NCBI GenBank assembly: GCA_032622095.1
Contig: CP136061.1
Span: 16,740,440 to 16,804,439 of the forward strand
Source of the DNA: Siphonodentalium dalli
Taxonomy: Eukaryota; Mollusca; Scaphopoda; Gadilida; Siphonodentaliidae
Direction of reading: 5' to 3'
Length of the DNA: 64,000 nt
Below, piece by piece: positions 1 through 64,000 of this stretch (positions are counted from its first letter, which is position 1; every line of letters starts with the position of its first letter). The position numbers were made by a program, and so were the translations under genes. A model generated the notes under the pieces. It was not told the DNA's origin, made no database searches, and worked only from the letters and a program-made list of their open reading frames with translations.

Positions 1-264
1 ATTGGTTTTGCTTGATCTTTTTGGATTTAAGGTCGATGAGAATTCACCATTCCGCAATGATTAGATTTCCTTATCGTAGGTTGCAGGGATAATTACACCT
101 TATCTACGAGAGCCGTTGCTCTTTGATATGAACCACCTAGTTGTTGGAAATTTATGAAGCGGCCAACACAAACGATAGCTCAAAGTCGGCCGATCTTGTT
201 TATAATTCGCTGTGCCAGCGCGGATAAAGCTACCGGCTCCACACGACGATCACTGATACAACCA
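1..264. other. no feature recognised
   Basis: Unique-looking AT-rich sequence. No convincing coding segment, repeat or RNA gene was seen. Confidence 0.4.
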
Positions 265-540
265 GCGACGTGGATAGAGGGTCTATATTTGGGTTTGGGG
301 TGGGGTCCACATTGGAATTTCCAACTGCACTTCCCTTAATTGAAGCAGACTCATTCCCAATGAAACCCACTAAGATTGGAAAATGTCCCAACTGGTTTCA
401 GGCCACAATTTTGACCAAAATTAGAAACATGTGCTGTGGTTGGTCTCAAAACAATATATTCACAACTAATTACTGGTTGGAATATCAAACAATGAGAACA
501 ATTTCAACCTATATGAAGTGTCAAATTTCCAATTGTTTAA
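265..540. repeat. degenerate dispersed repeat, hAT-like start
   Basis: Starts near GACGTGGATAGAG and contains GGAATTTCCAACTGCAC and TTACTGGTTGGAA. The same three blocks appear in the same order at 7746-8060, so this is a second degenerate copy of one family. The CAGGGACGTGG-type start of the better copy resembles hAT MITE termini, but no clean target-site duplication is visible here. Confidence 0.5.
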
Positions 541-1202
541 AATGATGACCAATGTTGGTGGAGTGTAAGCAAGTTTGCAATTTATTCCACCGATGTTGGT
601 GGTTTCTATATATAAGTCAAGTTGGGCGTCTTCTCAATGAAATTAACTCCCCCGCGAGGTACTGCATCCGTGCACCACTATAAACATAGTTCGTCGTGTT
701 GGGGGTTGAAGCAAACACCCATGCAACAACAACTATAATATATTATGTTATAACATCCACAGGTCCCGAGAAAAAAAAATTGACCGCACCCAACAATAAT
801 TAATCCTATAAAGGATTAAGTATTATTGGGGTGGGGTCAATTATTGTTATGTGGACCTGAGCAACTCACAGCAGCCATCCCGCGAGATGTCGCTGCTATG
901 ACATTGACATGTCATTCAGGCTCCTGTGGAACCGTTGAACAACTTCACGTTTTCGCGAGATGCATAAAGACGTGTCAAGTCCTTGTTTCCCGAACAGGCT
1001 TCAATATTTACCATACTATGGTATTGTTTCGTTGTGCCAGATTCGTTATTTTTGGAGTTTGCGCCATATTCGTTATTTTTGGAGTACGGTAGTGTGCTTT
1101 CAAAAACTGGAGTTTACCTTATTTCGGAGCCTCAATTTCTTAGAAATGTATGGTCAATTATTTTTTTAAACCGGCGTCTGGTCCACGACCATACCTGCTT
1201 AT
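541..1202. other. no feature recognised
   Basis: Only a short internal duplication was seen (ATTCGTTATTTTTGGAGT twice near 1039-1085). The short open frames lack splice signals or recognisable protein motifs. Confidence 0.4.
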
Positions 1203-1265
1203 GATCAAACACCATATCGCTATCAAACACCATATCGCTATCAAACACCATATCGCTATCAAACA
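1203..1265. repeat. 18-bp tandem repeat
   Basis: The unit ATCAAACACCATATCGCT is repeated about 3.3 times almost perfectly. Confidence 0.85.
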
Positions 1266-1654
1266 ACTTATCTCTTGTTTGTTTCATTGTGTTATTGGGG
1301 CTTACGTCGGTTCATCCGATTGAGCCATATGACGTCACTAAGTTATGGAGGAGGATGAAATACAACAAAGATGGTTCATTTCAACGGGAAAACAATCTAC
1401 CGCACGTAGAAACCACCGCCCCATGAATCAGGTTACCCACGCTCATCTGGATTCCAATCAGGACTCATATCCGTACGGACCAGGTGGTGGGAGAGCTACA
1501 GTCCCACCTCAATCGTTTTGAAAACTCAAAATTCTGGCAATTTTCGGGCAAATTGGAGATATTGTCGGTAAAATTCGGGCAAATTGAATGGTATTTCAGG
1601 GGGAAATTGCGGCAAATTACAGTACTTTTCACATTTCTATACCCGAATTATACC
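1266..1654. other. no feature recognised
   Basis: AT-rich sequence. A small local repetition around 1540-1620 (GGCAAATTG variants) was seen, but nothing assignable. Confidence 0.4.
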
Positions 1655-2760
1655 TATTTAAAATGAAAGTGACAATGTAGCTCAAATTGCGAAGGAGTTT
1701 ATTTTTTGCTGAACAATAAACAGAATGATAAAGAAGAAGGAAAGCCAAAAAGTTACAGTAAAGGTCTTGTATTGTGTAGATGAAATTATTTTCATTTCGA
1801 ACATTTCACCAATAGATGTGGGCTGCAAGGTGTGCGGATGGATTCAAATTTGAAATCCAAGATGGCTGCTGGCGTCCACTTTTTTCGGTTAAAATAGGAG
1901 ACTCCCATGTAGAGGTCATCACAAAGGTTCATTCGAATTTTGATGACGATCGGATGAGATATGTGGCCTGTATGGTGTACCGAAGGATTTAGTCATGCAA
2001 AGAGTAAATTCCAAGATGGCTGGCGGCCATGTTTTTCACAAAAGTTCGGTCAAAATAGGAGGCTCACATCTAGAGGTCACCCCGAAGATCAATATGAAGT
2101 TTGGTGATGATTTAGACATGCAAAGAGTAAAATCCAAAACGGCTGCCGGCGGCAATGTTTTTCATCGAAAATCGTTCAAATTCGATAGCTCCCATCTACA
2201 GGTGATCACAATTCGTGCTTGCAAAATTAAAAAATTATCCGACCATAAATACGGACATTAGGGTGTGCCAGTGGATTCAAGTTTGAAATCCAAGATTGCT
2301 GCTGGCGGCCATTTTTTTCATCGAAATTCGGAATTATTTTATAGCTCCCACCCCGAAGCTGCATACGTACTTTGTAAAGATCAACTAAAAATGATCCGGG
2401 CATAAATACGGGCTGTATGGTGTGCCGATGGATTCACATTAGAAATACAAGATGGCTCCCATCTATTGGTCACCATGAAATTATATATGACGTTTAGTGA
2501 AGATCGGATGAGGGTGTGCCCGTTGATTCAAATTTGAAATACAAGATGTCTGCTGGCGGCCATGTTTTTTTTATCGAATTCGGAAAATGTCGATAGCTCC
2601 CATCTATAGGCCACCCTGAAGCTACTTTAAGAAGTTTGGTGAAGATTGGATGAGGCCAGGATGCGGCTGTTGGGCGTGTCGAAGGAAATTGTTGACGGAC
2701 GCACTCACAGACGCACTTTGTAAATTGTAAAGTTGAGCTTAAAAGGTTAATTTGAATTTA
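1655..2760 (+). mobile_element. rolling-circle-like element with AAGATGGCTGC cores
   Basis: The left part has GTGACAATGTAGCTCAA, a degraded form of the start seen at 22469 and 37922. Then come five to six degenerate copies of a core of roughly 150 bp containing AAATCCAAGATGGCTGCTGG, CCATGTTTTT and CTCCCATCTA. The right end has GTTGACGGACGCACTCACAG, then GAGCTTAAAA. This start, tandem core, GACGGACG tail and terminal-hairpin layout recurs at 22469-24755, 28940-29300 and 37915-40060. No transposase is present. A non-autonomous Helentron-like origin is inferred. Confidence 0.6.
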
Positions 2761-3464
2761 TTTTGTTATAGTTATGTGCAAATTCTGTGTTTCAACCATG
2801 AGTACCGGTATATCACGTAAACAAAATTGTGCAAAAAACTCTCAGCCCGCCGCCTAAAATTCGGGCACCCACGCGGCTATAATTTTCATGATCACCATCG
2901 CTGGACGATGTTGGTCTAATGCACTATGCACCTTACCAACTGTGCCACAGTTGACACCCCACCCACCCACCACGTATACTGCAATAGCAGGATCAGTTGA
3001 TTAGGCTTGAAGATCTATAATACATTCTGATTATATATCCAGTATATATGTATGGATTCTCCATCCGCTAAAAGTGCGTGTACCGGAAGATCACATTGTC
3101 ATTAGTAGTGGCGTGAAATGACCAAACGAGACATTCCCATCATGAAAACTCCACGGGTCTGTCTGGAGGGGAAATTATACCGGGGATCACGAGTCACGAG
3201 GGATTCTATTCGTCCGTCTGCGCCGGCGAACCGTAACGAGATGTGAGTGAGACGGAAGTGGCACGACCGACGGGGGAATTCTGGGTAATTACTGCTACTG
3301 ATCATGAGGTGTATAGTCCCCCAGGAGAGATTCCTCATCAGCAAATCACACATGGATGTGTTGATAATTTATTTTTCGGACATATATAGACAGGTCAAGC
3401 ATTTCACTGAGGGATAATAAATATAATGTGACTTAATGAAAAATTCAAAAGGGATACGTTTATT
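2761..3464. other. no feature recognised
   Basis: Spacer before the large minisatellite. An 83-codon minus-strand frame at 3102-3353 has no recognisable motif and is probably chance. Confidence 0.4.
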
Positions 3465-4912
3465 TGCCTATATACATGTGTCGTGGCACGTTAGATCTGA
3501 TACGTTTGTTTGCTATCATGTGTCGTGGCACGTTAGATCTCATACGTTTGTTTGCTAACATGTGTCTGGCACGTTAGATCTGATACGTTTATTTGCCTAC
3601 ATGACTGTGTCGTGGCACGTTAGATCTTATATATATACGTTTATTTGCCTACATGACTGTGTCGTGGCACGTTAGATCTGATACGTTTATTTGCCTACAT
3701 GTGTCGTGGCACGTTAGATCTGATACGTTTATTTGCCTACATGACTGTGTCGTGGCACGTTATATCTGATACGTTTATTTGCCTACATGACTGTGTCGTG
3801 GCACGTTAGATCTGATACGTTTGTTTGCCTACATGACTGTGTCGTGGCACGTTAGATCTGATATATATACGTTTATTTGCCTACATGACTGTGTCGTGGC
3901 ACGTTAGATCTGATACGTTTGTTTGCTAACATGTGTCTGGCACGTTAGATCTGATACGTTTATTTGCCTACATGACTGCGTCGTGGCACGTTAGATCTCA
4001 TACGTTTATTTGCTTACGTGTGTCATGGCACGTTAGATCTGATACGTTTATTTGCTTACGTGTATCATGGCACGTTAGATCTGATACGTTTATTTGCCTA
4101 CATGTGTCGTGGCACGTTAGATCTGATACGTTTATTTGCCTACATGACTGTGTCGTGGCACGTTAGATCTGATACGTTTGTTTGCTAACATGTGTCTGGC
4201 ACGTTAGATCTGATACGTTTATTTGCCTACATGACTGTGTCGTGGCACGTTAGATCTCATACGTTTATTTGCCTACATGTGTCGTGGCACGTTAGATCTG
4301 ATACGTTTATTTGCCTACATGACTGTGTCGTGGCACGTTAGATCTTATATATATACGTTTATTTGCCTACATGTGTCGTGGCACGTTAGATCTGATACGT
4401 TTATTTGCCTACATGTGTCATGGCACGTTAGATCTGATACGTTTATTTGCCTACATGTGTCGTGGCACGTTAGATCTGATACGTTTATTTGCCTACATGA
4501 CTGTGTCGTGGCTCGTTAGATCTGATACGTTTGTTTGCTAACATGTGTCTGGCACGTTAGATCTGATACGTTTATTTGCCTACATGACTGTGTCGTGGCA
4601 CGTTAGATCTCATACGTTTATTTGCCTACATGTGTCGTGGCACGTTAGATCTGATACGTTTATTTGCCTACATGACTGCGTCGTGGCACGTTAGATCTTA
4701 TATATATACGTTTATTTGCCTACATGACTGTGTCGTGGCACGTTAGATCTGATACGTTTGTTTGCTAACATGTGTCGTGGCACGTTAGATCTGATACGTT
4801 TATTTGCCTACATGACTGTGTCGTGGCACGTTAGATCTTATATATATACGTGTATTTGCCTACATGACTGTGTCGTGGCACGTTAGATATCATACGTTTA
4901 TTTGCCTACATG
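3465..4912. repeat. minisatellite, about 32 units of 36-52 bp
   Basis: The basic unit is GTGTCGTGGCACGTTAGATC followed by TGATACGTTTATTTGCCTAC and ATGACT. About 32 copies of GGCACGTTAGATC were counted. Length variation comes mainly from presence or absence of a GACTGT hexamer and of a TATATATA expansion, and variants recur in mixed order, which suggests higher-order duplication of blocks. The short open frames here are only repeat translations. Confidence 0.95.
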
Positions 4913-4984
4913 TGTACCGGAATTCCATAAAAGCAACATGTACTAAAGATTCAGTAAGTCGTAAAACCACAGTCCGCGATTTCG

Positions 4985-5080
4985 ATAAGTAGCTCGGTGG
5001 TCCAATGGTCATCATAGAGTGATCTACTCCTAACAACGTGATGGTGGTCTTTGCGGTCGAATTTCATTATATGTGTCTTA
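4985..5080 (+). repeat. possible tRNA-derived SINE head
   Basis: AGCTCGGTGGTCCAATGGTC resembles a tRNA 5' end with a pol III A box (TGGTCCAATGG). About 55 nt downstream, TTTGCGGTCGAATTTC resembles a degenerate B box. There is no clear acceptor stem and the anticodon arm is poor, so a functional tRNA is unlikely. Confidence 0.3.
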
Positions 5081-5584
5081 TTGAGTGGGGGAACTTGACC
5101 GTTAACCGACTATACCTGACAGGGAGTCGATATATATTGTCAGTATGTTAATCCTGATGCTCTTATTAGACACTCTGATTCACATCCTAAGTTAGTACAA
5201 ATCATTAACACCACCGGTGTATGCTGTGCTTGAGATTTTAGAAAGCTGTGGGCGCTGACATTAACAGTGGGTGTTTTATTTATAGAATGGGAAATTCCGG
5301 TTTATTTAAAAGTCGAACTACGCGACCAGGAGGCCGAGTCCGGTAAAAGGTGTAGTTGGGAATTTCAATTTCGTTTATTGTCCTTTACATTATTATGTCA
5401 ATAATGTTGATTTTTGGTTTGTGACAAGCCATGTCAATTACCAATAACAAAATTTAAAAGATAATTTGTAAGTCTTATATTTCAACTTTTATAGATATTT
5501 TTCGTTCTGCAGCCCACTGATAGTTGTTGTTCGAGACGGCCGAGTCGGCCGCCGGTTCGTTAATTAGGTGCTGGTTGTTATTGT

Positions 5585-6075
5585 TATTTTAACGGAATTC
5601 TGAGTTGGTCATTCGCGAAACCAATATATTTTATATTCTATAATTAAAATCGTGGGTATATACTATAATATAGTATTATGATCTTGTTTATGGATATTGT
5701 AGGAAGGCAAATTGAGATAAAGCGATGGGATATCTCGCAGGACAACACATTTCGGGTTTTCGTGGGGTGTGTATTCGCTGGATGTCTTAAAGTTGCAGTA
5801 TGTAACCATTATGACCGCGTTAATTGCTTTCGACGTTTATGAACAATGCATGCTGTGTCATGCACTCTTGGCGGGAACACAATACCTCCGATTTTGTATC
5901 CGCATTTAGAAGCTTTCTGGTGTGGTGAATGAGAAACCTGCAGTAATAAACGTAGTTTTTGGTAATAATTTGAAGGATTAGTTGTTTTAACGGAATTCTG
6001 AGGCGGTGCATTCATGTAACCAATATATTTTATATTATAATTTATATTTATGGCTAATAATATGATCTTGGTGGT
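5585..6075. repeat. pair of direct repeats about 400 bp apart
   Basis: TTAACGGAATTCTGAG, then a variable segment, then AACCAATATATTTTATATT and a following ATGATCTTG occur at 5590-5690 and again at 5987-6070. The rest of 5081-6440 holds no recognised feature. Confidence 0.6.
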
Positions 6076-6442
6076 GTTACCATTTCTGATTATGGTTTTC
6101 TTGGTATATATTGTTATTCATTATGAAGTGACGTCCCCAGTCTATACAGCTCACTACCATGACGCCAGAAACTCGATCACACACATTATCAGATTCTCGC
6201 CTCAAGCGGTGACCAACTATATATATATACATTGAAAAAATGCACCTGTATGCGCTATTGGTGTAAACAATATATTCCCAATACAAAAAAAAGATTAATA
6301 TTTTAACAAAATGCTAATGGATGATTATGGGTGATCGGAATGGGATGAGACAACTAGCCTATATTGTGGCTTTTTTTGTAAGTCCTCTCCCAGGTCGCTC
6401 AAATTCCCGACCGACATAATTAAGGCCGTTCGTGCGAGTCAG

Positions 6443-6538
6443 ACGGGATGTTTTGTTGGCGGACAATCATCAATTGTGAGCTTCAGACGGGATTTTTTGC
6501 TGTTTTTGTTGGCGGAAAATCATCAATTGTGAGCTCAC
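6443..6538. repeat. short tandem duplication
   Basis: TTTTGTTGGCGGACAATCATC followed by AATTGTGAGC is repeated once about 60 bp on, with CAGACGGGAT preceding both copies. Confidence 0.7.
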
Positions 6539-6601
6539 TGCCGGACTTGATATCATAAAAGCACCATCAGTATGGCTGAATTGGTCACGCTCATCAATTT
6601 T

Positions 6602-6905
6602 TGTGATAAAGTTACACAGATTCCCGAAATTGTGATAAAGTTACCCAGGTTTGCGAGAACTATGATCAAGTTACTCAGGTTAAGTAAATCTCACAATATA
6701 AATAGATGAATGCGATTTAAAAGTGACATGGGGTTCAGTGTTTGGCTATAGTGACAGCCCTCACTGAGTATAAATTAATAAATTTGAGTACTGTATGTGG
6801 TCATTTTTATCGCAAAAAATAAACATCTGGTTCTTTTACATGACATTTTATTAACCTGGTTAACTTTATCACAATTTCGGAAATCTGGGTAACTTTATCA
6901 CACAA
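6602..6905. mobile_element. MITE with terminal inverted repeats of about 50 bp
   Basis: The left end TGTGATAAAGTTAC, then CCCGAAATTGTGATAAAG and CCAGGTT, is mirrored at the right end by AACCTGGTTAACTTTATCAC, AATTTCGG and GTAACTTTATCACA. The arms contain the motif GTGATAAAGTTAC twice each. The interior of about 200 bp is non-coding. No clear target-site duplication was found, so the superfamily is not assigned. Confidence 0.7.
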
Positions 6906-7745
6906 CAAAAGCAGGTGAGAGACAGAAAATGACCAGTTCAGCATATATAGTACGTATTATATGTCCAAAACATGTAGATTGGACCTAGTTATATGTCAAC
7001 ATTGTCGTGATCAGGATTTTTGTTGGCGATTTCTTGCTTCTGTCGCCCAAAAGCATTAGGTAATAAAGAGCGTTCTCAACGTTGAGATTTTCTGATTGCT
7101 TTTGACGTATAACTTATCGGTGATTTTGTGGATTTTTGCGATACTTGTGACAAACGAATGATGTTATTATTGTTCAAGTTCCTTGTGCACGGTATAAGCT
7201 GAACATTGACTCGGGAAAACTGTTTTCTTTTTATGTCAACTCGAACAGGATATCTTGAAAAGATCAGACAGCAAAACGAAACGAAACTCATTTGATTACC
7301 AGAAGCTACAATCACGCCACAGCAAATATTGGGTTATAAAATCGCCAGACACGAGACTCTGATTTTCACTCATGTTTTATGCACGAGGCTCAATTCAATT
7401 AAGATATCGAGTCTAATAGCTGCAGTCGGATTTTTTATACGAGCACAAAATCGATTAATGGAAGTTAGAATTGACGTTTTAATTTGTTGTAACGGATATT
7501 TTACATGGAACTGGGATGACACGAGTCTGTAGACAGCTGTGAATCATGGCCCCGAGCACCAAGAACAATGGAATAACTGAAGTTTGACTTCATTATGAAG
7601 CTGTCTCACAGTGCACGTGGACCATGGATAATTTATTGATACACGGTGCATCTAAAACAGGTTCTTTATGTTACAGTAGGTCTTCGTTGGGATACCTACA
7701 ATCGATCTTACCAAATGCACAACTAGCCCACCCGAACAGGTCGTA
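6906..7745. other. no feature recognised
   Basis: No repeat, RNA or coding exon could be supported. Frames at 7076-7315 and 7329-7532 lack motifs. Confidence 0.4.
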
Positions 7746-8060
7746 TACAGGGACGTGGCTAGAGTCTTCGTTTGGGGGGGGGGGGGCACCTTACAATTTC
7801 CAACTGCACCCCCTCAGACCAAACTCCCAGGTTATCATAATTCCATGAGCACTCCCCCTCACTCGTTGCAACTTGCCAACTGGTACTTCATGCATGGTTC
7901 GATAATTTCCACCTGATGGCCGTTTCAAACAAAAAGTGTGATTAAAAGTAGAAAAAAAATATGCTGTTCTCGGTCTAAAAAAAAACAACTAATTACTGGT
8001 TGGAAAACAATGAAAACAATTCCAATCTATATCTGGTGTAATATATCCGACTATTAAATG
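7746..8060. repeat. dispersed repeat starting CAGGGACGTGGCTAGAG
   Basis: The better-preserved relative of 265-540, with a CAGGGACGTGG start, a G homopolymer of about 13 bases, TTTCCAACTGCACCCC and TTACTGGTTGGAAAACAATG. A hAT-type MITE remnant is plausible from the start sequence. The following 8061-8384 shows nothing assignable. Confidence 0.5.
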
Positions 8061-8384
8061 TTGTGTTAGGCATCAAATTTCAATGAAATTTTGAAATTGC
8101 TTATAAAGTGCAACACCTCAGCCCCTCGCCGTATACTATGCAATGTATATCTAATTCTACCAATATCATCATCCTTGCCTGGTTAAAGAGTTAGTATTGC
8201 TACATCAAGTTGGAAATTGACGACCATGCAAGCATCATCCCAATTGCCCAATACCCCGCGTGTACATGGTCGAAACTTTTGCGTTTATCGTTTGACATAG
8301 CCCGTTTCTATGGACGTAAGCGAGGTTGTGAAATCGTTCGGGATAATGCTGTTTTACGTCGAAGTTAGCGTTGTTCATCCGCTC

Positions 8385-9043
8385 ACCTTACAGGCCCACA
8401 TAATTTTCGAATCATCAGATCACATTATATACAAGTTACCAGGGGCGCCGGAAGAGGGGGGGCGAGCGGGGGCAGGACTTGCCCCTTTTCTGGAGACAGA
8501 AAATGCTTTTTGTGTGTTTTAATCTCGTGTTTTTATAGCAAAATGTGACTTTTTTGGTCCAAAAGCCACCAATTTCACAAGGAATATTATTTTTTTGTCA
8601 ATTTGATCACAAAACGGCCATAAAAACCGACAAATACCATTAAAATGGGGATTTTTGCCACAATGAATTTATGGTTATTTTCCCGAGTTTGCGGAGAAAA
8701 TGCCCTTTTTTGCGGAAAAGTGCCCTTTTTGTAGGCTCTGCCCCCTGCCCTTGGATGCTTCCAGCGCCCCTGTATACAACATATTCCATATTATATACCT
8801 TTTGAAAGAGAAAGCTCCAAAACATTGTATTATCAACTTATCCAGGTGCTTAATTTTGATCAGGCTGTACTATACTGTAAACTCTATTATTCTCAATGGA
8901 AGGGGAACAACACTATCTCTTAATTTGAATTATGATGCATTGTGGATTGACAACGGGGGAAGTCTTGGGATTAATCTAAGAATCTCTATCACTTAGTGGA
9001 CACTCCTAGGCTACATCTGTTCCATATTCTGGTGGAATATATA
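8385..9043 (-). mobile_element. TTAA-family MITE, reverse copy, right end truncated
   Basis: Starts TTACAGGCCCACATAATTTT, equivalent to the TTAAAGGCCCA end at 20292. Its interior (CTATTATTCTCAATGGAA, TGGATTGACAACGGGGG, TCTGGTGGAATATATAT) is the reverse complement of the copy at 20292-20784. The far terminal repeat is missing. It is interrupted at 8440-8772 by another element. Confidence 0.7.
8440..8772. mobile_element. nested CAGGGGCGCCGGAAG MITE
   Basis: Terminal inverted repeats CAGGGGCGCCGGAAG and CTTCCAGCGCCCCTG bound a non-coding interior rich in TTTTGC and AAAAGGGC. Flanks TATACAAGTTAC and TATACAAC look like an 8-bp duplication with a 4-base disturbance, consistent with hAT-type insertion into the 8385-9043 element. 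Alignment to the uninterrupted copy at 20292 shows host sequence resuming at TATACAAC. Confidence 0.7.
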
Positions 9044-10144
9044 TCATTTGTGTGTCGTAAAAACTAAAACCAAGGTAGCATGTGCGTTCAACCGCTGCCA
9101 ACCCGGTTTATAAAATAAACGAAAGTCGGTGAATATATACGAGCCGTGTTATTTGTAAGTTATTATTATGAAAAATTCCTAGAAAGTTTCAAGGAATCGA
9201 TTGTGTCAACCAGCTGTGGGATATGGATAAGTGGAGATCAAATCCCACCTGAGAATACACTCCACATATTTATGAATTAATAGAAAATATCGCTCGCAAC
9301 ATGTTAATATTGAAGCCGACGGGAAGCAGATAAGAGTTTTATTAATATGACAAGACCCGCTGGTGTTATTATCCGACAACAAAGCTTTAGTTTGTGTCCT
9401 CTGCTTTTAAATTTGCATCTCGGTACAGAATAAGGGCTGTATTCATGTTCGTGAGTGATAAAAAGTAAAGATTTCCGCTGTTGTATTTCTTCGGATGAAG
9501 TGAGAGTGTATTGTTGTTATTCATTCGATAGACCTCAAGGTCATCTTGTTTTATATACTTCTCCACAAAGGGAAAACCAGCACAACGGATACCACAATAG
9601 GTCGCTACGGATATCACTATATATATATAGGTCGATCGGAATATGCATTAGCCTTTGCCCTCAAACCTTGTCGGGTTTTCTTGTAACGTGGGTGCGCTTA
9701 CGTTTCTTGGGGATGTTGCAAAAAGGTCAGTGGTGAGGAGTCTAGATAAATATCCAGTATTCTCACCCAGTGTGCACCATACAGACGAATACTTCACTTT
9801 CTCGAGTCAATGAGGGGAAATAAACCATGCATGGAGACCCCCAACATTAGTTAAAATGTTCAGCAGGTCGAAATGTCATTCCGGCATATCAATTGGAAAA
9901 TATTTGTACTAAAAATAGGTTCAAATTGTTATGACAGTTTGATCTTCCAACCAGTATTTTGTGTTGAATTTGTTGATTTTAGACAAAAGGTCGCGTATTT
10001 ACTGGCTTTCGGTAAAATTCTGGTCTGAAATTGCCATTAATCAGAAATGTCCAGAACATCAGTTGGACATTTCTAACTTTCGGAAAGCCTGAGGTTGATC
10101 CAATCGGAAAATTCCAACTCAATGGTACAAATAGAACTACCAGG
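9044..10144. other. no gene recognised; one short hairpin
   Basis: Only a small perfect inverted repeat was seen at 10043-10074 (AGAAATGTCCA and TGGACATTTCT). Frames around 9387-9736 have no motif. Confidence 0.4.
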
Positions 10145-10350
10145 GCTTGGGTTCAATGGGGGGGGGGGGTAGTTCCAAATCCGTGCCCATTCCCGTAAAC
10201 CGCTCCCCTTCCCACAAACCGCTCCCTTTCCCGCAAACCGTGTCCCTTCCCACCAACCGCGCCCATTCACGCAAACGTTGCCCCTTCCATTAAACCGAAC
10301 CCTTCCGTAAACCGAACCCCTTCCCACAAACCCTGCCCTTCTCGTAAAGC
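10145..10350. repeat. degenerate C-rich repeat of roughly 17-18 bp
   Basis: Variants of CCCTTCCCACAAACCG follow each other about nine times after a short G homopolymer. The 100-codon minus-strand frame here (G/R/W-rich) is a translation of this repeat. Confidence 0.75.
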
Positions 10351-10450
10351 ATTTAGACTTAAAGGCACGGATCAATTTAGAACAGAAAGGGTTAAAGGCA
10401 CTGATGGCCCTTGGTTGTGGGTTATAATACGAGAACTAAAAGCTACCATA

Positions 10451-10910
10451 TGTGACCCGCCATATCAAATCCAGTCGTAAGTCGGGATTTTTTTTACCCT
10501 GTGCCAATGCATTCTCTTATATATGCGAGTCGACCATAGGTCGCCTCGCATATATAAGAGAATGCATTGGCCTAACAATTTTTTATCATTTGTTTTTAAA
10601 TAAATGTTTCTTACAATTTTTAGGACATAAAATAAAAAACATCCATTACCCTGCAGGGAGCCCCACACATATATAGAAGCATATAGAAGAGTGTCGTCTG
10701 CTCATGTTTGTCTGGGGCTATGTATGGGTGAAATTATAAAATTGTTAAAGAATACAAGAAAAAAATATTAAAATTGTAAAAAATTGTTAGGCCAATGCAT
10801 TCTCTTATATATGCGAGGCGACCTATGGTCGACTCGCATATATAAGAGAATGCATTGGCACAGGGTAAAAAAATCCCGACTTACGACTGGATTTGATATG
10901 GCGGGTCACA
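10451..10910. mobile_element. MITE with TGTGACCCGCC ends and two internal hairpins
   Basis: Ends TGTGACCCGCCATATCAAAT and ATTTGATATGGCGGGTCACA are perfect inverted repeats, and inverted identity continues for about 120 bp. Each arm contains the 69-nt hairpin (10503-10571 and 10791-10859) with 27-bp perfect arms, GCCAATGCATTCTC to GAGAATGCATTGGC, and an inner CGACC-ATA-GGTCG stem. TA flanks both ends, suggesting a TA target duplication (Tc1/mariner type, inferred). A half copy is at 25421-25635. Confidence 0.85.
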
Positions 10911-11277
10911 TATTATGAATACGACATTATCCACAAAACACACGTGTGCCAGTCGGGCGTTTGTTTATATACAGCACATATAGAGTGTGCGATAAGCGAA
11001 AGACTCATTGCAACACCGTGGTGAATTTTCACTATGACCAATTCAAAAACCGAAATATTGAGTGGTGAGTAGTAGCGAGCGCTATAACGATATGTTGTAG
11101 CCCAATTCAAAATTCACAAACCAGAAGTGGCAGAATATCAAAACGACCATTGAGATTTGAAAATGAATACAACATTACTGGAGATGAACAATATTCTCAA
11201 CGACTTATTTTGAATGTAAATACCATTGTGACTTATTATTAAAGTAGAGTTTTTTTAGTGTTTGTGGGAAAAGGGGA
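10911..11277. other. no feature recognised
   Basis: Spacer upstream of the LTR. The frame at 10913-11110 has no motif. Confidence 0.4.
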
Positions 11278-11460
11278 TGTTATATATCTAGAGTTCATAT
11301 TCCCACGAACTCAATATTGTAGAAGTTAGTGCCTTATATAAATGCCATAGTCAATTATTGATAAGCATCACAGACGTTGTACATACAATTCTGCTTTCTT
11401 CTCTTGAGTTCAGTTATATTAAAATCTCAGAACACAACAAACATCTTATGAAATATAACA
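11278..11460 (+). mobile_element. 5' LTR of Ty3/gypsy retrotransposon
   Basis: The 183-bp segment begins TGTTATAT and ends ATATAACA, the TG...CA short inverted ends of an LTR, and is followed at once by a primer-binding-site-like TGGTGTCAGAAG. TATATAAATGCC near 11335 may be the TATA element. No matching 3' LTR was found downstream, so the element is truncated on the right. Confidence 0.75.
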
Positions 11461-11496
11461 TGGTGTCAGAAGTATATGACTGGAGCTACAGCTACA

Positions 11497-12065
11497 TGGC
11501 CAAATATATGGACCAGCTGAGGTCCCCAGAGCCAATGAAGTTAACAGGCAATGTTGCTGATCACTGGCGAAGATGGAAAAAGCAATGGATAATCTTTTTC
11601 AGGAGCATCTGGACTTGAAAGAAAACAAGCACCAGTTTCAGTGATGACCTTCCTGAATATGATTGCATAGGATGTACTCCGAATGTACAACAACTTTTCA
11701 CATGCCGCAAGAGAGGACTCGAATGACTTGGACCTGGTAATAAGAAAATTCGAGGCATTATGTGCGTCACAAAAGAACTTGACATATGAGCGGCACTGCT
11801 TTTTTACTTGCAACTAGACATCAGGCGACACTATTGACCACTATGTCACGGAACTACGTACCAAAATTCAGACCTGTGAATTTGGGGACCTTAAAGATAG
11901 TCTCATTAAAGACCGCATCGTATGTGGCATTGATTCGGATTCTTTACGTGAAAGACTTCTCCGTGATAAGGACGTAACACAAGTGACACATGCACAACTA
12001 CAAACTTTCAAAGATGAGGATAAACTGGTTGAAACAGTTAAATCACGTCTTGGAAAGATGAGCTG
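11497..12065 (+). pseudogene. gypsy Gag remnant
   Basis: The start codes MDQLRSPEPMKLTGNVADHW, the typical N-terminus of animal gypsy Gag (LTGN..D.WRRWK). After a frameshift near 11615, further Gag-like stretches follow: FLNMI, LVIRKFEALC, TIDHYVTELR and SDSLRERLLRDKDVT. Several frameshifts and stops make it non-functional. It lies directly downstream of the LTR and primer-binding site. Confidence 0.8.
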
Positions 12066-12169
12066 ATGGCAGCCAAAAACAGAGACTGTGAAAGGTGCGA
12101 TGTCTGATAATAAATACACATGGAAAATGTGGTACAGTTCACGCCAAAATGAGTTGTTCGATCTGCATA

Positions 12170-12594
12170 TGACAAGAGATGTAACTATTGCAAAGGGTTA
12201 AATCACTACGAACGCTGTTGTTTTAAGAAGAAAACAAATAAATAAGTTCACGTGGTCACCGATGAAGCTGACATTGATGAACAATTGTCGTTATCTGTTG
12301 ACAGTTCTGATGCAGATTAATGGAACATTGACTTGGTGATTAATGATAAATAAGACTGTTCTGTTCAAAATATATACTGGTGCACAGTGTAATGTTATTC
12401 CCAAGCGAATTCATGACCGGTTGAGCAAGGACAAAAAGTCAAAGGTCAAGCTAGTATCGTATTCTGGACACACAACGAACACTGTTGGAAAAGCTTCCTT
12501 GCTGTATTCGTACAAAGACAGAAATCATGTCTCAGATTTTCAAGTTGTCGATGGTGATGTAATGCCAGTTCTTTGACTGGAAACTTCATTAGAA
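12170..12594 (+). pseudogene. gypsy zinc knuckle and protease remnant
   Basis: At 12180-12224 the frame CNYCKGLNHYERCC fits the retroviral zinc knuckle C-x2-C-x4-H-x4-C. Downstream, 12343-12576 encodes a protease-like segment with YTGAQCNVIP where active elements have DTGA; the catalytic aspartate codon has become tyrosine. The frame runs into the TTAA insertion site at 12595 and resumes at 13463. Confidence 0.8.
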
Positions 12595-12753
12595 TTAACC
12601 CTTTACCCAACAGAACGGCCCTGTGCCAATGCATTCTCTTATATATGCGAGTCGACCATAGGTCGCCTCGCATATATAAGAGAATGCATTGGCACAGGGC
12701 ATAACTGTAACTATCACTATGTGGTCAAGGAGTCGGTTCCAATGATATCCATA

Positions 12754-13386
12754 TAATAATATAAATAAATTTAGTTTAAAGCCGTAAATCCTCATAGAGC
12801 TCTTAGGCTTTACATCAATACATATATAATGATGATTAGAACATAGTAAGAAATATCAATTATGTACAATGAGCTGCTCATCTGGCTACCATCAGTGGAT
12901 CGGATGATACACACGTTGAAACAGATGCGTTTTAAGTTTAGATGTGAACATTTTGAGCGACTGGAGTGCCCTCAAGTGAGCAGGCAATTTATTCCAGAGA
13001 AATGGTGAAGCCACGGAAAAGGCCCGGTCACCAGCTGTTACGAGGTCACCCGGTACAAACACAAGGCTGTGAGAACTTTCAGACCGCAGAGGCCGCGGAG
13101 GAACATATCGAGAAATCAAGTCTGCCAAGTATGATGGGGCCTCGCTATTCAGACACTTGTGCGTTAATTTCAAAATTTTGAATTCAATCCGTTCCCTCGG
13201 AGGTAACCAGTGGAGCTCGCGCAATAATGGCGTGACGTGATCATATTTACGGCTCATAAAAATAACTCGTGATGCAGATTTCTGCACATTTTCGATTTTA
13301 TCCAAGATAGACTGGTTGCAGCCGTACAACAGAGAATTACAGTAGTCCAGACGACTTGTAACGAAGGCATGTACTAGCTGTTTTGT
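12754..13386 (-). mobile_element. 5'-truncated non-LTR retrotransposon fragment
   Basis: Compared with the sister MITE at 28196-28660, this block is extra sequence between GATATCCATAT and CTATTGAGAC. On the minus strand it carries the end of an L2/CR1-like reverse transcriptase and a short AT-rich 3' tail at 12754-12800. It therefore entered the MITE after the MITE entered the gypsy element, or was already in the mobilised copy. Confidence 0.85.
12892..13380 (-). pseudogene. C-terminal part of L2/CR1-like reverse transcriptase
   Basis: An uninterrupted minus-strand frame begins at the truncation, passes TSRLDYCNSLLYG, LHWLPPRERIEFKILKLTHK and FSVASPFLWNKLP, and ends FQRVYHPIH. These are the conserved thumb and C-terminal blocks of Jockey-superfamily (L2/CR1-like) reverse transcriptases. 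The catalytic FADD part is absent. Lack of internal stops over about 160 codons suggests a fairly recent insertion. Confidence 0.85.
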
Positions 13387-13557
13387 GGTTCTATTGAGAC
13401 AGACCGAAGATATTTTAGGCTGTTGAAGCTTTATTTGGCAGGTTTGTTGGGTAAAGGGTTAATGCTGGTACAGAGGACGTATGTGATCAATGATTCTAAA
13501 CAGAATAACATTATTGACGAATTTCAGGTTGTGTATCGAGGACTTGGGACAATTGAA

Positions 13558-14064
13558 GGGGAACCCCAGGTAGGAAACACCAGGGTACACCTGGGTGAAT
13601 AACACCAAGGTACACCTGGGTGGGAAACACCCAGGTAGGAAACACCAGGGTACACCTGGGTGAATAACACCAAGGTAACCTGGGTGGGAAACACCCAGGT
13701 AGGAAACACCAGGGTACACCTGGGTGAATAACACCAAGGTAACCTGGGTGGGAAACACCCAGGTAGGAAACACCAGGGTACACCTGGGTGAATAACACCA
13801 TGGTACACCTGGGTGGGGAAACACCCAGGTAGGAAACACCAGGGTAGACCTGGGTGGGAAACACCCAGGTAGGGTACACCTGGGTGTGGTCACCTGGGTA
13901 ATTACACCCAGGTTTATCCATACCAGGGTTTTTATCCAGTTTCAGGTGGGTAAATCATGGTAAAACCCAGGTTTCGCGGGGTCTTAATGGTTGGTGGATG
14001 TCTTGGTAGATAGATTTTTACCTGGGTTTCGGCCCAAAAAACCTGGGTGGATTTACCCAGGTAC
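13558..14064. repeat. CCCAGGT/ACCTGGG palindromic minisatellite
   Basis: Units of about 64-65 bp combine GGTAGGAAACACC, AGGGTACACCTGGGTG and AATAACACCAAGG, repeated about five times, then looser alternation of CCCAGGT and ACCTGGGT up to 14060. It interrupts gypsy pol between the protease-RT linker (GLGQLKG) and the first RT block (HHIHIDKSV). Long P/G/V/F-rich minus-strand frames here are repeat translations. Confidence 0.9.
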
Positions 14065-14065
14065 A

Positions 14066-14640
14066 TTTTTATATGGGACACCACATACATATTGACAAAT
14101 CAGTCCGATCGGTTATTCATCCACCGAGACGTGTACCTCATAAACTGAAAGGGAGACTGAAACATGAATTACATACAATGGAAGAAGCTGGTGTAATAAC
14201 AAAAGTTCATGAACCGACAGAATGGGTCTGTTCGATGGTGATTGTTGAAAAACCAAATAAAAGTCTAGGATATGCCTAGATCCGAACTTGAACACATCGA
14301 TTCAGAGTGAACATTTACAGATACCGACAGTGGAGGAGTTAACGGGAATGATGGCTGGTGCAAAATACTGGAGTCTCCTGGATGCAAGCAAGCCATGCAT
14401 TTTGGCAGTTGAAATTAGATCACGAAAGTTCCATGTTGTGTACCTTCAACTCACCTTTCGGAAGGTACAGGTACTTAAGATTACCGTATGGGGTAAAAGA
14501 TGCGACAGAGAAATTTCAGAAAAGTATTTCCCAGTTGCTGGATGGAATTCCTGGAGTGACCTACTACGTAGACGACATATGTGTGTACGAGTCCACCAAA
14601 TTGCAACATGGTCAAAGGCAATCTCTACCAGAGCGCACCA
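14066..14640 (+). pseudogene. gypsy reverse transcriptase domain, frameshifted
   Basis: RT block 1 reads HPPRRVPHKLKGRLKHEL, then EEAGVITK and VIVEKPNKSL. A frameshift near 14270 precedes NTSIQSEHLQIPTVEELTG and AKYWSLLDAS. A second frameshift near 14390 precedes FWQLKLD, FNSPFGRYRYLRLPYGVKDA and the catalytic-site motif YYVDDI at about 14562-14580. Coding stops near 14640, and the thumb and RNase H are missing. Confidence 0.9.
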
Positions 14641-16106
14641 GTCATGCTTCCTTTCTGACTCTGTAACCGGCTGGGTACTAGTCCGTGTTTCTATATTTAG
14701 AATTGGATTTTCCAGCAAAAATGGCGAAACCCGATCGCTCCAAAGTCAAATTTTCTATGTGCTTTGAGAACAATTCCCACTACTAAACATAATGACAGAA
14801 TGGAAAATCAGAGCGGTAGTTTTGTTGATGATTTTCGCAAGATACAAATCAAAATTGCATCAAATTAGAACTCTTGTGTTTTGACTTGCCGTTCGAGTTG
14901 TGACAATGTCGTACATGTGCGTTTATACTTTTGGGGTGATAAAATAATCGGAGAACCGTATCACACTGTTTCAAAATATAGTTCTTCGGTTTTAGTGAAA
15001 CTTTTCAAACATAAGATCCCAAATTTATACAAATTTTGTCCTATATTTTGTGTGCTTAACAAAGGCAGCATGTTGCTCTGTTCGCTTAGTATATATTTTA
15101 ATATCGCGGAAGTCCACTAAATGTGGGTGAAATGTCGCCGGTAGCAGCGGTCTTACCGAGTCATCAAGGGAGGTAATCCCTGCCGGTAGCAGCGGTATTA
15201 CCGAGTAGGTTTTATGCTGTTGGGGACCAAAGTTAGTTAAATTTGGGGATGAGTGTCAAAATATTGTAAGTAAAAAAATATTTTTTTTGCAGGTTTGTAA
15301 GTGGGTCCCCGAAAATTCTAGATGCAAAAAACGGCATACCTTCTGCTAAACCTTTACTATCCGGTCGCCCCCTCCCCCGATTATTTTGGTACGTTTTGAC
15401 AGTTTACAAATTAGTAACATGTCCCGTCTAATGACGTACCTGAATAGAATAGCTTTAGAATCGGGGATTTGATAAAAATCGTTCTTCCGCTAAAATTATG
15501 ACTGGCCCCAATTTGCGAATTTGAAGAACCAAGTCGTCCACCTATTAAAGATGGATAACTCTACCCTGGCATGAATTTGGATTGTGAATATGTTATCTCA
15601 CTTCGTCGACAGAATTGGGCAATCCACTTGCGTTGAACAAAAAGTTGATAAATAACAGGTTTTGTGCAATTTCCCTGCGACAAAAATAGGGAGAAATGGC
15701 ACATTTTATGAGATGACATCTCCCAAGTCGACCTCTAGTCGTACACAACCAATCATTGCATGTGGTATTCATATAAACTTGTAATATAAATTTGATCTCA
15801 TGGTTTTGTGTATATTGTACATTATTATATGGCCATCTAACATTAGATATAAATTTGATTACAAATATCTTCCAGTTAAATTTGATCCCAAATATCGTTT
15901 GTTGGTATATTGCATTGTTGTTATTGCACCCTACATGTGTATATATTGCATGTTATTTAATATTTACTGTTTTATCAAATAAAGATAATGAATAAAGTTC
16001 ATCCTAGTTATCATGTAATCCCAGCATGCTAAACAACACGGTACCACCATCTGGTATTCCCTTTACACGTCAGGATTACCATTAATAACATGGTACCATT
16101 GTGATG
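14641..16106. other. no gene recognised; one short duplication
   Basis: GCCGGTAGCAGCGGT followed by TTACCGAGT occurs twice (15132-15165 and 15183-15210). A SATT-like A/T-rich block spans about 15780-16000. No exon with splice signals was recognised. Confidence 0.4.
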
Positions 16107-18173
16107 ACAAGAGGTGGCATCAGAGATGCTGTGTCTCGTTTTCGGTGGCTTACCGCCGGTGGCTACCGCCAATTGGTGTGCATCAGTATCGGTAGACTAA
16201 TTAATAGGTAAAATCGAAAAATGACTAATTAAGGGCCATAACTCCATCAAATTTTATCGGGCCAGGCTGGTTTTCGAACTCGTCCAGGATATTATTGGAA
16301 GACACTTATATACCAAATTTTAGTTGAATCGGATGACGTTTGTTGAAGTTATCGCGCTAACGAGCTCAAAATTCGTACAAAATGACTACTTAAGGACCAT
16401 AACTCTATCAAATTTTATCGGACCGGGCCCGTTTTCTAACTCGTCCGAGGTATTCTTGGGAGACACCTATATATCAAAATTTCAATCAAATAGGATGATG
16501 TTTGTTAAATTATCGCGCTAACGAGCTGAAAATTTGTGAAAAAATGACTAATTAAGGGCCATAACTCTATCAAATTTTATCGGACCTGGCCGGTTTTCGA
16601 ACTCGACCGAGATATTCTTGGGAGACACCTATATACCAAATTTCAATTAAATCGGATAACGTTTGTTGAAGTTATCGCGCTAACGAGCTGAAAATTCGTG
16701 AAAAATGACTAATTAAGGGCCATAACTCTATAAAATTTTATCGGACCAGGCCGGTTTTCGAACTCATTCGAGATATTCTTGGGAGACACCTATATACCAA
16801 ATTTAAATCAAATCGGATAACGTTTGTTGAAGTTATCGCGCTAACGAGCTGAAAATTCGTGAAAAATGACTAATTAAGGGCCATAACTCTATCAAATTTT
16901 ATCGGACCAGGCCGGTTTTCAAACTCGTCCGAGATATTCTTGGGAGACACATATATACCAAATTTAAATCAAATCGGATAACGTTTGTTGAAGTTATCGC
17001 GCTAACGAGCTGAAAATTCCTGAAAAATGACTAATTAAGGGCCATAACTCTATCAAATTTTATCGGACCAGGCCGGTTTTCGAACTCATCCTAGATATTC
17101 TTGGGAGACACCTATATACCAAATTTCAATCAAATCGGATAACGTTTGTTGAAGTTATCGCGCTAACGAGCTGAAAATTCGTGAAAAATGACTAATTAAG
17201 GGCCATAACTCTATCAAATTTTATCGGACCAGGCCGGTTTTCGAACTCGTCCGAGATATTCTTGGGAGACACCTATATACCAAATTTAAATCAAATCGGA
17301 TAACGTTTGTTGAAGTTATCGCGCTAACGAGCTGAAAATTCCTGAAAAATGACTAATTAAGGGCCATAACTCTATCAAATTTTATCGGACCAGGCCGGTT
17401 TTCGAACTCATCCTAGATATTCTTGGGAGACACCTATATACCAAATTTCAATCAAATCGGATAACGTTTGTTGAAGTTATCGCGCTAACGAGCTGAAAAT
17501 TCGTGAAAAATGACTAATTAAGGGCCATAACTCTATCAAATTTTATCGGACCAGGCCGGTTTTCGAACTCGTCCGAGATATTCTTGGGAGACACCTATAT
17601 ACCAAATTTAAATCAAATCGGATAACGTTTGTTGAAGTTATCGCGCTAACGAGCTGAAAATTCGTGAAAAATGACTAATTAAGGGCCATAACTCTATCAA
17701 ATTTTATCGGACCAGGCCGGTTTTCGAACTCATCCTAGATATTCTTGGGAGACACCTATATACCAAATTTCAATCAAATCGGATAACGTTTGTTGAAGTT
17801 ATCGCGCTAACGAGCTGAAAATTCGTGAAAAATGACTAATTAAGGGCCATAACTCTATCAAATTTTATCGGACCAGGCCGGTTTTCGAACTCGTCCGAGA
17901 TATTCTTGGGAGACACCTATATCCCAAATTTCAATCGAATCAGATAACGTTTGTTGAAGTTGTCGCGCTAACGAGCCTAAAATCAGTGAAAAATGGCAAA
18001 GGGCCATAACTCTGTAATAAATGTGCGGAGGAACCCGATTTTTTGTCTGCATCTTACGTGCATGGATATGTACTCACACCCCAATAAACGGTTGAGTTAT
18101 AAGCAAAACACGCCGTCCGCCGCCCGCCCCTCATCAAACTATAAGTCGAGTTTTGAAAAAAAACTCAACTAAA
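16107..18173 (+). mobile_element. rolling-circle-like element, eleven 161-bp core repeats
   Basis: Starts ACAAGAGGTGGCATCAGAGA. The core begins GACTAATTAAGGGCCATAAC and recurs at a constant 161-bp spacing (about 16225 to 17836, eleven units), then a diverged last unit. A right flank ends with the stem AGTCGAGTTTT/AAAACTCAACT followed by A. The copy at 38243-39054 has the same two ends but only three cores. No target duplication is visible. A terminal hairpin, a tandem core and lack of duplication fit Helentron-derived non-autonomous elements (inference). Confidence 0.8.
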
Positions 18174-18194
18174 AAATCCCACCACTGGATCTGA

Positions 18195-18300
18195 GCGTAA
18201 AGGCTGGGGTCCCAGAGGGTGAATTTAGACAGTGGGACTAGCATCACTAAATTTACCCTCTAGAGACCTCATTCTACTTAGGCGTCATATTCTCGGGAGA
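18195..18300. repeat. palindromic repeat, GAGGTCCCCAGAGGG family
   Basis: CTGGGGTCCCAGAGGGTGAA, then a loop, then CACTAAATTTACCCTCTAGA and GACCTCATTCTAC form long inverted arms. One of at least eight copies in the window. Confidence 0.75.
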
Positions 18301-18559
18301 CTGGAATGTATCTTTATTAGCAAGAGCATTAGTTTCTGTCATTTTTAGTTTAGTTTCTCTATATCCTCTATTCACCATCTAGGAACTTAAATATAATTCT
18401 GGTCTCCCATAGCAGATGAGGCCATGCAGAATGTCCTAATATTTCCCCAAAAGTAGAACAAAAACATGCAATTTAAAAAAAACAAGCAGTCACAAACGAC
18501 GGTATCCCCCGCTGAAATTTGCAGTTGGGGAAGTGCATTCTCAATAATGTTTGCGTTCT

Positions 18560-19165
18560 CAGTATGTGCTAAACAAGAGGTGGGATTTTGTAAAAAAGCC
18601 TGGCTTGCGAACTCGTCCATTTGCACCAAAAATAATAAACAAAGTCCAATAACTCTGCTGAAAATATCTGGCCGGACCTGGTTTGCGAACTCGTTCAAGA
18701 TACTGGTCATGTGAACTCATGACATATACCAAAAATCTTTGAAATCCGTTGATATTTGTGGAAATGAGCCCTGTGACGTCGTCCATTTGCACCCAAAAAA
18801 AAATAAACAAAGTCCAATAAGTCCGCTTTAAATATACGGCCAGACCTGGTTTGTGACCTCGTTCTAGATACTCATCAAGTGAACTCATATACCAAATATC
18901 TTTGAAATCCGTTGAGATTTGTGGAAATGAGCCCTGTGACGTCGTCTATTTGCTATTTGGTAAATTCGACAAAAATAATAAGTCCAATAACTCCGGTAAA
19001 AATATCTGGCCAGACCTGGCTTGCGAACTCATTCTAGGTAATGGTCAGGTGGACTCATGTACCACAAATCTTTGAAATCCGTTTACATTCAAGTTATGAC
19101 TCTTACAATTCGGGACGAACAGAACCCATTACTATATCCCCCGCAAATTTTAAATTTGGCGGGAG
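18560..19165. repeat. degenerate tandem repeats related to GGGCCATAACTC cores
   Basis: Three to four copies of roughly 155 bp share AAAATAATAAACAAAGTCCAA, TCTGGCCAGACCTGG, GCGAACTCGTTC, CTCATATACCAAA, CTTTGAAATCCGTTGA and GAGCCCTGTGACGTCGTC. The order (ACTC, GACCTGG, CGAACTCG, TATACCAAA, AATCCG) parallels the 161-bp core at 16225, suggesting a shared ancestor. Confidence 0.7.
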
Positions 19166-19296
19166 ATAAAAAAAAGTTCATCCTAAATACTATTTAGAAA
19201 ATGAAATTATCAGAACATTTTCTAATTATAAATGGTGTGAAATTTCCAAATTATGACCAAAGTTGAGAGTGAGACATGCATCTGCAGCCTAATACC

Positions 19297-19465
19297 TGCC
19301 TGCCTGATCCTACTCAGGGATCTATACCGAACCTACTCAGGGATCTATACCGAACCTACTCAGGGATCTATACCGAACCTACTCAGGGATCTATACCGTC
19401 TAATTGATATCTACTCAGGGATCTATACCGTCTATTGATACCTACTCAGGGATCTATACCGTCTA
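19297..19465. repeat. 23-bp minisatellite, first block
   Basis: About six units of ACTCAGGGATCTATACCGAA with variant spacers (TCTAATTGAT, TCTATTGATAC). The same unit forms a larger array from 19576, about 110 bp away. Confidence 0.95.
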
Positions 19466-19575
19466 TTGATACCTAAAACAATGGAGAAGAATCCCGCTCA
19501 TACAATATTTTGAAGGAATACTATTACAGGGTTGCATCCGTTATAATAAGGGTGGTGTCATGTAATACCTGCCTG

Positions 19576-20097
19576 CCTGAACCTACTCAGGGATCTATAC
19601 CGAACCTACTCAGGGATCTATACCGAACCTACTCAGGGATCTATACCGAACCTACTCAGGGATCTATACCGAACCTACTCAGGGATCTATACCGAACCTA
19701 CTCAGGGATCTATACCGAACCTACTCAGGGATCTATACCGAACCTACTCAGGGATCTATACCGAACCTACTCAGGGATCTATACCGAACCTATTCAGGGA
19801 TCTATACCGAACCTATTCAGGGATCTATACCGAACCTACTCAGGGATCTATACCGAACCTATTCAGGGATCTATACCGAACCTACTCAGGGATCTATACC
19901 GAACCTATTCAGGGATCTATACCGAACCTACTCAGGGATCTATACCGAACCTACTCAGGGATCTATACCGAACCTATTCAGGGATCTATACCGAACCTAC
20001 TCAGGGATCTATACCGAACCTACTCAGGGATCTATACCGAACCTATTCAGGGATCTATACCAAACCTACTCAGGGATCTATACCGAACCTAGTCAGG
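19576..20097. repeat. 23-bp minisatellite, main block of about 22 units
   Basis: Unit CCTACTCAGGGATCTATACC plus GAA, nearly identical throughout with C/T variation at one position (CTACTC or CTATTC). Because 23 is not a multiple of 3, all three frames are traversed, and the 196-codon open frame at 19510-20100 is a repeat translation with a 23-residue period, not a gene. Confidence 0.97.
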
Positions 20098-20251
20098 TGA
20101 CGATGTAACATATGTGAAGTTATTATACACAATTCTGTTTGTCCTCTGATGTCATATTGTTGTGTATTTCATTCCAACTTCGATGATAATATGGGCACAG
20201 AACAAAACAAAGTTTACCTGCAATAAATAACTTTAATATATATCTATAAAC

Positions 20252-20291
20252 AAGAGCACCGCCAGCATGGCATAATACAACTGTCCGCTGC
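20252..20291 (+). repeat. ACAAGAG-type element start
   Basis: ACAAGAGCACCGCCAGCATG followed by GCATAATAC matches the start at 31989 (ACAAGAGCACTGCGAGGCAT). The element is cut at 20292 by a TTAA MITE, so only the 5' end is recognisable. Confidence 0.5.
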
Positions 20292-20784
20292 TTAAAGGCC
20301 CACTTAATTGTCGAATGACCATATTACATTATGCACAACATATCCCATATTATATACCATATGGAAGAGGAAACAAAAATATATATATTCCACCAGAATA
20401 CGGAACGGCTGTGGCCTTGGAGTGTCCACCAAGTGATAGAGATTCTCAGATTCATTCCAAGACTCCCCCTTGTCAATCCAGAATGCATAAGAATTCAAAC
20501 TAAGAGATAGAGTTATTCCCGTTCCATTGAGAATAATAGACTTTATAGTACAGTCTGGATCAAACTTAATCACAGAACACACCTCAGTACCTTGACAAAA
20601 ACAATGTTCCAAGTTTATTCGACTGAATCAGTTGATAATACAATATTTTGGAGCTTCCTCTTTGAAATGGAATATAATATGGAATATAATGTATATAATG
20701 TGATCTGGAGGGGGGGTGTGTATATAATATGGAATATGTTGTATATATGTGATCGGGGGGTTCGAAAATTAAATGGGCCTTTAA
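20292..20784 (+). mobile_element. TTAA-flanked MITE with AGGCCCA ends
   Basis: TTAA flanks on both sides, with inverted ends AGGCCCACTTAATTGTCGAA and TTCGAAAATTAAATGGGCCT. The interior of about 450 bp is non-coding and is shared, inverted, with 8385-9043. TTAA duplication suggests piggyBac-type mobilisation (inferred). The terminal sequence differs from the CCCTTT-type MITEs in this window. Confidence 0.8.
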
Positions 20785-20877
20785 GACTCGTACATATATA
20801 AATATTACAATTTCACATTTTGATTAGTTTTTTTGTCATCCTCGACAGTGAAGGGACATATGAGCTTCAAGCCACAA

Positions 20878-21118
20878 ATTAACACTTTCATTAGGTACAT
20901 GATGTGAGTTACACTGGTGCAGCATTAAAGATCATGTGCCAGTGCATTCTCTTATATATGCGAGTCTCCCATTGGAAGCCTTGCATATATAAGAGAATGC
21001 ACTAGCTTACAATGTCAAGGTAAATATTATATTCTCTTATATATATAAGGCTCCCTATGGGAGACTCGCATATATAAGAGAATGCATTGGCACAGGGTCT
21101 TTAAGGAAGGTGGGTCAT
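20878..21118. mobile_element. CCCTTTCAT-type MITE, imperfect copy with two hairpins
   Basis: Starts TTAACACTTTCATTAGG and contains GCTGGTGCAGCATTAAAGA-like sequence and the hairpins 20938-21006 and 21028-21092. The right terminal repeat is not preserved; instead a second left-like end (TTTAACCCTTTCATAAAGGG then GAGCTGGTGCAGC) begins near 21118. The intact relative is 32031-32298. Confidence 0.65.
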
Positions 21119-21189
21119 TTAACCCTTTCATAAAGGGATCTGAGCTGGTGCAGCATTCAAGATATTGTGCCATGCATTCCCATTTTGTA

Positions 21190-21830
21190 ATGGTGGGACA
21201 TCATGGGTGGAGTAACTCCTTTCTTATTTCTAACTGACTCTTAATATCCTATCCGTCACTTCCGTACAGTCCTCGGGTATCACATTAATCACCGGACTTC
21301 CAGCCGCCCCGCCGCTGCTCATCCCGGAGGTCATGAGTTTAGTAACTCCTTTCTAACTGACTCCTCAGTTAATATGCTATCCGATACTTCCGTACAGTCC
21401 TCGGGTATCACATTCATCACCGGACTTCCAGCTGCCCCGTCGCTGCTCATCCGGGAGGTCATGAGTTTAGTAATTCCTTTCTAACTGACTCCTCAGTTAA
21501 TATGCTATCCGATACTTCCATACAGTCCTCGGGTATCACATTAATCACCGGACTTCCAGCCGCCCCGTCGCTGCTCATCCGGGAGGTCATGAGTTTAGTA
21601 ACTCTTTTCTAACTGACTCCTCAGTTAATATGCTATCCGATACTTCCGTACAGTCTTCGGGTATCACATTCATCACCGGACTTCCAGCCGCCCCGTCGCT
21701 GCTCATCCGGGAGGTCATGAGTTCAGTAACTCCTTTCTAACTGACACCTCAGTTAATATGCTGTCCAATACTTCAGTACAGTCCTCAAGAATCACATTTA
21801 TCACCGGTCTTCCTGCCGCCACGTCGCTGC
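21190..21830 (-). repeat. 128-bp tandem array derived from ZNF277 last exon
   Basis: The landmark GCTGCTCAT occurs at 21314, 21442, 21570, 21698 and 21826, and as GCTGCTT at 21954, always exactly 128 bp apart. On the minus strand each unit is a copy of the last ZNF277 coding exon from the SSDGA codons through the stop. Since 128 is 42 codons plus 2 bases, downstream units are out of frame after the stop at 21831-21833. The array therefore lies in the 3' UTR or just beyond it. Confidence 0.95.
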
Positions 21831-22029
21831 TCATCCGGGAGGTAACGAGTTCAGTAACTCCTTTCTAACTGACTCCTCCGTTAATATGCTGTCCAATACT
21901 GCCGTACAGTCCTCGGGTATCACATTTATCACCGGACTTCCAGTCGCCCCGTCGCTGCTTGTTTCCTCATCGGGACTATCCTCTAACTGACACAACAGAT
22001 TATCATTCTCGTATGTTGGGAAGAAATAC
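21831..22029 (-). CDS. ZNF277: ZNF277 last coding exon
   Basis: The acceptor TTTTAATATTCAG precedes the exon. Its first base G completes the codon split by the previous exon (CA|G, Gln). It encodes YFFPTYENDNLLCQLEDSPD, then an acidic/serine stretch, and ends VRKELLNSLPPG before TGA at 21831-21833. FPTYEND.LL is the conserved C-terminal signature of ZNF277. The 3' two thirds of the exon (from SSDGA) is the seed of the 128-bp array running downstream. Confidence 0.93.
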
Positions 22030-22196
22030 CTGAATATTAAAACATAATAAACTTAAATGTATTCCCCCATTCGGTTATAGAAGTATACATTGGAATGGTC
22101 TATTATTCAAATGTAGGGGTGTTCTGGAAAAACCAGACGGCAGACATATGAAAAGATAATACAAGCAGAAAGCTTCCTATTGATTGGATGGAAATG

Positions 22197-22254
22197 TTCA
22201 GATAATAAGTTCAACAAATGACATATGGTACATTTGCTTAACTTATTATCTGAA
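22197..22254. repeat. near-perfect hairpin, TTCAGATAATAAGTT arms
   Basis: TTCAGATAATAAGTT and AACTTATTATCTGAA flank an inner CAAATG/CATTTG pair. A half copy (TTCAGATAATCAGTTTAACA) occurs at 26356 next to the MITE at 26382. Confidence 0.8.
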
Positions 22255-22269
22255 TAAGTGGTGACTTAT

Positions 22270-22420
22270 CAGGATTTAGTCGAAAATATGGCTTGTTGCC
22301 ATTCATTGGAATGAATGGCATTCCGATGAATGGCAACAAGCCATATTTCCGACTAAATCCTGAAAAGATACCCATAATTCTGCTGTGGTTAAGGAGTGGA
22401 TTATTTAGGGCATTACTGTA
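22270..22420. mobile_element. palindromic MITE, TTACTGTA end
   Basis: 22270-22362 is a hairpin with arms CAGGATTTAGTCG...GGCTTGTTGCCATTCAT and their complement. The right flank runs GCTGTGGTTAAGGAGTGGAT to GGGCATTACTGTA. The relative at 36589-36713 has the same CAGGATTTAGTCGG block and CAGTA...TACTG ends with TA duplication. The left end of this copy is replaced by the hairpin at 22197. Confidence 0.65.
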
Positions 22421-22468
22421 CTTGTAAATGAGTATTCAGTATACAAAGGGTTAAGATGTATATAGTAA

Positions 22469-24755
22469 TGAAAGTGTCAATGACACTGTAGCTCAACTTA
22501 GGTAGGGGAATAATTTAAAGGTACTCAATCCGAAAAGAGGGTCCCCATCTCAACAGATTCCAACAACAACAATCCGATCAGAGGGTCCTATATTACTATT
22601 TCTTTGGCTTTGGGGGTAAAAAATATTTGATTCGAGGAACCCATCAAATAAAGCTCAGAGTTATTAGATATTGATTTTTGAAATTCGTTAATTGCTCGAG
22701 ATGGGTACTAATTACTGCCGTCAATTTGGTAACCTGCTCGAGATTTTACGCCAAAACTCTATTCAAACAGACAAGGATGCATAACTCTATAGTCAAGTGG
22801 TAAAATCTGGACTGTCTTCTGGGCCAGAAAGAATTCCCGATAATGAAAAATAATAGATTTCTAAAATCGATATCTAACAAATCTGAGCTTTGATGGGTGA
22901 CTTCCTTGACTCGATTCAAATATTTTTGACCCCCGAAGCCATTGAAATAGTAATTGAGAGGAGTTTTATCGGATTGAGTACCTTCAATGGTTGACAGTAA
23001 ATGGAGGAATAGGTAAGGTGCTAATTGAAATGTCTAACCTGCGCCAAAGGATTTAGTGGTGCAAAGAGTAAAATACAAGATGGCTGCTGGCGGCCATGTT
23101 TTTTGGCCATTTGACCCCAAAAAGACTCGATCCCATCTACGTGTCATTGTTAACATCCATGACAAATTTTATGAAGATCTGACCAAAGCTACGACCTACA
23201 AATTTCATGATGATCAGACGAACAGTAAGACCTGTGGATATCGCGCCAATGGATTCAATTTTGAAATCCAAGATGGCCACTGGCAGCCATGTTTTTTTGC
23301 CGAATGACCCCAAAATGACTCGTTCCCATCTACATGTCAATGTCAACATTCATGACAAATTTCATAAAGATCAGACCAAAGGTACGACCTGTAGCCCGCG
23401 CCAAAGGATTTAGTCATGCAAAGAGTAAAATCCAAGAATGGCTGCTGGCGGCCATGTTTTTCGGCCGAATGACCCCAAAATCACTCGTTTCCATCTACAT
23501 GTCATTGTTAACAACCATGACAAATTTCATAATGTTCCGATCAAAGCTACGACCTGTAGCCCGCGCCAAAGTATTTATTCATGCAAAGAGTAAAATCCAA
23601 GATGGCTGCTGGCGCCCATGTTTTTTGGCCGAACGACCACAAAATGACTCGTTCCCATCTACATGTCAATATTAACATCCATGACAAATTTCATGATGAT
23701 CAGACAAACAGTACGACCTATAGCCCGCGCCAATGGATTGAATTTTGAAATCCAAGATGGCTGCCAGCGGAATGACCCCAAAATGACTCATTCCCATCTA
23801 CATGTCAATGTCAACATTCATGACAAATTTCATAAAGATTAGACCAAGGTACAACCTGTAGACCGCGCCAAAGGATTTAGTCATGCAAAGAGTAAAATCC
23901 AAGATGGCTGCTGGTGGCCATGTTTTTCGGCCGAACAACCCCAAAATGACTCGTTCCCATCTACATGTCATTGTTAACATCCATGACAAATTTAATGATG
24001 TTGCGATCAAAGCTACGACCTGTAGCCTGCGCCAAAGGATTTAATCATGCAAAGAGTAAAATCCAAGATGGCTGCTGGCGGCCATGTTTTTTGGCCGAAC
24101 GACCCCCAAAATGACTCGTTCCCATCTACATGTCAATATTAACATCCATGACAAATTTCATGATGATCAGACGAACAGTACGACCTGTAGCCCGTGCCAA
24201 TGGATTGAATTTTGATATCCAAGTAGGCCGCCAGCGGCCATGTTTTTTGGCTGAATGACCCCACAATGATTCGTTCCCATCTACATGTCAATGTCAACAT
24301 CCATGACAAATTTCATAAACTTCTGACCAACGCAACGACCTGTAGCCCGCGCCAAAGGATTTAGTCATGCAAAGAGTAAAATCCAAGATGGCTGCTGGCA
24401 GCCATGTTTTTCGGACGAACGACCCCAAAATCACTCGTTTCCCATCTACATGTCATAATTAACATCATTGAGAAATTTCATGATGATCAGACGAACAGTA
24501 CGACCTGTAGCCCGCGCCATAGGTTGAATCTTGAAATCCAAGATGGCTGCCAGCGGCCATGTTTTTTGGCCGAATGACCCAAAATGACTCGTTCCCATCT
24601 ACATGTCAATGTCAACATTCATGACAAATTTCATAAAGATCAGACCAAAGGTACGACCTGTAGCCCGCGCCAAAGGAAATTGTTGACGGACACACGGACG
24701 ACGGACGCCAAATCATGGCAATAGCTCAAACTTACAAAAGTAAGTTGTGCTAAAA
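22469..24755 (+). mobile_element. rolling-circle-like element with about ten AAGATGGCTGC cores
   Basis: Left end GTGTCAATGACACTGTAGCT; about ten tandem cores of 155-170 bp from 23040 (GGATTTAGTCATGCAAAGAG, AAATCCAAGATGGCTGC, CCATGTTTTT, GACTCGTTCCCATCTACATG, CATGACAAATTTCAT, CGACCTGTAGCCCGCGCC); tail GTTGACGGACACACGGACGA; terminal stem AACTTAC-AAAA-GTAAGTT at 24729-24746. Non-coding. Interrupted near its start by 22519-22983. Helentron-like by layout (inference). Confidence 0.75.
22519..22983. mobile_element. MITE with AGGTACTCAATCCGA ends
   Basis: Inverted ends AGGTACTCAATCCGA and TCGGATTGAGTACCT. Flanks are TTAA on the left and TCAA on the right, possibly a mutated TTAA duplication. The interior is non-coding and contains a second inverted pair around CTCGAGAT. 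It splits the start of the element at 22469 from its cores. Confidence 0.75.
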
Positions 24756-25420
24756 ACCAGTAAAATTCAGTATTGTACATCATTATAAACCAATGGTACC
24801 ATACAGCTTAGGAGGTGGGAAGTGACCATCTATACCATGCAGCCAAAATACGGGGTGGGAAGTACATGAAATCAGATTTTGGATTATGACATTTTTATGG
24901 GATTAAAGGAACAGAAATATTCAAAGACAACCTATAATAGCTGAATTGTGGTTGTTTCTGACCTGGCAGGGTCCAGCAAAACATTCTATTCTGTTCAAAC
25001 TGAATATTGAACCGAAAACACATTAATGTTCGAAAATAAAATAAAATATAGAATCAAACTTAGTGAGACCGGACAAACATAAAATTGTATAATTAAGGGT
25101 AGTTTCAACCCGGAATGTTTGGTTTTATTGGGAAAATAGTGACTTCTTGCAACCGAAATTAAAAAAAATATATATCAATAAAATATAGCCTCATTCTTGT
25201 TTGTCAACATGTAGTTTTAGATGTGTGAAGTTACTCCTTGACCCTTGACCATACGGCAAAGTATGATGCTATATGGTACAAAGACTGACAACGTGTAACC
25301 GATTGAGGAATAATGTACTCAGAAAACAATTTCCATGTCACGGAACTCCAAACAACTTTATTTTTAGATAAAATGTTGTTTTGTATTTAGTGCCGAGTTA
25401 ATGATTATTGCATGCATATG

Positions 25421-25635
25421 TGACCCGCCATATCAAATCCAGTCATAAGTCAGGATTTTTTTACCCTGTGCCAATGCATTCTCTTATATATACGAGTCGA
25501 CCATAGGTCGCCTCGTATATATAAGAGAATGAATTAGCCTAACAATTTTTTACAATTTTAATAATTTTTTCTTGTAGTCTTTAAAATTTTATAATTTCAC
25601 CCTTACAGAGCCCCAGCCGTAAAAGTAGACATGTG
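25421..25635. mobile_element. half copy of the TGTGACCCGCC MITE
   Basis: ATATGTGACCCGCCATATCA and the hairpin at 25470-25538 match the left arm of 10451-10910. After it, AACAATTTTTTACAATTTTA and a stretch ending AGCCCCAG match the reverse complement of the interior of that element. The other arm is absent. Confidence 0.85.
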
Positions 25636-26011
25636 GTTGTGAATTGAAAACTGAGTTCATGCTTCTCAGATTGTATGAATTATACATTAATCAAGTTCGT
25701 TTGAAGCATGTAACTTTGGCTGCATGGTTCATTTCTGGAATTGTTCTGATGCGTATTGTGTACTTTAAAATTAAGGTGTTTGTTCATGTTTGAGGAAATT
25801 ATTTCACAATTCCTGTGTACTCTTTACTTGCAATTGTTTTATGATTCTGAGAATGTATTCAAAATATTAATTGCGAATGTTACAACAGCTGGCCGTCACC
25901 ATTGAACCAAAATAGTAGAACTGAATTCGAATTGAATATTGGGACCAAATCGAAAAATGAATCAATCATCGAATATCCACAGGACCCTAAGACCTGGTTA
26001 CTGTAACTCAC

Positions 26012-26136
26012 TGAGGTTGGTCCCAAATGGATGGCTCTGGTATTTTGTTTGTGTGAGATGTCTCATCCATATGTTGTAACAACTCTTCCTTTGTCGGAAA
26101 TTTATCTTGACAACTGAAGCATGCTAAAGAATGAAT
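26012..26136 (-). CDS. ZNF277: ZNF277 exon with C2H2 finger
   Basis: The acceptor CATTTTCAG precedes ATTCAT. The exon encodes IHSLACFSCQDKFPTKEELL, QHMDETSH and then IPEPSIWDQP, with a C-x2-C-x12-H-x5-H finger. It ends in CA before the donor GTGAGT, giving phase 2, which matches the next exon's leading G. The WDQ after the last finger is conserved in ZNF277 proteins. At 125 nt it starts in phase 0, matching the CAG end of the upstream exon. Confidence 0.92.
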
Positions 26137-26165
26137 CTGAAAATGAAGAAAGAAAATGCCATAGA

Positions 26166-26285
26166 AACAAGAGTGTCAATGACTGTGTGTTAATTGAAAG
26201 ACTATACATACTTCCAAGAAGATGAGGTCTAAACAGAATGAGGTCCCCAGAGGGTGATTTTGGTGAAGCAGAGAATATAGAAACC
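26166..26285. repeat. ACAAGAG start joined to half of a palindromic repeat
   Basis: ACAAGAGTGTCAATGACTGT is the start type of the element at 22469. CTTCCAAGAAGATGAGG and AGAATGAGGTCCCCAGAGGG follow, which is one arm of the GAGGTCCCC palindrome family; the second arm is missing. Confidence 0.65.
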
Positions 26286-26381
26286 AACAATAACTTTTTA
26301 GTACAATACCAATTAACCCTTTGTTTACAAAATATTCATTGACGAGTAGTTACCTTCAGATAATCAGTTTAACAAATGGCC

Positions 26382-26553
26382 TTAACCCTTTGAGTGCCAG
26401 GGCCCGATCTTATCGGCCCTAAACCTACACAATAAGTCTGTTAAAGAATATAATAAAATATATTAAAATTGTAAAATCGCATATATAAGAGAATGCATTG
26501 GCACAGGGTATATCAGTTGATACAAAAATCGGACCTGGCACTCAAAGGGTTAA
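26382..26553. mobile_element. piggyBac-like MITE, CCCTTTGAGTGCCAGG ends
   Basis: TTAA duplications at 26382-26385 and 26550-26553 flank perfect inverted ends CCCTTTGAGTGCCAGG and CCTGGCACTCAAAGGG, extended by CCGAT and ATCGG. The short interior contains one arm of the shared hairpin (CGCATATATAAGAGAATGCA then TTGGCACAGGG). About 172 bp with duplications. Confidence 0.92.
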
Positions 26554-26644
26554 AACGGCTGAAGGTAATTTGTAATAGTGGACTAGCTTGAATAACTGGT
26601 ATGATTTGATACTGAGCCTCATTTTGACATCAATGAGAACGTAC

Positions 26645-26837
26645 CTGTCTGCGTATATAGTTGACTAGCTTGACTTGTTGGTAGAAGTTGAGACTCAGCC
26701 TCATTTTGATTTCGCTGAGATCGAAGTCGTGTAGCTCTTGCATGTGAAGGCTCAATCGCTCAGCTTTGCTTGATGAAAATGGACAAAACAGGCAGTGTGC
26801 CTGAGATCCAGCCTCCTCAACCCAACCTTCCCAGTCA
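26645..26837 (-). CDS. ZNF277: ZNF277 exon with C2H2 finger
   Basis: The acceptor TCTCTTTACAG precedes T-GAC-TGG. It encodes DWEGWVEEAG, CLFCPFSSSKAERLSLHMQE, LHDFDLSEIK and LNFYQQVKLVNYIRRQ, then donor CAG|GTACGT. The finger is C-x2-C-x12-H-x5-H, and NFYQQVKLVN.IRRQ is a strongly conserved ZNF277 block. At 193 nt it starts with one base completing a GAT codon and ends in phase 0. The first 16 exon bases and the acceptor are copied in the array at 26838-27395. Confidence 0.95.
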
Positions 26838-27395
26838 CTGTAAAGAGAAATAACTTTATATAGAATATACTCAACCTTCCCAGTCACTGAAAAGGGAAAT
26901 AAGTCTATTTAGAATATATTCAACCCTCCCAGTCACTGTAAAGAGAAATAACTCTATTTAGAATATACTCAACCCTCCCAATCACTGAAAAGGGAAATAA
27001 CTCTATTTAGAATATACTCAACCTTCCCAGTCAATGTAAGGAAAATAACCCTATTTAGCATACTCAACTCTCCCAGTAAAGGAAAAGGGAAATAACTCTA
27101 TTTAGAATATACTCAACCCTCTCAGTCACTGTAAAAGGAAATAACACTATTTAGAATATATTCATCCCTCCCAGTCACTGTAAAAGGAAATAGCACTATT
27201 TAGAATATACTCAAACCTCCAAGTCACTGAAAAGGGAAATAACTCTATTTAGAATATTTATAACTCTATTTAGAATACACTCAACCCTCCCAGTCACTAT
27301 AAAGGGAAATAACTCTATTTAGAACATACTCAACCCTCCCAGCAAAGGAAAATAACTCTCATGAGAATAGAATATTTTCAACCCTCCCAGTCACC
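26838..27395 (-). repeat. about 49-bp array that copies the exon's splice acceptor
   Basis: Reading minus, each unit runs TATTCTAAATAGAGTTATTT, then CCCTTTTCAG-like pyrimidine tract and AG, then TGACTGGGAAGGTTG, the first exon bases of 26645-26837. Copies of CCCAGTCACT (or close variants) recur every 48-49 bp about eleven times between 26880 and 27390. The array lies wholly on the intron side of the real acceptor. Confidence 0.93.
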
Positions 27396-27690
27396 CTCTC
27401 CCCTCCCTAGCAACCCTCTCCCCTCCCAGTCACACTCTCCCCTCCCTAGCGACTCATGATTTCTCCACTCCCAGTCACCCTCTCCCCTCCTTAGCCATCA
27501 TGATTTCTCCCCTCCCAGTCACCATCTCCCCTCCCTAGCGACTCATGATTTCTCCCCTCCCCATCACCCTCTCCCCTCCCTAGCGACTCATGATTTCTCC
27601 CCTCCCCGTCACCCTCTCCCCTCCTTAGCCATCATGATTTCTCCCCTCCCAGTCACCATCTCCCCTCCCTAGCGACTCATGATTTCTTGT
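27395..27690. repeat. pyrimidine-rich tandem repeats of about 45-60 bp
   Basis: Variants of TCTCCCCTCCCTAGCGACTC, ATGATTTCTCCCCTCC and CAGTCACC recur about six times. The CCAGTCACC string links it to the end of the preceding acceptor array, so it may have grown from it. Confidence 0.85.
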
Positions 27691-27724
27691 TGTCTGTCTG
27701 AATGAGATTCTGACCTCCTGGTGA

Positions 27725-28084
27725 CAAACTGGTATAAGATTTATATTTTTTAGATATTAAAAGTTATAACGACTATCGACTTGCTCCTTTTTGTCGTCCG
27801 TCTGGTATAAGATTTAGTTTTTTATCAATGTACTCTTTTTCATTGTCTAGTCTGGTATAAGATATATATTTTTTATCGACTTACTCTTTCTTGTTGTTCG
27901 TCTGGTATAAGATATATATTTTTTATTGACATACTCTTTTTCATTGTCTGTCTGGTATAAGATATATATTTTTTATCGACTTACTCTTTCTTGTTGTTCG
28001 TCTGGTATAAGATATATATTTTTTATCAACTTACTCTTTTTCGTTGTCTGCCTGGTATAAGATATATATTTTTTATTGACTTAC
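27725..28084 (-). repeat. 50-bp array that copies the exon's splice donor
   Basis: GGTATAAGAT occurs at 27804, 27854, 27904, 27954, 28004 and 28054, exactly 50 bp apart, with one more diverged unit at 27731. On the minus strand each unit holds CAGACGAACAACAAGAAAGA-type exon-tail sequence, then GTAAGTCGATAAAA and ATATATCTTATAC. The first part matches the 3' end of exon 28085-28161 and its donor GTAAGT. Confidence 0.95.
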
Positions 28085-28161
28085 TCTTTTTCATCGTCCG
28101 TCTGATCATCAAACAGTGGATCCTTCTGTTTGTGGATCACCTCCCAATTCTTACCGATCTC
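28085..28161 (-). CDS. ZNF277: ZNF277 exon, acidic linker between fingers
   Basis: The acceptor TTGTATTCCAG precedes GAGATC. It encodes EIGKNWEVIH, KQKDPLFDDQ and TDDEKE, corresponding to the (E)LGKSWE acidic linker of known ZNF277, and ends AAA-GA before donor GTAAGT. At 77 nt it starts in phase 0 and ends with two bases that combine with the T of the next exon. The last about 20 bases plus donor seed the 50-bp array downstream. Confidence 0.9.
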
Positions 28162-28195
28162 CTGGAATACAAAACCAGACTCTCTATATCTCAAG

Positions 28196-28660
28196 TTAAC
28201 CCTTTACCCAACAGAACGGCCCTGTGCCAATGCATTCTCTTATATATGCGAGTCGACCATAGGTCGCCTCGCATATATAAGAGAATGCATTGGATTAACA
28301 CATATTGAAAATGATAAAATTATCAAAGAATGTAGAAAAATATTGTCAAAATTGTTAAAAAATGTAAGAAAAAATTATAAAATTGTTAAAGAATGTAAGA
28401 AAAAATGGTAAAAAGTGTTAAAAAAAGAATTTTTTTAGGCCAATGCATTCTCTTATATATGCAAGGCGACCTATGGTCGACTCGCATATATAAGAGAATG
28501 CATTGGCACAGGGCATAACTGTAACCATCACAATGTCGTCAATGAACCGGTTCCAATGATATCCATATTTGTATGGTGTTATTGAGACAGACAGAAGATA
28601 TTTTAGGCTGTTGAATCTTTATTTGGGCGTTTTTGGCCGTTTTGTTGGGTAAAGGGTTAA
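28196..28660. mobile_element. piggyBac-like MITE, CCCTTTACCCAACA ends, complete
   Basis: TTAA at 28196-28199 and 28657-28660; inverted ends CCCTTTACCCAACAGAACGG and CCGTTTTGTTGGGTAAAGGG. Contains two copies of the shared hairpin (28226-28293 and 28439-28507). It lies in a ZNF277 intron about 35 bp from exon 28085-28161. Same family as 12595-13462. Confidence 0.93.
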
Positions 28661-28939
28661 TCAGTATTCCATCGAAAAAGCCAAACACAACCGAACATAA
28701 CCAAACACAAGGCATATGTAGTTATCTTTCGACTAGTCTCTTGTGAAGTTTTGTGCAGTTTGGGTCACTAATAAGATATATAATAAACATTTTATATAAC
28801 GCATTTATCTTCAGCATCAAAAATCCAAACACAAGTGGGGGTAGTATATACCCTTATAAAAAACACTCTGGTAAAAGCCAGATAAACCATAGTTTATATG
28901 GGTAAAAGCCATGTAAAGTATGTACAAATGACATATCCT

Positions 28940-29300
28940 TGTAAAGTCCATGTAAAGGCATTGTATGGCTGCGGTCACCCCAAAGATCCATATGAAGATT
29001 GGTGATGATTGGATGAGAGAGGTGGCCTAAAGTGTGTGCTGAAGGATTTAGTCATACAAAGAGTAAAATTCAAGATGGTCGCTGATAGCCATATTTTTCA
29101 AAGAAATTCTGAATAATTTGATGGCTCCCATCTAGAGGTGATCCTAAACATGCCTGTAAATTTTCAAACAATTCTCAAATAAATGTGGGCTGCAGGATGT
29201 GCTGATAGATCAAATAGGGTGTGCTAACGGAAATTGTTGACTGATGGACGCACGCACGCACAGATGATGGATGCCAATCCAACACAATAGCTCAGTGCAG
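28940..29300 (+). repeat. short AAGATGG-core element
   Basis: GGATTTAGTCATACAAAGAG, AAATTCAAGATGGTCGCTG, GGCTCCCATCTAGAGGTGAT and the tail GTTGACTGATGGACGCACGC match one or two cores plus tail of the family at 1655 and 22469. Confidence 0.7.
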
Positions 29301-29404
29301 TCATAATGACAGGTACAAGCAAAAATTCGCTGGTCATTTGGGCTTTTCACCCGGTCATTGACCATGACCGAATGCTTATATCCAGTCTTGCTGCTCTCTT
29401 CACA

Positions 29405-29577
29405 TATTATCTATCATAGTTCCTGTTCTTTGGGCTGATTTTCTTACTTACCAGGTAATTAATCACATAATATCTATCATAGTTCCTGTTCTTTGGGCTG
29501 ATTTTCTTACTTACCAGGTAATTAATCACATAATATCTATCATAGTTCCTTTTCTTTGGGCTGATTTTCTCACTTAC
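29405..29577 (-). repeat. 63-bp in-frame array copying exon tail and donor
   Basis: CTATCATAGTTCC occurs at 29411, 29474, 29537 and 29600, exactly 63 bp apart; the last lies in the real exon. Each minus-strand unit encodes KISPKNRNYDRYYVINYL and then carries the donor GTAAGT. Because 63 is a multiple of 3 and the donor reads Val-Ser, the frame stays open through three extra units, creating competing donors and possible in-frame exon extension. Confidence 0.95.
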
Positions 29578-29710
29578 CAGGTAATTAATCACATAATATC
29601 TATCATAGTTCCTGTTCTTTGGGCTGATTTTCCGATGTTGTTTCTTTCTCATATGCTCTCGTAACACTGTTCTGTCTTTGAATGTTTTCTCACAGTATAG
29701 ACACTGTAAG
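29578..29710 (-). CDS. ZNF277: ZNF277 exon with C2H2 finger
   Basis: The acceptor CTTTCCAG precedes CTTACAG. It encodes LQCLYCEKTFKDRTVLREHM, RKKQHRKISPK and DRYYVINYL before the donor GTAAGT. The finger is C-x2-C-x12-H-x5-H, and HMRKKQHRKI.PKN.(E)YDR(F/Y)YVINYL is a hallmark of ZNF277. The first base C completes an Asn codon from the previous exon. 133 nt; ends in phase 0. Confidence 0.96.
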
Positions 29711-31448
29711 CTGGAAAGAAAAAGGAGAAAACAAGCATATATAAAAGAGTGATGAAGGGATGGATAAACATTGCATCCCATATTACCCACAATTAATACA
29801 TAGCCAAATTATGTTAATTTGTGGCCACCTATTTTTTTTTTAATTATAAGTTGAACGAGAGGCCGATCGCGATCAGCAGATGTTTAAACCATCCCTCGCC
29901 GATAGCATATAGCTATGATCGGAATCATAATCTAGAGTTTTTATTTTGGATTATAGAGTATATTGTTATGTACTACTAAAGTATAAGAGACAAATGAACA
30001 TAATAATACAAATTTTCAAATTATTTGAATTTATGGGTCAAAAGAGAAAGGTTAATATAACATCTGAACTGAAGAGCCTGCCCTGTAACTTGAAAAAGAT
30101 TACCACAGTTCATACAAAAGACATTAAGTAGCCCTCAATAAAATGTTTTCATACATTACAATGTTTTACAAGTATCTTGGAAGCTAAAATCCTTAACATT
30201 CAATTTTAATCTTCTAAGTGCTCTGCAGCCGCTAAAATTCAATCAACAATGACAATATGAACAGATTTGAAACTATGGCAATAATCCACACTAACTATTA
30301 ACAATATCTGCCTTTTTGGACTGGAGAAAATGATTTTTTAAGTACTTATTTTATTTCGAGTTATCTGACCCTTTTGTTGTCTCCTGTCTAGGACCCGTTG
30401 AAGCCCCTGACATGATAAGCTGAAGTCAGCCCTTTCCAAATGCTCTATAGTACTGAATCAATATTTTTCATACATAGAAAGGCATTGATTCTGTTCTTGA
30501 GATAAAATCCATGAAAACCCCATAGCCCTCAAAGTTAATCTTCTGACCCCTCAGTGGACCAAAAAGTCACTCAACCATGAACAAATAATGAGCTAGGTCT
30601 TCTAGCAATTGTCCATACCAAGTATTAATGAAATCCGCCCATTGGGACTGCACAATAATAAGAAGTATTTAAAATAGTGCTATCTGGTCCTAACCCGACC
30701 CAACCCTTTTGTTGCCTGTCGTCAAATAATTCTAAAGCCCCTTTAAAACAAGATTTAAAATGAGCAATCTAGCCCCAAGGATAATACAGGTACATATATC
30801 TTATTCTTGCCAATAACATTATGTGCTCCACAGACACGAATGGTCAGTATGAGTAATTTTATAACTATAATGTGCCAGTGGTTTCTGACATCATTCATGT
30901 GGTAAGTATATTGAGACAAGGTTGGACACAAATTTGTGTAATTTAGAAGGTGCCCTAGACTTTTGAAACTGTGGCTCCAGATGCTGGACCAGTATTATAG
31001 CACCCAATATTTGTCATCTGCATTTAAAATAGATTTTGTTGAATGTTGAACGGAGAAAGTTTTTTTAACATCGATGTTGGAAGCCAGAAACAATAGTGCT
31101 ATCTGATCCTAACCCTTTTGTTGCCTGTCGTCAAATAATCCTAAAGCCCCTTTAAAACAAGATTTAAAATGAGCAATAATGAGAATGCTGGCAGAATATC
31201 ACATTTGCTTTAACTGACTAATACTCATTGATAATTCATGAATAAAGCTACTGAATCTGTTTGATCATACTCTGAAAACAACCCAACAAATTAACAATGG
31301 ACTATTCCAATTTATATTTTTAGAACTTAATGGGAGAGTCCATTCAGTCATGAATGGGCTACAGATTATAATTCATGTTGGGCTAACATGATAGCTATAA
31401 ATCTCAGTTTCAATAAATCATATAGGAATGCAGGTGATAATGTTCTCA
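29711..31448 (-). other. ZNF277: ZNF277 intron, mostly unassigned
   Basis: Contains a duplicated block of about 95 bp (near 30670-30775 and 31090-31175, including TTTTGTTGCCTGTCGTCAAA and AAGCCCCTTTAAAACAAGAT). The segment 29845-29917 (GAGAGGCCGATCGCGATC, CGATAGC) recurs at 40830-40900. Otherwise nothing is recognised. Confidence 0.6.
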
Positions 31449-31830
31449 CAATGGGAAGCCTGTACTATTATCGAGTTATCAGAGCATTGGTGAATTCTAG
31501 GTAAAAAAGGACCATATCTTGATCTGCATTTTGGACAGAGGAACCCACATACCAAATATGGTTCTGATCAGATAAAAAATGTTTGAGTTATCACAGCATG
31601 CATGAACCCATATTCAAACTTGATCTGTATTTTGGGCTGATAAGCTCATATACCAAATTCAGTTCGAATCAAATATAAAATGTTTGAGATATTGCACCAT
31701 GCGTAAAAGTGTCTACAGACAGACTGACAGACAGACGGTCAGACAGACAGACATATCAATGGATGGACGAATGACAAGTGGACAATCCGGACATCGACAA
31801 TAAGTGTACCAAATAAAAAAAACTTATACT
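31449..31830 (+). repeat. GGACCATA/TTCGAA-type repeat with GACAGACGG tail
   Basis: Two degenerate cores (GATCTGCATTTTGGACAGAG, CATACCAAATATGGTTCTGA, GTTTGAGTTATCACAGCATG) are followed by CAGACAGACTGACAGACAGA and GGACGAATGACAAGTGGACA. The family matches 41955-42775 and 57715-57960. Its end is only a few bases from the splice donor at 31835-31840. Confidence 0.7.
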
Positions 31831-31840
31831 TAAATCTTAC

Positions 31841-31886
31841 TTGTCTAACTTCTCTTTCAATTTATCCAGAAATTCATCTATGAAGA
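31841..31886 (-). CDS. ZNF277: ZNF277 46-nt microexon-like exon
   Basis: The acceptor TCTTGTTTCAG precedes TCTTCATAG; donor GTAAGA. It encodes (V)FIDEFLDKLKEKLD(N), matching the conserved NEFL..L..KLDNLQC segment of ZNF277 just before the CLYC finger. Phase 2 at both ends, joining GTC on the left and AAC on the right. Too short to be found as an ORF. Confidence 0.88.
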
Positions 31887-32030
31887 CTGAAACAAGAAAC
31901 CGAGATGAAAATAAATGTAGACATCAGATCACATATAAGATATTAATTTAATTTTCAGACAATAGTTGTTTTATGCTGGCAAGGAAATAATCAAAGGCAA
32001 ATATACAACAAGAGCACTGCGAGGCATGGC

Positions 32031-32298
32031 TTAACCCTTTCATGATGGGAGCTGCATTGGTGCGGCATTAAAGACCCTGTGCCAGTGCATTCTCTTATAT
32101 ATGCGAGTCTCCCATAGGGAGCCTCGCATATATAAGAGAACGCACTGGCTTACAAGATCGAGGTCAATATTGTTAGGCAATGTATTCTCTTATATATGCG
32201 AAGCACCCTATGGGCTACTTGCATATATATATATAAGAGAATGCACTGGCACATGGTTTTCAAAAAAATTCAGGAAGCTTCAAACATGAAAGGGTTAA
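32031..32298. mobile_element. piggyBac-like MITE, CCCTTTCATG ends
   Basis: TTAA at both ends with CCCTTTCATGATGGGAGCTG and its partner GAAGCTTCAAACATGAAAGGG. Holds two copies of the shared hairpin (32081-32149 and 32176-32250). It sits directly after an ACAAGAGCACTGCGAGGCAT start at 31989, so it landed in a second repeat. Confidence 0.88.
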
Positions 32299-34239
32299 AG
32301 ACATGTTATGTACTTGTTCGGGTGCGTACAACTGATAAGTTAGTATTCAAGCACTATGCCAACTGGAGGAATGTAACATTCTACTAACATCGCCGAAAAT
32401 CTTAAGCTAAACTACCCCTACCACTCCATAGAAAACATTGTCTGAACTACGCTCAATTGTAAATATTTACTACTCGATTCGGGACGCATCTATATCTGCG
32501 ATAAACTAACGAAAACCATTTCCCCATCGAGAGTCACTGCAATTAATTAATATATAAGAATGACGGTGCGTGTTATCAATTTGGATATAAATTTGTAAAA
32601 ATTACTACTTTGAACAAGATTATTCTCTATTTCTATTCGATCACCCTGTTGGAGTGTTTCACATCACTTTAATATGCCCGTTTGCAAAGTAAATTGCTGT
32701 CATCTTTCAAAGAAAATTGCCTAAACTAACATACAATATATGAGTCCAATAGAATAACGCAAAATATCATCTGGAAAGCAAGAATATGCAAATATATAAG
32801 TCGAAAAGCACCACAACTCCAGAAAAAATCATCGAACCAACCCAAGTTCGAACTCGACCTGTATTTTGGTATGACTGAGCCACATACCAAGTTTAGTTGT
32901 GACCAAATAATCCAAACTCAAATTATCATCCAGAAACCAAAATGTTGACGTAAAAATTTAATTTTCCAAGTCAAAAAATGCCCATAACTCTGGCAAAAAA
33001 CATTATGTTCACAGACAAACGGACAGATGGACGGACTGATTAAATAATACGGACCGTTTTTCAAACGAGCGTATAAAAACTGCACATGTGCTGCACATGT
33101 CGATGATGATGGTGTGATTTTTGTTCAAAATACATGTACTGACCACTAATTAATATGGACTGAATTCCCTTGTCCAGGGGAACACTGCACATGTAAAAGA
33201 TGATGGTGTGATTTGACTCATTTTTCATGTCATCAAGGAGTACCCCTTTAATACATGTTTCTTAATAATGTATTTCACATTAGGTGGAGGACCAGCTCGA
33301 GATTGCATGATTTATATGCTTTTGTGAGCCACTTTTTCCTTTCAGTGCTGACAATAACAGAAATTTCCCCGCGGTAATCAATTAATGTTTATAATGAAAT
33401 CAGTGTCACATAAATCATGTAATCACGAGCTGGGACCTTCACCTACTGTGAAATGCATAATTAATGCAATGCTTTTTAAAGGGATGGGCAGCCTTCGTTG
33501 TAGGTTATAATATAGAAATAACATTTTTAAATTATGATAATTTACTCAAGAATATACTAATAGTGTAGCATAATGATACGATTGTCCAAGAAAATACACA
33601 GGTCGACTGTTATTTAGTTTCTCGCAAAAAGCACAGTAGATTGTTTATAAGCAGAATCATGATATTGCGCCATTTCAATATTTAGATTAGCGCGCTTTAT
33701 ATGGTGGTTGTAAAATCTCTAATGCGGTGCACCTGCAACTTACAACTCACAATACCACTCATAGTAATAATCCTTAATTGGTATGTGACCATATATAGGT
33801 TAGGAGAAAATACTAACTGGATTAAAAAATATTCATTACTTTGCAAGAACAATTATATTACCGGTATGTACACATTTTCTGTCTGATCATTTCACAATCA
33901 TGAAGTAACGTGGATTAGCTTGATTTGAACTGACAGCGGGTTGAATGGGTTCAATTAAAATAAAAATTGGTGTGATTTGAATGCGATTGTTGATTGCGGC
34001 AATAATTTTATCTACGCATTCCACAGTGGGATATTTTCATTGGACGATATGGTAGTTCTAAGTGTTTCTCTATAAACAATCGTAACATAATGTTTTTTTT
34101 ATGTTTGTTTACATAACCATGGGTACAAACGTGACAATAACATGTGATGCACACGATATTTTAGATTTAATATTCTTTCTGTTTATGGTGGTTTTAGCAG
34201 ATGTGACTACGTTAAAATCTATACCCACAGGGAAGGCCG
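32299..34239 (-). other. ZNF277: ZNF277 intron, mostly unassigned
   Basis: A degraded core with GCCCATAACTCTGGC and the tail GACAAACGGACAGATGGACG lies at about 32820-33060. The short repeat CTGCACATGT...GATGATGGTGTGATTT occurs near 33080 and 33185. Other sequence is unrecognised. Confidence 0.5.
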
Positions 34240-34247
34240 CCCGTATC

Positions 34248-35365
34248 TAGGGGTGCCACGATTAATCGTATAATCGATGAACCGTTAATAAAGACAATAA
34301 TCGATTACCATTTCCATCATCGACTAATCTGCGTTATTTATTTCGGACGTTGGAAGATGCTGGTTATTGTTGAAACATGTACCCTGATTGTTTTAAACAG
34401 TCTAAATTACAACTGAGGGGTTAACAACATTTGATCATGTATCAAAGAGATTCCGACAACTTGAGTACTACTGGTATATGTTGCAAACAGCCAGCAGTTC
34501 ATTTAATGACATGGTTACTCTTCGGGTCATTGTATATTCTTCAAATTGCATGGCGGTACTGCAGCTTTGAACTTATGCCGACATCGTTGTATATTTCTAC
34601 AAGAAAGGCGGCAAGTGCTATGTCTTTGAAATGGGCTGACTGTCAGTGAACTGATGCACTAGCCCTTAAATCTCACTGGACCAAAGGGGAGTTAATTGAC
34701 ATTCTCTCGAAATCAGGGAACATACAGTATTTTAATCAGCGATATTCTCTGTGGTGTCACTTGCAGCAATTATACTTTGTTTGTATTCAAGTACACTTAG
34801 ATGTTATTAGTACAGGCTGTCACTTATAGTGTGGTGACTGCTAAATGAAATTGACTATTACCAAATAATTAACTTGTTCCGAGTCCTGAAAATTGCGGGC
34901 GGGTGCCTACCATTGTAATTGTTATCCATGCTCTGGAAGTTTGCAGAAACTTAATAGTTTCCATAACATTAGATTCCTTTTTTCTTAGAAACCACCATCG
35001 GTCCGTCGTGCATTCCTACTTTTATATTGCTGGTTTGTCTGGCTATTAAATTAATCGCTACGCTCGTTCCAATGAACTCACAAATATAACCATAACATCG
35101 CCGAAAACTGTGCTTGTATTGAATACATTGTGCTCATTAGTCATTACCGGTGGTTTATGATGCACTTTATTAACACCAAAATTACACCAGTCGATGCCTC
35201 AAACAATCAGCGATAGCAGTTAACCAGCACCCAGCCAATATGGCAATAGGACATATTACGGAATACTTCCACTGATGTTATTAATATTAAGTATGATTAA
35301 TCGATAAAAGTCGATTATTGACGACCGATTATCGATTATCAAAATCAATAATCGTGGCACCTCTA
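34248..35365. mobile_element. hAT-type element, TAGGGGTGCCACGATT ends
   Basis: The 8-bp duplication CCCGTATC is exact at 34240-34247 and 35366-35373. Inverted ends TAGGGGTGCCACGATTAATC and ATCAATAATCGTGGCACCTC plus TA. Inner ends have several ATCGATTA words typical of hAT ends of this kind. 1118 bp; no intact transposase. A 72-codon frame at 34431-34649 is not recognisable. Confidence 0.93.
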
Positions 35366-35580
35366 CCCGTATCTTTAACTACAATATTACCTGCAATATT
35401 TTGTCAATGTTATGAAGTTCCACGTCTCATCATCAAAAAGTTCAAGGTTTTGTAAAAGTAGAACATGACCAGAGTAGAGATTCTCCAATATTATTTATTA
35501 TCATTATTTGATTTAATATTAGAACTTTTGTTTGGCTTTAAAAGACTGACCTCAAAAACTTCAGTATACAACAACCTAAG

Positions 35581-35684
35581 GTTATCTGCATGACCAATGT
35601 TGAAACTGTGTTCTATCATGTGATACTAACCCAGGTTATCTGTATGACCGATGTTGAAACAGTGTTCTATCATGTTATACTAAC
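35581..35684 (-). repeat. 54-bp array copying exon and donor
   Basis: GTTATCTG(C/T)ATGACC recurs at 35581, 35635 and 35689, 54 bp apart. On the minus strand the two extra units repeat CATGATAGAACACAGTTTCA, ACATTGGTCATGCAGATAAC and a GTTAGT-type donor; the outermost unit has a mutated donor. 54 is a multiple of 3. Confidence 0.93.
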
Positions 35685-35749
35685 CTAGGTTATCTGCATG
35701 ACCAATGTTGAAACTGTGTTCTTCTATCATGTGGCTCAGCATCGGTAAT
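35685..35749 (-). CDS. ZNF277: ZNF277 exon, second half of a C2H2 finger
   Basis: The acceptor TATGTTTGTAG precedes ATTACCG; donor CTAG|GTTAGT. It encodes LPMLSHMIEEHSFNIGHADN L, matching the conserved LLNHM..EHAFNIGLPDN block of ZNF277. It supplies the histidines H-x4-H for the finger whose cysteines are in exon 37786-37877. Phases (1 base at each end) match its neighbours. Confidence 0.92.
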
Positions 35750-36588
35750 CTACAAACATAAATGAAGTATAAGCAGTGGAAATAAAATTTGTCAAAATAT
35801 TGATTATAATGATCACCATTATCACTACCATTGGCATGATATGTGATGAATTTGGTCCTTGTGAATACAACGGTTTTTTGATCGAATGGAATACCTCTCT
35901 TAAGTTTGTAAATTAATAGAATATCGAATTGAGGTATTTCATATTCTTCGTCGTGGAAATTATAAGATCCATAAATGTTTCACGTTTTCATCATTATGTC
36001 TCAATTAACTATCAAAAAACAAACGTTGTCACTGTTTTGTGAAGAGTACATCGACAATTAAAGACATAGTTTCTTCAAAATATTTAGAAAAATACCATTT
36101 CATCAATTTCCGTGCCGGTAAATTAAAACTTCCGGATTTGAATGTCACTAAAGGGAAATTCCTCTTTATATCGATTCAAAATGTGGAATTGAAGATTGAC
36201 CATTGCAGAATTACGCTATCACGGCTTTCTCAAAACTTTAATTAAACAGGCATTTGTTCAACGGAATTTGCCCTACGCCTTCGAGAACAGCCCATGTATA
36301 GGTAGGCATTACAAATGTCACTACAAATCAAAACTGAGCAAACATTATCAAATATTGAAAAAATAAAACATCTAATTGCGTGCAAGTGCAGTCATGTGAC
36401 ATAGCATACAGTTCAACAGAATTGTGAAGTATCTTTTCATGAATAAATTATAAACTGTTATATTTGCCAATCACAAAACAAAAGGGTTGAAACCATTAAA
36501 GTTAACTAAACACGTTCATTGCCGACTATGAGTTATCTCATATGTGTAAAAACGGCATGTTTACGAGTAATAATTATGAGTGTATGTA

Positions 36589-36713
36589 CAGTAATGCTCT
36601 AAGTAATCAACTTCTTAACCACAGCAGAATTATAGGTAACTTTTCAGGATTTAGTCGGAGATATGGCTTGTTGCCATTCATCGGAAAGCTCTTGATTACT
36701 TAGAGCACTACTG
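36589..36713. mobile_element. small MITE with CAGTAATGCTCTAAGTAATC ends and TA flanks
   Basis: Left CAGTAATGCTCTAAGTAATC and right GATTACTTAGAGCACTACTG are inverted repeats, with TA immediately outside both. The interior CAGGATTTAGTCGGAGATAT is shared with 22270-22420. Tc1/mariner-type by TA target (inferred). Confidence 0.82.
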
Positions 36714-36891
36714 TACTTTTAATATTTCGCAGTAGTTGTGAATTTTCAAATCTTAACAACAACTGCACCATGTTCATGTTGATTGTTTTGAAGTATTCGA
36801 AATTACTATTCCGAGTTGAATCAAATTTGAATCGAATATAGAGGTCGAATCGAATAAAAAAAACAAATATCTAATATTGTGTCTGAAATTT

Positions 36892-36985
36892 GCAGAATGA
36901 GGTCCCCAGAGGGTAAATTTAGTGATGCTATCCAGCATAGCGGGCTAGCATCACTAAATTCACCCTCTGGGAATCTCAATCTGCT
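36892..36985. repeat. palindromic repeat, GAGGTCCCCAGAGGG family
   Basis: GCAGAATGAGGTCCCCAGAG, GGTAAATTTAGTGATGCTA and, after a short loop, TAGCATCACTAAATTCACCC and TCTGGGAATCTCAATCTGC. The downstream GCTCAGGCCTCAACTG extends the palindrome as in other copies. Confidence 0.9.
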
Positions 36986-37167
36986 CAGGCCTCAACTGCT
37001 ATATGTTGATTGATAGATTTGGGGTTTAATGTCGCTTTCAGCAACTAAGATTTAAGCTCCAGAGTTGAAGTTGGTGATGTTCATCCATTAGTCACATCGA
37101 TTATTTTATCTTCTGCAAATTAGTGGAAATAGAAATTTATCAGAAGGAAAAAGTAACTAAAATTACT

Positions 37168-37292
37168 ATAGATACTTCCCAGAAGATGAGGCCAAAGCAG
37201 ATTGAGGTCACCAATAGGTGAATTATTGATGCTAGCCCACTATGTAGGGTAGCATCACTAAATTCACCCTCTGAGAACCTCAGTCTGCAAAT
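37168..37292. repeat. palindromic repeat, GAGGTCCCCAGAGGG family
   Basis: ACTTCCCAGAAGATGAGGCC and AGCAGATTGAGGTCACC begin the left arm; TAGCATCACTAAATTCACCC and TCTGAGAACCTCAGTCTGC form the right arm. About 180 bp from the copy at 36892-36985. Confidence 0.88.
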
Positions 37293-37785
37293 GCACGATG
37301 AGCTCATGAGAGGACACACATACAAATTTCATATAAACAAATGCTCAAAAGATGTGAGGCTCCACTATTTTACCCATATGGAACAGACTACATGTACCAC
37401 AGTTTGTCGTGGAGGCAGAAGATGTCAGTGATTTTAAAAAGCTACTAGATACCCAACTTTTGTATCTGTGCTATGACTATGATAAGCAATCAAAATGATA
37501 AATATATATGTCTTTCAAAGCTAGACGAAAGTCCGAGCGACTTACGTCCAAGAAATATATGATATGATAATTGGGGAAATTTTACCAGCCAAATCTAAAA
37601 TTACAACAATATAGTAATTACATGCCTTGTTCCAGGAGTCAAAATCAGTTGATGCATGAAATGCTTACTTACCCATTTTTTATATGCCTGACTTGGACAT
37701 GATTTGAAAATAGCATTGTGTTACTAGTATAAATATTCTCCATTTTCTGCTTTCACTCTGGTGATTAATAAATAGAGAATCTAAC

Positions 37786-37877
37786 CTGCTATGCTTGAAC
37801 TGTTCTTGACAGAAGAGACACATTTTACAAAATGAGGAATCCTCTCTTTCCTTGTGTTGAACTTCAAGTATTCTCTC
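37786..37877 (-). CDS. ZNF277: ZNF277 exon, first half of a C2H2 finger
   Basis: The acceptor TTGACTTTCAG precedes GAGAGAATAC; donor GCAG|GTTAGA. It encodes ERILEVQHKEREDSSFCKMC and LFCQEQFKHS(R), corresponding to the basic/acidic helix and C(M/L)FC..EF.(G)NR block of ZNF277. The cysteines C-x2-C pair with histidines in exon 35685-35749. Starts in phase 0 and ends with AG, which combines with A to give Arg. Confidence 0.92.
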
Positions 37878-38242
37878 CTGAAAGTCAAAATAAAACTACA
37901 ACTGCATATAAAATGAGTAAAATATGTGTCAATGACACTGTAGATCAACTTGGATGGGGATATTTTCATGGGTTAGTCAATTGAGTGATTAGGAATGCGG
38001 AAAATTGAAATGTCTAAGTAATACTAGATATCAACATGAAAAGATATATATAATGTAAAATCCAAGATAACCCACCCCCCCCCCCCCCGGCAGCCATGTT
38101 TTCTCCCATGAAATTCAATAAACTGCAGATAAAACTGGGACTAGAGGTCACCCCAAAGATTGATATGGTGATGATCGAATGAGGTACATTATGTAGGTGG
38201 CCTGTAGGGTGTGCTGAAGGATTTAGTCATACAAAAAGTAAC

Positions 38243-39054
38243 AAGAGGTGGCATCAGAGATGCTGTGTGTCGTTTTCGGTGGCTTACCGCCGGTGGCTAC
38301 CACCGGTGGCTACCGCCAATTGGTGTGCATCAGTATCGGTAGACTAATTAATAGGTAAAATCGAAAAATGACTAATTAAGGGACATAACTCTATCAAATT
38401 TTATCGGGCCAGGCTGGTTTTCGAACTCGTCCGAAATATTCTTGGCAAGTACGTCTATTCCAAATTTTAAACAAATCGGAGGACGTTTGTTGAAGTTATC
38501 GTGCTAAAGAGCTAAAAATTCACGAAAAATGACTAATTAAGGGCCATAACTCTATAAAATTTTATCGGACCAGGCCGGTTTTCGAACTCGTCCGAGATAT
38601 TCTTGGGAGACACCTATATACCAAATTTCAATCAAATCGGATAACGTTTGTTGAAGTTATCGCGCTAACGAGCTGAAAATTCGTGAAAAATGACTAATTA
38701 AGGGCCATAACTCTATCAAATTTTATCGGACCAGGCCGGTTTTCGAACTCGTCCGAGATATTCTTGGGAGACACCTATATCCTAAATTTCAATCGAATCA
38801 GATAACATTTATTGAAGTTGTTGCGCTAACGAGCCTAAAATCAGTGAAAAATGGCAAAGGGCCATAACTCTGTAATAAATGTGCGGACGAACCCGATTTT
38901 TTGTCTGCAGCTTACGTGCATGGATATGTACTCACACACAAATTTTTTTTTTAATCCGTCAAACGTTTGATGTTATAAGCAAAACAGGCCGCCCACCCGC
39001 CCGTCCGCCGTCCCCCATCAAACTATAAGTCGAGTTTTGGAAAAAAACTCGACT
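38243..39054 (+). mobile_element. rolling-circle-like element, three 161-bp cores
   Basis: Start ACAAGAGGTGGCATCAGAGA and end stem AGTCGAGTTTT/AAAACTCGACT are the same as at 16107-18173. Core landmarks at about 38372, 38533 and 38694 are 161 bp apart. It sits inside a GAGTAAAATCCAAGATGG-type core with at most a TA repeated at the junctions. Confidence 0.85.
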
Positions 39055-39077
39055 AAAAATGCAAGATGGCTGCCAGT

Positions 39078-39974
39078 TAGAGTTTAATATATGCCCGGGA
39101 ATGAAAAAAACAGGAACCGGGAATGAAACCCCTTCAGAACCGGGAACCGGGAACGTTCCGGGGAAATATATGGCTTGTATGCACACGTTGTACAACATGG
39201 GTTATTCTCAATTTGTCTACAGTTTGGGCGACAGGGATCACAATAATAATTTAGATTAACTAATGGATATTCCAAATTGTTATATTTGACCATCTTGAGC
39301 CACATAATGGTATACAACGTAACATTACACAAATTGGAAAACAAAACCATCGTTCAGACATCCCAAACTTCAAACGAATTGTTGCCGACGTGAACTTCTC
39401 GTGGCATCTCGTAACCTGTCTGTGTACTTTAACTTAAGAGAATACAAAATAAACAATCTATATATAGTTCGATGAAATTTGTGTGTTAATTTCCAATACT
39501 TTTTATATTATCGGGAGTCGGATGTAGTCTTGCAAAATACAATTGCCTCAGATTACTGACGCAACATCGCCGCAATTAATAATTTGATACACGTTGTAAA
39601 AGTCTTGTTTCCACACGAACGGTTCATGCCACTACGTTGTGACTCGTGAGCTCGTGTCGTGAAGTCCTGGCTGTTCATGGGCCACGAGACCAAACCTTAA
39701 GTCCTTATGACTCCTTAACCATTAGACGATAGCATGGTCAATTCTAATCACACTTTATGTAGGATTTTGCAGATATATAACATATATACTGCATTGTGCG
39801 CTGTGCATGGACAAATAAAATGAAAATATGCGCTGTTGGTGTCCCATTATATATGATATACCAAGTGTTAACAATTCACCTCATTCCCGGTTCCTACAGA
39901 TCATATTCCCGGGAAACGGGAATGAGTATGGGACCCGGGAACCGGGAAATTCCCGTTCCCGGGATTAAACCCTA
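39078..39974. mobile_element. hAT-type element with CCCGGGAA-rich ends
   Basis: The exact 8-bp duplication CTGCCAGT lies at 39070-39077 and 39975-39982. Ends TAGAGTTTAATATATGCCCG and CGGGATTAAACCCTA are inverted, and GGAACCGGGAA/TTCCCGGTTCC words extend the subterminal symmetry. 897 bp; no recognisable transposase. Confidence 0.92.
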
Positions 39975-40189
39975 CTGCCAGTGGCCATGTTTTTCATCCA
40001 TAATTGTTCAAATTTGATAGCTCCCATCTAGATGTGATCCTAAAAATCCTAATAATCTGACTTGGCACTGAAAGGGTTAAAGAAATTGTTAAAGGAAATT
40101 TTGTGATAACAGACTCACAGGTTGGCACTTTATCTATTGATGAAGGCAACTTTATTTACAGATGTGGGTCATCCGGGATAAGCTCTTAC

Positions 40190-40272
40190 CAATGTTTTCT
40201 TTTGCAAAAATTCTCTGAGCTGGTTATCTTCAGGAAGAACATCACAAAGTAAGTAGTACTGATCTTTTGGAC
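40190..40272 (-). CDS. ZNF277: ZNF277 exon
   Basis: The acceptor TTTAATGTTGCAG precedes GTCCAAAAG; donor TTG|GTAAGA. It encodes (G)PKDQYYLLCDVLPEDNQLR and EFLQKKTL, matching the conserved Y(F/Y)LLCDVLPED..LRE.LQK segment of ZNF277. Starts with two bases of a split codon and ends in phase 0, joining GAG of the next exon. The upstream exon that should supply the first base was not found. Confidence 0.93.
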
Positions 40273-40721
40273 CTGCAACATTAAAGTTAGTGCTCAATTG
40301 TTAGAGGTCACAGGTACGGGTCTGCGATGCATCGAATCGAAATTAATTTTCTATTCATCCCTCTGAATCGAATCGTTTTCGATTTTGAGTACCAGTTTTT
40401 CGATTCGATTATCTCAAAGAATCTTAAGTACACTGCGCGTTTCTAGTATATAGCGTGCCTAGATCGATCATTTTACCAATAATCCGAAGAATTTAGAAAA
40501 TCAAATTCTCAAAAAATCCTGTGATACATTTGAATAAACTACGATGCAAAATGCATGGACCATCCTCAACAATTTGGTGCACGTCAGGGAACATCGTCTC
40601 AGAATAGCGATAACGCAACGCGAAATCCGCTATATAAAATGGCGGAAGATAAAAATTAAGTATAAATGGATCTGTTTTTTTCATTTGCGGTGTACTAGTA
40701 AATACGCGACATGGTGGAAAT

Positions 40722-40790
40722 ACAATATTTTCCAAAATAATTAAAATATATATCTCCTAGAAGTATCTTGCCCACTGAACTACATGTATA
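40722..40790. repeat. one arm of a hairpin repeat
   Basis: AATATTTTCCAAAATAATTA and ATCTCCTAGAAGTATCTTGC then CCACTGAACT match the reverse complement of 42892-42955. Confidence 0.7.
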
Positions 40791-40799
40791 TGGTATATA

Positions 40800-41954
40800 T
40801 CCCAAGGTAGGAGGGGTTAACTCTCTGAGTTGAAACGAGAGGCCGATCACGATCGGCAGATGTTTAACCCATACCTTGGCGATAGCGATTAGCTATTTTT
40901 ATAAATTTTATAAATCCTTACATCAACCTTTTCATGAGTGCTAAAGTTTCAACAATTCACACTTAATATAGTGATCATGTGAAAAATATTTAGTTATCAC
41001 ATTGTGTCAACAGGATTGGCGGAGGATGTTAATATTTTTAAGCAAATAAACCAAATGACCCTCACTATGCAGGTTAGGGGTGTGTTCTTGTCAACTATGC
41101 CAAGAACTACATGTATAAACATAATCAATGGAAATATTTGAGTTATCAAATCGGATAGAATAGGGTTAATCTTACCCAAACTAATGAACTGATAAACACA
41201 AAATAGTCTATACAAAGCATGTCATTGGATTTAGAAACCCATACAATAAGTCAGTCTCAAGAATACCAGCACCATTAATATTACCCTGGAGCCCAAATGC
41301 AATTGAGGGAATTTCAAAATAAGACATTTCCTCTAATGATGAATATATAATTGGTGATTTATTGAAACCCTTACTGAACCTGGATCAAAGTGAAATGGAT
41401 AATATTATATCTGTCTATCGCATAATATGTGTCTATGGAATGGTTTCATTTTAATCCCAAATCCATGCAAATCAAAAGTGGATCACCATCAACCTGGACA
41501 TAATATAGGAGAATGATCAAATGAAAAGCATCAAAACCATATGATGTGTGGAGAGGGTTAATCATTTGCAATGACATCATATCATGGAACTGAGGAATGT
41601 GTGGATAAATTTTTGTCTAAGATAAGACAACAGTGTATGTAGACAACAATGTCTGTAAAACATCCCTACAAAGTAACAATGGACTATTCCAATTTAATAT
41701 TTTAGAATAGGTGTCCTATAGTGTGTACATAAACTTTAGTAATGAACCTGTTTCAGCAAAGGGGTTAACTTAATATTGCACAGAAAACAGAACTCCACCA
41801 GATAGCCATCAATCAATTTGACATTAATATGATAACAAATCCTGCCAGCCAACAGTACCACTATCAGGCTTTATAGCATGTCCATAGTGATAATTAACTC
41901 ATTTCAATAACACACATGGTCTGCGAGATATGTTCTCTTAAAATTCCCAGCAGT
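40800..41954. other. no feature recognised
   Basis: Apart from the 29845-like block at 40830-40900, only unique AT-rich sequence was seen. Confidence 0.4.
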
Positions 41955-42775
41955 AATTACTTGAATTATAAAGGGTCATAACTCTGTTAAAATATATCGG
42001 ATCAAACCCATATTCGAACTCGATCTGTATTTAGGGGTGATAAATTCATATACCAAATTTGGTGCTGATCAGATGAAAAATGTTTTGAGTCATAGCAGCT
42101 TGGGTGAATTCTAAGTAAACATAAGAGTGAAAAGGGTTAATTAAACAATACCAAAAACCATACAGACGAAGAACATGCTAAGAAAAACCTAGGTAAGAAA
42201 TATGAGGCAGATCAGAAGAAATATGTTCAACTTATTACATTGGATAGCATGTGTGTAAAGGGTTAATTATTTTCTAAACCGATCAACCAATCAATACCAA
42301 AAACTATACAGATGAGGGGCATGTCATCATAAACCTACATATCAAATATGAAAACAATCGGACAAAATATACTTCGGTTTTAGCATCGGATTTTTGTTTT
42401 TTTAATTTTATTTTTGAAAAAGGGTCATAACTCCTTTAAAATAAATCGGATCAAACCCATATTCGAACTCGATCTGTATTTTGGGCTCTGAAACTCGCAT
42501 ACCAAATTTGGTTCCGATCAGATAAAAATTGTTCGAGTTATGACAGCATGCGTGAATTCGAGGTCGAAAAAGGGCCATAACTCCGTAAATAAAATTTGGA
42601 TCAAACCCATATTTGAACTCGATCTATATTTTGGTCTGAGAAACTCATATACAAAATTTGGTTCCGATCGGATAGAACATTTTTGAGTTATCGCACCATA
42701 CGTAAAGTGTCTACGGACAGACAGACAGACAGACGGCTCGACGCACGACGGACATATCTTCTGTCATGTTCATGA
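41955..42775 (+). repeat. GGGTCATAACTC core repeats with GACAGACAGACGG tail
   Basis: Four to five degenerate cores (AAAGGGTCATAACTC, CCATATTCGAACTCGATCTG, ATACCAAATTTGGT, GATCAGAT, GAGTTATCGCACCA) end with GTCTACGGACAGACAGACAG and GCACGACGGACATATC. Probably a non-autonomous element of the group with GACGG tails. Confidence 0.75.
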
Positions 42776-42891
42776 CCTTGTAATCACGTGATCTCTATCA
42801 CGTAGCTAAGTAATCGCCATATTTTTATCCCCAGTAGGACATTCCTCATGAACGGAGTGGGTGCGAAACCCTGGGAGGGAGCTCAGAGTTC

Positions 42892-42978
42892 AGTGGGCAA
42901 GATACTTCTAGGAGATATATATTTTACTTATTTTGGAAAATATTGTATCTCCTTCAAAGGTATCTTCCCACTGAACTA
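42892..42978. repeat. hairpin repeat TTCAGTGGG...CCCACTGAA
   Basis: TTCAGTGGGCAAGATACTTC, AGGAGATA and their near-complements TATCTCCT, GGTATCTTCCCACTGAA fold into one stem-loop of about 85 nt. Related single arm at 40722-40790. Confidence 0.8.
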
Positions 42979-45714
42979 TATGGTAAAAAATAGAATTTTC
43001 TAGCAGGTGGAGGCCACGAGGAAACATAAACACCGCTATGCACCTGAACCAAAGAACTGGATTGACCTGATAACCTACAATATATATATATATATGCACA
43101 ATATGACCATAAGCCAATGTAATATTACCCCATAAGACTAATACCTGTCAGAAGGCTCAAACGAAACAAAAAGTGGCCACTTGGGAGTTGAAAAACCTGC
43201 AAATAAAGTAGATAGCTTCAGAAAGACATGGAGATGGAGACGACATTCCCTTCGGAGCTTATAGCTAATAATATATCCCCCCCCCCCCCCCCCGAAAGGG
43301 GAGAAACATCTATTTTCTAAGGGAATGGAAATAGAAAAATACCCATTGACAAGAAATCCCCGGCCGAGTAGATAAACAAAGGGATGGCCGAATACTGAAT
43401 AACGCCCCTAACGGGCTAACCCAAGGTATAAAGGAGACCCCCCCTTAAAAACAATAGAACCAATCCCAGAACCAAATCGTGAGTGGGGTGGGCCGAGTCC
43501 CAGTACGAGATGAGAGCCCGATGAAAAAACAGCTGCAAGCTCAAAAAAGCGCCCGACACCAATTAATCTGTGACAAGCCATTGTCTATAAGGATGAGGTA
43601 TCATTGATCAATACTCTGACCGGGAAGCGAATGGGTATTATACGGACATACTATGCAAAGCTCAGGCCATATGACTAACTGGGCTCAGCATTGGAGTCTC
43701 ACAGAAGAAAACTTAGTTTGAAGCCTGGAGTTCGAGATATAAATGACTAAGATGCCATAAGCCATTGCATTTGCCCCTGATGACATTCCAAATGTGGAAA
43801 CGCCGACCAACACAGTTAAACCCAACTGACAAATCACAGGCTACTGTATCCATGATAGAAAGGCAGCCAGGAACCGAAATTCCAATGTCATGAAGGTGGA
43901 AAACACACAAGAAACAAAAATTGTGCTAAATACATGTATGCATCAGGATGGTGGCACAAGCCCAAAACCAGCGGAAACCGATGGCAGGTAGGTAGCTAAA
44001 AGCAGACCAAGACGCACCGCGCCCCCAACTGTTCTTGCTCTTCTGACTGGCCCCTGACGAGTTGATGGTGCAAGGTATCCCGTCTGGGATGGATGGGGTG
44101 CCCCTCCGATTGTACCCTGTTCCGGAGACAACCATCACCCGAAGTGCGAATCTAGAGGGCGGATCATATGATCTGCATCCTACACCCAATGGTAGTGAAT
44201 ATCTCGCACGAGGGGAAGCAGCTGGCAAGAATCTTCTTCAGTCTGTCTGAAGTGTGCACAACGTGAGTCATATGCTGCCCCTTAGACGCAACATTATCCT
44301 GCAGTGGTAATCCCCGATGTCAGCAAAAGACCTGGCTTTGTATATTAAATGAGACCACTATGCGAATCAAGCACTATCAAGAAAAAACAAAACCAATGTG
44401 TACCAACAACAGAGCCCATAAGACGAATGACGTATTAGAACCAAAGGCCGATCTCACAGAAGCCTTTTCTTTCTTCTTTTCCTCGCTAACACGCCATGTT
44501 GCCCATTAAGCCCGAGCGGGGTGGCTGAATTAGACCTCATGTCAACTGCGTTCTGAAATGGAACATATGTCTAACTATGGATAATGGACTCATCTATGTA
44601 TTACTTATTTCAAAAGTGAATTCCATTTTTAGTTAGAACTGAAAGCAACCTGCAGATAAAAGATATGCAAGTGCACCCACCTAAAATATAAAACCATATT
44701 TAGAAGATAAACCCTATATATGGTTATTTGGCAACCATAGCTGTAGGTGATTTCCTTATTAAAGTGAGATGAAACACTCCGGTAGGATGATCAAACAGAA
44801 ACGGAGAATAATCTGACTCAGTAAATCCAAAGTTCCAACACACACGCTGTCATTCTCATCTATTAATGAAACACAGTGACGGTCGGAGATAAAGCTTGTT
44901 TATATGCTTGTTTATCTCCGATTCTTGCGTCCCAAATCGAGATGTAAATATTTACCATTTCTCGCACCCGAACCAGTCCAGAACATGTCTTAAAAGTCAG
45001 GAAAATTAAAGGGCGCGAGTCATATAATAATCGAGTGATATGAATGACCCACCCTCCAAAGTATACTCCTGAAGACTATAGACACTCTTCCAGCAATGAC
45101 CGTGACCTCGCAAGAGCTGGATGGAACATTGAAAGAAGCAACAACTTATAAAGCAAGAAGTTGAACACTTCCCCAATCCGAGAACAATAAAATATTTTAA
45201 TACCTCTCAGGATGGTCGATCCCATGTCGCCGAGTTTGCAGTCCGATGGTATAACCACTCAGCTCTTGACGACGCTTGTGCAGGGAACAAATTGACTGGC
45301 ATCTCAGGGCAATTTGCTACCAAAACCCATGCAACTTGGATCTTATTTCTTCATTTCTCTGTACCTGGGTACGCCAACGGTCGTCCCGATTATACGAATT
45401 GGAGTCCCGTTCGATAGTCCAGGAAGCCCACCAAATGCGGCCAATGGGTTCGATGGGTAGCCCCAACCCGTGACCTGTTTGGTGGGACTATCGCCCCGAG
45501 TGCTAATTACGCCAATGAAGGGAACACTATATATCGACAAGTGTCAGTGTCCTGGTCTCAAAGGTTTCTGTCTCTTCTCTTAGGACCCTCGAAAAGAGGG
45601 GAAGCACTCTGATGTTCTTTTAAATTGTATATGATTTTAGAATAATGCTATCAAATCATGTCAATCTGAGGTTATTTGCTAATCAAAATTTTGACATTAA
45701 TTTCCTCCCTCGTG
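42979..45714. other. unidentified, partly GC-richer region
   Basis: 43400-44280 and 45260-45600 are visibly richer in G and C than the surroundings. Frames at 43926-44228 (minus), 44062-44250 (plus), 45276-45473 (plus) and 45343-45540 (minus) have no motif I recognise. A C homopolymer of 17 lies at 43277-43293. An old retroelement or captured gene remnant is possible, but nothing identifies it. Confidence 0.35.
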
Positions 45715-46000
45715 AGCGCATGTAAAGGTGACCCGAAAGGAATGTCTAAAGCCATTTCACCTCGGGCTGGAGCTACTGCTCGACCTGATCCCGATCTCCA
45801 TCCGTCCGAACTGGCGATGGGGTGTTAAAAGCTCAAGACACAACGACAAGCTTCCTTTCTAATTTCATGTGAGGTCTGGTCATTGTGGACCCCTGAGGAA
45901 TGTCCAGAGCCTGTACATCTCGGGGATGGAGCAGCAGCTCGTACGGATCCCGATATCCAACCGACCGAACTGGCGATGGGAGGTTAGTGGGTACCAGTTC
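45715..46000 (+). repeat. pair of diverged tandem copies
   Basis: CCGAAAGGAATGTCTAAAGC, CTCGGGCTGGAGC and CGAACTGGCGATGGGGTG at 45735-45825 match CCTGAGGAATGTCCAGAGC, CTCGGGGATGGAGC and CGAACTGGCGATGGGAGGT at 45892-45985. Directly upstream of the non-LTR RT. Confidence 0.6.
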
Positions 46001-46304
46001 CCTGAATATGTCTCTGGAAGAAAGTATAATCCCCACTTGCTTCAAACGGGTTGTGATTAAACCATTGCTGAAAAAGCCAAATATGGATAGGAACAATCTC
46101 AAGAACTATACACCTGTTTCTAACCTTCCTTTTGTATCCAAACTTCTCCAGAGGGTGGTGCTCTATCAACTAAGACAACATCTGGAGGAAAATGATTTGA
46201 ATGAATCTTTCCAATCAGCTTATTGACAACACAACAGCATGGAAACTGCAAGTTTCCCTGTCACCAATGACTTGCTTTGTGCAGCAGATGATCACAATAT
46301 CACT

Positions 46305-46772
46305 TAGACCCCGAAGCCACGACAAATAGTTTTCGCGGCTGGCTCAACCAATTTCGTGACTGGTTAGCTAGCTAAGCCGGCTCAGTAGCAACATTCGTGG
46401 CTGACGAAATATGGAAGCTCAGCCAGCTGAGACATTATAAACAATTTATACTTTAACACATTCAACACTGAATGGATGCTCCCATTCAGTTATATGAAAG
46501 CATGTAATGGAATAGTCTATTCAACATAGCCCGGGTGTTCTGATAATATAAGAACCATGCTGTGTCCATGCGAGTATGCCAATATTAGGCAATGTAGTTT
46601 AGTTCTTTGCGATTCACAGTACTGTTGTGCTTGACATATATGCACATGGCTTAGCCATTTTACAATTCCAACGGTGGAGATTTTTTTATGTGGCTGGCGT
46701 TAGAGAAAATATGGCTGGATGCGGCTTGTGGCCAACATGGCTGGCGGCGTGCAATGGCGGCTTCAGGCTCTA
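46305..46772. mobile_element. hAT-type MITE inserted in the RT
   Basis: Ends TAGACCCCGAAGCCACG and GGCGGCTTCAGGCTCTA are imperfect inverted repeats. Flanks ATATCACT (46297-46304) and ATGTCACC (46773-46780) are an aged 8-bp duplication. Excision restores RT continuity between the DDHNIT and LASFLYLSA codons. 468 bp, non-coding. Confidence 0.8.
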
Positions 46773-47048
46773 ATGTCACCTTAGCCTCATTTCTCTATCT
46801 CTCTGCTACCATTGATACTTTGAATCACAATATCATCATTTCACTCCATAACAAAACAATCAGAATTTCTGGGAAAGTTCTCCACTGGTCCAAATCATAT
46901 ATCTATCAGACAGACTCCAGATTGTTCAAAATGGTGAGTTCTGTTCTAAACCGCATGAACTATCATTGGGTGATCCCCAGGTATCTGTCCTTGGACCAAT
47001 GCTTTATCTTATGTACACTAAACCATTAGGGCAAACAATCAATACCAC

Positions 47049-47348
47049 TAGTGATGCGGACCGGAACACCCTGGGTGGTCCGGTCCACTGTCAAGGCGGT
47101 CCAATCCGTCCAGTCCAGGCCATTCCGGTCCAGTACCCATGCAAAGACCGGTCCAAGGCGGTCCGGTCCACTAACATGTCAATGAATTGCCCGATTTTGA
47201 CATTTTCTCGAAGAAGTTACGCTATATATATTAAATAATTTAGTTCCCTACGTCGCAATAAGTGCATATAACATGTTTGACAACAATTGTGCGTTGCATT
47301 GTCAATTTGTCTTGTCTCTGGTCCAAGGCGGTCCAGTCCGCATCACTA
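47049..47348. mobile_element. hAT-type MITE TAGTGATGCGGACC inserted in the RT
   Basis: The exact duplication AATACCAC lies at 47041-47048 and 47349-47356. Ends TAGTGATGCGGACCGG and GTCCGCATCACTA are inverted. The interior is rich in CGGTCC/GGTCCGGTCC. 300 bp. Same family as the 2.0-kb element at 54074-56078. Confidence 0.95.
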
Positions 47349-47398
47349 AATACCACATGTCTGCCAATGATACACTGATTTATATGCCCAGAAGGCAA

Positions 47399-47490
47399 AG
47401 CAGAATGAGGTCCCAAGTTGAATTTGGTCATGCTAGCCTGCGGTGTGGGATAGATTCACTAAATTTACCCTCTGGGGACCTCATTCTGCA
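47399..47490. repeat. palindromic repeat, GAGGTCCC family, inside the RT
   Basis: GCAGAATGAGGTCCCAAG, GAATTTGGTCATGCTAGCC and the arm CACTAAATTTACCCTCTGGG, GACCTCATTCTGC. It separates the FADD-like block from the next RT block, so it is a third insertion in the same element. Confidence 0.88.
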
Positions 47491-48540
47491 AATGTCAGAC
47501 ACACTATTTCCAGAATTACAGTCTGCTGGGGTGTCCAGAACAGAGAGCAAATTATAATCTTCCCTAAATCAGTTATTTTCATAAATTTCACTGGTGATCA
47601 GCGTTAGCGGGCATATAAAATTAGCTTTATTTATTACACCTTAATGGTTCTATTTAGTGGCAACTACAAATGTGCTGTTGGCATTGAACTGTGGATTCCT
47701 CTGTTAAAACCTGGATGACCTCCAATAAACTGATGTTAAACAATGACAAAACTGAAGTCATGTGGGTTGCAAAACCATACATTGTCAACCAATTGTGCAT
47801 TACATCACTGCAAGTAGAACGTGACACTATTATCTTCTCTTCGTGTGTCAAAAATCTAGAAGTCCATCTCGATCGAACATTGTCTATGGAGACACATATC
47901 GACCACCTCTGCAGGTCTATATTCTTGGAATTGCGACGCCTTGGCCAGGTCCGCAAATATCTCACTGTTGACGCAGCAAAAAAACTTGATGGTTCGTTTA
48001 TTACGAGTCGTCTAGACTACTGTAACATACTATTATTCCGGCTCCCCGATTCGCAAATCAGCAGACTTCGATGCTTGTAGGACACCGCCACCAGAATTGT
48101 ACTTTGAAGAAGGAAAGGCTGTAGCGTAACAACCATGCACGCCGACCTTCACTGGCCACCTATCAAAGATCGGATACAATTCAAAATAGCTACATTTGGT
48201 TTCCGTCAGATGTTTGTCTCTGATTCCCTTCCCGAATATATTAACAGTCTGGTATATCCATGCACTCCCCGGCGAAAACTTCATTCTGGTCAATCGTCCC
48301 TTCTCTGCCCTCAAGGTGCAAATCTTATGACTGTCGGCGACAGAGCTTTCTCTTATATGTTCCGACGACGCTACCCTGACACAAAGAAAACTAACAAAAT
48401 CTGATTACTAGTACATATAATTCCACATATTTATTGATTATTTTGCATGTGCATTCCTTGTGTATTTATATAATGTGTAAAGCGCTTGGGACCCCTTGCG
48501 GAGGATAGGCGCCATATGAATATTATTATTATTATTTTTG

Positions 48541-49158
48541 TAGGTGGAGAAATTTGTGAGGGGAAAGGGACCCTAAAAGAGACCTGCAGCCCTTTAGGCC
48601 AACAAAAATTAAATGTCTGGTTTGGGTTACAAGCCGAAAAAAATAGGGTCGGTAGGGGGAGGCTTGAATTTTTATTATTTTAATTAATTTTGTTATTTTG
48701 ACATATTCTTATAATTTTTCATGTGCACATTTTACTCTACAAGATTGACATAAGATTACTTTTGATTATTTTTGTATAAATTTTATTATTACACAATACT
48801 TTTACTTAGAAATCAATCAATTCTGAGATGCTAAAATGTGTTTTTTGTGTTTTATGAAATTTTTTAGAAGAATTTAAATAGATTTTCTTGAAAACCATGA
48901 GAAAAAAAACACAAATATTAGTTTCTTTGACCCTGCGTAATTGCTTGCTCTTGTAATGTTTGAAGGCCGAGGCTGCTTACCATTATCGAGGCTGCTTACC
49001 ATTATCCATGGTAACATGATTGTGTTTATATTTAGGGTGCTTACTGGTATCCATTCATAAGGTGTCTATGTTTGGACTGCTGACAGGTATCTGTCGGTAA
49101 CATGTTTATTTTTAGACTGCTGACCAGTATCCGTTGGTAACGTGTTTGCATTTGCATT
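48541..49158. repeat. AT-rich spacer and GCTTACCGGTATCC-type short repeats
   Basis: From 48968, degenerate copies of GGCTGCTTACCATTATCC / GACTGCTGACCAGTATCCGT with TTGGTAACGTGTTT recur about five times every 55-60 bp. A two-unit relative is at 56320-56400. Upstream 48541-48967 shows nothing. Confidence 0.6.
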
Positions 49159-49191
49159 TGTTACTTGCGCCAGTCCATGCTGGACGCAAGT
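49159..49191. repeat. short hairpin TTACTTGCG...CGCAAGTAA
   Basis: TTACTTGCGCCAGTCCATG / CTGGACGCAAGTAA with a small loop, followed by (TGTCTGTTTATT)n. This resembles the start of a dispersed element whose far end was not located. Confidence 0.6.
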
Positions 49192-50994
49192 AATGTTTTC
49201 GGTGCGGATATTTGTCTGTTTATTTGTCTGTTTATTTGTCTGTCCTTCCGTGATTATGTTACGTCATACCGGAAGTACATAGAGTAAAGAATGCACATAA
49301 TATGAAATGATTGCATCAATTGTAAATTAAATCCACATATACATGTATACTTAATTTGCATTGTTATCTGGTTTCATTTTGGTAATAAATCGTTCATAAA
49401 TGAACAATATTGAATGATTTCTTTCTGGAAACGGATCAAGACGCGATGACGTCACGATGCATATCAGGACGTCAACAGCTACATGTACATGGGCGCGCAA
49501 AACACCAGACATGATCGCGTCGATGTCCAGACAGCTGAGACTCGTTTTATACGGACGGGCTAAACCATTCCATCTGCCAACAACTTCGTGTTTTAGTATT
49601 ATAAATATATATATACTGCATGGAAAACAAAGGTGGGCAATAGTACTGCCCATTAGAAGCCTATTTTATGTAACTTGGAACTCGGGGAAATGATTTGAGA
49701 TCATGTCTAAAAGATGCGTGCGGAATCGTTTTTTTTTTTTGCAGAGACAGTGAGGTGCGAACATATTTCTGGAAAGTTCAAAACATTTTCGAAAGATCCT
49801 GGTGCATATGAATCTTGTCCGGCCAAACAGTCGATCGCGTGCTTCAATTGAAAAAACAATTGCACTGAACAATGTGAATGTGGAAACATGGATTATTAAA
49901 ATGCCGTATTAATTAACTGGGAAAACAAGCTTTCGTGTTATCAACGCAATAGACTACCCAATGTTATGTTCCCGAAGACTGTACAGATCAGTCGCTAAGG
50001 GCATGTTCACATTGACACACTGTTAATCAAAGATTAGCCAATGGTCGCGTGTCTTTTATTTAATTGCGTCGGTATTTGTAATTTACTTTTATGGTTTTTG
50101 CCACTGAAGTGCAATGGCATACATACTTGATATCATTCTAATCAAATTAGTAATTTAAAGTGATGTGAAACGTAAATTGAACCTCACAATTGAGTTCCCT
50201 GCGTTATTCTGTGGAAAGACTGAATAAAATAACCCCCATACACGAAATGCCCCAACCAGATATCAGTTTGTACTAATTATACGGCCACGTAACTAACTAT
50301 TTACTTTCCCTCAATCGGGACGAATAATTCCACTGTAAACGCCAAATAAATACACTAACGAGTTGTCGTGTGCAGTCGCGGAAACACCCGAACACTTCCG
50401 ACTTGGTCGGGATTGAGTCGGCTTTCGTTCTCAGAAAATAGCTTCCGTGGAGGGAGGCCGTTTGCTGGAATAGCGTAACATCAGCTTAATAAAACGAAAA
50501 ACAAGCGGTATAGTCAATTCGAATGGGAGGGATATAAAAGGAATTATTGCCTGAAATCACCAACGGAAGAACATTGACCGAGTTATGATAGAATTATAAT
50601 CAAAGTGGTCATGATCGAGCAATGAACAACGGTAACAGTTGAAAATGTTACTATTTATAGAAATTTGTAATCGTTGCAGATCGTTGACCGATTTTATGAT
50701 CGAACTACAGCAGGTACAGTCTCGTGCAGAAAGAGTTGTCTTACATGTGTATTTCAAACTGTTTAATTACCTGTGCAATGCTACATGTGTGCCATATTGC
50801 TATTCACTATTCTAGTACAGACCGTATTTGTTTGGGACAGCGATGGTGATATAGATATCCATATGGAATTATGTTTTCTTCAATTTTTGAGTTTATATAG
50901 GCCCAAATAAATATACCATAAGATGGACTCAATCATTGACAGTTAAAATTGGATGGAAGTAAAGAAGTGTTGTGTATTTGCACTAAGTAGCGCA
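49192..50994. other. no feature recognised
   Basis: Unique-looking intronic sequence. Frames at 49351-49653 and 50557-50757 show no recognised motif and no good splice context. Confidence 0.4.
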
Positions 50995-52215
50995 ATTGCG
51001 TTATGCTTAAGCGTAAATATTTGTATGCAAATAAATAATAAATGTAAAAAAGACTCCCATGTGATTTGCTCTAAACTCAAATTAACTCAGGCCATAAAAC
51101 ATTACTCAAACATAGGTGAGGACTCCACCCAGATCCCATACTAAGATGGATATTCAGACTGAGGAAACCAGTTGGAGATAGGTACATGTATTTGCTTAAG
51201 CATAATTCATTTCAATTACGCTTAAGTGTAAATGAAATCCACTTAAGCGTAAATGAGTTGCGCTTAACCGTAATTCATATACACTCCCATTGAACTCCAC
51301 ATACTCAAGCTGAAATGGATGCAACCACATTACTAATGCCAGTAAGTTAACATCCATCAGATTATACAAATATACATATAAGGTAAGACAGCCGATGAAA
51401 TTATTGCTCTTAATATAATTCCAATGTATTATGATAACGCATAAGTCAATTATGCTTAAGCGTAAATGATTACATTAAGCGTAACTGATTTATGCTTAAG
51501 CGTAAATTATTTACGCTTAAATGCAATTAGTTAATATAAAATGTGAAAATGAATCATTTGCCCTTAAGCGCAAGTATATGTCTATCAATATATTTGCGCT
51601 TAAGCGCAAAAACCTAACACTCCCTTACTTCCCTCTGATTGTGAATGATAGAGTCCATCTCATAGTATATTATCATGGACCCATAGTAGTAGCCCCATAT
51701 AATACTGAAACATTGAAGAAAAAATATTTCCATATGCATATATCAGCATCTCTGTCCCTGGTGTCCCAAGAATTGGTGCCTCACTCCCAGAGCTCTAGTA
51801 TATTTTATTAAAGGGACATCTCCTACACAGATATATACCATTTCCATGGCCATAAATATGGAATTCGGGGTTACTGGGGACTTGCTTCCCTCATATGGTG
51901 TACTTATTGACTTGAAATTGGGGAAAACCCCAATTTTCATATTATCAGCATACCTGTCCCCAAGAATTTGTGTCTCCATCCCAGAGATCTAGTATATTTT
52001 GTAAAAGAGATATATCCTGCACATATCTCAGTCTACCATTTCCATGGTCATAAAAGAGATATTGGGGTTACTGGGGGGGGTGCTTCCCTCATATGGTGGG
52101 TCTGTGCCATTTAAAATTAATTCAGGGGGGTGATATCAATGCATATTAATTTTTATTTGCGCAAATGATTTACACTGAAGCGCAAATGATAGATGTTATT
52201 TTGCGAAATATTTGC
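50995..52215. repeat. irregular cluster of the palindromic word TTTACGCTTAAGCGTAAA
   Basis: About thirteen full or half copies of TTTACGCTTAAGCGTAAA and variants with GCGC or ATGC are seen (near 51002, 51192, 51218, 51240, 51262, 51450, 51472, 51490, 51510, 51562, 51595, 52155-52180 and 52210). Spacing is irregular, from about 20 to several hundred bases, unlike a tandem repeat. Around 51800-52100 two diverged copies of an unrelated block of about 200 bp also occur (CCATTTCCATGG, GGTTACTGGGG, CTTCCCTCATATGGTG). Confidence 0.75.
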
Positions 52216-52244
52216 GCTTGATCGTAAATGAATAATAAATGTGA

Positions 52245-53042
52245 AATGGGTATCCCATACATGAAATGCCGTATCTATATGCTATAGCGCGTATATCCTA
52301 CAGGTCTGGGTGAACCACCGATCAATCAATAACAGCCCGATCGGGCTAAAGTAGACCGATCAGGCTAAAATAGACCGATCGTTCTTTCACAGCCAGCTTG
52401 AATCTTGGATAAAGGGAGTAGGCCTACTCTAAATTGTTCTTTCAAGTGAAATAGGCCTCCCATACATGAAACGCCTTATCTATATACTATAGCGCGCATA
52501 CCCTACAGGTCTGGGTGAACCACCGATCAATCAATAATAGCCCGATCGGGCTAAAATAGACCGATCGGTCTTTCACAGCCAGCCTGAATCTTGGATCAAG
52601 GGAGTAGGCCTACTCTAAATTGTTCTTTCAAGTGAAATAGGCCTCCCATACATGAAACGCCTTATCTATATACTATAGCGCGCATACCCTACAGGTCTGG
52701 GTGAACCACCGATCAATCAATAATAGCCCGATCGGGCTAAAATAGACCGATCGGGCTAAAATAGACCGATCGGTCTTTCACAGCCAGCCTGAATCTTGGA
52801 TAAAGGGAGTAGGCCTACTATAAATTGTTCTTTCAAGTGAAATAGGCCTCCCATACATAAAACGCCTTATGTATATCCTATAGTGCGCATATCCTACAGG
52901 TCTGGGTGAACCACCGATCAATCAATAATAGCCCGATCGGGCTAAAATATACCGATCGGGCTAAAATAATCCAATCGGTCTTTCACAGCCAGCATGAATC
53001 TTGGATAAAGGGAGTAGGCCTACTCTAAATTGTTCTTTCAAG
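52245..53042. repeat. four-copy tandem repeat of about 186-205 bp
   Basis: AAGTGAAATAGGCCTCCCAT starts units at 52444, 52630 and 52835, with a diverged first unit at 52245. Each contains GCGCATACCCTACAGGTCTG, GGGTGAACCACCGATCAATC and palindromes GCCCGATCGGGC and GACCGATCGGTC. The third is longer by one extra 19-bp CCGATCGGGCTAAAATAGA block. Confidence 0.93.
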
Positions 53043-54073
53043 TTACAACCATTTTTTTGTAAAAAAATTATTCTGATTCATTTTGAAACTAATGAAAGAC
53101 AATTTTGAAACTAATGAAAGACAATGTATAATTTGTTGCTGGTATATTCATCATAAATTTGAACAAATCTTCAAGCAAAAAAAATTTCAATATTCAAGAA
53201 ATCTCTTACAACAGTGTCAGGAAGACCAATCGATCTAGCTCAGCACGATTGGTCTATCATAGTGTGATGTCAAATATTATTGAAATATTGCTTATAATTT
53301 ACATTTACAGAAGTCAATAATTCGCATGCAGATAACTTCACCTTGTATTCGGCCAAATATGTTGACGTTAGATTAGAAGGCAGAATTCCCAGATTTGTTT
53401 ATTATTGGTGAACCTGGATAATTTCGGAGGTGTGCCAATCGTCTTTTGCACACTGTGAATACGTACTCATTCTCTCCTAAATTTGCAAAAATTCCATATA
53501 TATATAAATATATATACAGAGTGTGAAAACTTTGTTAGTTGCCAAATAATTGTCGACATTTTACTTAGAAAACTTGAATGCAAAAACTATAGGCCCCCTA
53601 TTATTATTTTTTTTTTTTTCTCTTTTTGTTGAATCTACTTTCGTTATCGACATGCCGGCCTTTGTTTTGGCTGTTCTCCCAGTCGTGCGTGCCAGCCGAT
53701 CGTCGTTATTTCGGGTGGTTCCGATTTCCTCCGAATATAATTCCATGAGACCCCGCGCGCTGATTCGCTCCGAAAATGTGTTGGTATCTGAGAAGATTTC
53801 TTACTCTGATCGCAGTTTTCAACAATTTAATACAGGGCGAGTACCGCACTAATAATATGCCACATTGGGGTTTTCTTTCTAGTTTGTTATGACCTTTCTT
53901 GTGGTATATCGGGCACAGTTCTGTCTGACATCAAATATATGCCCACCGGGAGTGAAGCTAATGACTTTAACCCAATTTGTATATAATATAGCATCATCGG
54001 CAACCAATCGTCTTCACATCATTTATATGCATGATGTCTATGTTGTTCTATTAAAATGTCATACAAATCGTAC
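53043..54073. other. no feature recognised
   Basis: AT-rich. The 100-codon plus-strand frame at 53550-53852 has a hydrophobic start but no homologue I recognise. Confidence 0.4.
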
Positions 54074-56078
54074 TAGTGATGCGGACCGGACCGGACCACC
54101 TTGGGTGGTCCGGTCCACTGCCAAGGCAGTCCAGTCCGGTCCAGTCCAAGCCATTCCAGTCCGGTACGCACGCCTGGACCGGTCCAAAGCGGTCCGGTCC
54201 ACCTATAATAGGCTATATGTTACGAGTTCTCTGTTTTCTCAAAGTGTTCACTCTGTATAGTACAAACTATAAGGTTACTGAGTTCAGTGCATTGCAATGA
54301 GTCCATATATGTTAAAACTTACAATGTTTGCCGATTGTATGCATCATTGTCTGTCTCTGGTGGGATATACTGGGAATTAACGATGCATAATAGTATTTCT
54401 AGTAATGCGAACATGCACTAATTAAATGTATTTGACAGCCATATAGCTAGGGCCAGAATGTGTTATAACCAATCTAACATGGCACTCAACTGATCGTATA
54501 CTATAATGCATGATTCATATCATACTTATTTTAATTAAATTGAAATTTAAACGAAATAACTATACTGATGACAATTATACAAATGTGTACTAATGTGACT
54601 ACTCCATTAATATTGGAGTCTTGGAGATTGTGATGGATGATTGTATAGTCCTGACAATTACAGTTATATACCTAAGTACAACTACTATTGGATTAATGTG
54701 ACTGTGTTGTGTATGTACTATGTAATGTGGTTTGCATGTTTCTTCGATAATTATAACTGTGAATAAAAGGTCGCAGACCACATGTCCCCCGACTCGAGTG
54801 GTAAACTTCATGATTGGATTTGTTTCTTGGCAAAATGTCTTGGACAAAACAACCCGATGAACAAACGCATGCAAACGCGAAAAAATGATATTTTTGTATT
54901 AGCTATATAGATGTTGCAAATCACCAACATGTTAGGAACAATATCCCAGAGTTTCAAATCTCTACATTTAAAACTGTAGGAGGAGTTGATTACACCATGA
55001 AGGTACCCAATCTCATCCAAAAGGCAAAAATGTTCCAAATTTTCTAAGTCGAAAACCCCCCAAAAATATGGAAAAAATGATATTTTTTATTAGCTATATA
55101 GATGTTGCAAATCACCAACATGTTAGGAACAATATCCCAGAGTTTCAAATCTCTACATTTAAAACTGTAGGAGGAGTTGATTACACCTTGAAGGTACCCA
55201 ATCTCATCCAAAAGGCAAAAATGTTCCAAATTTTCTAAGTCAAAACCCCCCAAAAATATAGAAAAAATGAAATTTTTTATTAGCTATATAGATGTTGCAA
55301 ATCACCGATATGTTAGGAACAATATCCCAGAGTTTCAAATCTCTACATTTAAAACTGTAGGAGGAGTTGATTACACCATGAAGGTACCCAATCTCATCCA
55401 AAAGGCAAAAATGTTCCAAATTTTCTAAGTCGAAAACCCCCCCAAAAATATGGAAACAATTACATTTTTGATTAGCTATATAGATGTTGCAAATCACCAA
55501 CATGTTAGGAACAATATCCCAGAGTTTCAAATCTCTACGTTTAAAACTGTAGGAGGAGTTGATTACACCATGAAGGTACCCAATCTCGGACGCACGGACG
55601 CACGGACGGACACACGGATGGACGGACGAGGGTCATTTCTATAGTCCTCCGACGTGTTCCGTCCAAATTGATTAGTTGATGCCATGTTACACTGTTTGTG
55701 ACAAATAGTTCCATACTCTTTCAGTTGCATGTTTGTCGCATTGATAGGGTGTTACATAGTGTTGGCCAGTGACTTAGCAGGCGGCCGGAAATCGGCGACA
55801 CCAAAGCAGGCGGCCGCCCACACTGGCACTTTCAGTATAAGGAAACTTAGGAAAGTGACATCTACAAAGTACATCTATACATTGTTTTCGTGGCATCAAA
55901 CGTTTAATAGATATTAACCACTTGAATGCGTCCATACATCGTTGCTAATTGATATGACGGCAAATACGCAATAATATTCGCGATAGTTTATAATAACTGA
56001 AGTAAAATAGTGGACCGGACCGGAGAGTACCGGACCGGCGGCAAAAAGCGGACCAAAGCGGTAGAGTCCGCATCACTA
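54074..56078. mobile_element. 2.0-kb hAT-type element containing a satellite array
   Basis: The exact 8-bp duplication AATCGTAC lies at 54066-54073 and 56079-56086. Ends TAGTGATGCGGACCGGACCG and GAGTCCGCATCACTA are inverted, with GGACCGG-rich subterminal regions at 54080-54204 and 56010-56070. No hAT transposase motif is visible. The interior holds a four-unit array (54878-55650). The small relative 47049-47348 shows the same ends with a short interior. Confidence 0.93.
54878..55650. repeat. 190-bp array with GGACG tail inside the hAT element
   Basis: TTAGCTATATAGATGTTGCA starts recurrent units at about 54899, 55090, 55280 and 55470 (190-192 bp). Each includes AACATGTTAGGAACAATATC, AAAACTGTAGGAGGAGTTGA and AAGGTACCCAATCTC. 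The last unit runs into CGGACGCACGGACGCACGGA and TCATTTCTATAGTCCTCCGA. The core-plus-GGACG-tail design is that of the rolling-circle-like elements elsewhere. Short minus-strand frames are repeat translations. Confidence 0.9.
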
Positions 56079-56500
56079 AATCGTACGTATTACTAAGACT
56101 ATCATTGGTGTAATAGATCAACTTGAGATAACAGAGATATTCTGTCTGTACACACAACTATTTCAGCGATGGATGAACTGAGATTTGATATCTAGATTTT
56201 TGTTATCAATCTCTCAAACAAGGGGCCAGCACTCGTGGTTCAAACTGTTTTTGGTAAGACACCACAAAACATGCCAGATGTGTGATGGGCGCAATTATAG
56301 GCAGCTCTAGTTTGTATTTATGTTGAGGCTGCTTACCGGTATCCATTCGTTACTTGTTTTGACTTACCGGTATCCGTTGTTAACGTGTTTGTATTTATCA
56401 CAGAGCAGTAGAAATCCAACGGTTCATTTCGGAATCTCTCCTTCCAGTAAAGAATATACCTGTGAATAAGATTGATATATCATATCACACATTTCTTATA

Positions 56501-57442
56501 CAGTAAAACCTCTCTAAAATTACCTCCTTTTGTTTGGTTGAGCGAGGCAAAATTAATTAAGTTTGATAAACAACACAATCTATTATATATTTTGAAAGAT
56601 CTGTGTGTGTGTGTATCTATCTATCTGTCTGTCTGTCAGTAATCGATGGACTCAAATACGGCTGAGCCAATTTCGATGAAACTTGGTATGTGGGGGTATT
56701 TTCGGGTCAGGACTAACATAGGCCTATTAATTTGTCCGTGCGAGGTCAACTTTTCACGTGCCGAGGTCAAATCTGTTTTTACGCCGTTTTGCGCTAATAT
56801 ATTTCAGTTCGGTGCTTACAAATCGATTCGAAACGGCGCGAATAATAACATGCCAGTCATAATAATGACACTATGAGAATCTTTCGTGTTTCCTCTTTCC
56901 AACGATATATAATATGTATGTATCCGTTTTAGTTATCTGCCTCAATTATTAAGAAGAAGTGGTACGATCTTCTATCAGGGTAAAAACAATGCGTAACTTC
57001 TATGACGTCGTTAGAGGTCATAAAGTTAGATCACGTTAACTCTTAACCTGCCGATGCATTTGACTGTTTCAGACGTCTTGGCGATATCTCGGGCACCGAT
57101 GGTAATTTATCTTTACGTTGAAACTTGATAATTAATGAGCGTGTGTATATGAGGCGCGTTTATATACTTGAGTGGAAATCAAATCGGGTTAAAAGGTCAA
57201 ATCGGGTAAAACCGGATGGATTTCGACGGGTACTTTTGTTCGGGCAGTGTTTTGGACGGGTCAAATCGTGACCCCACTTGACCTTGGCCTTCAAAATAGA
57301 CAATTCAAGGTCAAACCCCGGACGAAGTCGGGTCACCTTCTAGTAATAAATATTTATATAAAACTAACGACGCAAGCGTATAGATAAACAATATTTTTAA
57401 CTATTAAGATGGATCTTAAAGTTGTTAATTATGTTTTACTGT
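56501..57442. mobile_element. possible pogo/Tc1-type element
   Basis: TATA-CAGTAAAACCTCTCT on the left and GTTTTACTG-TATA on the right form short inverted ends with TA flanks. Beyond 9 bp the ends differ. The interior starts with (TGTG)/(TATC)/(TGTC) microsatellite and CAGTAATCGATGGACTCAAA and ends GAAGTCGGGTCACCTTCTAG, which looks like a separate dispersed element. Uncertain. Confidence 0.35.
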
Positions 57443-57502
57443 ATAGCACACATATCACTGAGGTTCCAAGGTGTCAGTCCTGAAGATATGGTGCAGGACA
57501 TT

Positions 57503-57615
57503 AGCAGAATGGGGTGGCCCGAGGGTAAATTTAGTGACGCCACCCCACACTGAGGTCTAGCATCACTGTACTACTAGTAACCCTCGGGGGATCTCATTCT
57601 GCTCAGGCCTCATCT
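57503..57615. repeat. palindromic repeat, GAGGTCCCCAGAGGG family
   Basis: TAGCAGAATGGGGTGGCCCG with GGGTAAATTTAGTGACGC, then TAGCATCACT, CCCTCGGGGGATCTCATTCT and GCTCAGGCCTCATCTG. Diverged copy. Confidence 0.75.
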
Positions 57616-57714
57616 GTAGAGCATATCACTAAGGATTCAAGGCCCTTGATAAACATATTAAATCAAATAGCAACAAGGAAATCAATCTAAATTTTCTAAA
57701 GACTGAATATTTTT

Positions 57715-57960
57715 TTAGAAGAAGGGCCATAACTCAGTTAAAAATAGTCGGATCAAACCCATATTCGAACTTGATCTGTCTTTTGGGCCGAGAAATTCAT
57801 ATAAAAATTTGGTTCCGATCAGATAGAAAATGTTTGAGTTATCGCACCATGCGTGTCTACAGACAGACAGACGGATGGATGGATGAACGGACGAATGACG
57901 AGTGGTCAATCCAGACATCGACACTATGTTTACCATACTATGGTATGGGTAAACATAAAA
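57715..57960 (+). repeat. GGGCCATAACTC core with GACAGACGG tail and 3' hairpin
   Basis: AAGGGCCATAACTCAGTTAA, CCCATATTCGAACTTGATCT, GTTCCGATCAGATAG, ATCGCACCATGCGTGTCTAC, CAGACAGACAGACGGATGGA. It ends with the perfect stem GTTTACCATAC-TATG-GTATGGGTAAAC (57930-57956), a rolling-circle-like terminal hairpin. Confidence 0.75.
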
Positions 57961-58454
57961 ACACATGAAAAGTTACAGTTCAAGTAGTGTTCATTCTGCA
58001 GACTGCTATATGAAGCCGGTTCATCAGTTGCACGTTCAAATGTTTGGAAAAATGTTCAGTAAATAAATGAGTTTTTAAAAGACCTTTCAACTCATCATAT
58101 TCAGGATATTTACGGATGCTCAAAAGCAGGAAATTCTGGGGACCCAAATAAAAGAATGGCGCAGAATAAAAGTAGGGAAGTAGAAATTACACAAAAATCA
58201 AATAAGAGTAGGGGGGCATAATGAAAGTAGGGGTGTGAAATTCTCAAAACTTGATTTGGATTTTCAGTAAAAGTCACTGATAAATATATACGTGTACCTA
58301 CGTGCTTGTAATAAATAATAGTTAGAATATAACCAGAAAATTGAAATGATATATGTACACTACTGTATGTGAATCACTTTCAATAAGATGAAAAGGTAGG
58401 CTATTATGTCAATTTTGATACCCCGTTGGACAAAATAAGTGTCCATTGGCACCG

Positions 58455-58535
58455 CGGTGTATTTGCAGTTCGGCCGCGGTGTCAGAGTTTGTAACTGCAG
58501 TTGAGCACCACGGCCGAACGGCAAGTACACCTGTT
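58455..58535. repeat. long imperfect hairpin with CGGCCG arms
   Basis: GCGGTGTATTTGCAGTTCGG, CCGCGGTG and, after about 25 nt, CACCACGGCCGAACGGCAAG and TACACC fold back on each other. No duplication or relatives in the window. Confidence 0.75.
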
Positions 58536-59145
58536 AAATATTGTGAGTTAGGCAGCTGTTGTTGTATTATATTATATTTATCAAGAATTGTACAAGAAAT
58601 AAAGTCCAAATCTTTAACTCGCCAAAATTATTTAGGCAAATGATTAGATTTTATCATATTTGCATATGTGACTTCCAGAAATTAATAAATGTAGGATCCA
58701 AAATAAGCATCATCGCAGTGTGATTAATATGACAAAAATAATAAACATAGGGGTACGTTTATATGGATCCCCGAGAGTATGAAGAGATATGTACCCAAAA
58801 CTACTATCAATCTTTGGAGCATTAAGTCCTTAGAGCTGAGAGACCTTGTTTGTACTCGACCATACTAGTATTAATAGCTACCGGTATGTAGGTTTTCAAT
58901 GAAGAAATTGGTCAAAACAAGAGGTTGCACCTCGTGTACTGGCATACACCGATGGTGCAACATTGAAACTTGGGCAGGACGGAACCCAAATCGACAAAGA
59001 AGGATGTCTAGAATGGAAAACATGAACACCCCTCTTTTGAAAACAGAGTTAATCCAGCATACCCCCACTTTTCGAAGATATCGTGTGTTGTGACATTTGC
59101 AAAATGAGGCCCCCCAAAGTGTGAACTTACTGCGTCTGAAATTTG
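58536..59145. other. no gene recognised; one ACAAGAG start
   Basis: ACAAGAGGTTGCACCTCGTG at 58917 followed by an inverted GGTGCAAC may be another element 5' end, whose remainder is not recognisable. Confidence 0.4.
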
Positions 59146-59250
59146 CTGAATGAGGTCCCCAGAGAGTGAATTTAGAGGGCTAGCAACACCAAATTCACCC
59201 TCTGGGGACCTCATTCTGAATAGGCCTTATCTTTTGGGAAGTACATGTAT
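59146..59250. repeat. palindromic repeat, GAGGTCCCCAGAGGG family
   Basis: GCTGAATGAGGTCCCCAGAG, GTGAATTTAGAGGGCTAGC and the arm CCAAATTCACCCTCTGGGGA, CCTCATTCTGAATAGGCC, TTATCTTTTGGGAAGTAC. Confidence 0.9.
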
Positions 59251-59366
59251 ATACTATTATAGTCTCAAATTAACTTGTTCACTTCTGTTCAGTTTCTATA
59301 TCACCTAATTTGCTTAATCAGAGGGTGACTGCAGAACTTCTGAATCTGATCCTGGGTCTCCATAGC

Positions 59367-59460
59367 CGTGGAGGCCTAAGCAGATAGAGGTTCCCAGAGG
59401 GTGAATTTGGTGAAGCTAGCCGACCATGTGGGATTCACCCTCAGGGTACCTCATGTCAGA
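59367..59460. repeat. palindromic repeat, GAGGTCCCCAGAGGG family
   Basis: GTGGAGGCCTAAGCAGATAG, AGGTTCCCAGAGGGTGAATT, GGATTCACCCTCAGGGTACC. Diverged, about 120 bp from the previous copy. Confidence 0.8.
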
Positions 59461-59647
59461 CACATTATATGCAGGCTTACTTCCACAAGACCACAACACC
59501 TGACTGCTGTGATTTGTACACATCACGTCATCAACAACACTATGGATTATATCCAGAAAACTACGAGATATTAAAATTTATTTACGATTTTATTTAGTAT
59601 TAGTAACGAGGTGGAGCCATTCTCACTGGGCTACACTTTTCACTTAC

Positions 59648-59898
59648 CCTTTTAAATCGCTGATGAGGTTAACGTCACCGATAACCAGTTTGTGTCCATG
59701 AAGGAGATGCCGCAGGAAATCATCGGTACCTTTGGTGACATCATGAGTGACATCACACAGGCAGCATGGTAACGATTCACATCCGCGGTGAGCTATCGAA
59801 GGTGCAGACGTCAGGTCGCTGTCAGATAAATGTAGTGGTTCAAGAAACGTACCTCTCTCTTCTTTCGGCATCATTTCATCCAATGATAAACAACAGTC
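59648..59898 (-). CDS. ZNF277: ZNF277 N-proximal exon
   Basis: The acceptor ATTTCCTACAG precedes ACTGTTG; donor AAAAGG|GTAAGT. It encodes CCLSLDEMMPKEERGTFLEP, LHLSDSDL, then SLPCCLCDVTHD and DFLRHLLHGHKLVIGDVNLI. The LEPL.L...(V/L)PC.FC...LL.H(M)..(E/G)HK.VI.DV pattern is that of the N-terminal finger region of ZNF277. An ATG within the exon (GAAATGATG) could start translation, but the open frame continues to the acceptor, so an earlier exon may hold the start. Ends with two bases of a split codon. Confidence 0.85.
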
Positions 59899-59998
59899 TG
59901 TAGGAAATAAAGACCAAAAAGACTTAACACCAAAAAAATCTCTCCTTGGTTTATATTAACTCTTCCTGGCTTCCACGACTGGAGCTTCCTGAAATTTT

Positions 59999-60120
59999 GC
60001 TAAAACCCTGTGCCAATGCACTCTCTTATATACGGGAGCCTCGCCAGTGCATTCTCTTATATATGTGAGGTTCCCTATGGGAGACTCGCCTATATAAGAA
60101 AATGCATTGGCATGTGGCAT
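59999..60120. repeat. degraded pair of the shared hairpin
   Basis: CCCTGTGCCAATGCACTCTC, then AGTGCATTCTCTTATATATG, TCCCTATGGGAGACTCGCC and AAAATGCATTGGC. Terminal repeats of the host MITE are not preserved. It lies close upstream of the first recognised ZNF277 exon. Confidence 0.8.
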
Positions 60121-60499
60121 ACTACATGGCTGTCATTGGGTGGATACCCCACATGTGACATACAATGTACATGTACAGCCTTGTGTGGACATATGTATAA
60201 CCCATGGCTGTCGTCCGGTGGCAAACCCTCATGTGGCAAACTACCTAATGTGGGCATAATTATATAATCAGGCAGACGGACCCAAAAATCAGCATTTTCA
60301 GATAAACGAATGTGAATAATTATATTTCTAGACATCCTTTCCCCCATGCTGGCCTGAGATATCAGATCTGACGGACAAATTCAAAAAATCTCTAGCAAGT
60401 AAAATGTGAGAAACATCATTTTAAAGCCACTCCTGAGATACAGGCCAAACAGACAAAAATTGGCTATTTCGTACACTTAAAGGGCCTTAACTCATTGGA
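60121..60499. other. no feature recognised
   Basis: Local repetition of CATGGCTGTC and CATGTGGCA/AACTAC around 60125-60245. Otherwise nothing. Confidence 0.4.
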
Positions 60500-60885
60500 A
60501 ACAAGAGTATCACAGGGCATGGCAAAATATGCCCCTGGTAATTTCAACAAAGGGCCATAACTCTGGTGAAAATAGTTGGGTAGATCCCTAATTCGAATTT
60601 GACCTGTATTTGGGCTAGTAAACTCAGATACCAAATTGCATTTCATTCAGTTCAGACTTACTAAAGTTATCATCCGGAACAAAAATTGAGTGAAAATTCC
60701 AACATACATTGTAAAGGACCGTAACTCTGGAGAAAACTGGCGGCAGAATATGAATTTGAACTTGACGCGTATTTTGTGCTACTAGTATACTGTAGTAAAC
60801 CAACATACCAAATTTCATTCCATTCAGTTCAGACTTAATAAAGTCATCATCCGGAAATGAAAAAATCAAACAACTACACCTGCCA
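60500..60885 (+). repeat. ACAAGAG element with GGCCATAACTCTGG cores, truncated
   Basis: ACAAGAGTATCACAGGGCAT and ATGCCCCTGGTAATTTC, then two cores (AAGGGCCATAACTCTGG, TTCGAATTTGACCTGTATTT, CCAAATTGCATTTCATTCAG, ATCATCCGGAA). No GACGG tail is present. Confidence 0.7.
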
Positions 60886-61065
60886 CATCTACAATACAGG
60901 CTGCACCCCAGTCAGGGCTGACATTCATCCCACAGTGTCAAATCAGTACAATTGAGCAGTATGGGGTAGCACAACAATGACTAAAAACAGGGATATCCAA
61001 ATGAATAAAAGAGGCTAACTACATGTAAATCACACAAAAACCCTGAGACTAACTCAGCTCAACTC

Positions 61066-61570
61066 CATAGCCTCCAACCCGAGGCTACCTCAACTAAACT
61101 TCAAACATAACCTCCAACCTGAGGCTACCTCAACTAAACTTCAAACATAACCTCCAACCTGAGGCTACCTCAACTAAACTTCAAACATAACCTCCAACCT
61201 GAGGCTACCTCAACTAAACTTCAAACATAACCTCCAACCTGAGGCTACCTCAACTAAACTTCAAACATAACCTCCAACATGAGGCTACCTCAACTAAACT
61301 TCAAACATAACCTCCAACCTCAGGCTACCTCAACTAAACTTCAAACATAACCTCCAACCTGAGGCTACCTCAACTAAACTTCAAACATAACCTCCAACCT
61401 GAGGCTGCCTCAACTAAACTTCAAACATAACCTCCAACCTGAGGCTACCTCAACTAAACTTCAAACATAACCTCCAACCTGAGGCTACCTCAACTAAACT
61501 TCAAACATAACCTCCAACCTGAGGCTACCTCAACTAAACTTCAAACATAACCTCCAACCTGAGGCTAACA
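61066..61570. repeat. 40-bp minisatellite, about 12 units
   Basis: The unit CCTCCAACCTGAGGCTACCT plus CAACTAAACTTCAAACATAA repeats almost without change (single variants at 61280, 61320 and 61408). Confidence 0.97.
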
Positions 61571-61798
61571 AACTCAATAAACAATTATCATCAGGAGGCT
61601 ACATGTATATAGCCTCCACATTTCAACCAATCAGCATTGAGTATTCCCACCAACCAATCAGAACATAGCATGCCCAGTCGCAGTGTATATATCAGTATCA
61701 TCAGTATCATTTATTTCGAAACAAGTCATCCGACTTTTTGTTCCGATTTGAAACATGGATATAAATTATAACGTAATCATAAAATCAATATGTTAAAA

Positions 61799-63571
61799 TC
61801 ACTCATCGTACTCATATTTCTGGCTATAGAAATATGAGTCAAACAGTTCTTTGAACTGCGTCAGGTTGACGGATGAAACAATCATCTCTGGTAAATTGTT
61901 CCATGGTATAACAACTCTCTGGGTGAAATAATATTTGCCTATGTCTTTAGTTTTACGAGGCAATTGTAATTTCAGCGAGTGACCCCTTGTGGTTGTAGAT
62001 AATGATCTTTGAAAATACAAGTCCGGATTTACATTGTAAGACTGTTTTAAAATTTTGAAGGTCTCTATCATATCTCCACGGAATCTGCGAAACTTCACTG
62101 ACATCCAATTGAGACGTATTGATCTTTGTTTATAATCCAGTTCTTTAAGTTGTGGGACCATTTTTGTAGCACGACGTTGTACACACTCTAGTGACATACA
62201 CTGGTATTTATGGTGTGGGTGCCAAACAGTGTTACAGTACTCCAATACAGGTCTTACCATGGATATGTATAACTGTCTGAACGTGTCCAATTCCAAACTG
62301 ACGAATGTTCTTTTTATTATGCCGAGGATTCGGTATGCCTTACTACATACAGCGTTCAATTTTTCATCAATCGTTACTCCTAAGTCTTTTTCCGATGGGC
62401 TGACTAATATTGGTGGATTTTCTGGAACATCAGACATCACATATATATTGCGAGGATTGTTGTGGCCCATGTGTATAACATGCTTCTTCTTAGAATTGAA
62501 TTGTAATTGCCAATCCATGGACCACTTACACATAGCATCAACATCTAGTTGTATATTGTCCTGAAGTGGATTTCCAATGATCTTAGTATCATCAGCGAAA
62601 ATTTTGCATGTGGTAGTAACACATTCAGGTAAATCGTTAATGCACATTGTAAAAAGAATAGGTCCAAGAACACTACCCTGAGGTACACCGCTGATCACCG
62701 ATGTCCAGTCTGAGAATGAAGAACTCACTCGAACTCTTTGTTGTCGACAACACAGAAACTCCTTTATCCACGAGAAAATGTCACGAATTCCGTATGAATA
62801 TATTTTGCTGAGTAGCCTATTGTGCGGAACAGTATCAAAGGCTTTTTTGAAATCGAAATATATAACATCAACTGGTTCGCTGTTATCAAGAGACGATGTG
62901 ACATGTGATAGATATTTGAGTAGTTGAGTTTTACATGAGCGGCCAGATCTAAATCCGTATTGACATGTAGTGAAAAGGTTATTTTCTTCCACGTGAGTCA
63001 TAACAGCATCAGCCACAAAAGACTCCAATAATTTGCAGAGAATACAGGTTAGACTCACAGGACGATAGTTTCCAGGATCAGATTTGGTTCCTTTTTTGAA
63101 AAGGCATGACACGTTCGCTTGTTTCCACAGCTGAGGTATTTTCCCCTCAGACAGAGATCTGTTTAACAGGATGGATAATGGTATACTGAGCTCCGATGCC
63201 GATTCTTTTAGTAGTTTTGGGTGGATGTTATCAGGCCCGCAGGCTTTGTTTGGATTTAGGTTGCGTAGTTTTCTCTCAATTGCATGGGGTGTGACTTGAA
63301 TACTTGCTAGGAATGTTCCATTGCAACGCTCGTCGATTACTGGTATATCTGTTTGATTCTCCTTTGTGAAAACCCCAGCAAAGAAATCGTTCAGCACTTT
63401 CGCTTTATCTTTGTCCTCTCGGGCAACAGTTTTGCCACCATTTGTCTTCAGGTCTCCGATCCCTTGCTGCGATGCTGTTTTGCTGCGCACATAATTCCAA
63501 AATGCTTTTGGGTTTTTGTGAGATTCTACTGAGATTTTCCTTTCAAATACCCTTTTCGTCGTCTTTATCAA
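61799..63571 (-). CDS. non-LTR retrotransposon reverse transcriptase (C-terminal 590 codons)
   Basis: RT blocks in order: LRNLNPNKACGPDNIHPKLL, YRPVSLTCILCKLLES, FRSGRSCKTQLL, IYFDFKKAFDTVPH, ISGVPQGSVLGPILF and the catalytic FADDTKII, then a thumb and C-terminal region with CNTVWHPH, RRATKMVPQL, FRRFRGDMIE, TTRGHSLKL and VIPWNNLPE. It ends at TGA at 61799-61801. Both FDF and FADD catalytic aspartates are present. The frame is open upstream to the stop near 63620, so the start shown is not the natural start. Confidence 0.93.
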   Translation of the reverse strand: MIKTTKRVFERKISVESHKNPKAFWNYVRSKTASQQGIGDLKTNGGKTVAREDKDKAKVLNDFFAGVFTKENQTDIPVIDERCNGTFLASIQVTPHAIERKLRNLNPNKACGPDNIHPKLLKESASELSIPLSILLNRSLSEGKIPQLWKQANVSCLFKKGTKSDPGNYRPVSLTCILCKLLESFVADAVMTHVEENNLFTTCQYGFRSGRSCKTQLLKYLSHVTSSLDNSEPVDVIYFDFKKAFDTVPHNRLLSKIYSYGIRDIFSWIKEFLCCRQQRVRVSSSFSDWTSVISGVPQGSVLGPILFTMCINDLPECVTTTCKIFADDTKIIGNPLQDNIQLDVDAMCKWSMDWQLQFNSKKKHVIHMGHNNPRNIYVMSDVPENPPILVSPSEKDLGVTIDEKLNAVCSKAYRILGIIKRTFVSLELDTFRQLYISMVRPVLEYCNTVWHPHHKYQCMSLECVQRRATKMVPQLKELDYKQRSIRLNWMSVKFRRFRGDMIETFKILKQSYNVNPDLYFQRSLSTTTRGHSLKLQLPRKTKDIGKYYFTQRVVIPWNNLPEMIVSSVNLTQFKELFDSYFYSQKYEYDE

Positions 63572-63650
63572 TATATTTGTATCACTTCGAAGCTTCTTAT
63601 AAATTTGATAGTCTGCGTCTCAACGAGATCTCCTGTACTTTTTGTAAGCC

Positions 63651-64000
63651 CTACGCTTCTCTGACTTTCGATATCGTATCCTTGTTAGCCCATGTATTTC
63701 GATTTTTTCCCCTGTTAAAACATTTCTTAGGTATGTGCGCATCAGCTAGTTCCATGACGGATTTGTTGAACATATTCCAGGCTTGTTGTAGTTCTATTTC
63801 ATGTAATCCTGACCAATCTTTCTCTCCCAGTTGTTGTCGTATCATATCGTAATTACCTTTGTGCCATAGAAAGCTGGGCTCCTTTGAATACTGATGGGCA
63901 GTTAATAGAGATGGTTCTATTTCAAACATAATAACGTCATGGTCGCTTTTACCTAGTGCTGCTTCGTGATCAATATTACTAATAACATCCAGATTATTTG
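63651..64000 (-). pseudogene. endonuclease end and linker of the same retrotransposon
   Basis: The frame is open from 64000 down to about 63653 and contains AALGKSDHDVI, SKEPSFLWHKGNYDMIRQQL and WNMFNKSVMELADAHIPKK. It then shifts by one base relative to KRRAYKKYRRSR, which meets a TGA and continues into the RT ORF. The SDH of the AP-like endonuclease is intact; the rest of the domain lies outside. Confidence 0.85.

Follow-up and report, generated by a model that had tools for sequence, protein, structure and literature searches.

Tandem duplications at the exon edges of ZNF277 in the duplication-rich genome of Siphonodentalium dalli

In this study, which was based on a stretch of 64,000 nucleotides of Siphonodentalium dalli DNA (the window) and on a survey of exons from the same genome, a ZNF277 orthologue was identified on the minus strand of the window by tblastn with mollusc ZNF277 proteins. 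The gene has 11 recognised exons (Table 1) and, when these are joined at their exon-proximal splice sites, exons 1-11 form one open frame that matches its relatives. An earlier sequence-only reading had counted ten exons. A search of the window for RNA genes gave no Rfam match at the gathering score and no tRNA, and among the 95 listed frames outside the larger arrays, which were viewed as a source of control genes, those recognised by eye were transposon-like or pieces of ZNF277.

Table 1. Exons of ZNF277 and the duplications at their edges, in the order of the gene; a slash marks the splice junction.
Feature	Position in window	Strand	Basis and remarks
Exon 1	59648..59895	-	tblastn, sequence; 5' end uncertain
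Exon 2	56368..56459	-	tblastn, sequence
Exon 2 donor duplication, 31 bp, 1.9 copies, both CCG/GTAAG	56332..56390	-	TRF
Exon 3	40190..40272	-	tblastn; edge duplication looked for, none found
Exon 4	37786..37877	-	tblastn; edge duplication looked for, none found
Exon 5	35685..35749	-	tblastn, sequence
Exon 5 donor array, 54-bp units, exon tail and AG/GTTAGT	35579..35722	-	TRF, sequence
Exon 6	31841..31886	-	tblastn; edge duplication looked for, none found
Exon 7	29578..29710	-	tblastn; C2H2 finger, PF12756 above its cut-off
Exon 7 donor array, 63-bp units with CTG/GTAAGT	29400..29632	-	TRF, sequence
Exon 8	28085..28161	-	tblastn, sequence
Exon 8 donor array, 50-bp units	27774..28104	-	TRF, sequence
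45-bp array within intron 8	27382..27687	-	unit starts GTGACTGGGAGGG, like the exon 9 array
Exon 9 acceptor array, about 49-bp units	26823..27372	-	TRF end 27257; further copies by eye
Exon 9	26645..26837	-	tblastn; C2H2 finger just under Pfam cut-off
Exon 9 tail and decayed copy just inside intron 9	26575..26723	-	not in TRF list
Exon 10	26012..26136	-	tblastn; edge duplication looked for, none found
Exon 11 (last), coding part and stop	21831..22029	-	tblastn, sequence
Exon 11 array, 128-bp units from exon 11 coding end	21195..21959	-	TRF, sequence

Seven tandem duplications lie at exon ends of ZNF277 and are carried by 6 of its 11 exons: at the donors of exons 2, 5, 7 and 8, at the acceptor and at the tail of exon 9, and at the coding end of exon 11. 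Five of them had been described from the letters, with units of 128, 49, 50, 63 and 54 bp, and TRF agreed with both the sites and the units (it places the 128-bp array at 21241-21959), each of which carries the border sequence of its own exon (in exon 11, the coding end). All five are real, but five is an undercount, as the exon 2 donor and the exon 9 tail had been missed. The unit of the exon 8 array consists of the exon tail, AGA/GTAAGT and the start of the intron, while that of the exon 9 acceptor array consists of a polypyrimidine-AG and the first 15-16 exon bases; together with the 45-bp array, these two occupy 84% of intron 8. The copy of the exon 9 tail (26657-26723 against 26575-26641, an offset of 82 bp) is 77.6% identical (E 9e-13), and the alignment does not cross the exon 9 donor. 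In the exon 11 array, the first copy is coding and the remaining ones lie past the stop; copies 2 to 5 have retained ...VRKELLNS and then TGA (four sites), the last copy has decayed, and the functional copy has TCGTTA at this site and continues with LPPG before its TGA.

The claim that the array sequences are mutually unrelated held, with cross-matches at E 1.8 or worse, apart from the 45-bp array and the exon 9 array, which share GTGACTGGGAGGG (E 0.048). A common ancestry of the ZNF277 arrays was rejected on these values, a tie between the latter two being possible; their shared unit start suggests that the 45-bp array may be derived from the exon 9 border. That several independent tandem duplications do include exon borders is supported. 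The arrays also extend away from the coding side, as had been described, but the direction has no special meaning, being forced by geometry: the extra copies lie on the intron side because a tandem duplication straddles one exon edge and its nearest copy stays joined to the exon.

Tandem arrays cover 37% of the window at 20-30 kb, and in 20 randomly drawn 10-kb pieces of the genome they cover a mean of 10.8% (median 7.9%). The sequence-only reading had named an array density at which overlap with exon edges is to be expected as grounds for its own rejection, and this is largely what was found. The permutation test that it had proposed gave a divided answer, since shuffling the 28 merged arrays inside ZNF277 covered a mean of 3.06 splice edges compared with the 5/20 observed (p=0.21), whereas with the shuffle restricted to the 23 arrays shorter than 500 bp the mean was 1.22 (p=0.014). 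In binomial tests, which are rough because intron points cluster in arrays, and which concern edges within about 6 bp of the gene-model edges of a gene chosen after the fact, 5/20 edges were unremarkable against the 19.9% of its own intron points spanned by all duplications (P=0.37), but high against the 6.1% spanned by locally derived ones (P=0.006). A strict local filter removes the exon 2 case, leaving 4/20 edges against the same 6.1% (P=0.03), and against the local rate of the random genome, 9.0%, the values were P 0.029 (5/20) and 0.098 (4/20). A moderate excess over the local duplications of its own introns remains, in a gene that was picked as striking.

The wider frequency of such structures was estimated from chaperonin and proteasome genes of the S. 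dalli genome (2.23 Gb), with 55 exons in all. Of the 53 chaperonin matches (PF00118), 41 were used, with two long intron-poor ones, nine near-identical second copies and one that was not retrieved being dropped; from the 20 proteasome matches (PF00227), 14 were used, without one single-exon match, four with internal stops and one other. Matches to myosin, kinase and adaptin were left out. The edges are predicted ones that were set by a splice-score rule, with flanks of about 450-700 bp, and 103 of the 110 exon ends passed the splice-score cut (seven donors were dropped). Duplications span 5/103 of these edges by the metric used for ZNF277 and 6/103 by eye, the latter in 6/55 exons and 3/9 chaperonin loci (grouped by position), while none of the 14 proteasome exons had a duplicated edge by eye. 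Donors are affected in L037, L040 and L041 and acceptors in L028, L038 and L050, i.e., two acceptors against three donors by the metric and three against three by eye, and the units are 39-155 bp long. L050 was counted only by eye because its aligned copy begins at the acceptor, so the metric missed it; in L041, the rule picked the wrong donor, and the true one, placed by eye near 893, lies 2 bp beyond the end of the duplicated exon tail. The idea that the structure is peculiar to one locus was thus not borne out. If the genome had 25,000 genes with 20 edges each and the rate were uniform, about 19 genes would be expected to have six or more duplicated edges.

Among the nearby intron points of the survey loci, 11.35% are spanned when all duplications are considered and 3.7% when only locally derived ones are, the latter rate being an upper estimate, since only 0.36 Mb of sequence served to identify dispersed repeats; for points 50-110 bp away from the exon, the local figure is 2.7%. 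The survey edges show no significant excess over 3.7% (P 0.34 for five and 0.19 for six edges) and are lower than 11.35% (P of 6 or fewer 0.045). The common splice-site-linked mechanism that had been suggested is not needed to account for these rates. A splice-site-linked origin, in which transcription, R-loops or RNA-templated repair would make exon edges preferred places for tandem duplications to begin, is also not favoured by acceptors being about as frequent as donors in the survey. ZNF277 itself speaks for it, both through the excess over its local intron duplications and over the survey genes (5/20 against 5/103 edges, Fisher p=0.010; six edges against six, p=0.004) and through its mostly donor-side duplications (exons 2, 5, 7 and 8 and the exon 9 tail) compared with one acceptor. 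On balance, we regard such an origin as unlikely. A lineage in which exon edges, chiefly donors, are favoured for tandem duplication via transcription or splicing, with a regional liability that differs strongly and some genes with many duplicated edges, appears similarly improbable.

Selection that retains the arrays as spare splice sites, an idea that had also been put forward, or for the sake of useful alternative ends of exons, is best served by exon 7, where copies 1-3 of the 63-bp unit are open in frame and use of a distal donor would lengthen the protein by 21 or 42 residues. The distal splice motifs, however, show no consistent constraint in the two arrays compared: the donor motif of the exon 8 array is slightly less diverged (0.083) than the remainder of its unit (0.123), but the acceptor motif of the exon 9 array is more diverged (0.116 against 0.065), and several distal sites of both arrays are broken. 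Moreover, the units of exon 8 (50 bp) and exon 9 (49 bp) break the frame and read-through from exon 5 runs into a stop, which makes this explanation very unlikely. An assembler that invented or miscounted copies seems just as remote, for even though the copy number of tandem arrays is prone to error, the copies differ from one another (about 78-97% alike), independent loci show the same structure with 2 to 11 copies, and the contigs measure 190-301 Mb. Intron gain by tandem genomic duplication is reportedly a within-gene duplication linked to splice sites that yields a new intron, whereas in ZNF277 the edges of existing exons were copied. That arrays seed new introns or exons in this way has been proposed for lancelet globins, in the portion of the literature consulted, and would suit the 84% of intron 8 taken up by arrays; because the ZNF277 duplications sit at existing introns, we consider it extremely improbable here.

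The explanation that we hold to be probable (about 0.8) is that these are repeats of the 'mirage' type, i.e., ordinary tandem duplications of short length (31-128 bp in ZNF277) that happened to straddle an exon edge. In a genome rich in duplications they would arise wherever other duplications do. Among those that touch an exon, the survivors would mainly be duplications across a single edge, which leave a complete exon and its splice site in place, the surplus copies ending up in the intron or, in the case of exon 11, downstream of the stop. The proximal splice sites are presumably those used in the animal, the extra copies may be nearly neutral, and unequal exchange or slippage may later have expanded some edge duplications to minisatellites. 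The high count in ZNF277, compared with an average gene, would reflect both the unusual density of arrays in its region and its selection as a striking case. Its excess over the local intron rate and over the survey genes is nevertheless evidence against this explanation, as is the lack of depletion at the survey edges relative to local intron duplications, where purging might be expected.

The closest known system is that of the lancelet mirages, for which, in the available parts of the reports, regular splicing is kept despite boundary repeats, with units that measure 10-72 bp (Adh3) or 150-160 bp (globins), and length polymorphism and somatic instability are described (PMC3087553, PMC3902484). 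As in those accounts, the unit spans the exon-intron boundary at the donors of exons 2, 5, 7 and 8 and at the exon 9 acceptor of ZNF277, although not at the exon 9 tail, where no alignment crosses the donor, or in the exon 11 array, which starts from a coding end. Both 5' and 3' boundaries are affected in lancelets and in this genome, the ZNF277 units (31, 49, 50, 54, 63 and 128 bp) fall within the mirage range of about 10-160 bp, and many but not all copies keep the AG/GT signals. Unlike the chordate examples described there, the host is mollusc-like and known here from the genomic sequence of one assembly, and seven events occur in one gene, with arrays from both sides filling most of one intron. 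Human paralogues in segmental duplications also have tandem repeats at exon-intron boundaries; as far as the consulted part of that paper goes, they resemble those of ZNF277 in being minisatellite-class, in lying in some cases at these boundaries and in being able to alter gene structure, but they concern recent paralogues in which transcripts support new introns, whereas ZNF277 is a conserved gene seen in genomic DNA alone (PMC2812944).

These results extend the mirage phenomenon, as described in the lancelet reports consulted, to a mollusc-like genome and supply a rough rate for it, 5 or 6/103 splice edges in 55 exons. They also advise caution, as exon-edge arrays in one gene do not call for a special mechanism when tandem duplications are packed this densely. 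Two questions can now be tested within a single genome: which rule leads the spliceosome to one of about ten near-identical exon 9 acceptors, and how often edge duplications become new exon ends or introns.

On the minus strand, the window (on contig C1 of a 2.23-Gb genome in nine long contigs) carries a ZNF277 orthologue, as was determined by protein comparison and tblastn. Among the first 22 of 948 protein matches, those with a named source came from bivalves and gastropods (ZNF277-like, 54-63% identity) or, in one case, from an ostracod (42%), so the animal is mollusc-like. Using bivalve and gastropod ZNF277-like queries, tblastn placed 11 exons from ~59.9 kb down to 21.8 kb, which formed a single open frame when joined at the exon-proximal splice sites, presumably those used in the animal. 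Of seven frames tested against Pfam, three contained C2H2 fingers, and only exon 7 passed the PF12756 cut-off. The sequence-only reading, which had described five arrays whose units contain their own exon's border, proved to be real and well read: all five were present, and the border lay within each unit, at exon 11 as the coding end. Three arrays, those of exons 8 and 9 and one with a 45-bp unit, together fill 84% (1052/1247 bp) of intron 8. The 45-bp array matches the border of exon 9 over 13 bases, and it may have been founded by a distal copy from that exon's array. Copies 2-5 of the exon 11 array keep VRKELLNS and the stop, matching the C-terminus of relatives; the functional copy has lost this stop, and its protein ends four residues further on. 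The suggestion that the copies serve as reserve splice sites was not borne out, as the distal motifs were not consistently protected: their divergence was lower than elsewhere in the unit at exon 8 (0.083 vs 0.123) and higher at exon 9 (0.116 vs 0.065).

Exon-edge duplications of ZNF277 and other repeats and elements in the window and on contig 2
Feature	Position (window, unless contig named)	Unit	Remark
Exon 8 array		50 bp	contains AGA/GTAAGT
Exon 7 array		63 bp	contains CTG/GTAAGT
Exon 5 array		54 bp	contains AG/GTTAGT
Exon 9 array		~49 bp	polypyrimidine-AG + 15-16 exon bases
Exon 11 array		128 bp	derived from coding end
Exon 2 donor		31 bp	duplication, additional to the five
Exon 9 tail			decayed copy, additional to the five
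Intron 8 array	27382-27687	45 bp	
MITE-like short palindromic inverted repeats	20950-21090, 25470-25535, 28225-28295, 28440-28515, 32085-32260		read directly; arms like CTCTTATATATGCGAG, close to CAATGCATT or GGCACAGG
Dispersed tandem family	16216-18013, 38362-38875	161 bp	one unit, two separate arrays
LINE-type reverse transcriptase-like frame	61802-63619, minus		606 residues, by eye
Intronless protein-kinase frames	G000:C2:149.83-150.60 Mb		tandem, dozens, near-identical, many ~2.4-2.9 kb apart

Tandem arrays are abundant in this genome: they covered a mean of 10.8% (median 7.9%) of 20 random 10-kb stretches and 37% of the window at 20-30 kb. At 10.8% coverage, at least five of 20 edges would be covered with P=0.057. 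In the proposed permutation, random placement of the 23 arrays <500 bp within ZNF277 covered a mean of 1.22 edges against the observed 5/20 (p=0.014), and that of all 28 arrays 3.06 (p=0.21).

The survey of other genes, 55 chaperonin and proteasome exons under one metric, revealed edge duplications elsewhere, but no significant excess over intron. Tandem duplications spanned 5/103 splice edges; by eye there were six (three acceptors and three donors, one with 11 copies of a ~39-bp unit), two at each of three chaperonin loci, and none in the 14 proteasome exons. Counting all duplications, 10.3% of intron points at the same loci were spanned (11.35% on a finer grid), and 3.7% counting only locally derived ones; 50-110 bp off the exon the values were 5.5% and 2.7%, and within exons 2.3% (30/1279). 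Because of these rates, the survey edges were not significantly above intron for local duplications (5/103, P=0.34; six, P=0.19) and were below it for all duplications (P=0.045). For one chaperonin exon of the survey (L050), the exon start (699-747) was copied 155 bp upstream (544-592), where the acceptor seems better than the exon-adjoining one. Some chaperonin exons occur in pairs with near-equal scores ~37-170 kb apart (G000:C7:133.43/133.49, C1:54.10/54.27, C1:68.37/68.54 and C8:26.61/26.65 Mb), which are either segmental duplications of recent origin or haplotypes left uncollapsed; in the latter case, edge-array copy numbers could be compared between alleles.

Duplications spanned 19.9% (all) and 6.1% (local) of ZNF277 intron points, and 16.5% and 9.0% of random genome points. 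Against all duplications, the 5/20 ZNF277 edges were unremarkable (P=0.37 for its own introns, 0.22 for random genome); against local ones they were high (P=0.006 and 0.029). A strict local filter removed exon 2 and left 4/20 (P=0.03 and 0.098). ZNF277 edges were duplicated more often than the edges in the survey (Fisher p=0.010 or 0.004). At the survey rate, evenly spread, ~19 of 25,000 genes are expected to have at least six duplicated edges, and ZNF277 was picked for its duplicated edges, a selection that precedes these statistics. Some excess over local duplications is left unexplained in this gene.

The arrays are most likely one-edge duplications kept in a duplication-rich genome. Short tandem duplications originate throughout the genome; one within an exon would alter the protein, while one across a single edge would leave the exon and splice site intact and place extra, presumably neutral, copies in the intron, and exon-touching duplications of this kind would therefore be likeliest to persist. 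Some may later expand and decay as minisatellites. The same geometry accounts for the arrays extending away from the coding side. A special new mechanism, on which the sequence-only reading had speculated, is not needed, as the survey edges are not significantly above intron and the genome is array-dense; the anatomy, array density and rates are observed directly.

Two lancelet papers (PMC3087553, PMC3902484) describe such minisatellite-like duplications of intron-exon boundaries, termed mirages, in the alcohol dehydrogenase, globin, troponin C and PGBD5 genes, where splicing stays regular and some vary in length. Boundary repeats are also described for human paralogues within segmental duplications (PMC2812944). 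Passages of a gastropod haemocyanin paper (PMC7931591) show no exon-edge repeats, and no mollusc report appeared by title or abstract in the open literature (matches included the zebra mussel genome, PMC9210306), though one may be in print. The ZNF277 arrays fit the lancelet mirage definition in structure; regular splicing and polymorphism are features described for the lancelet genes. Structures of this kind are already known, and the lineage in which they occur here may be a new one for them.
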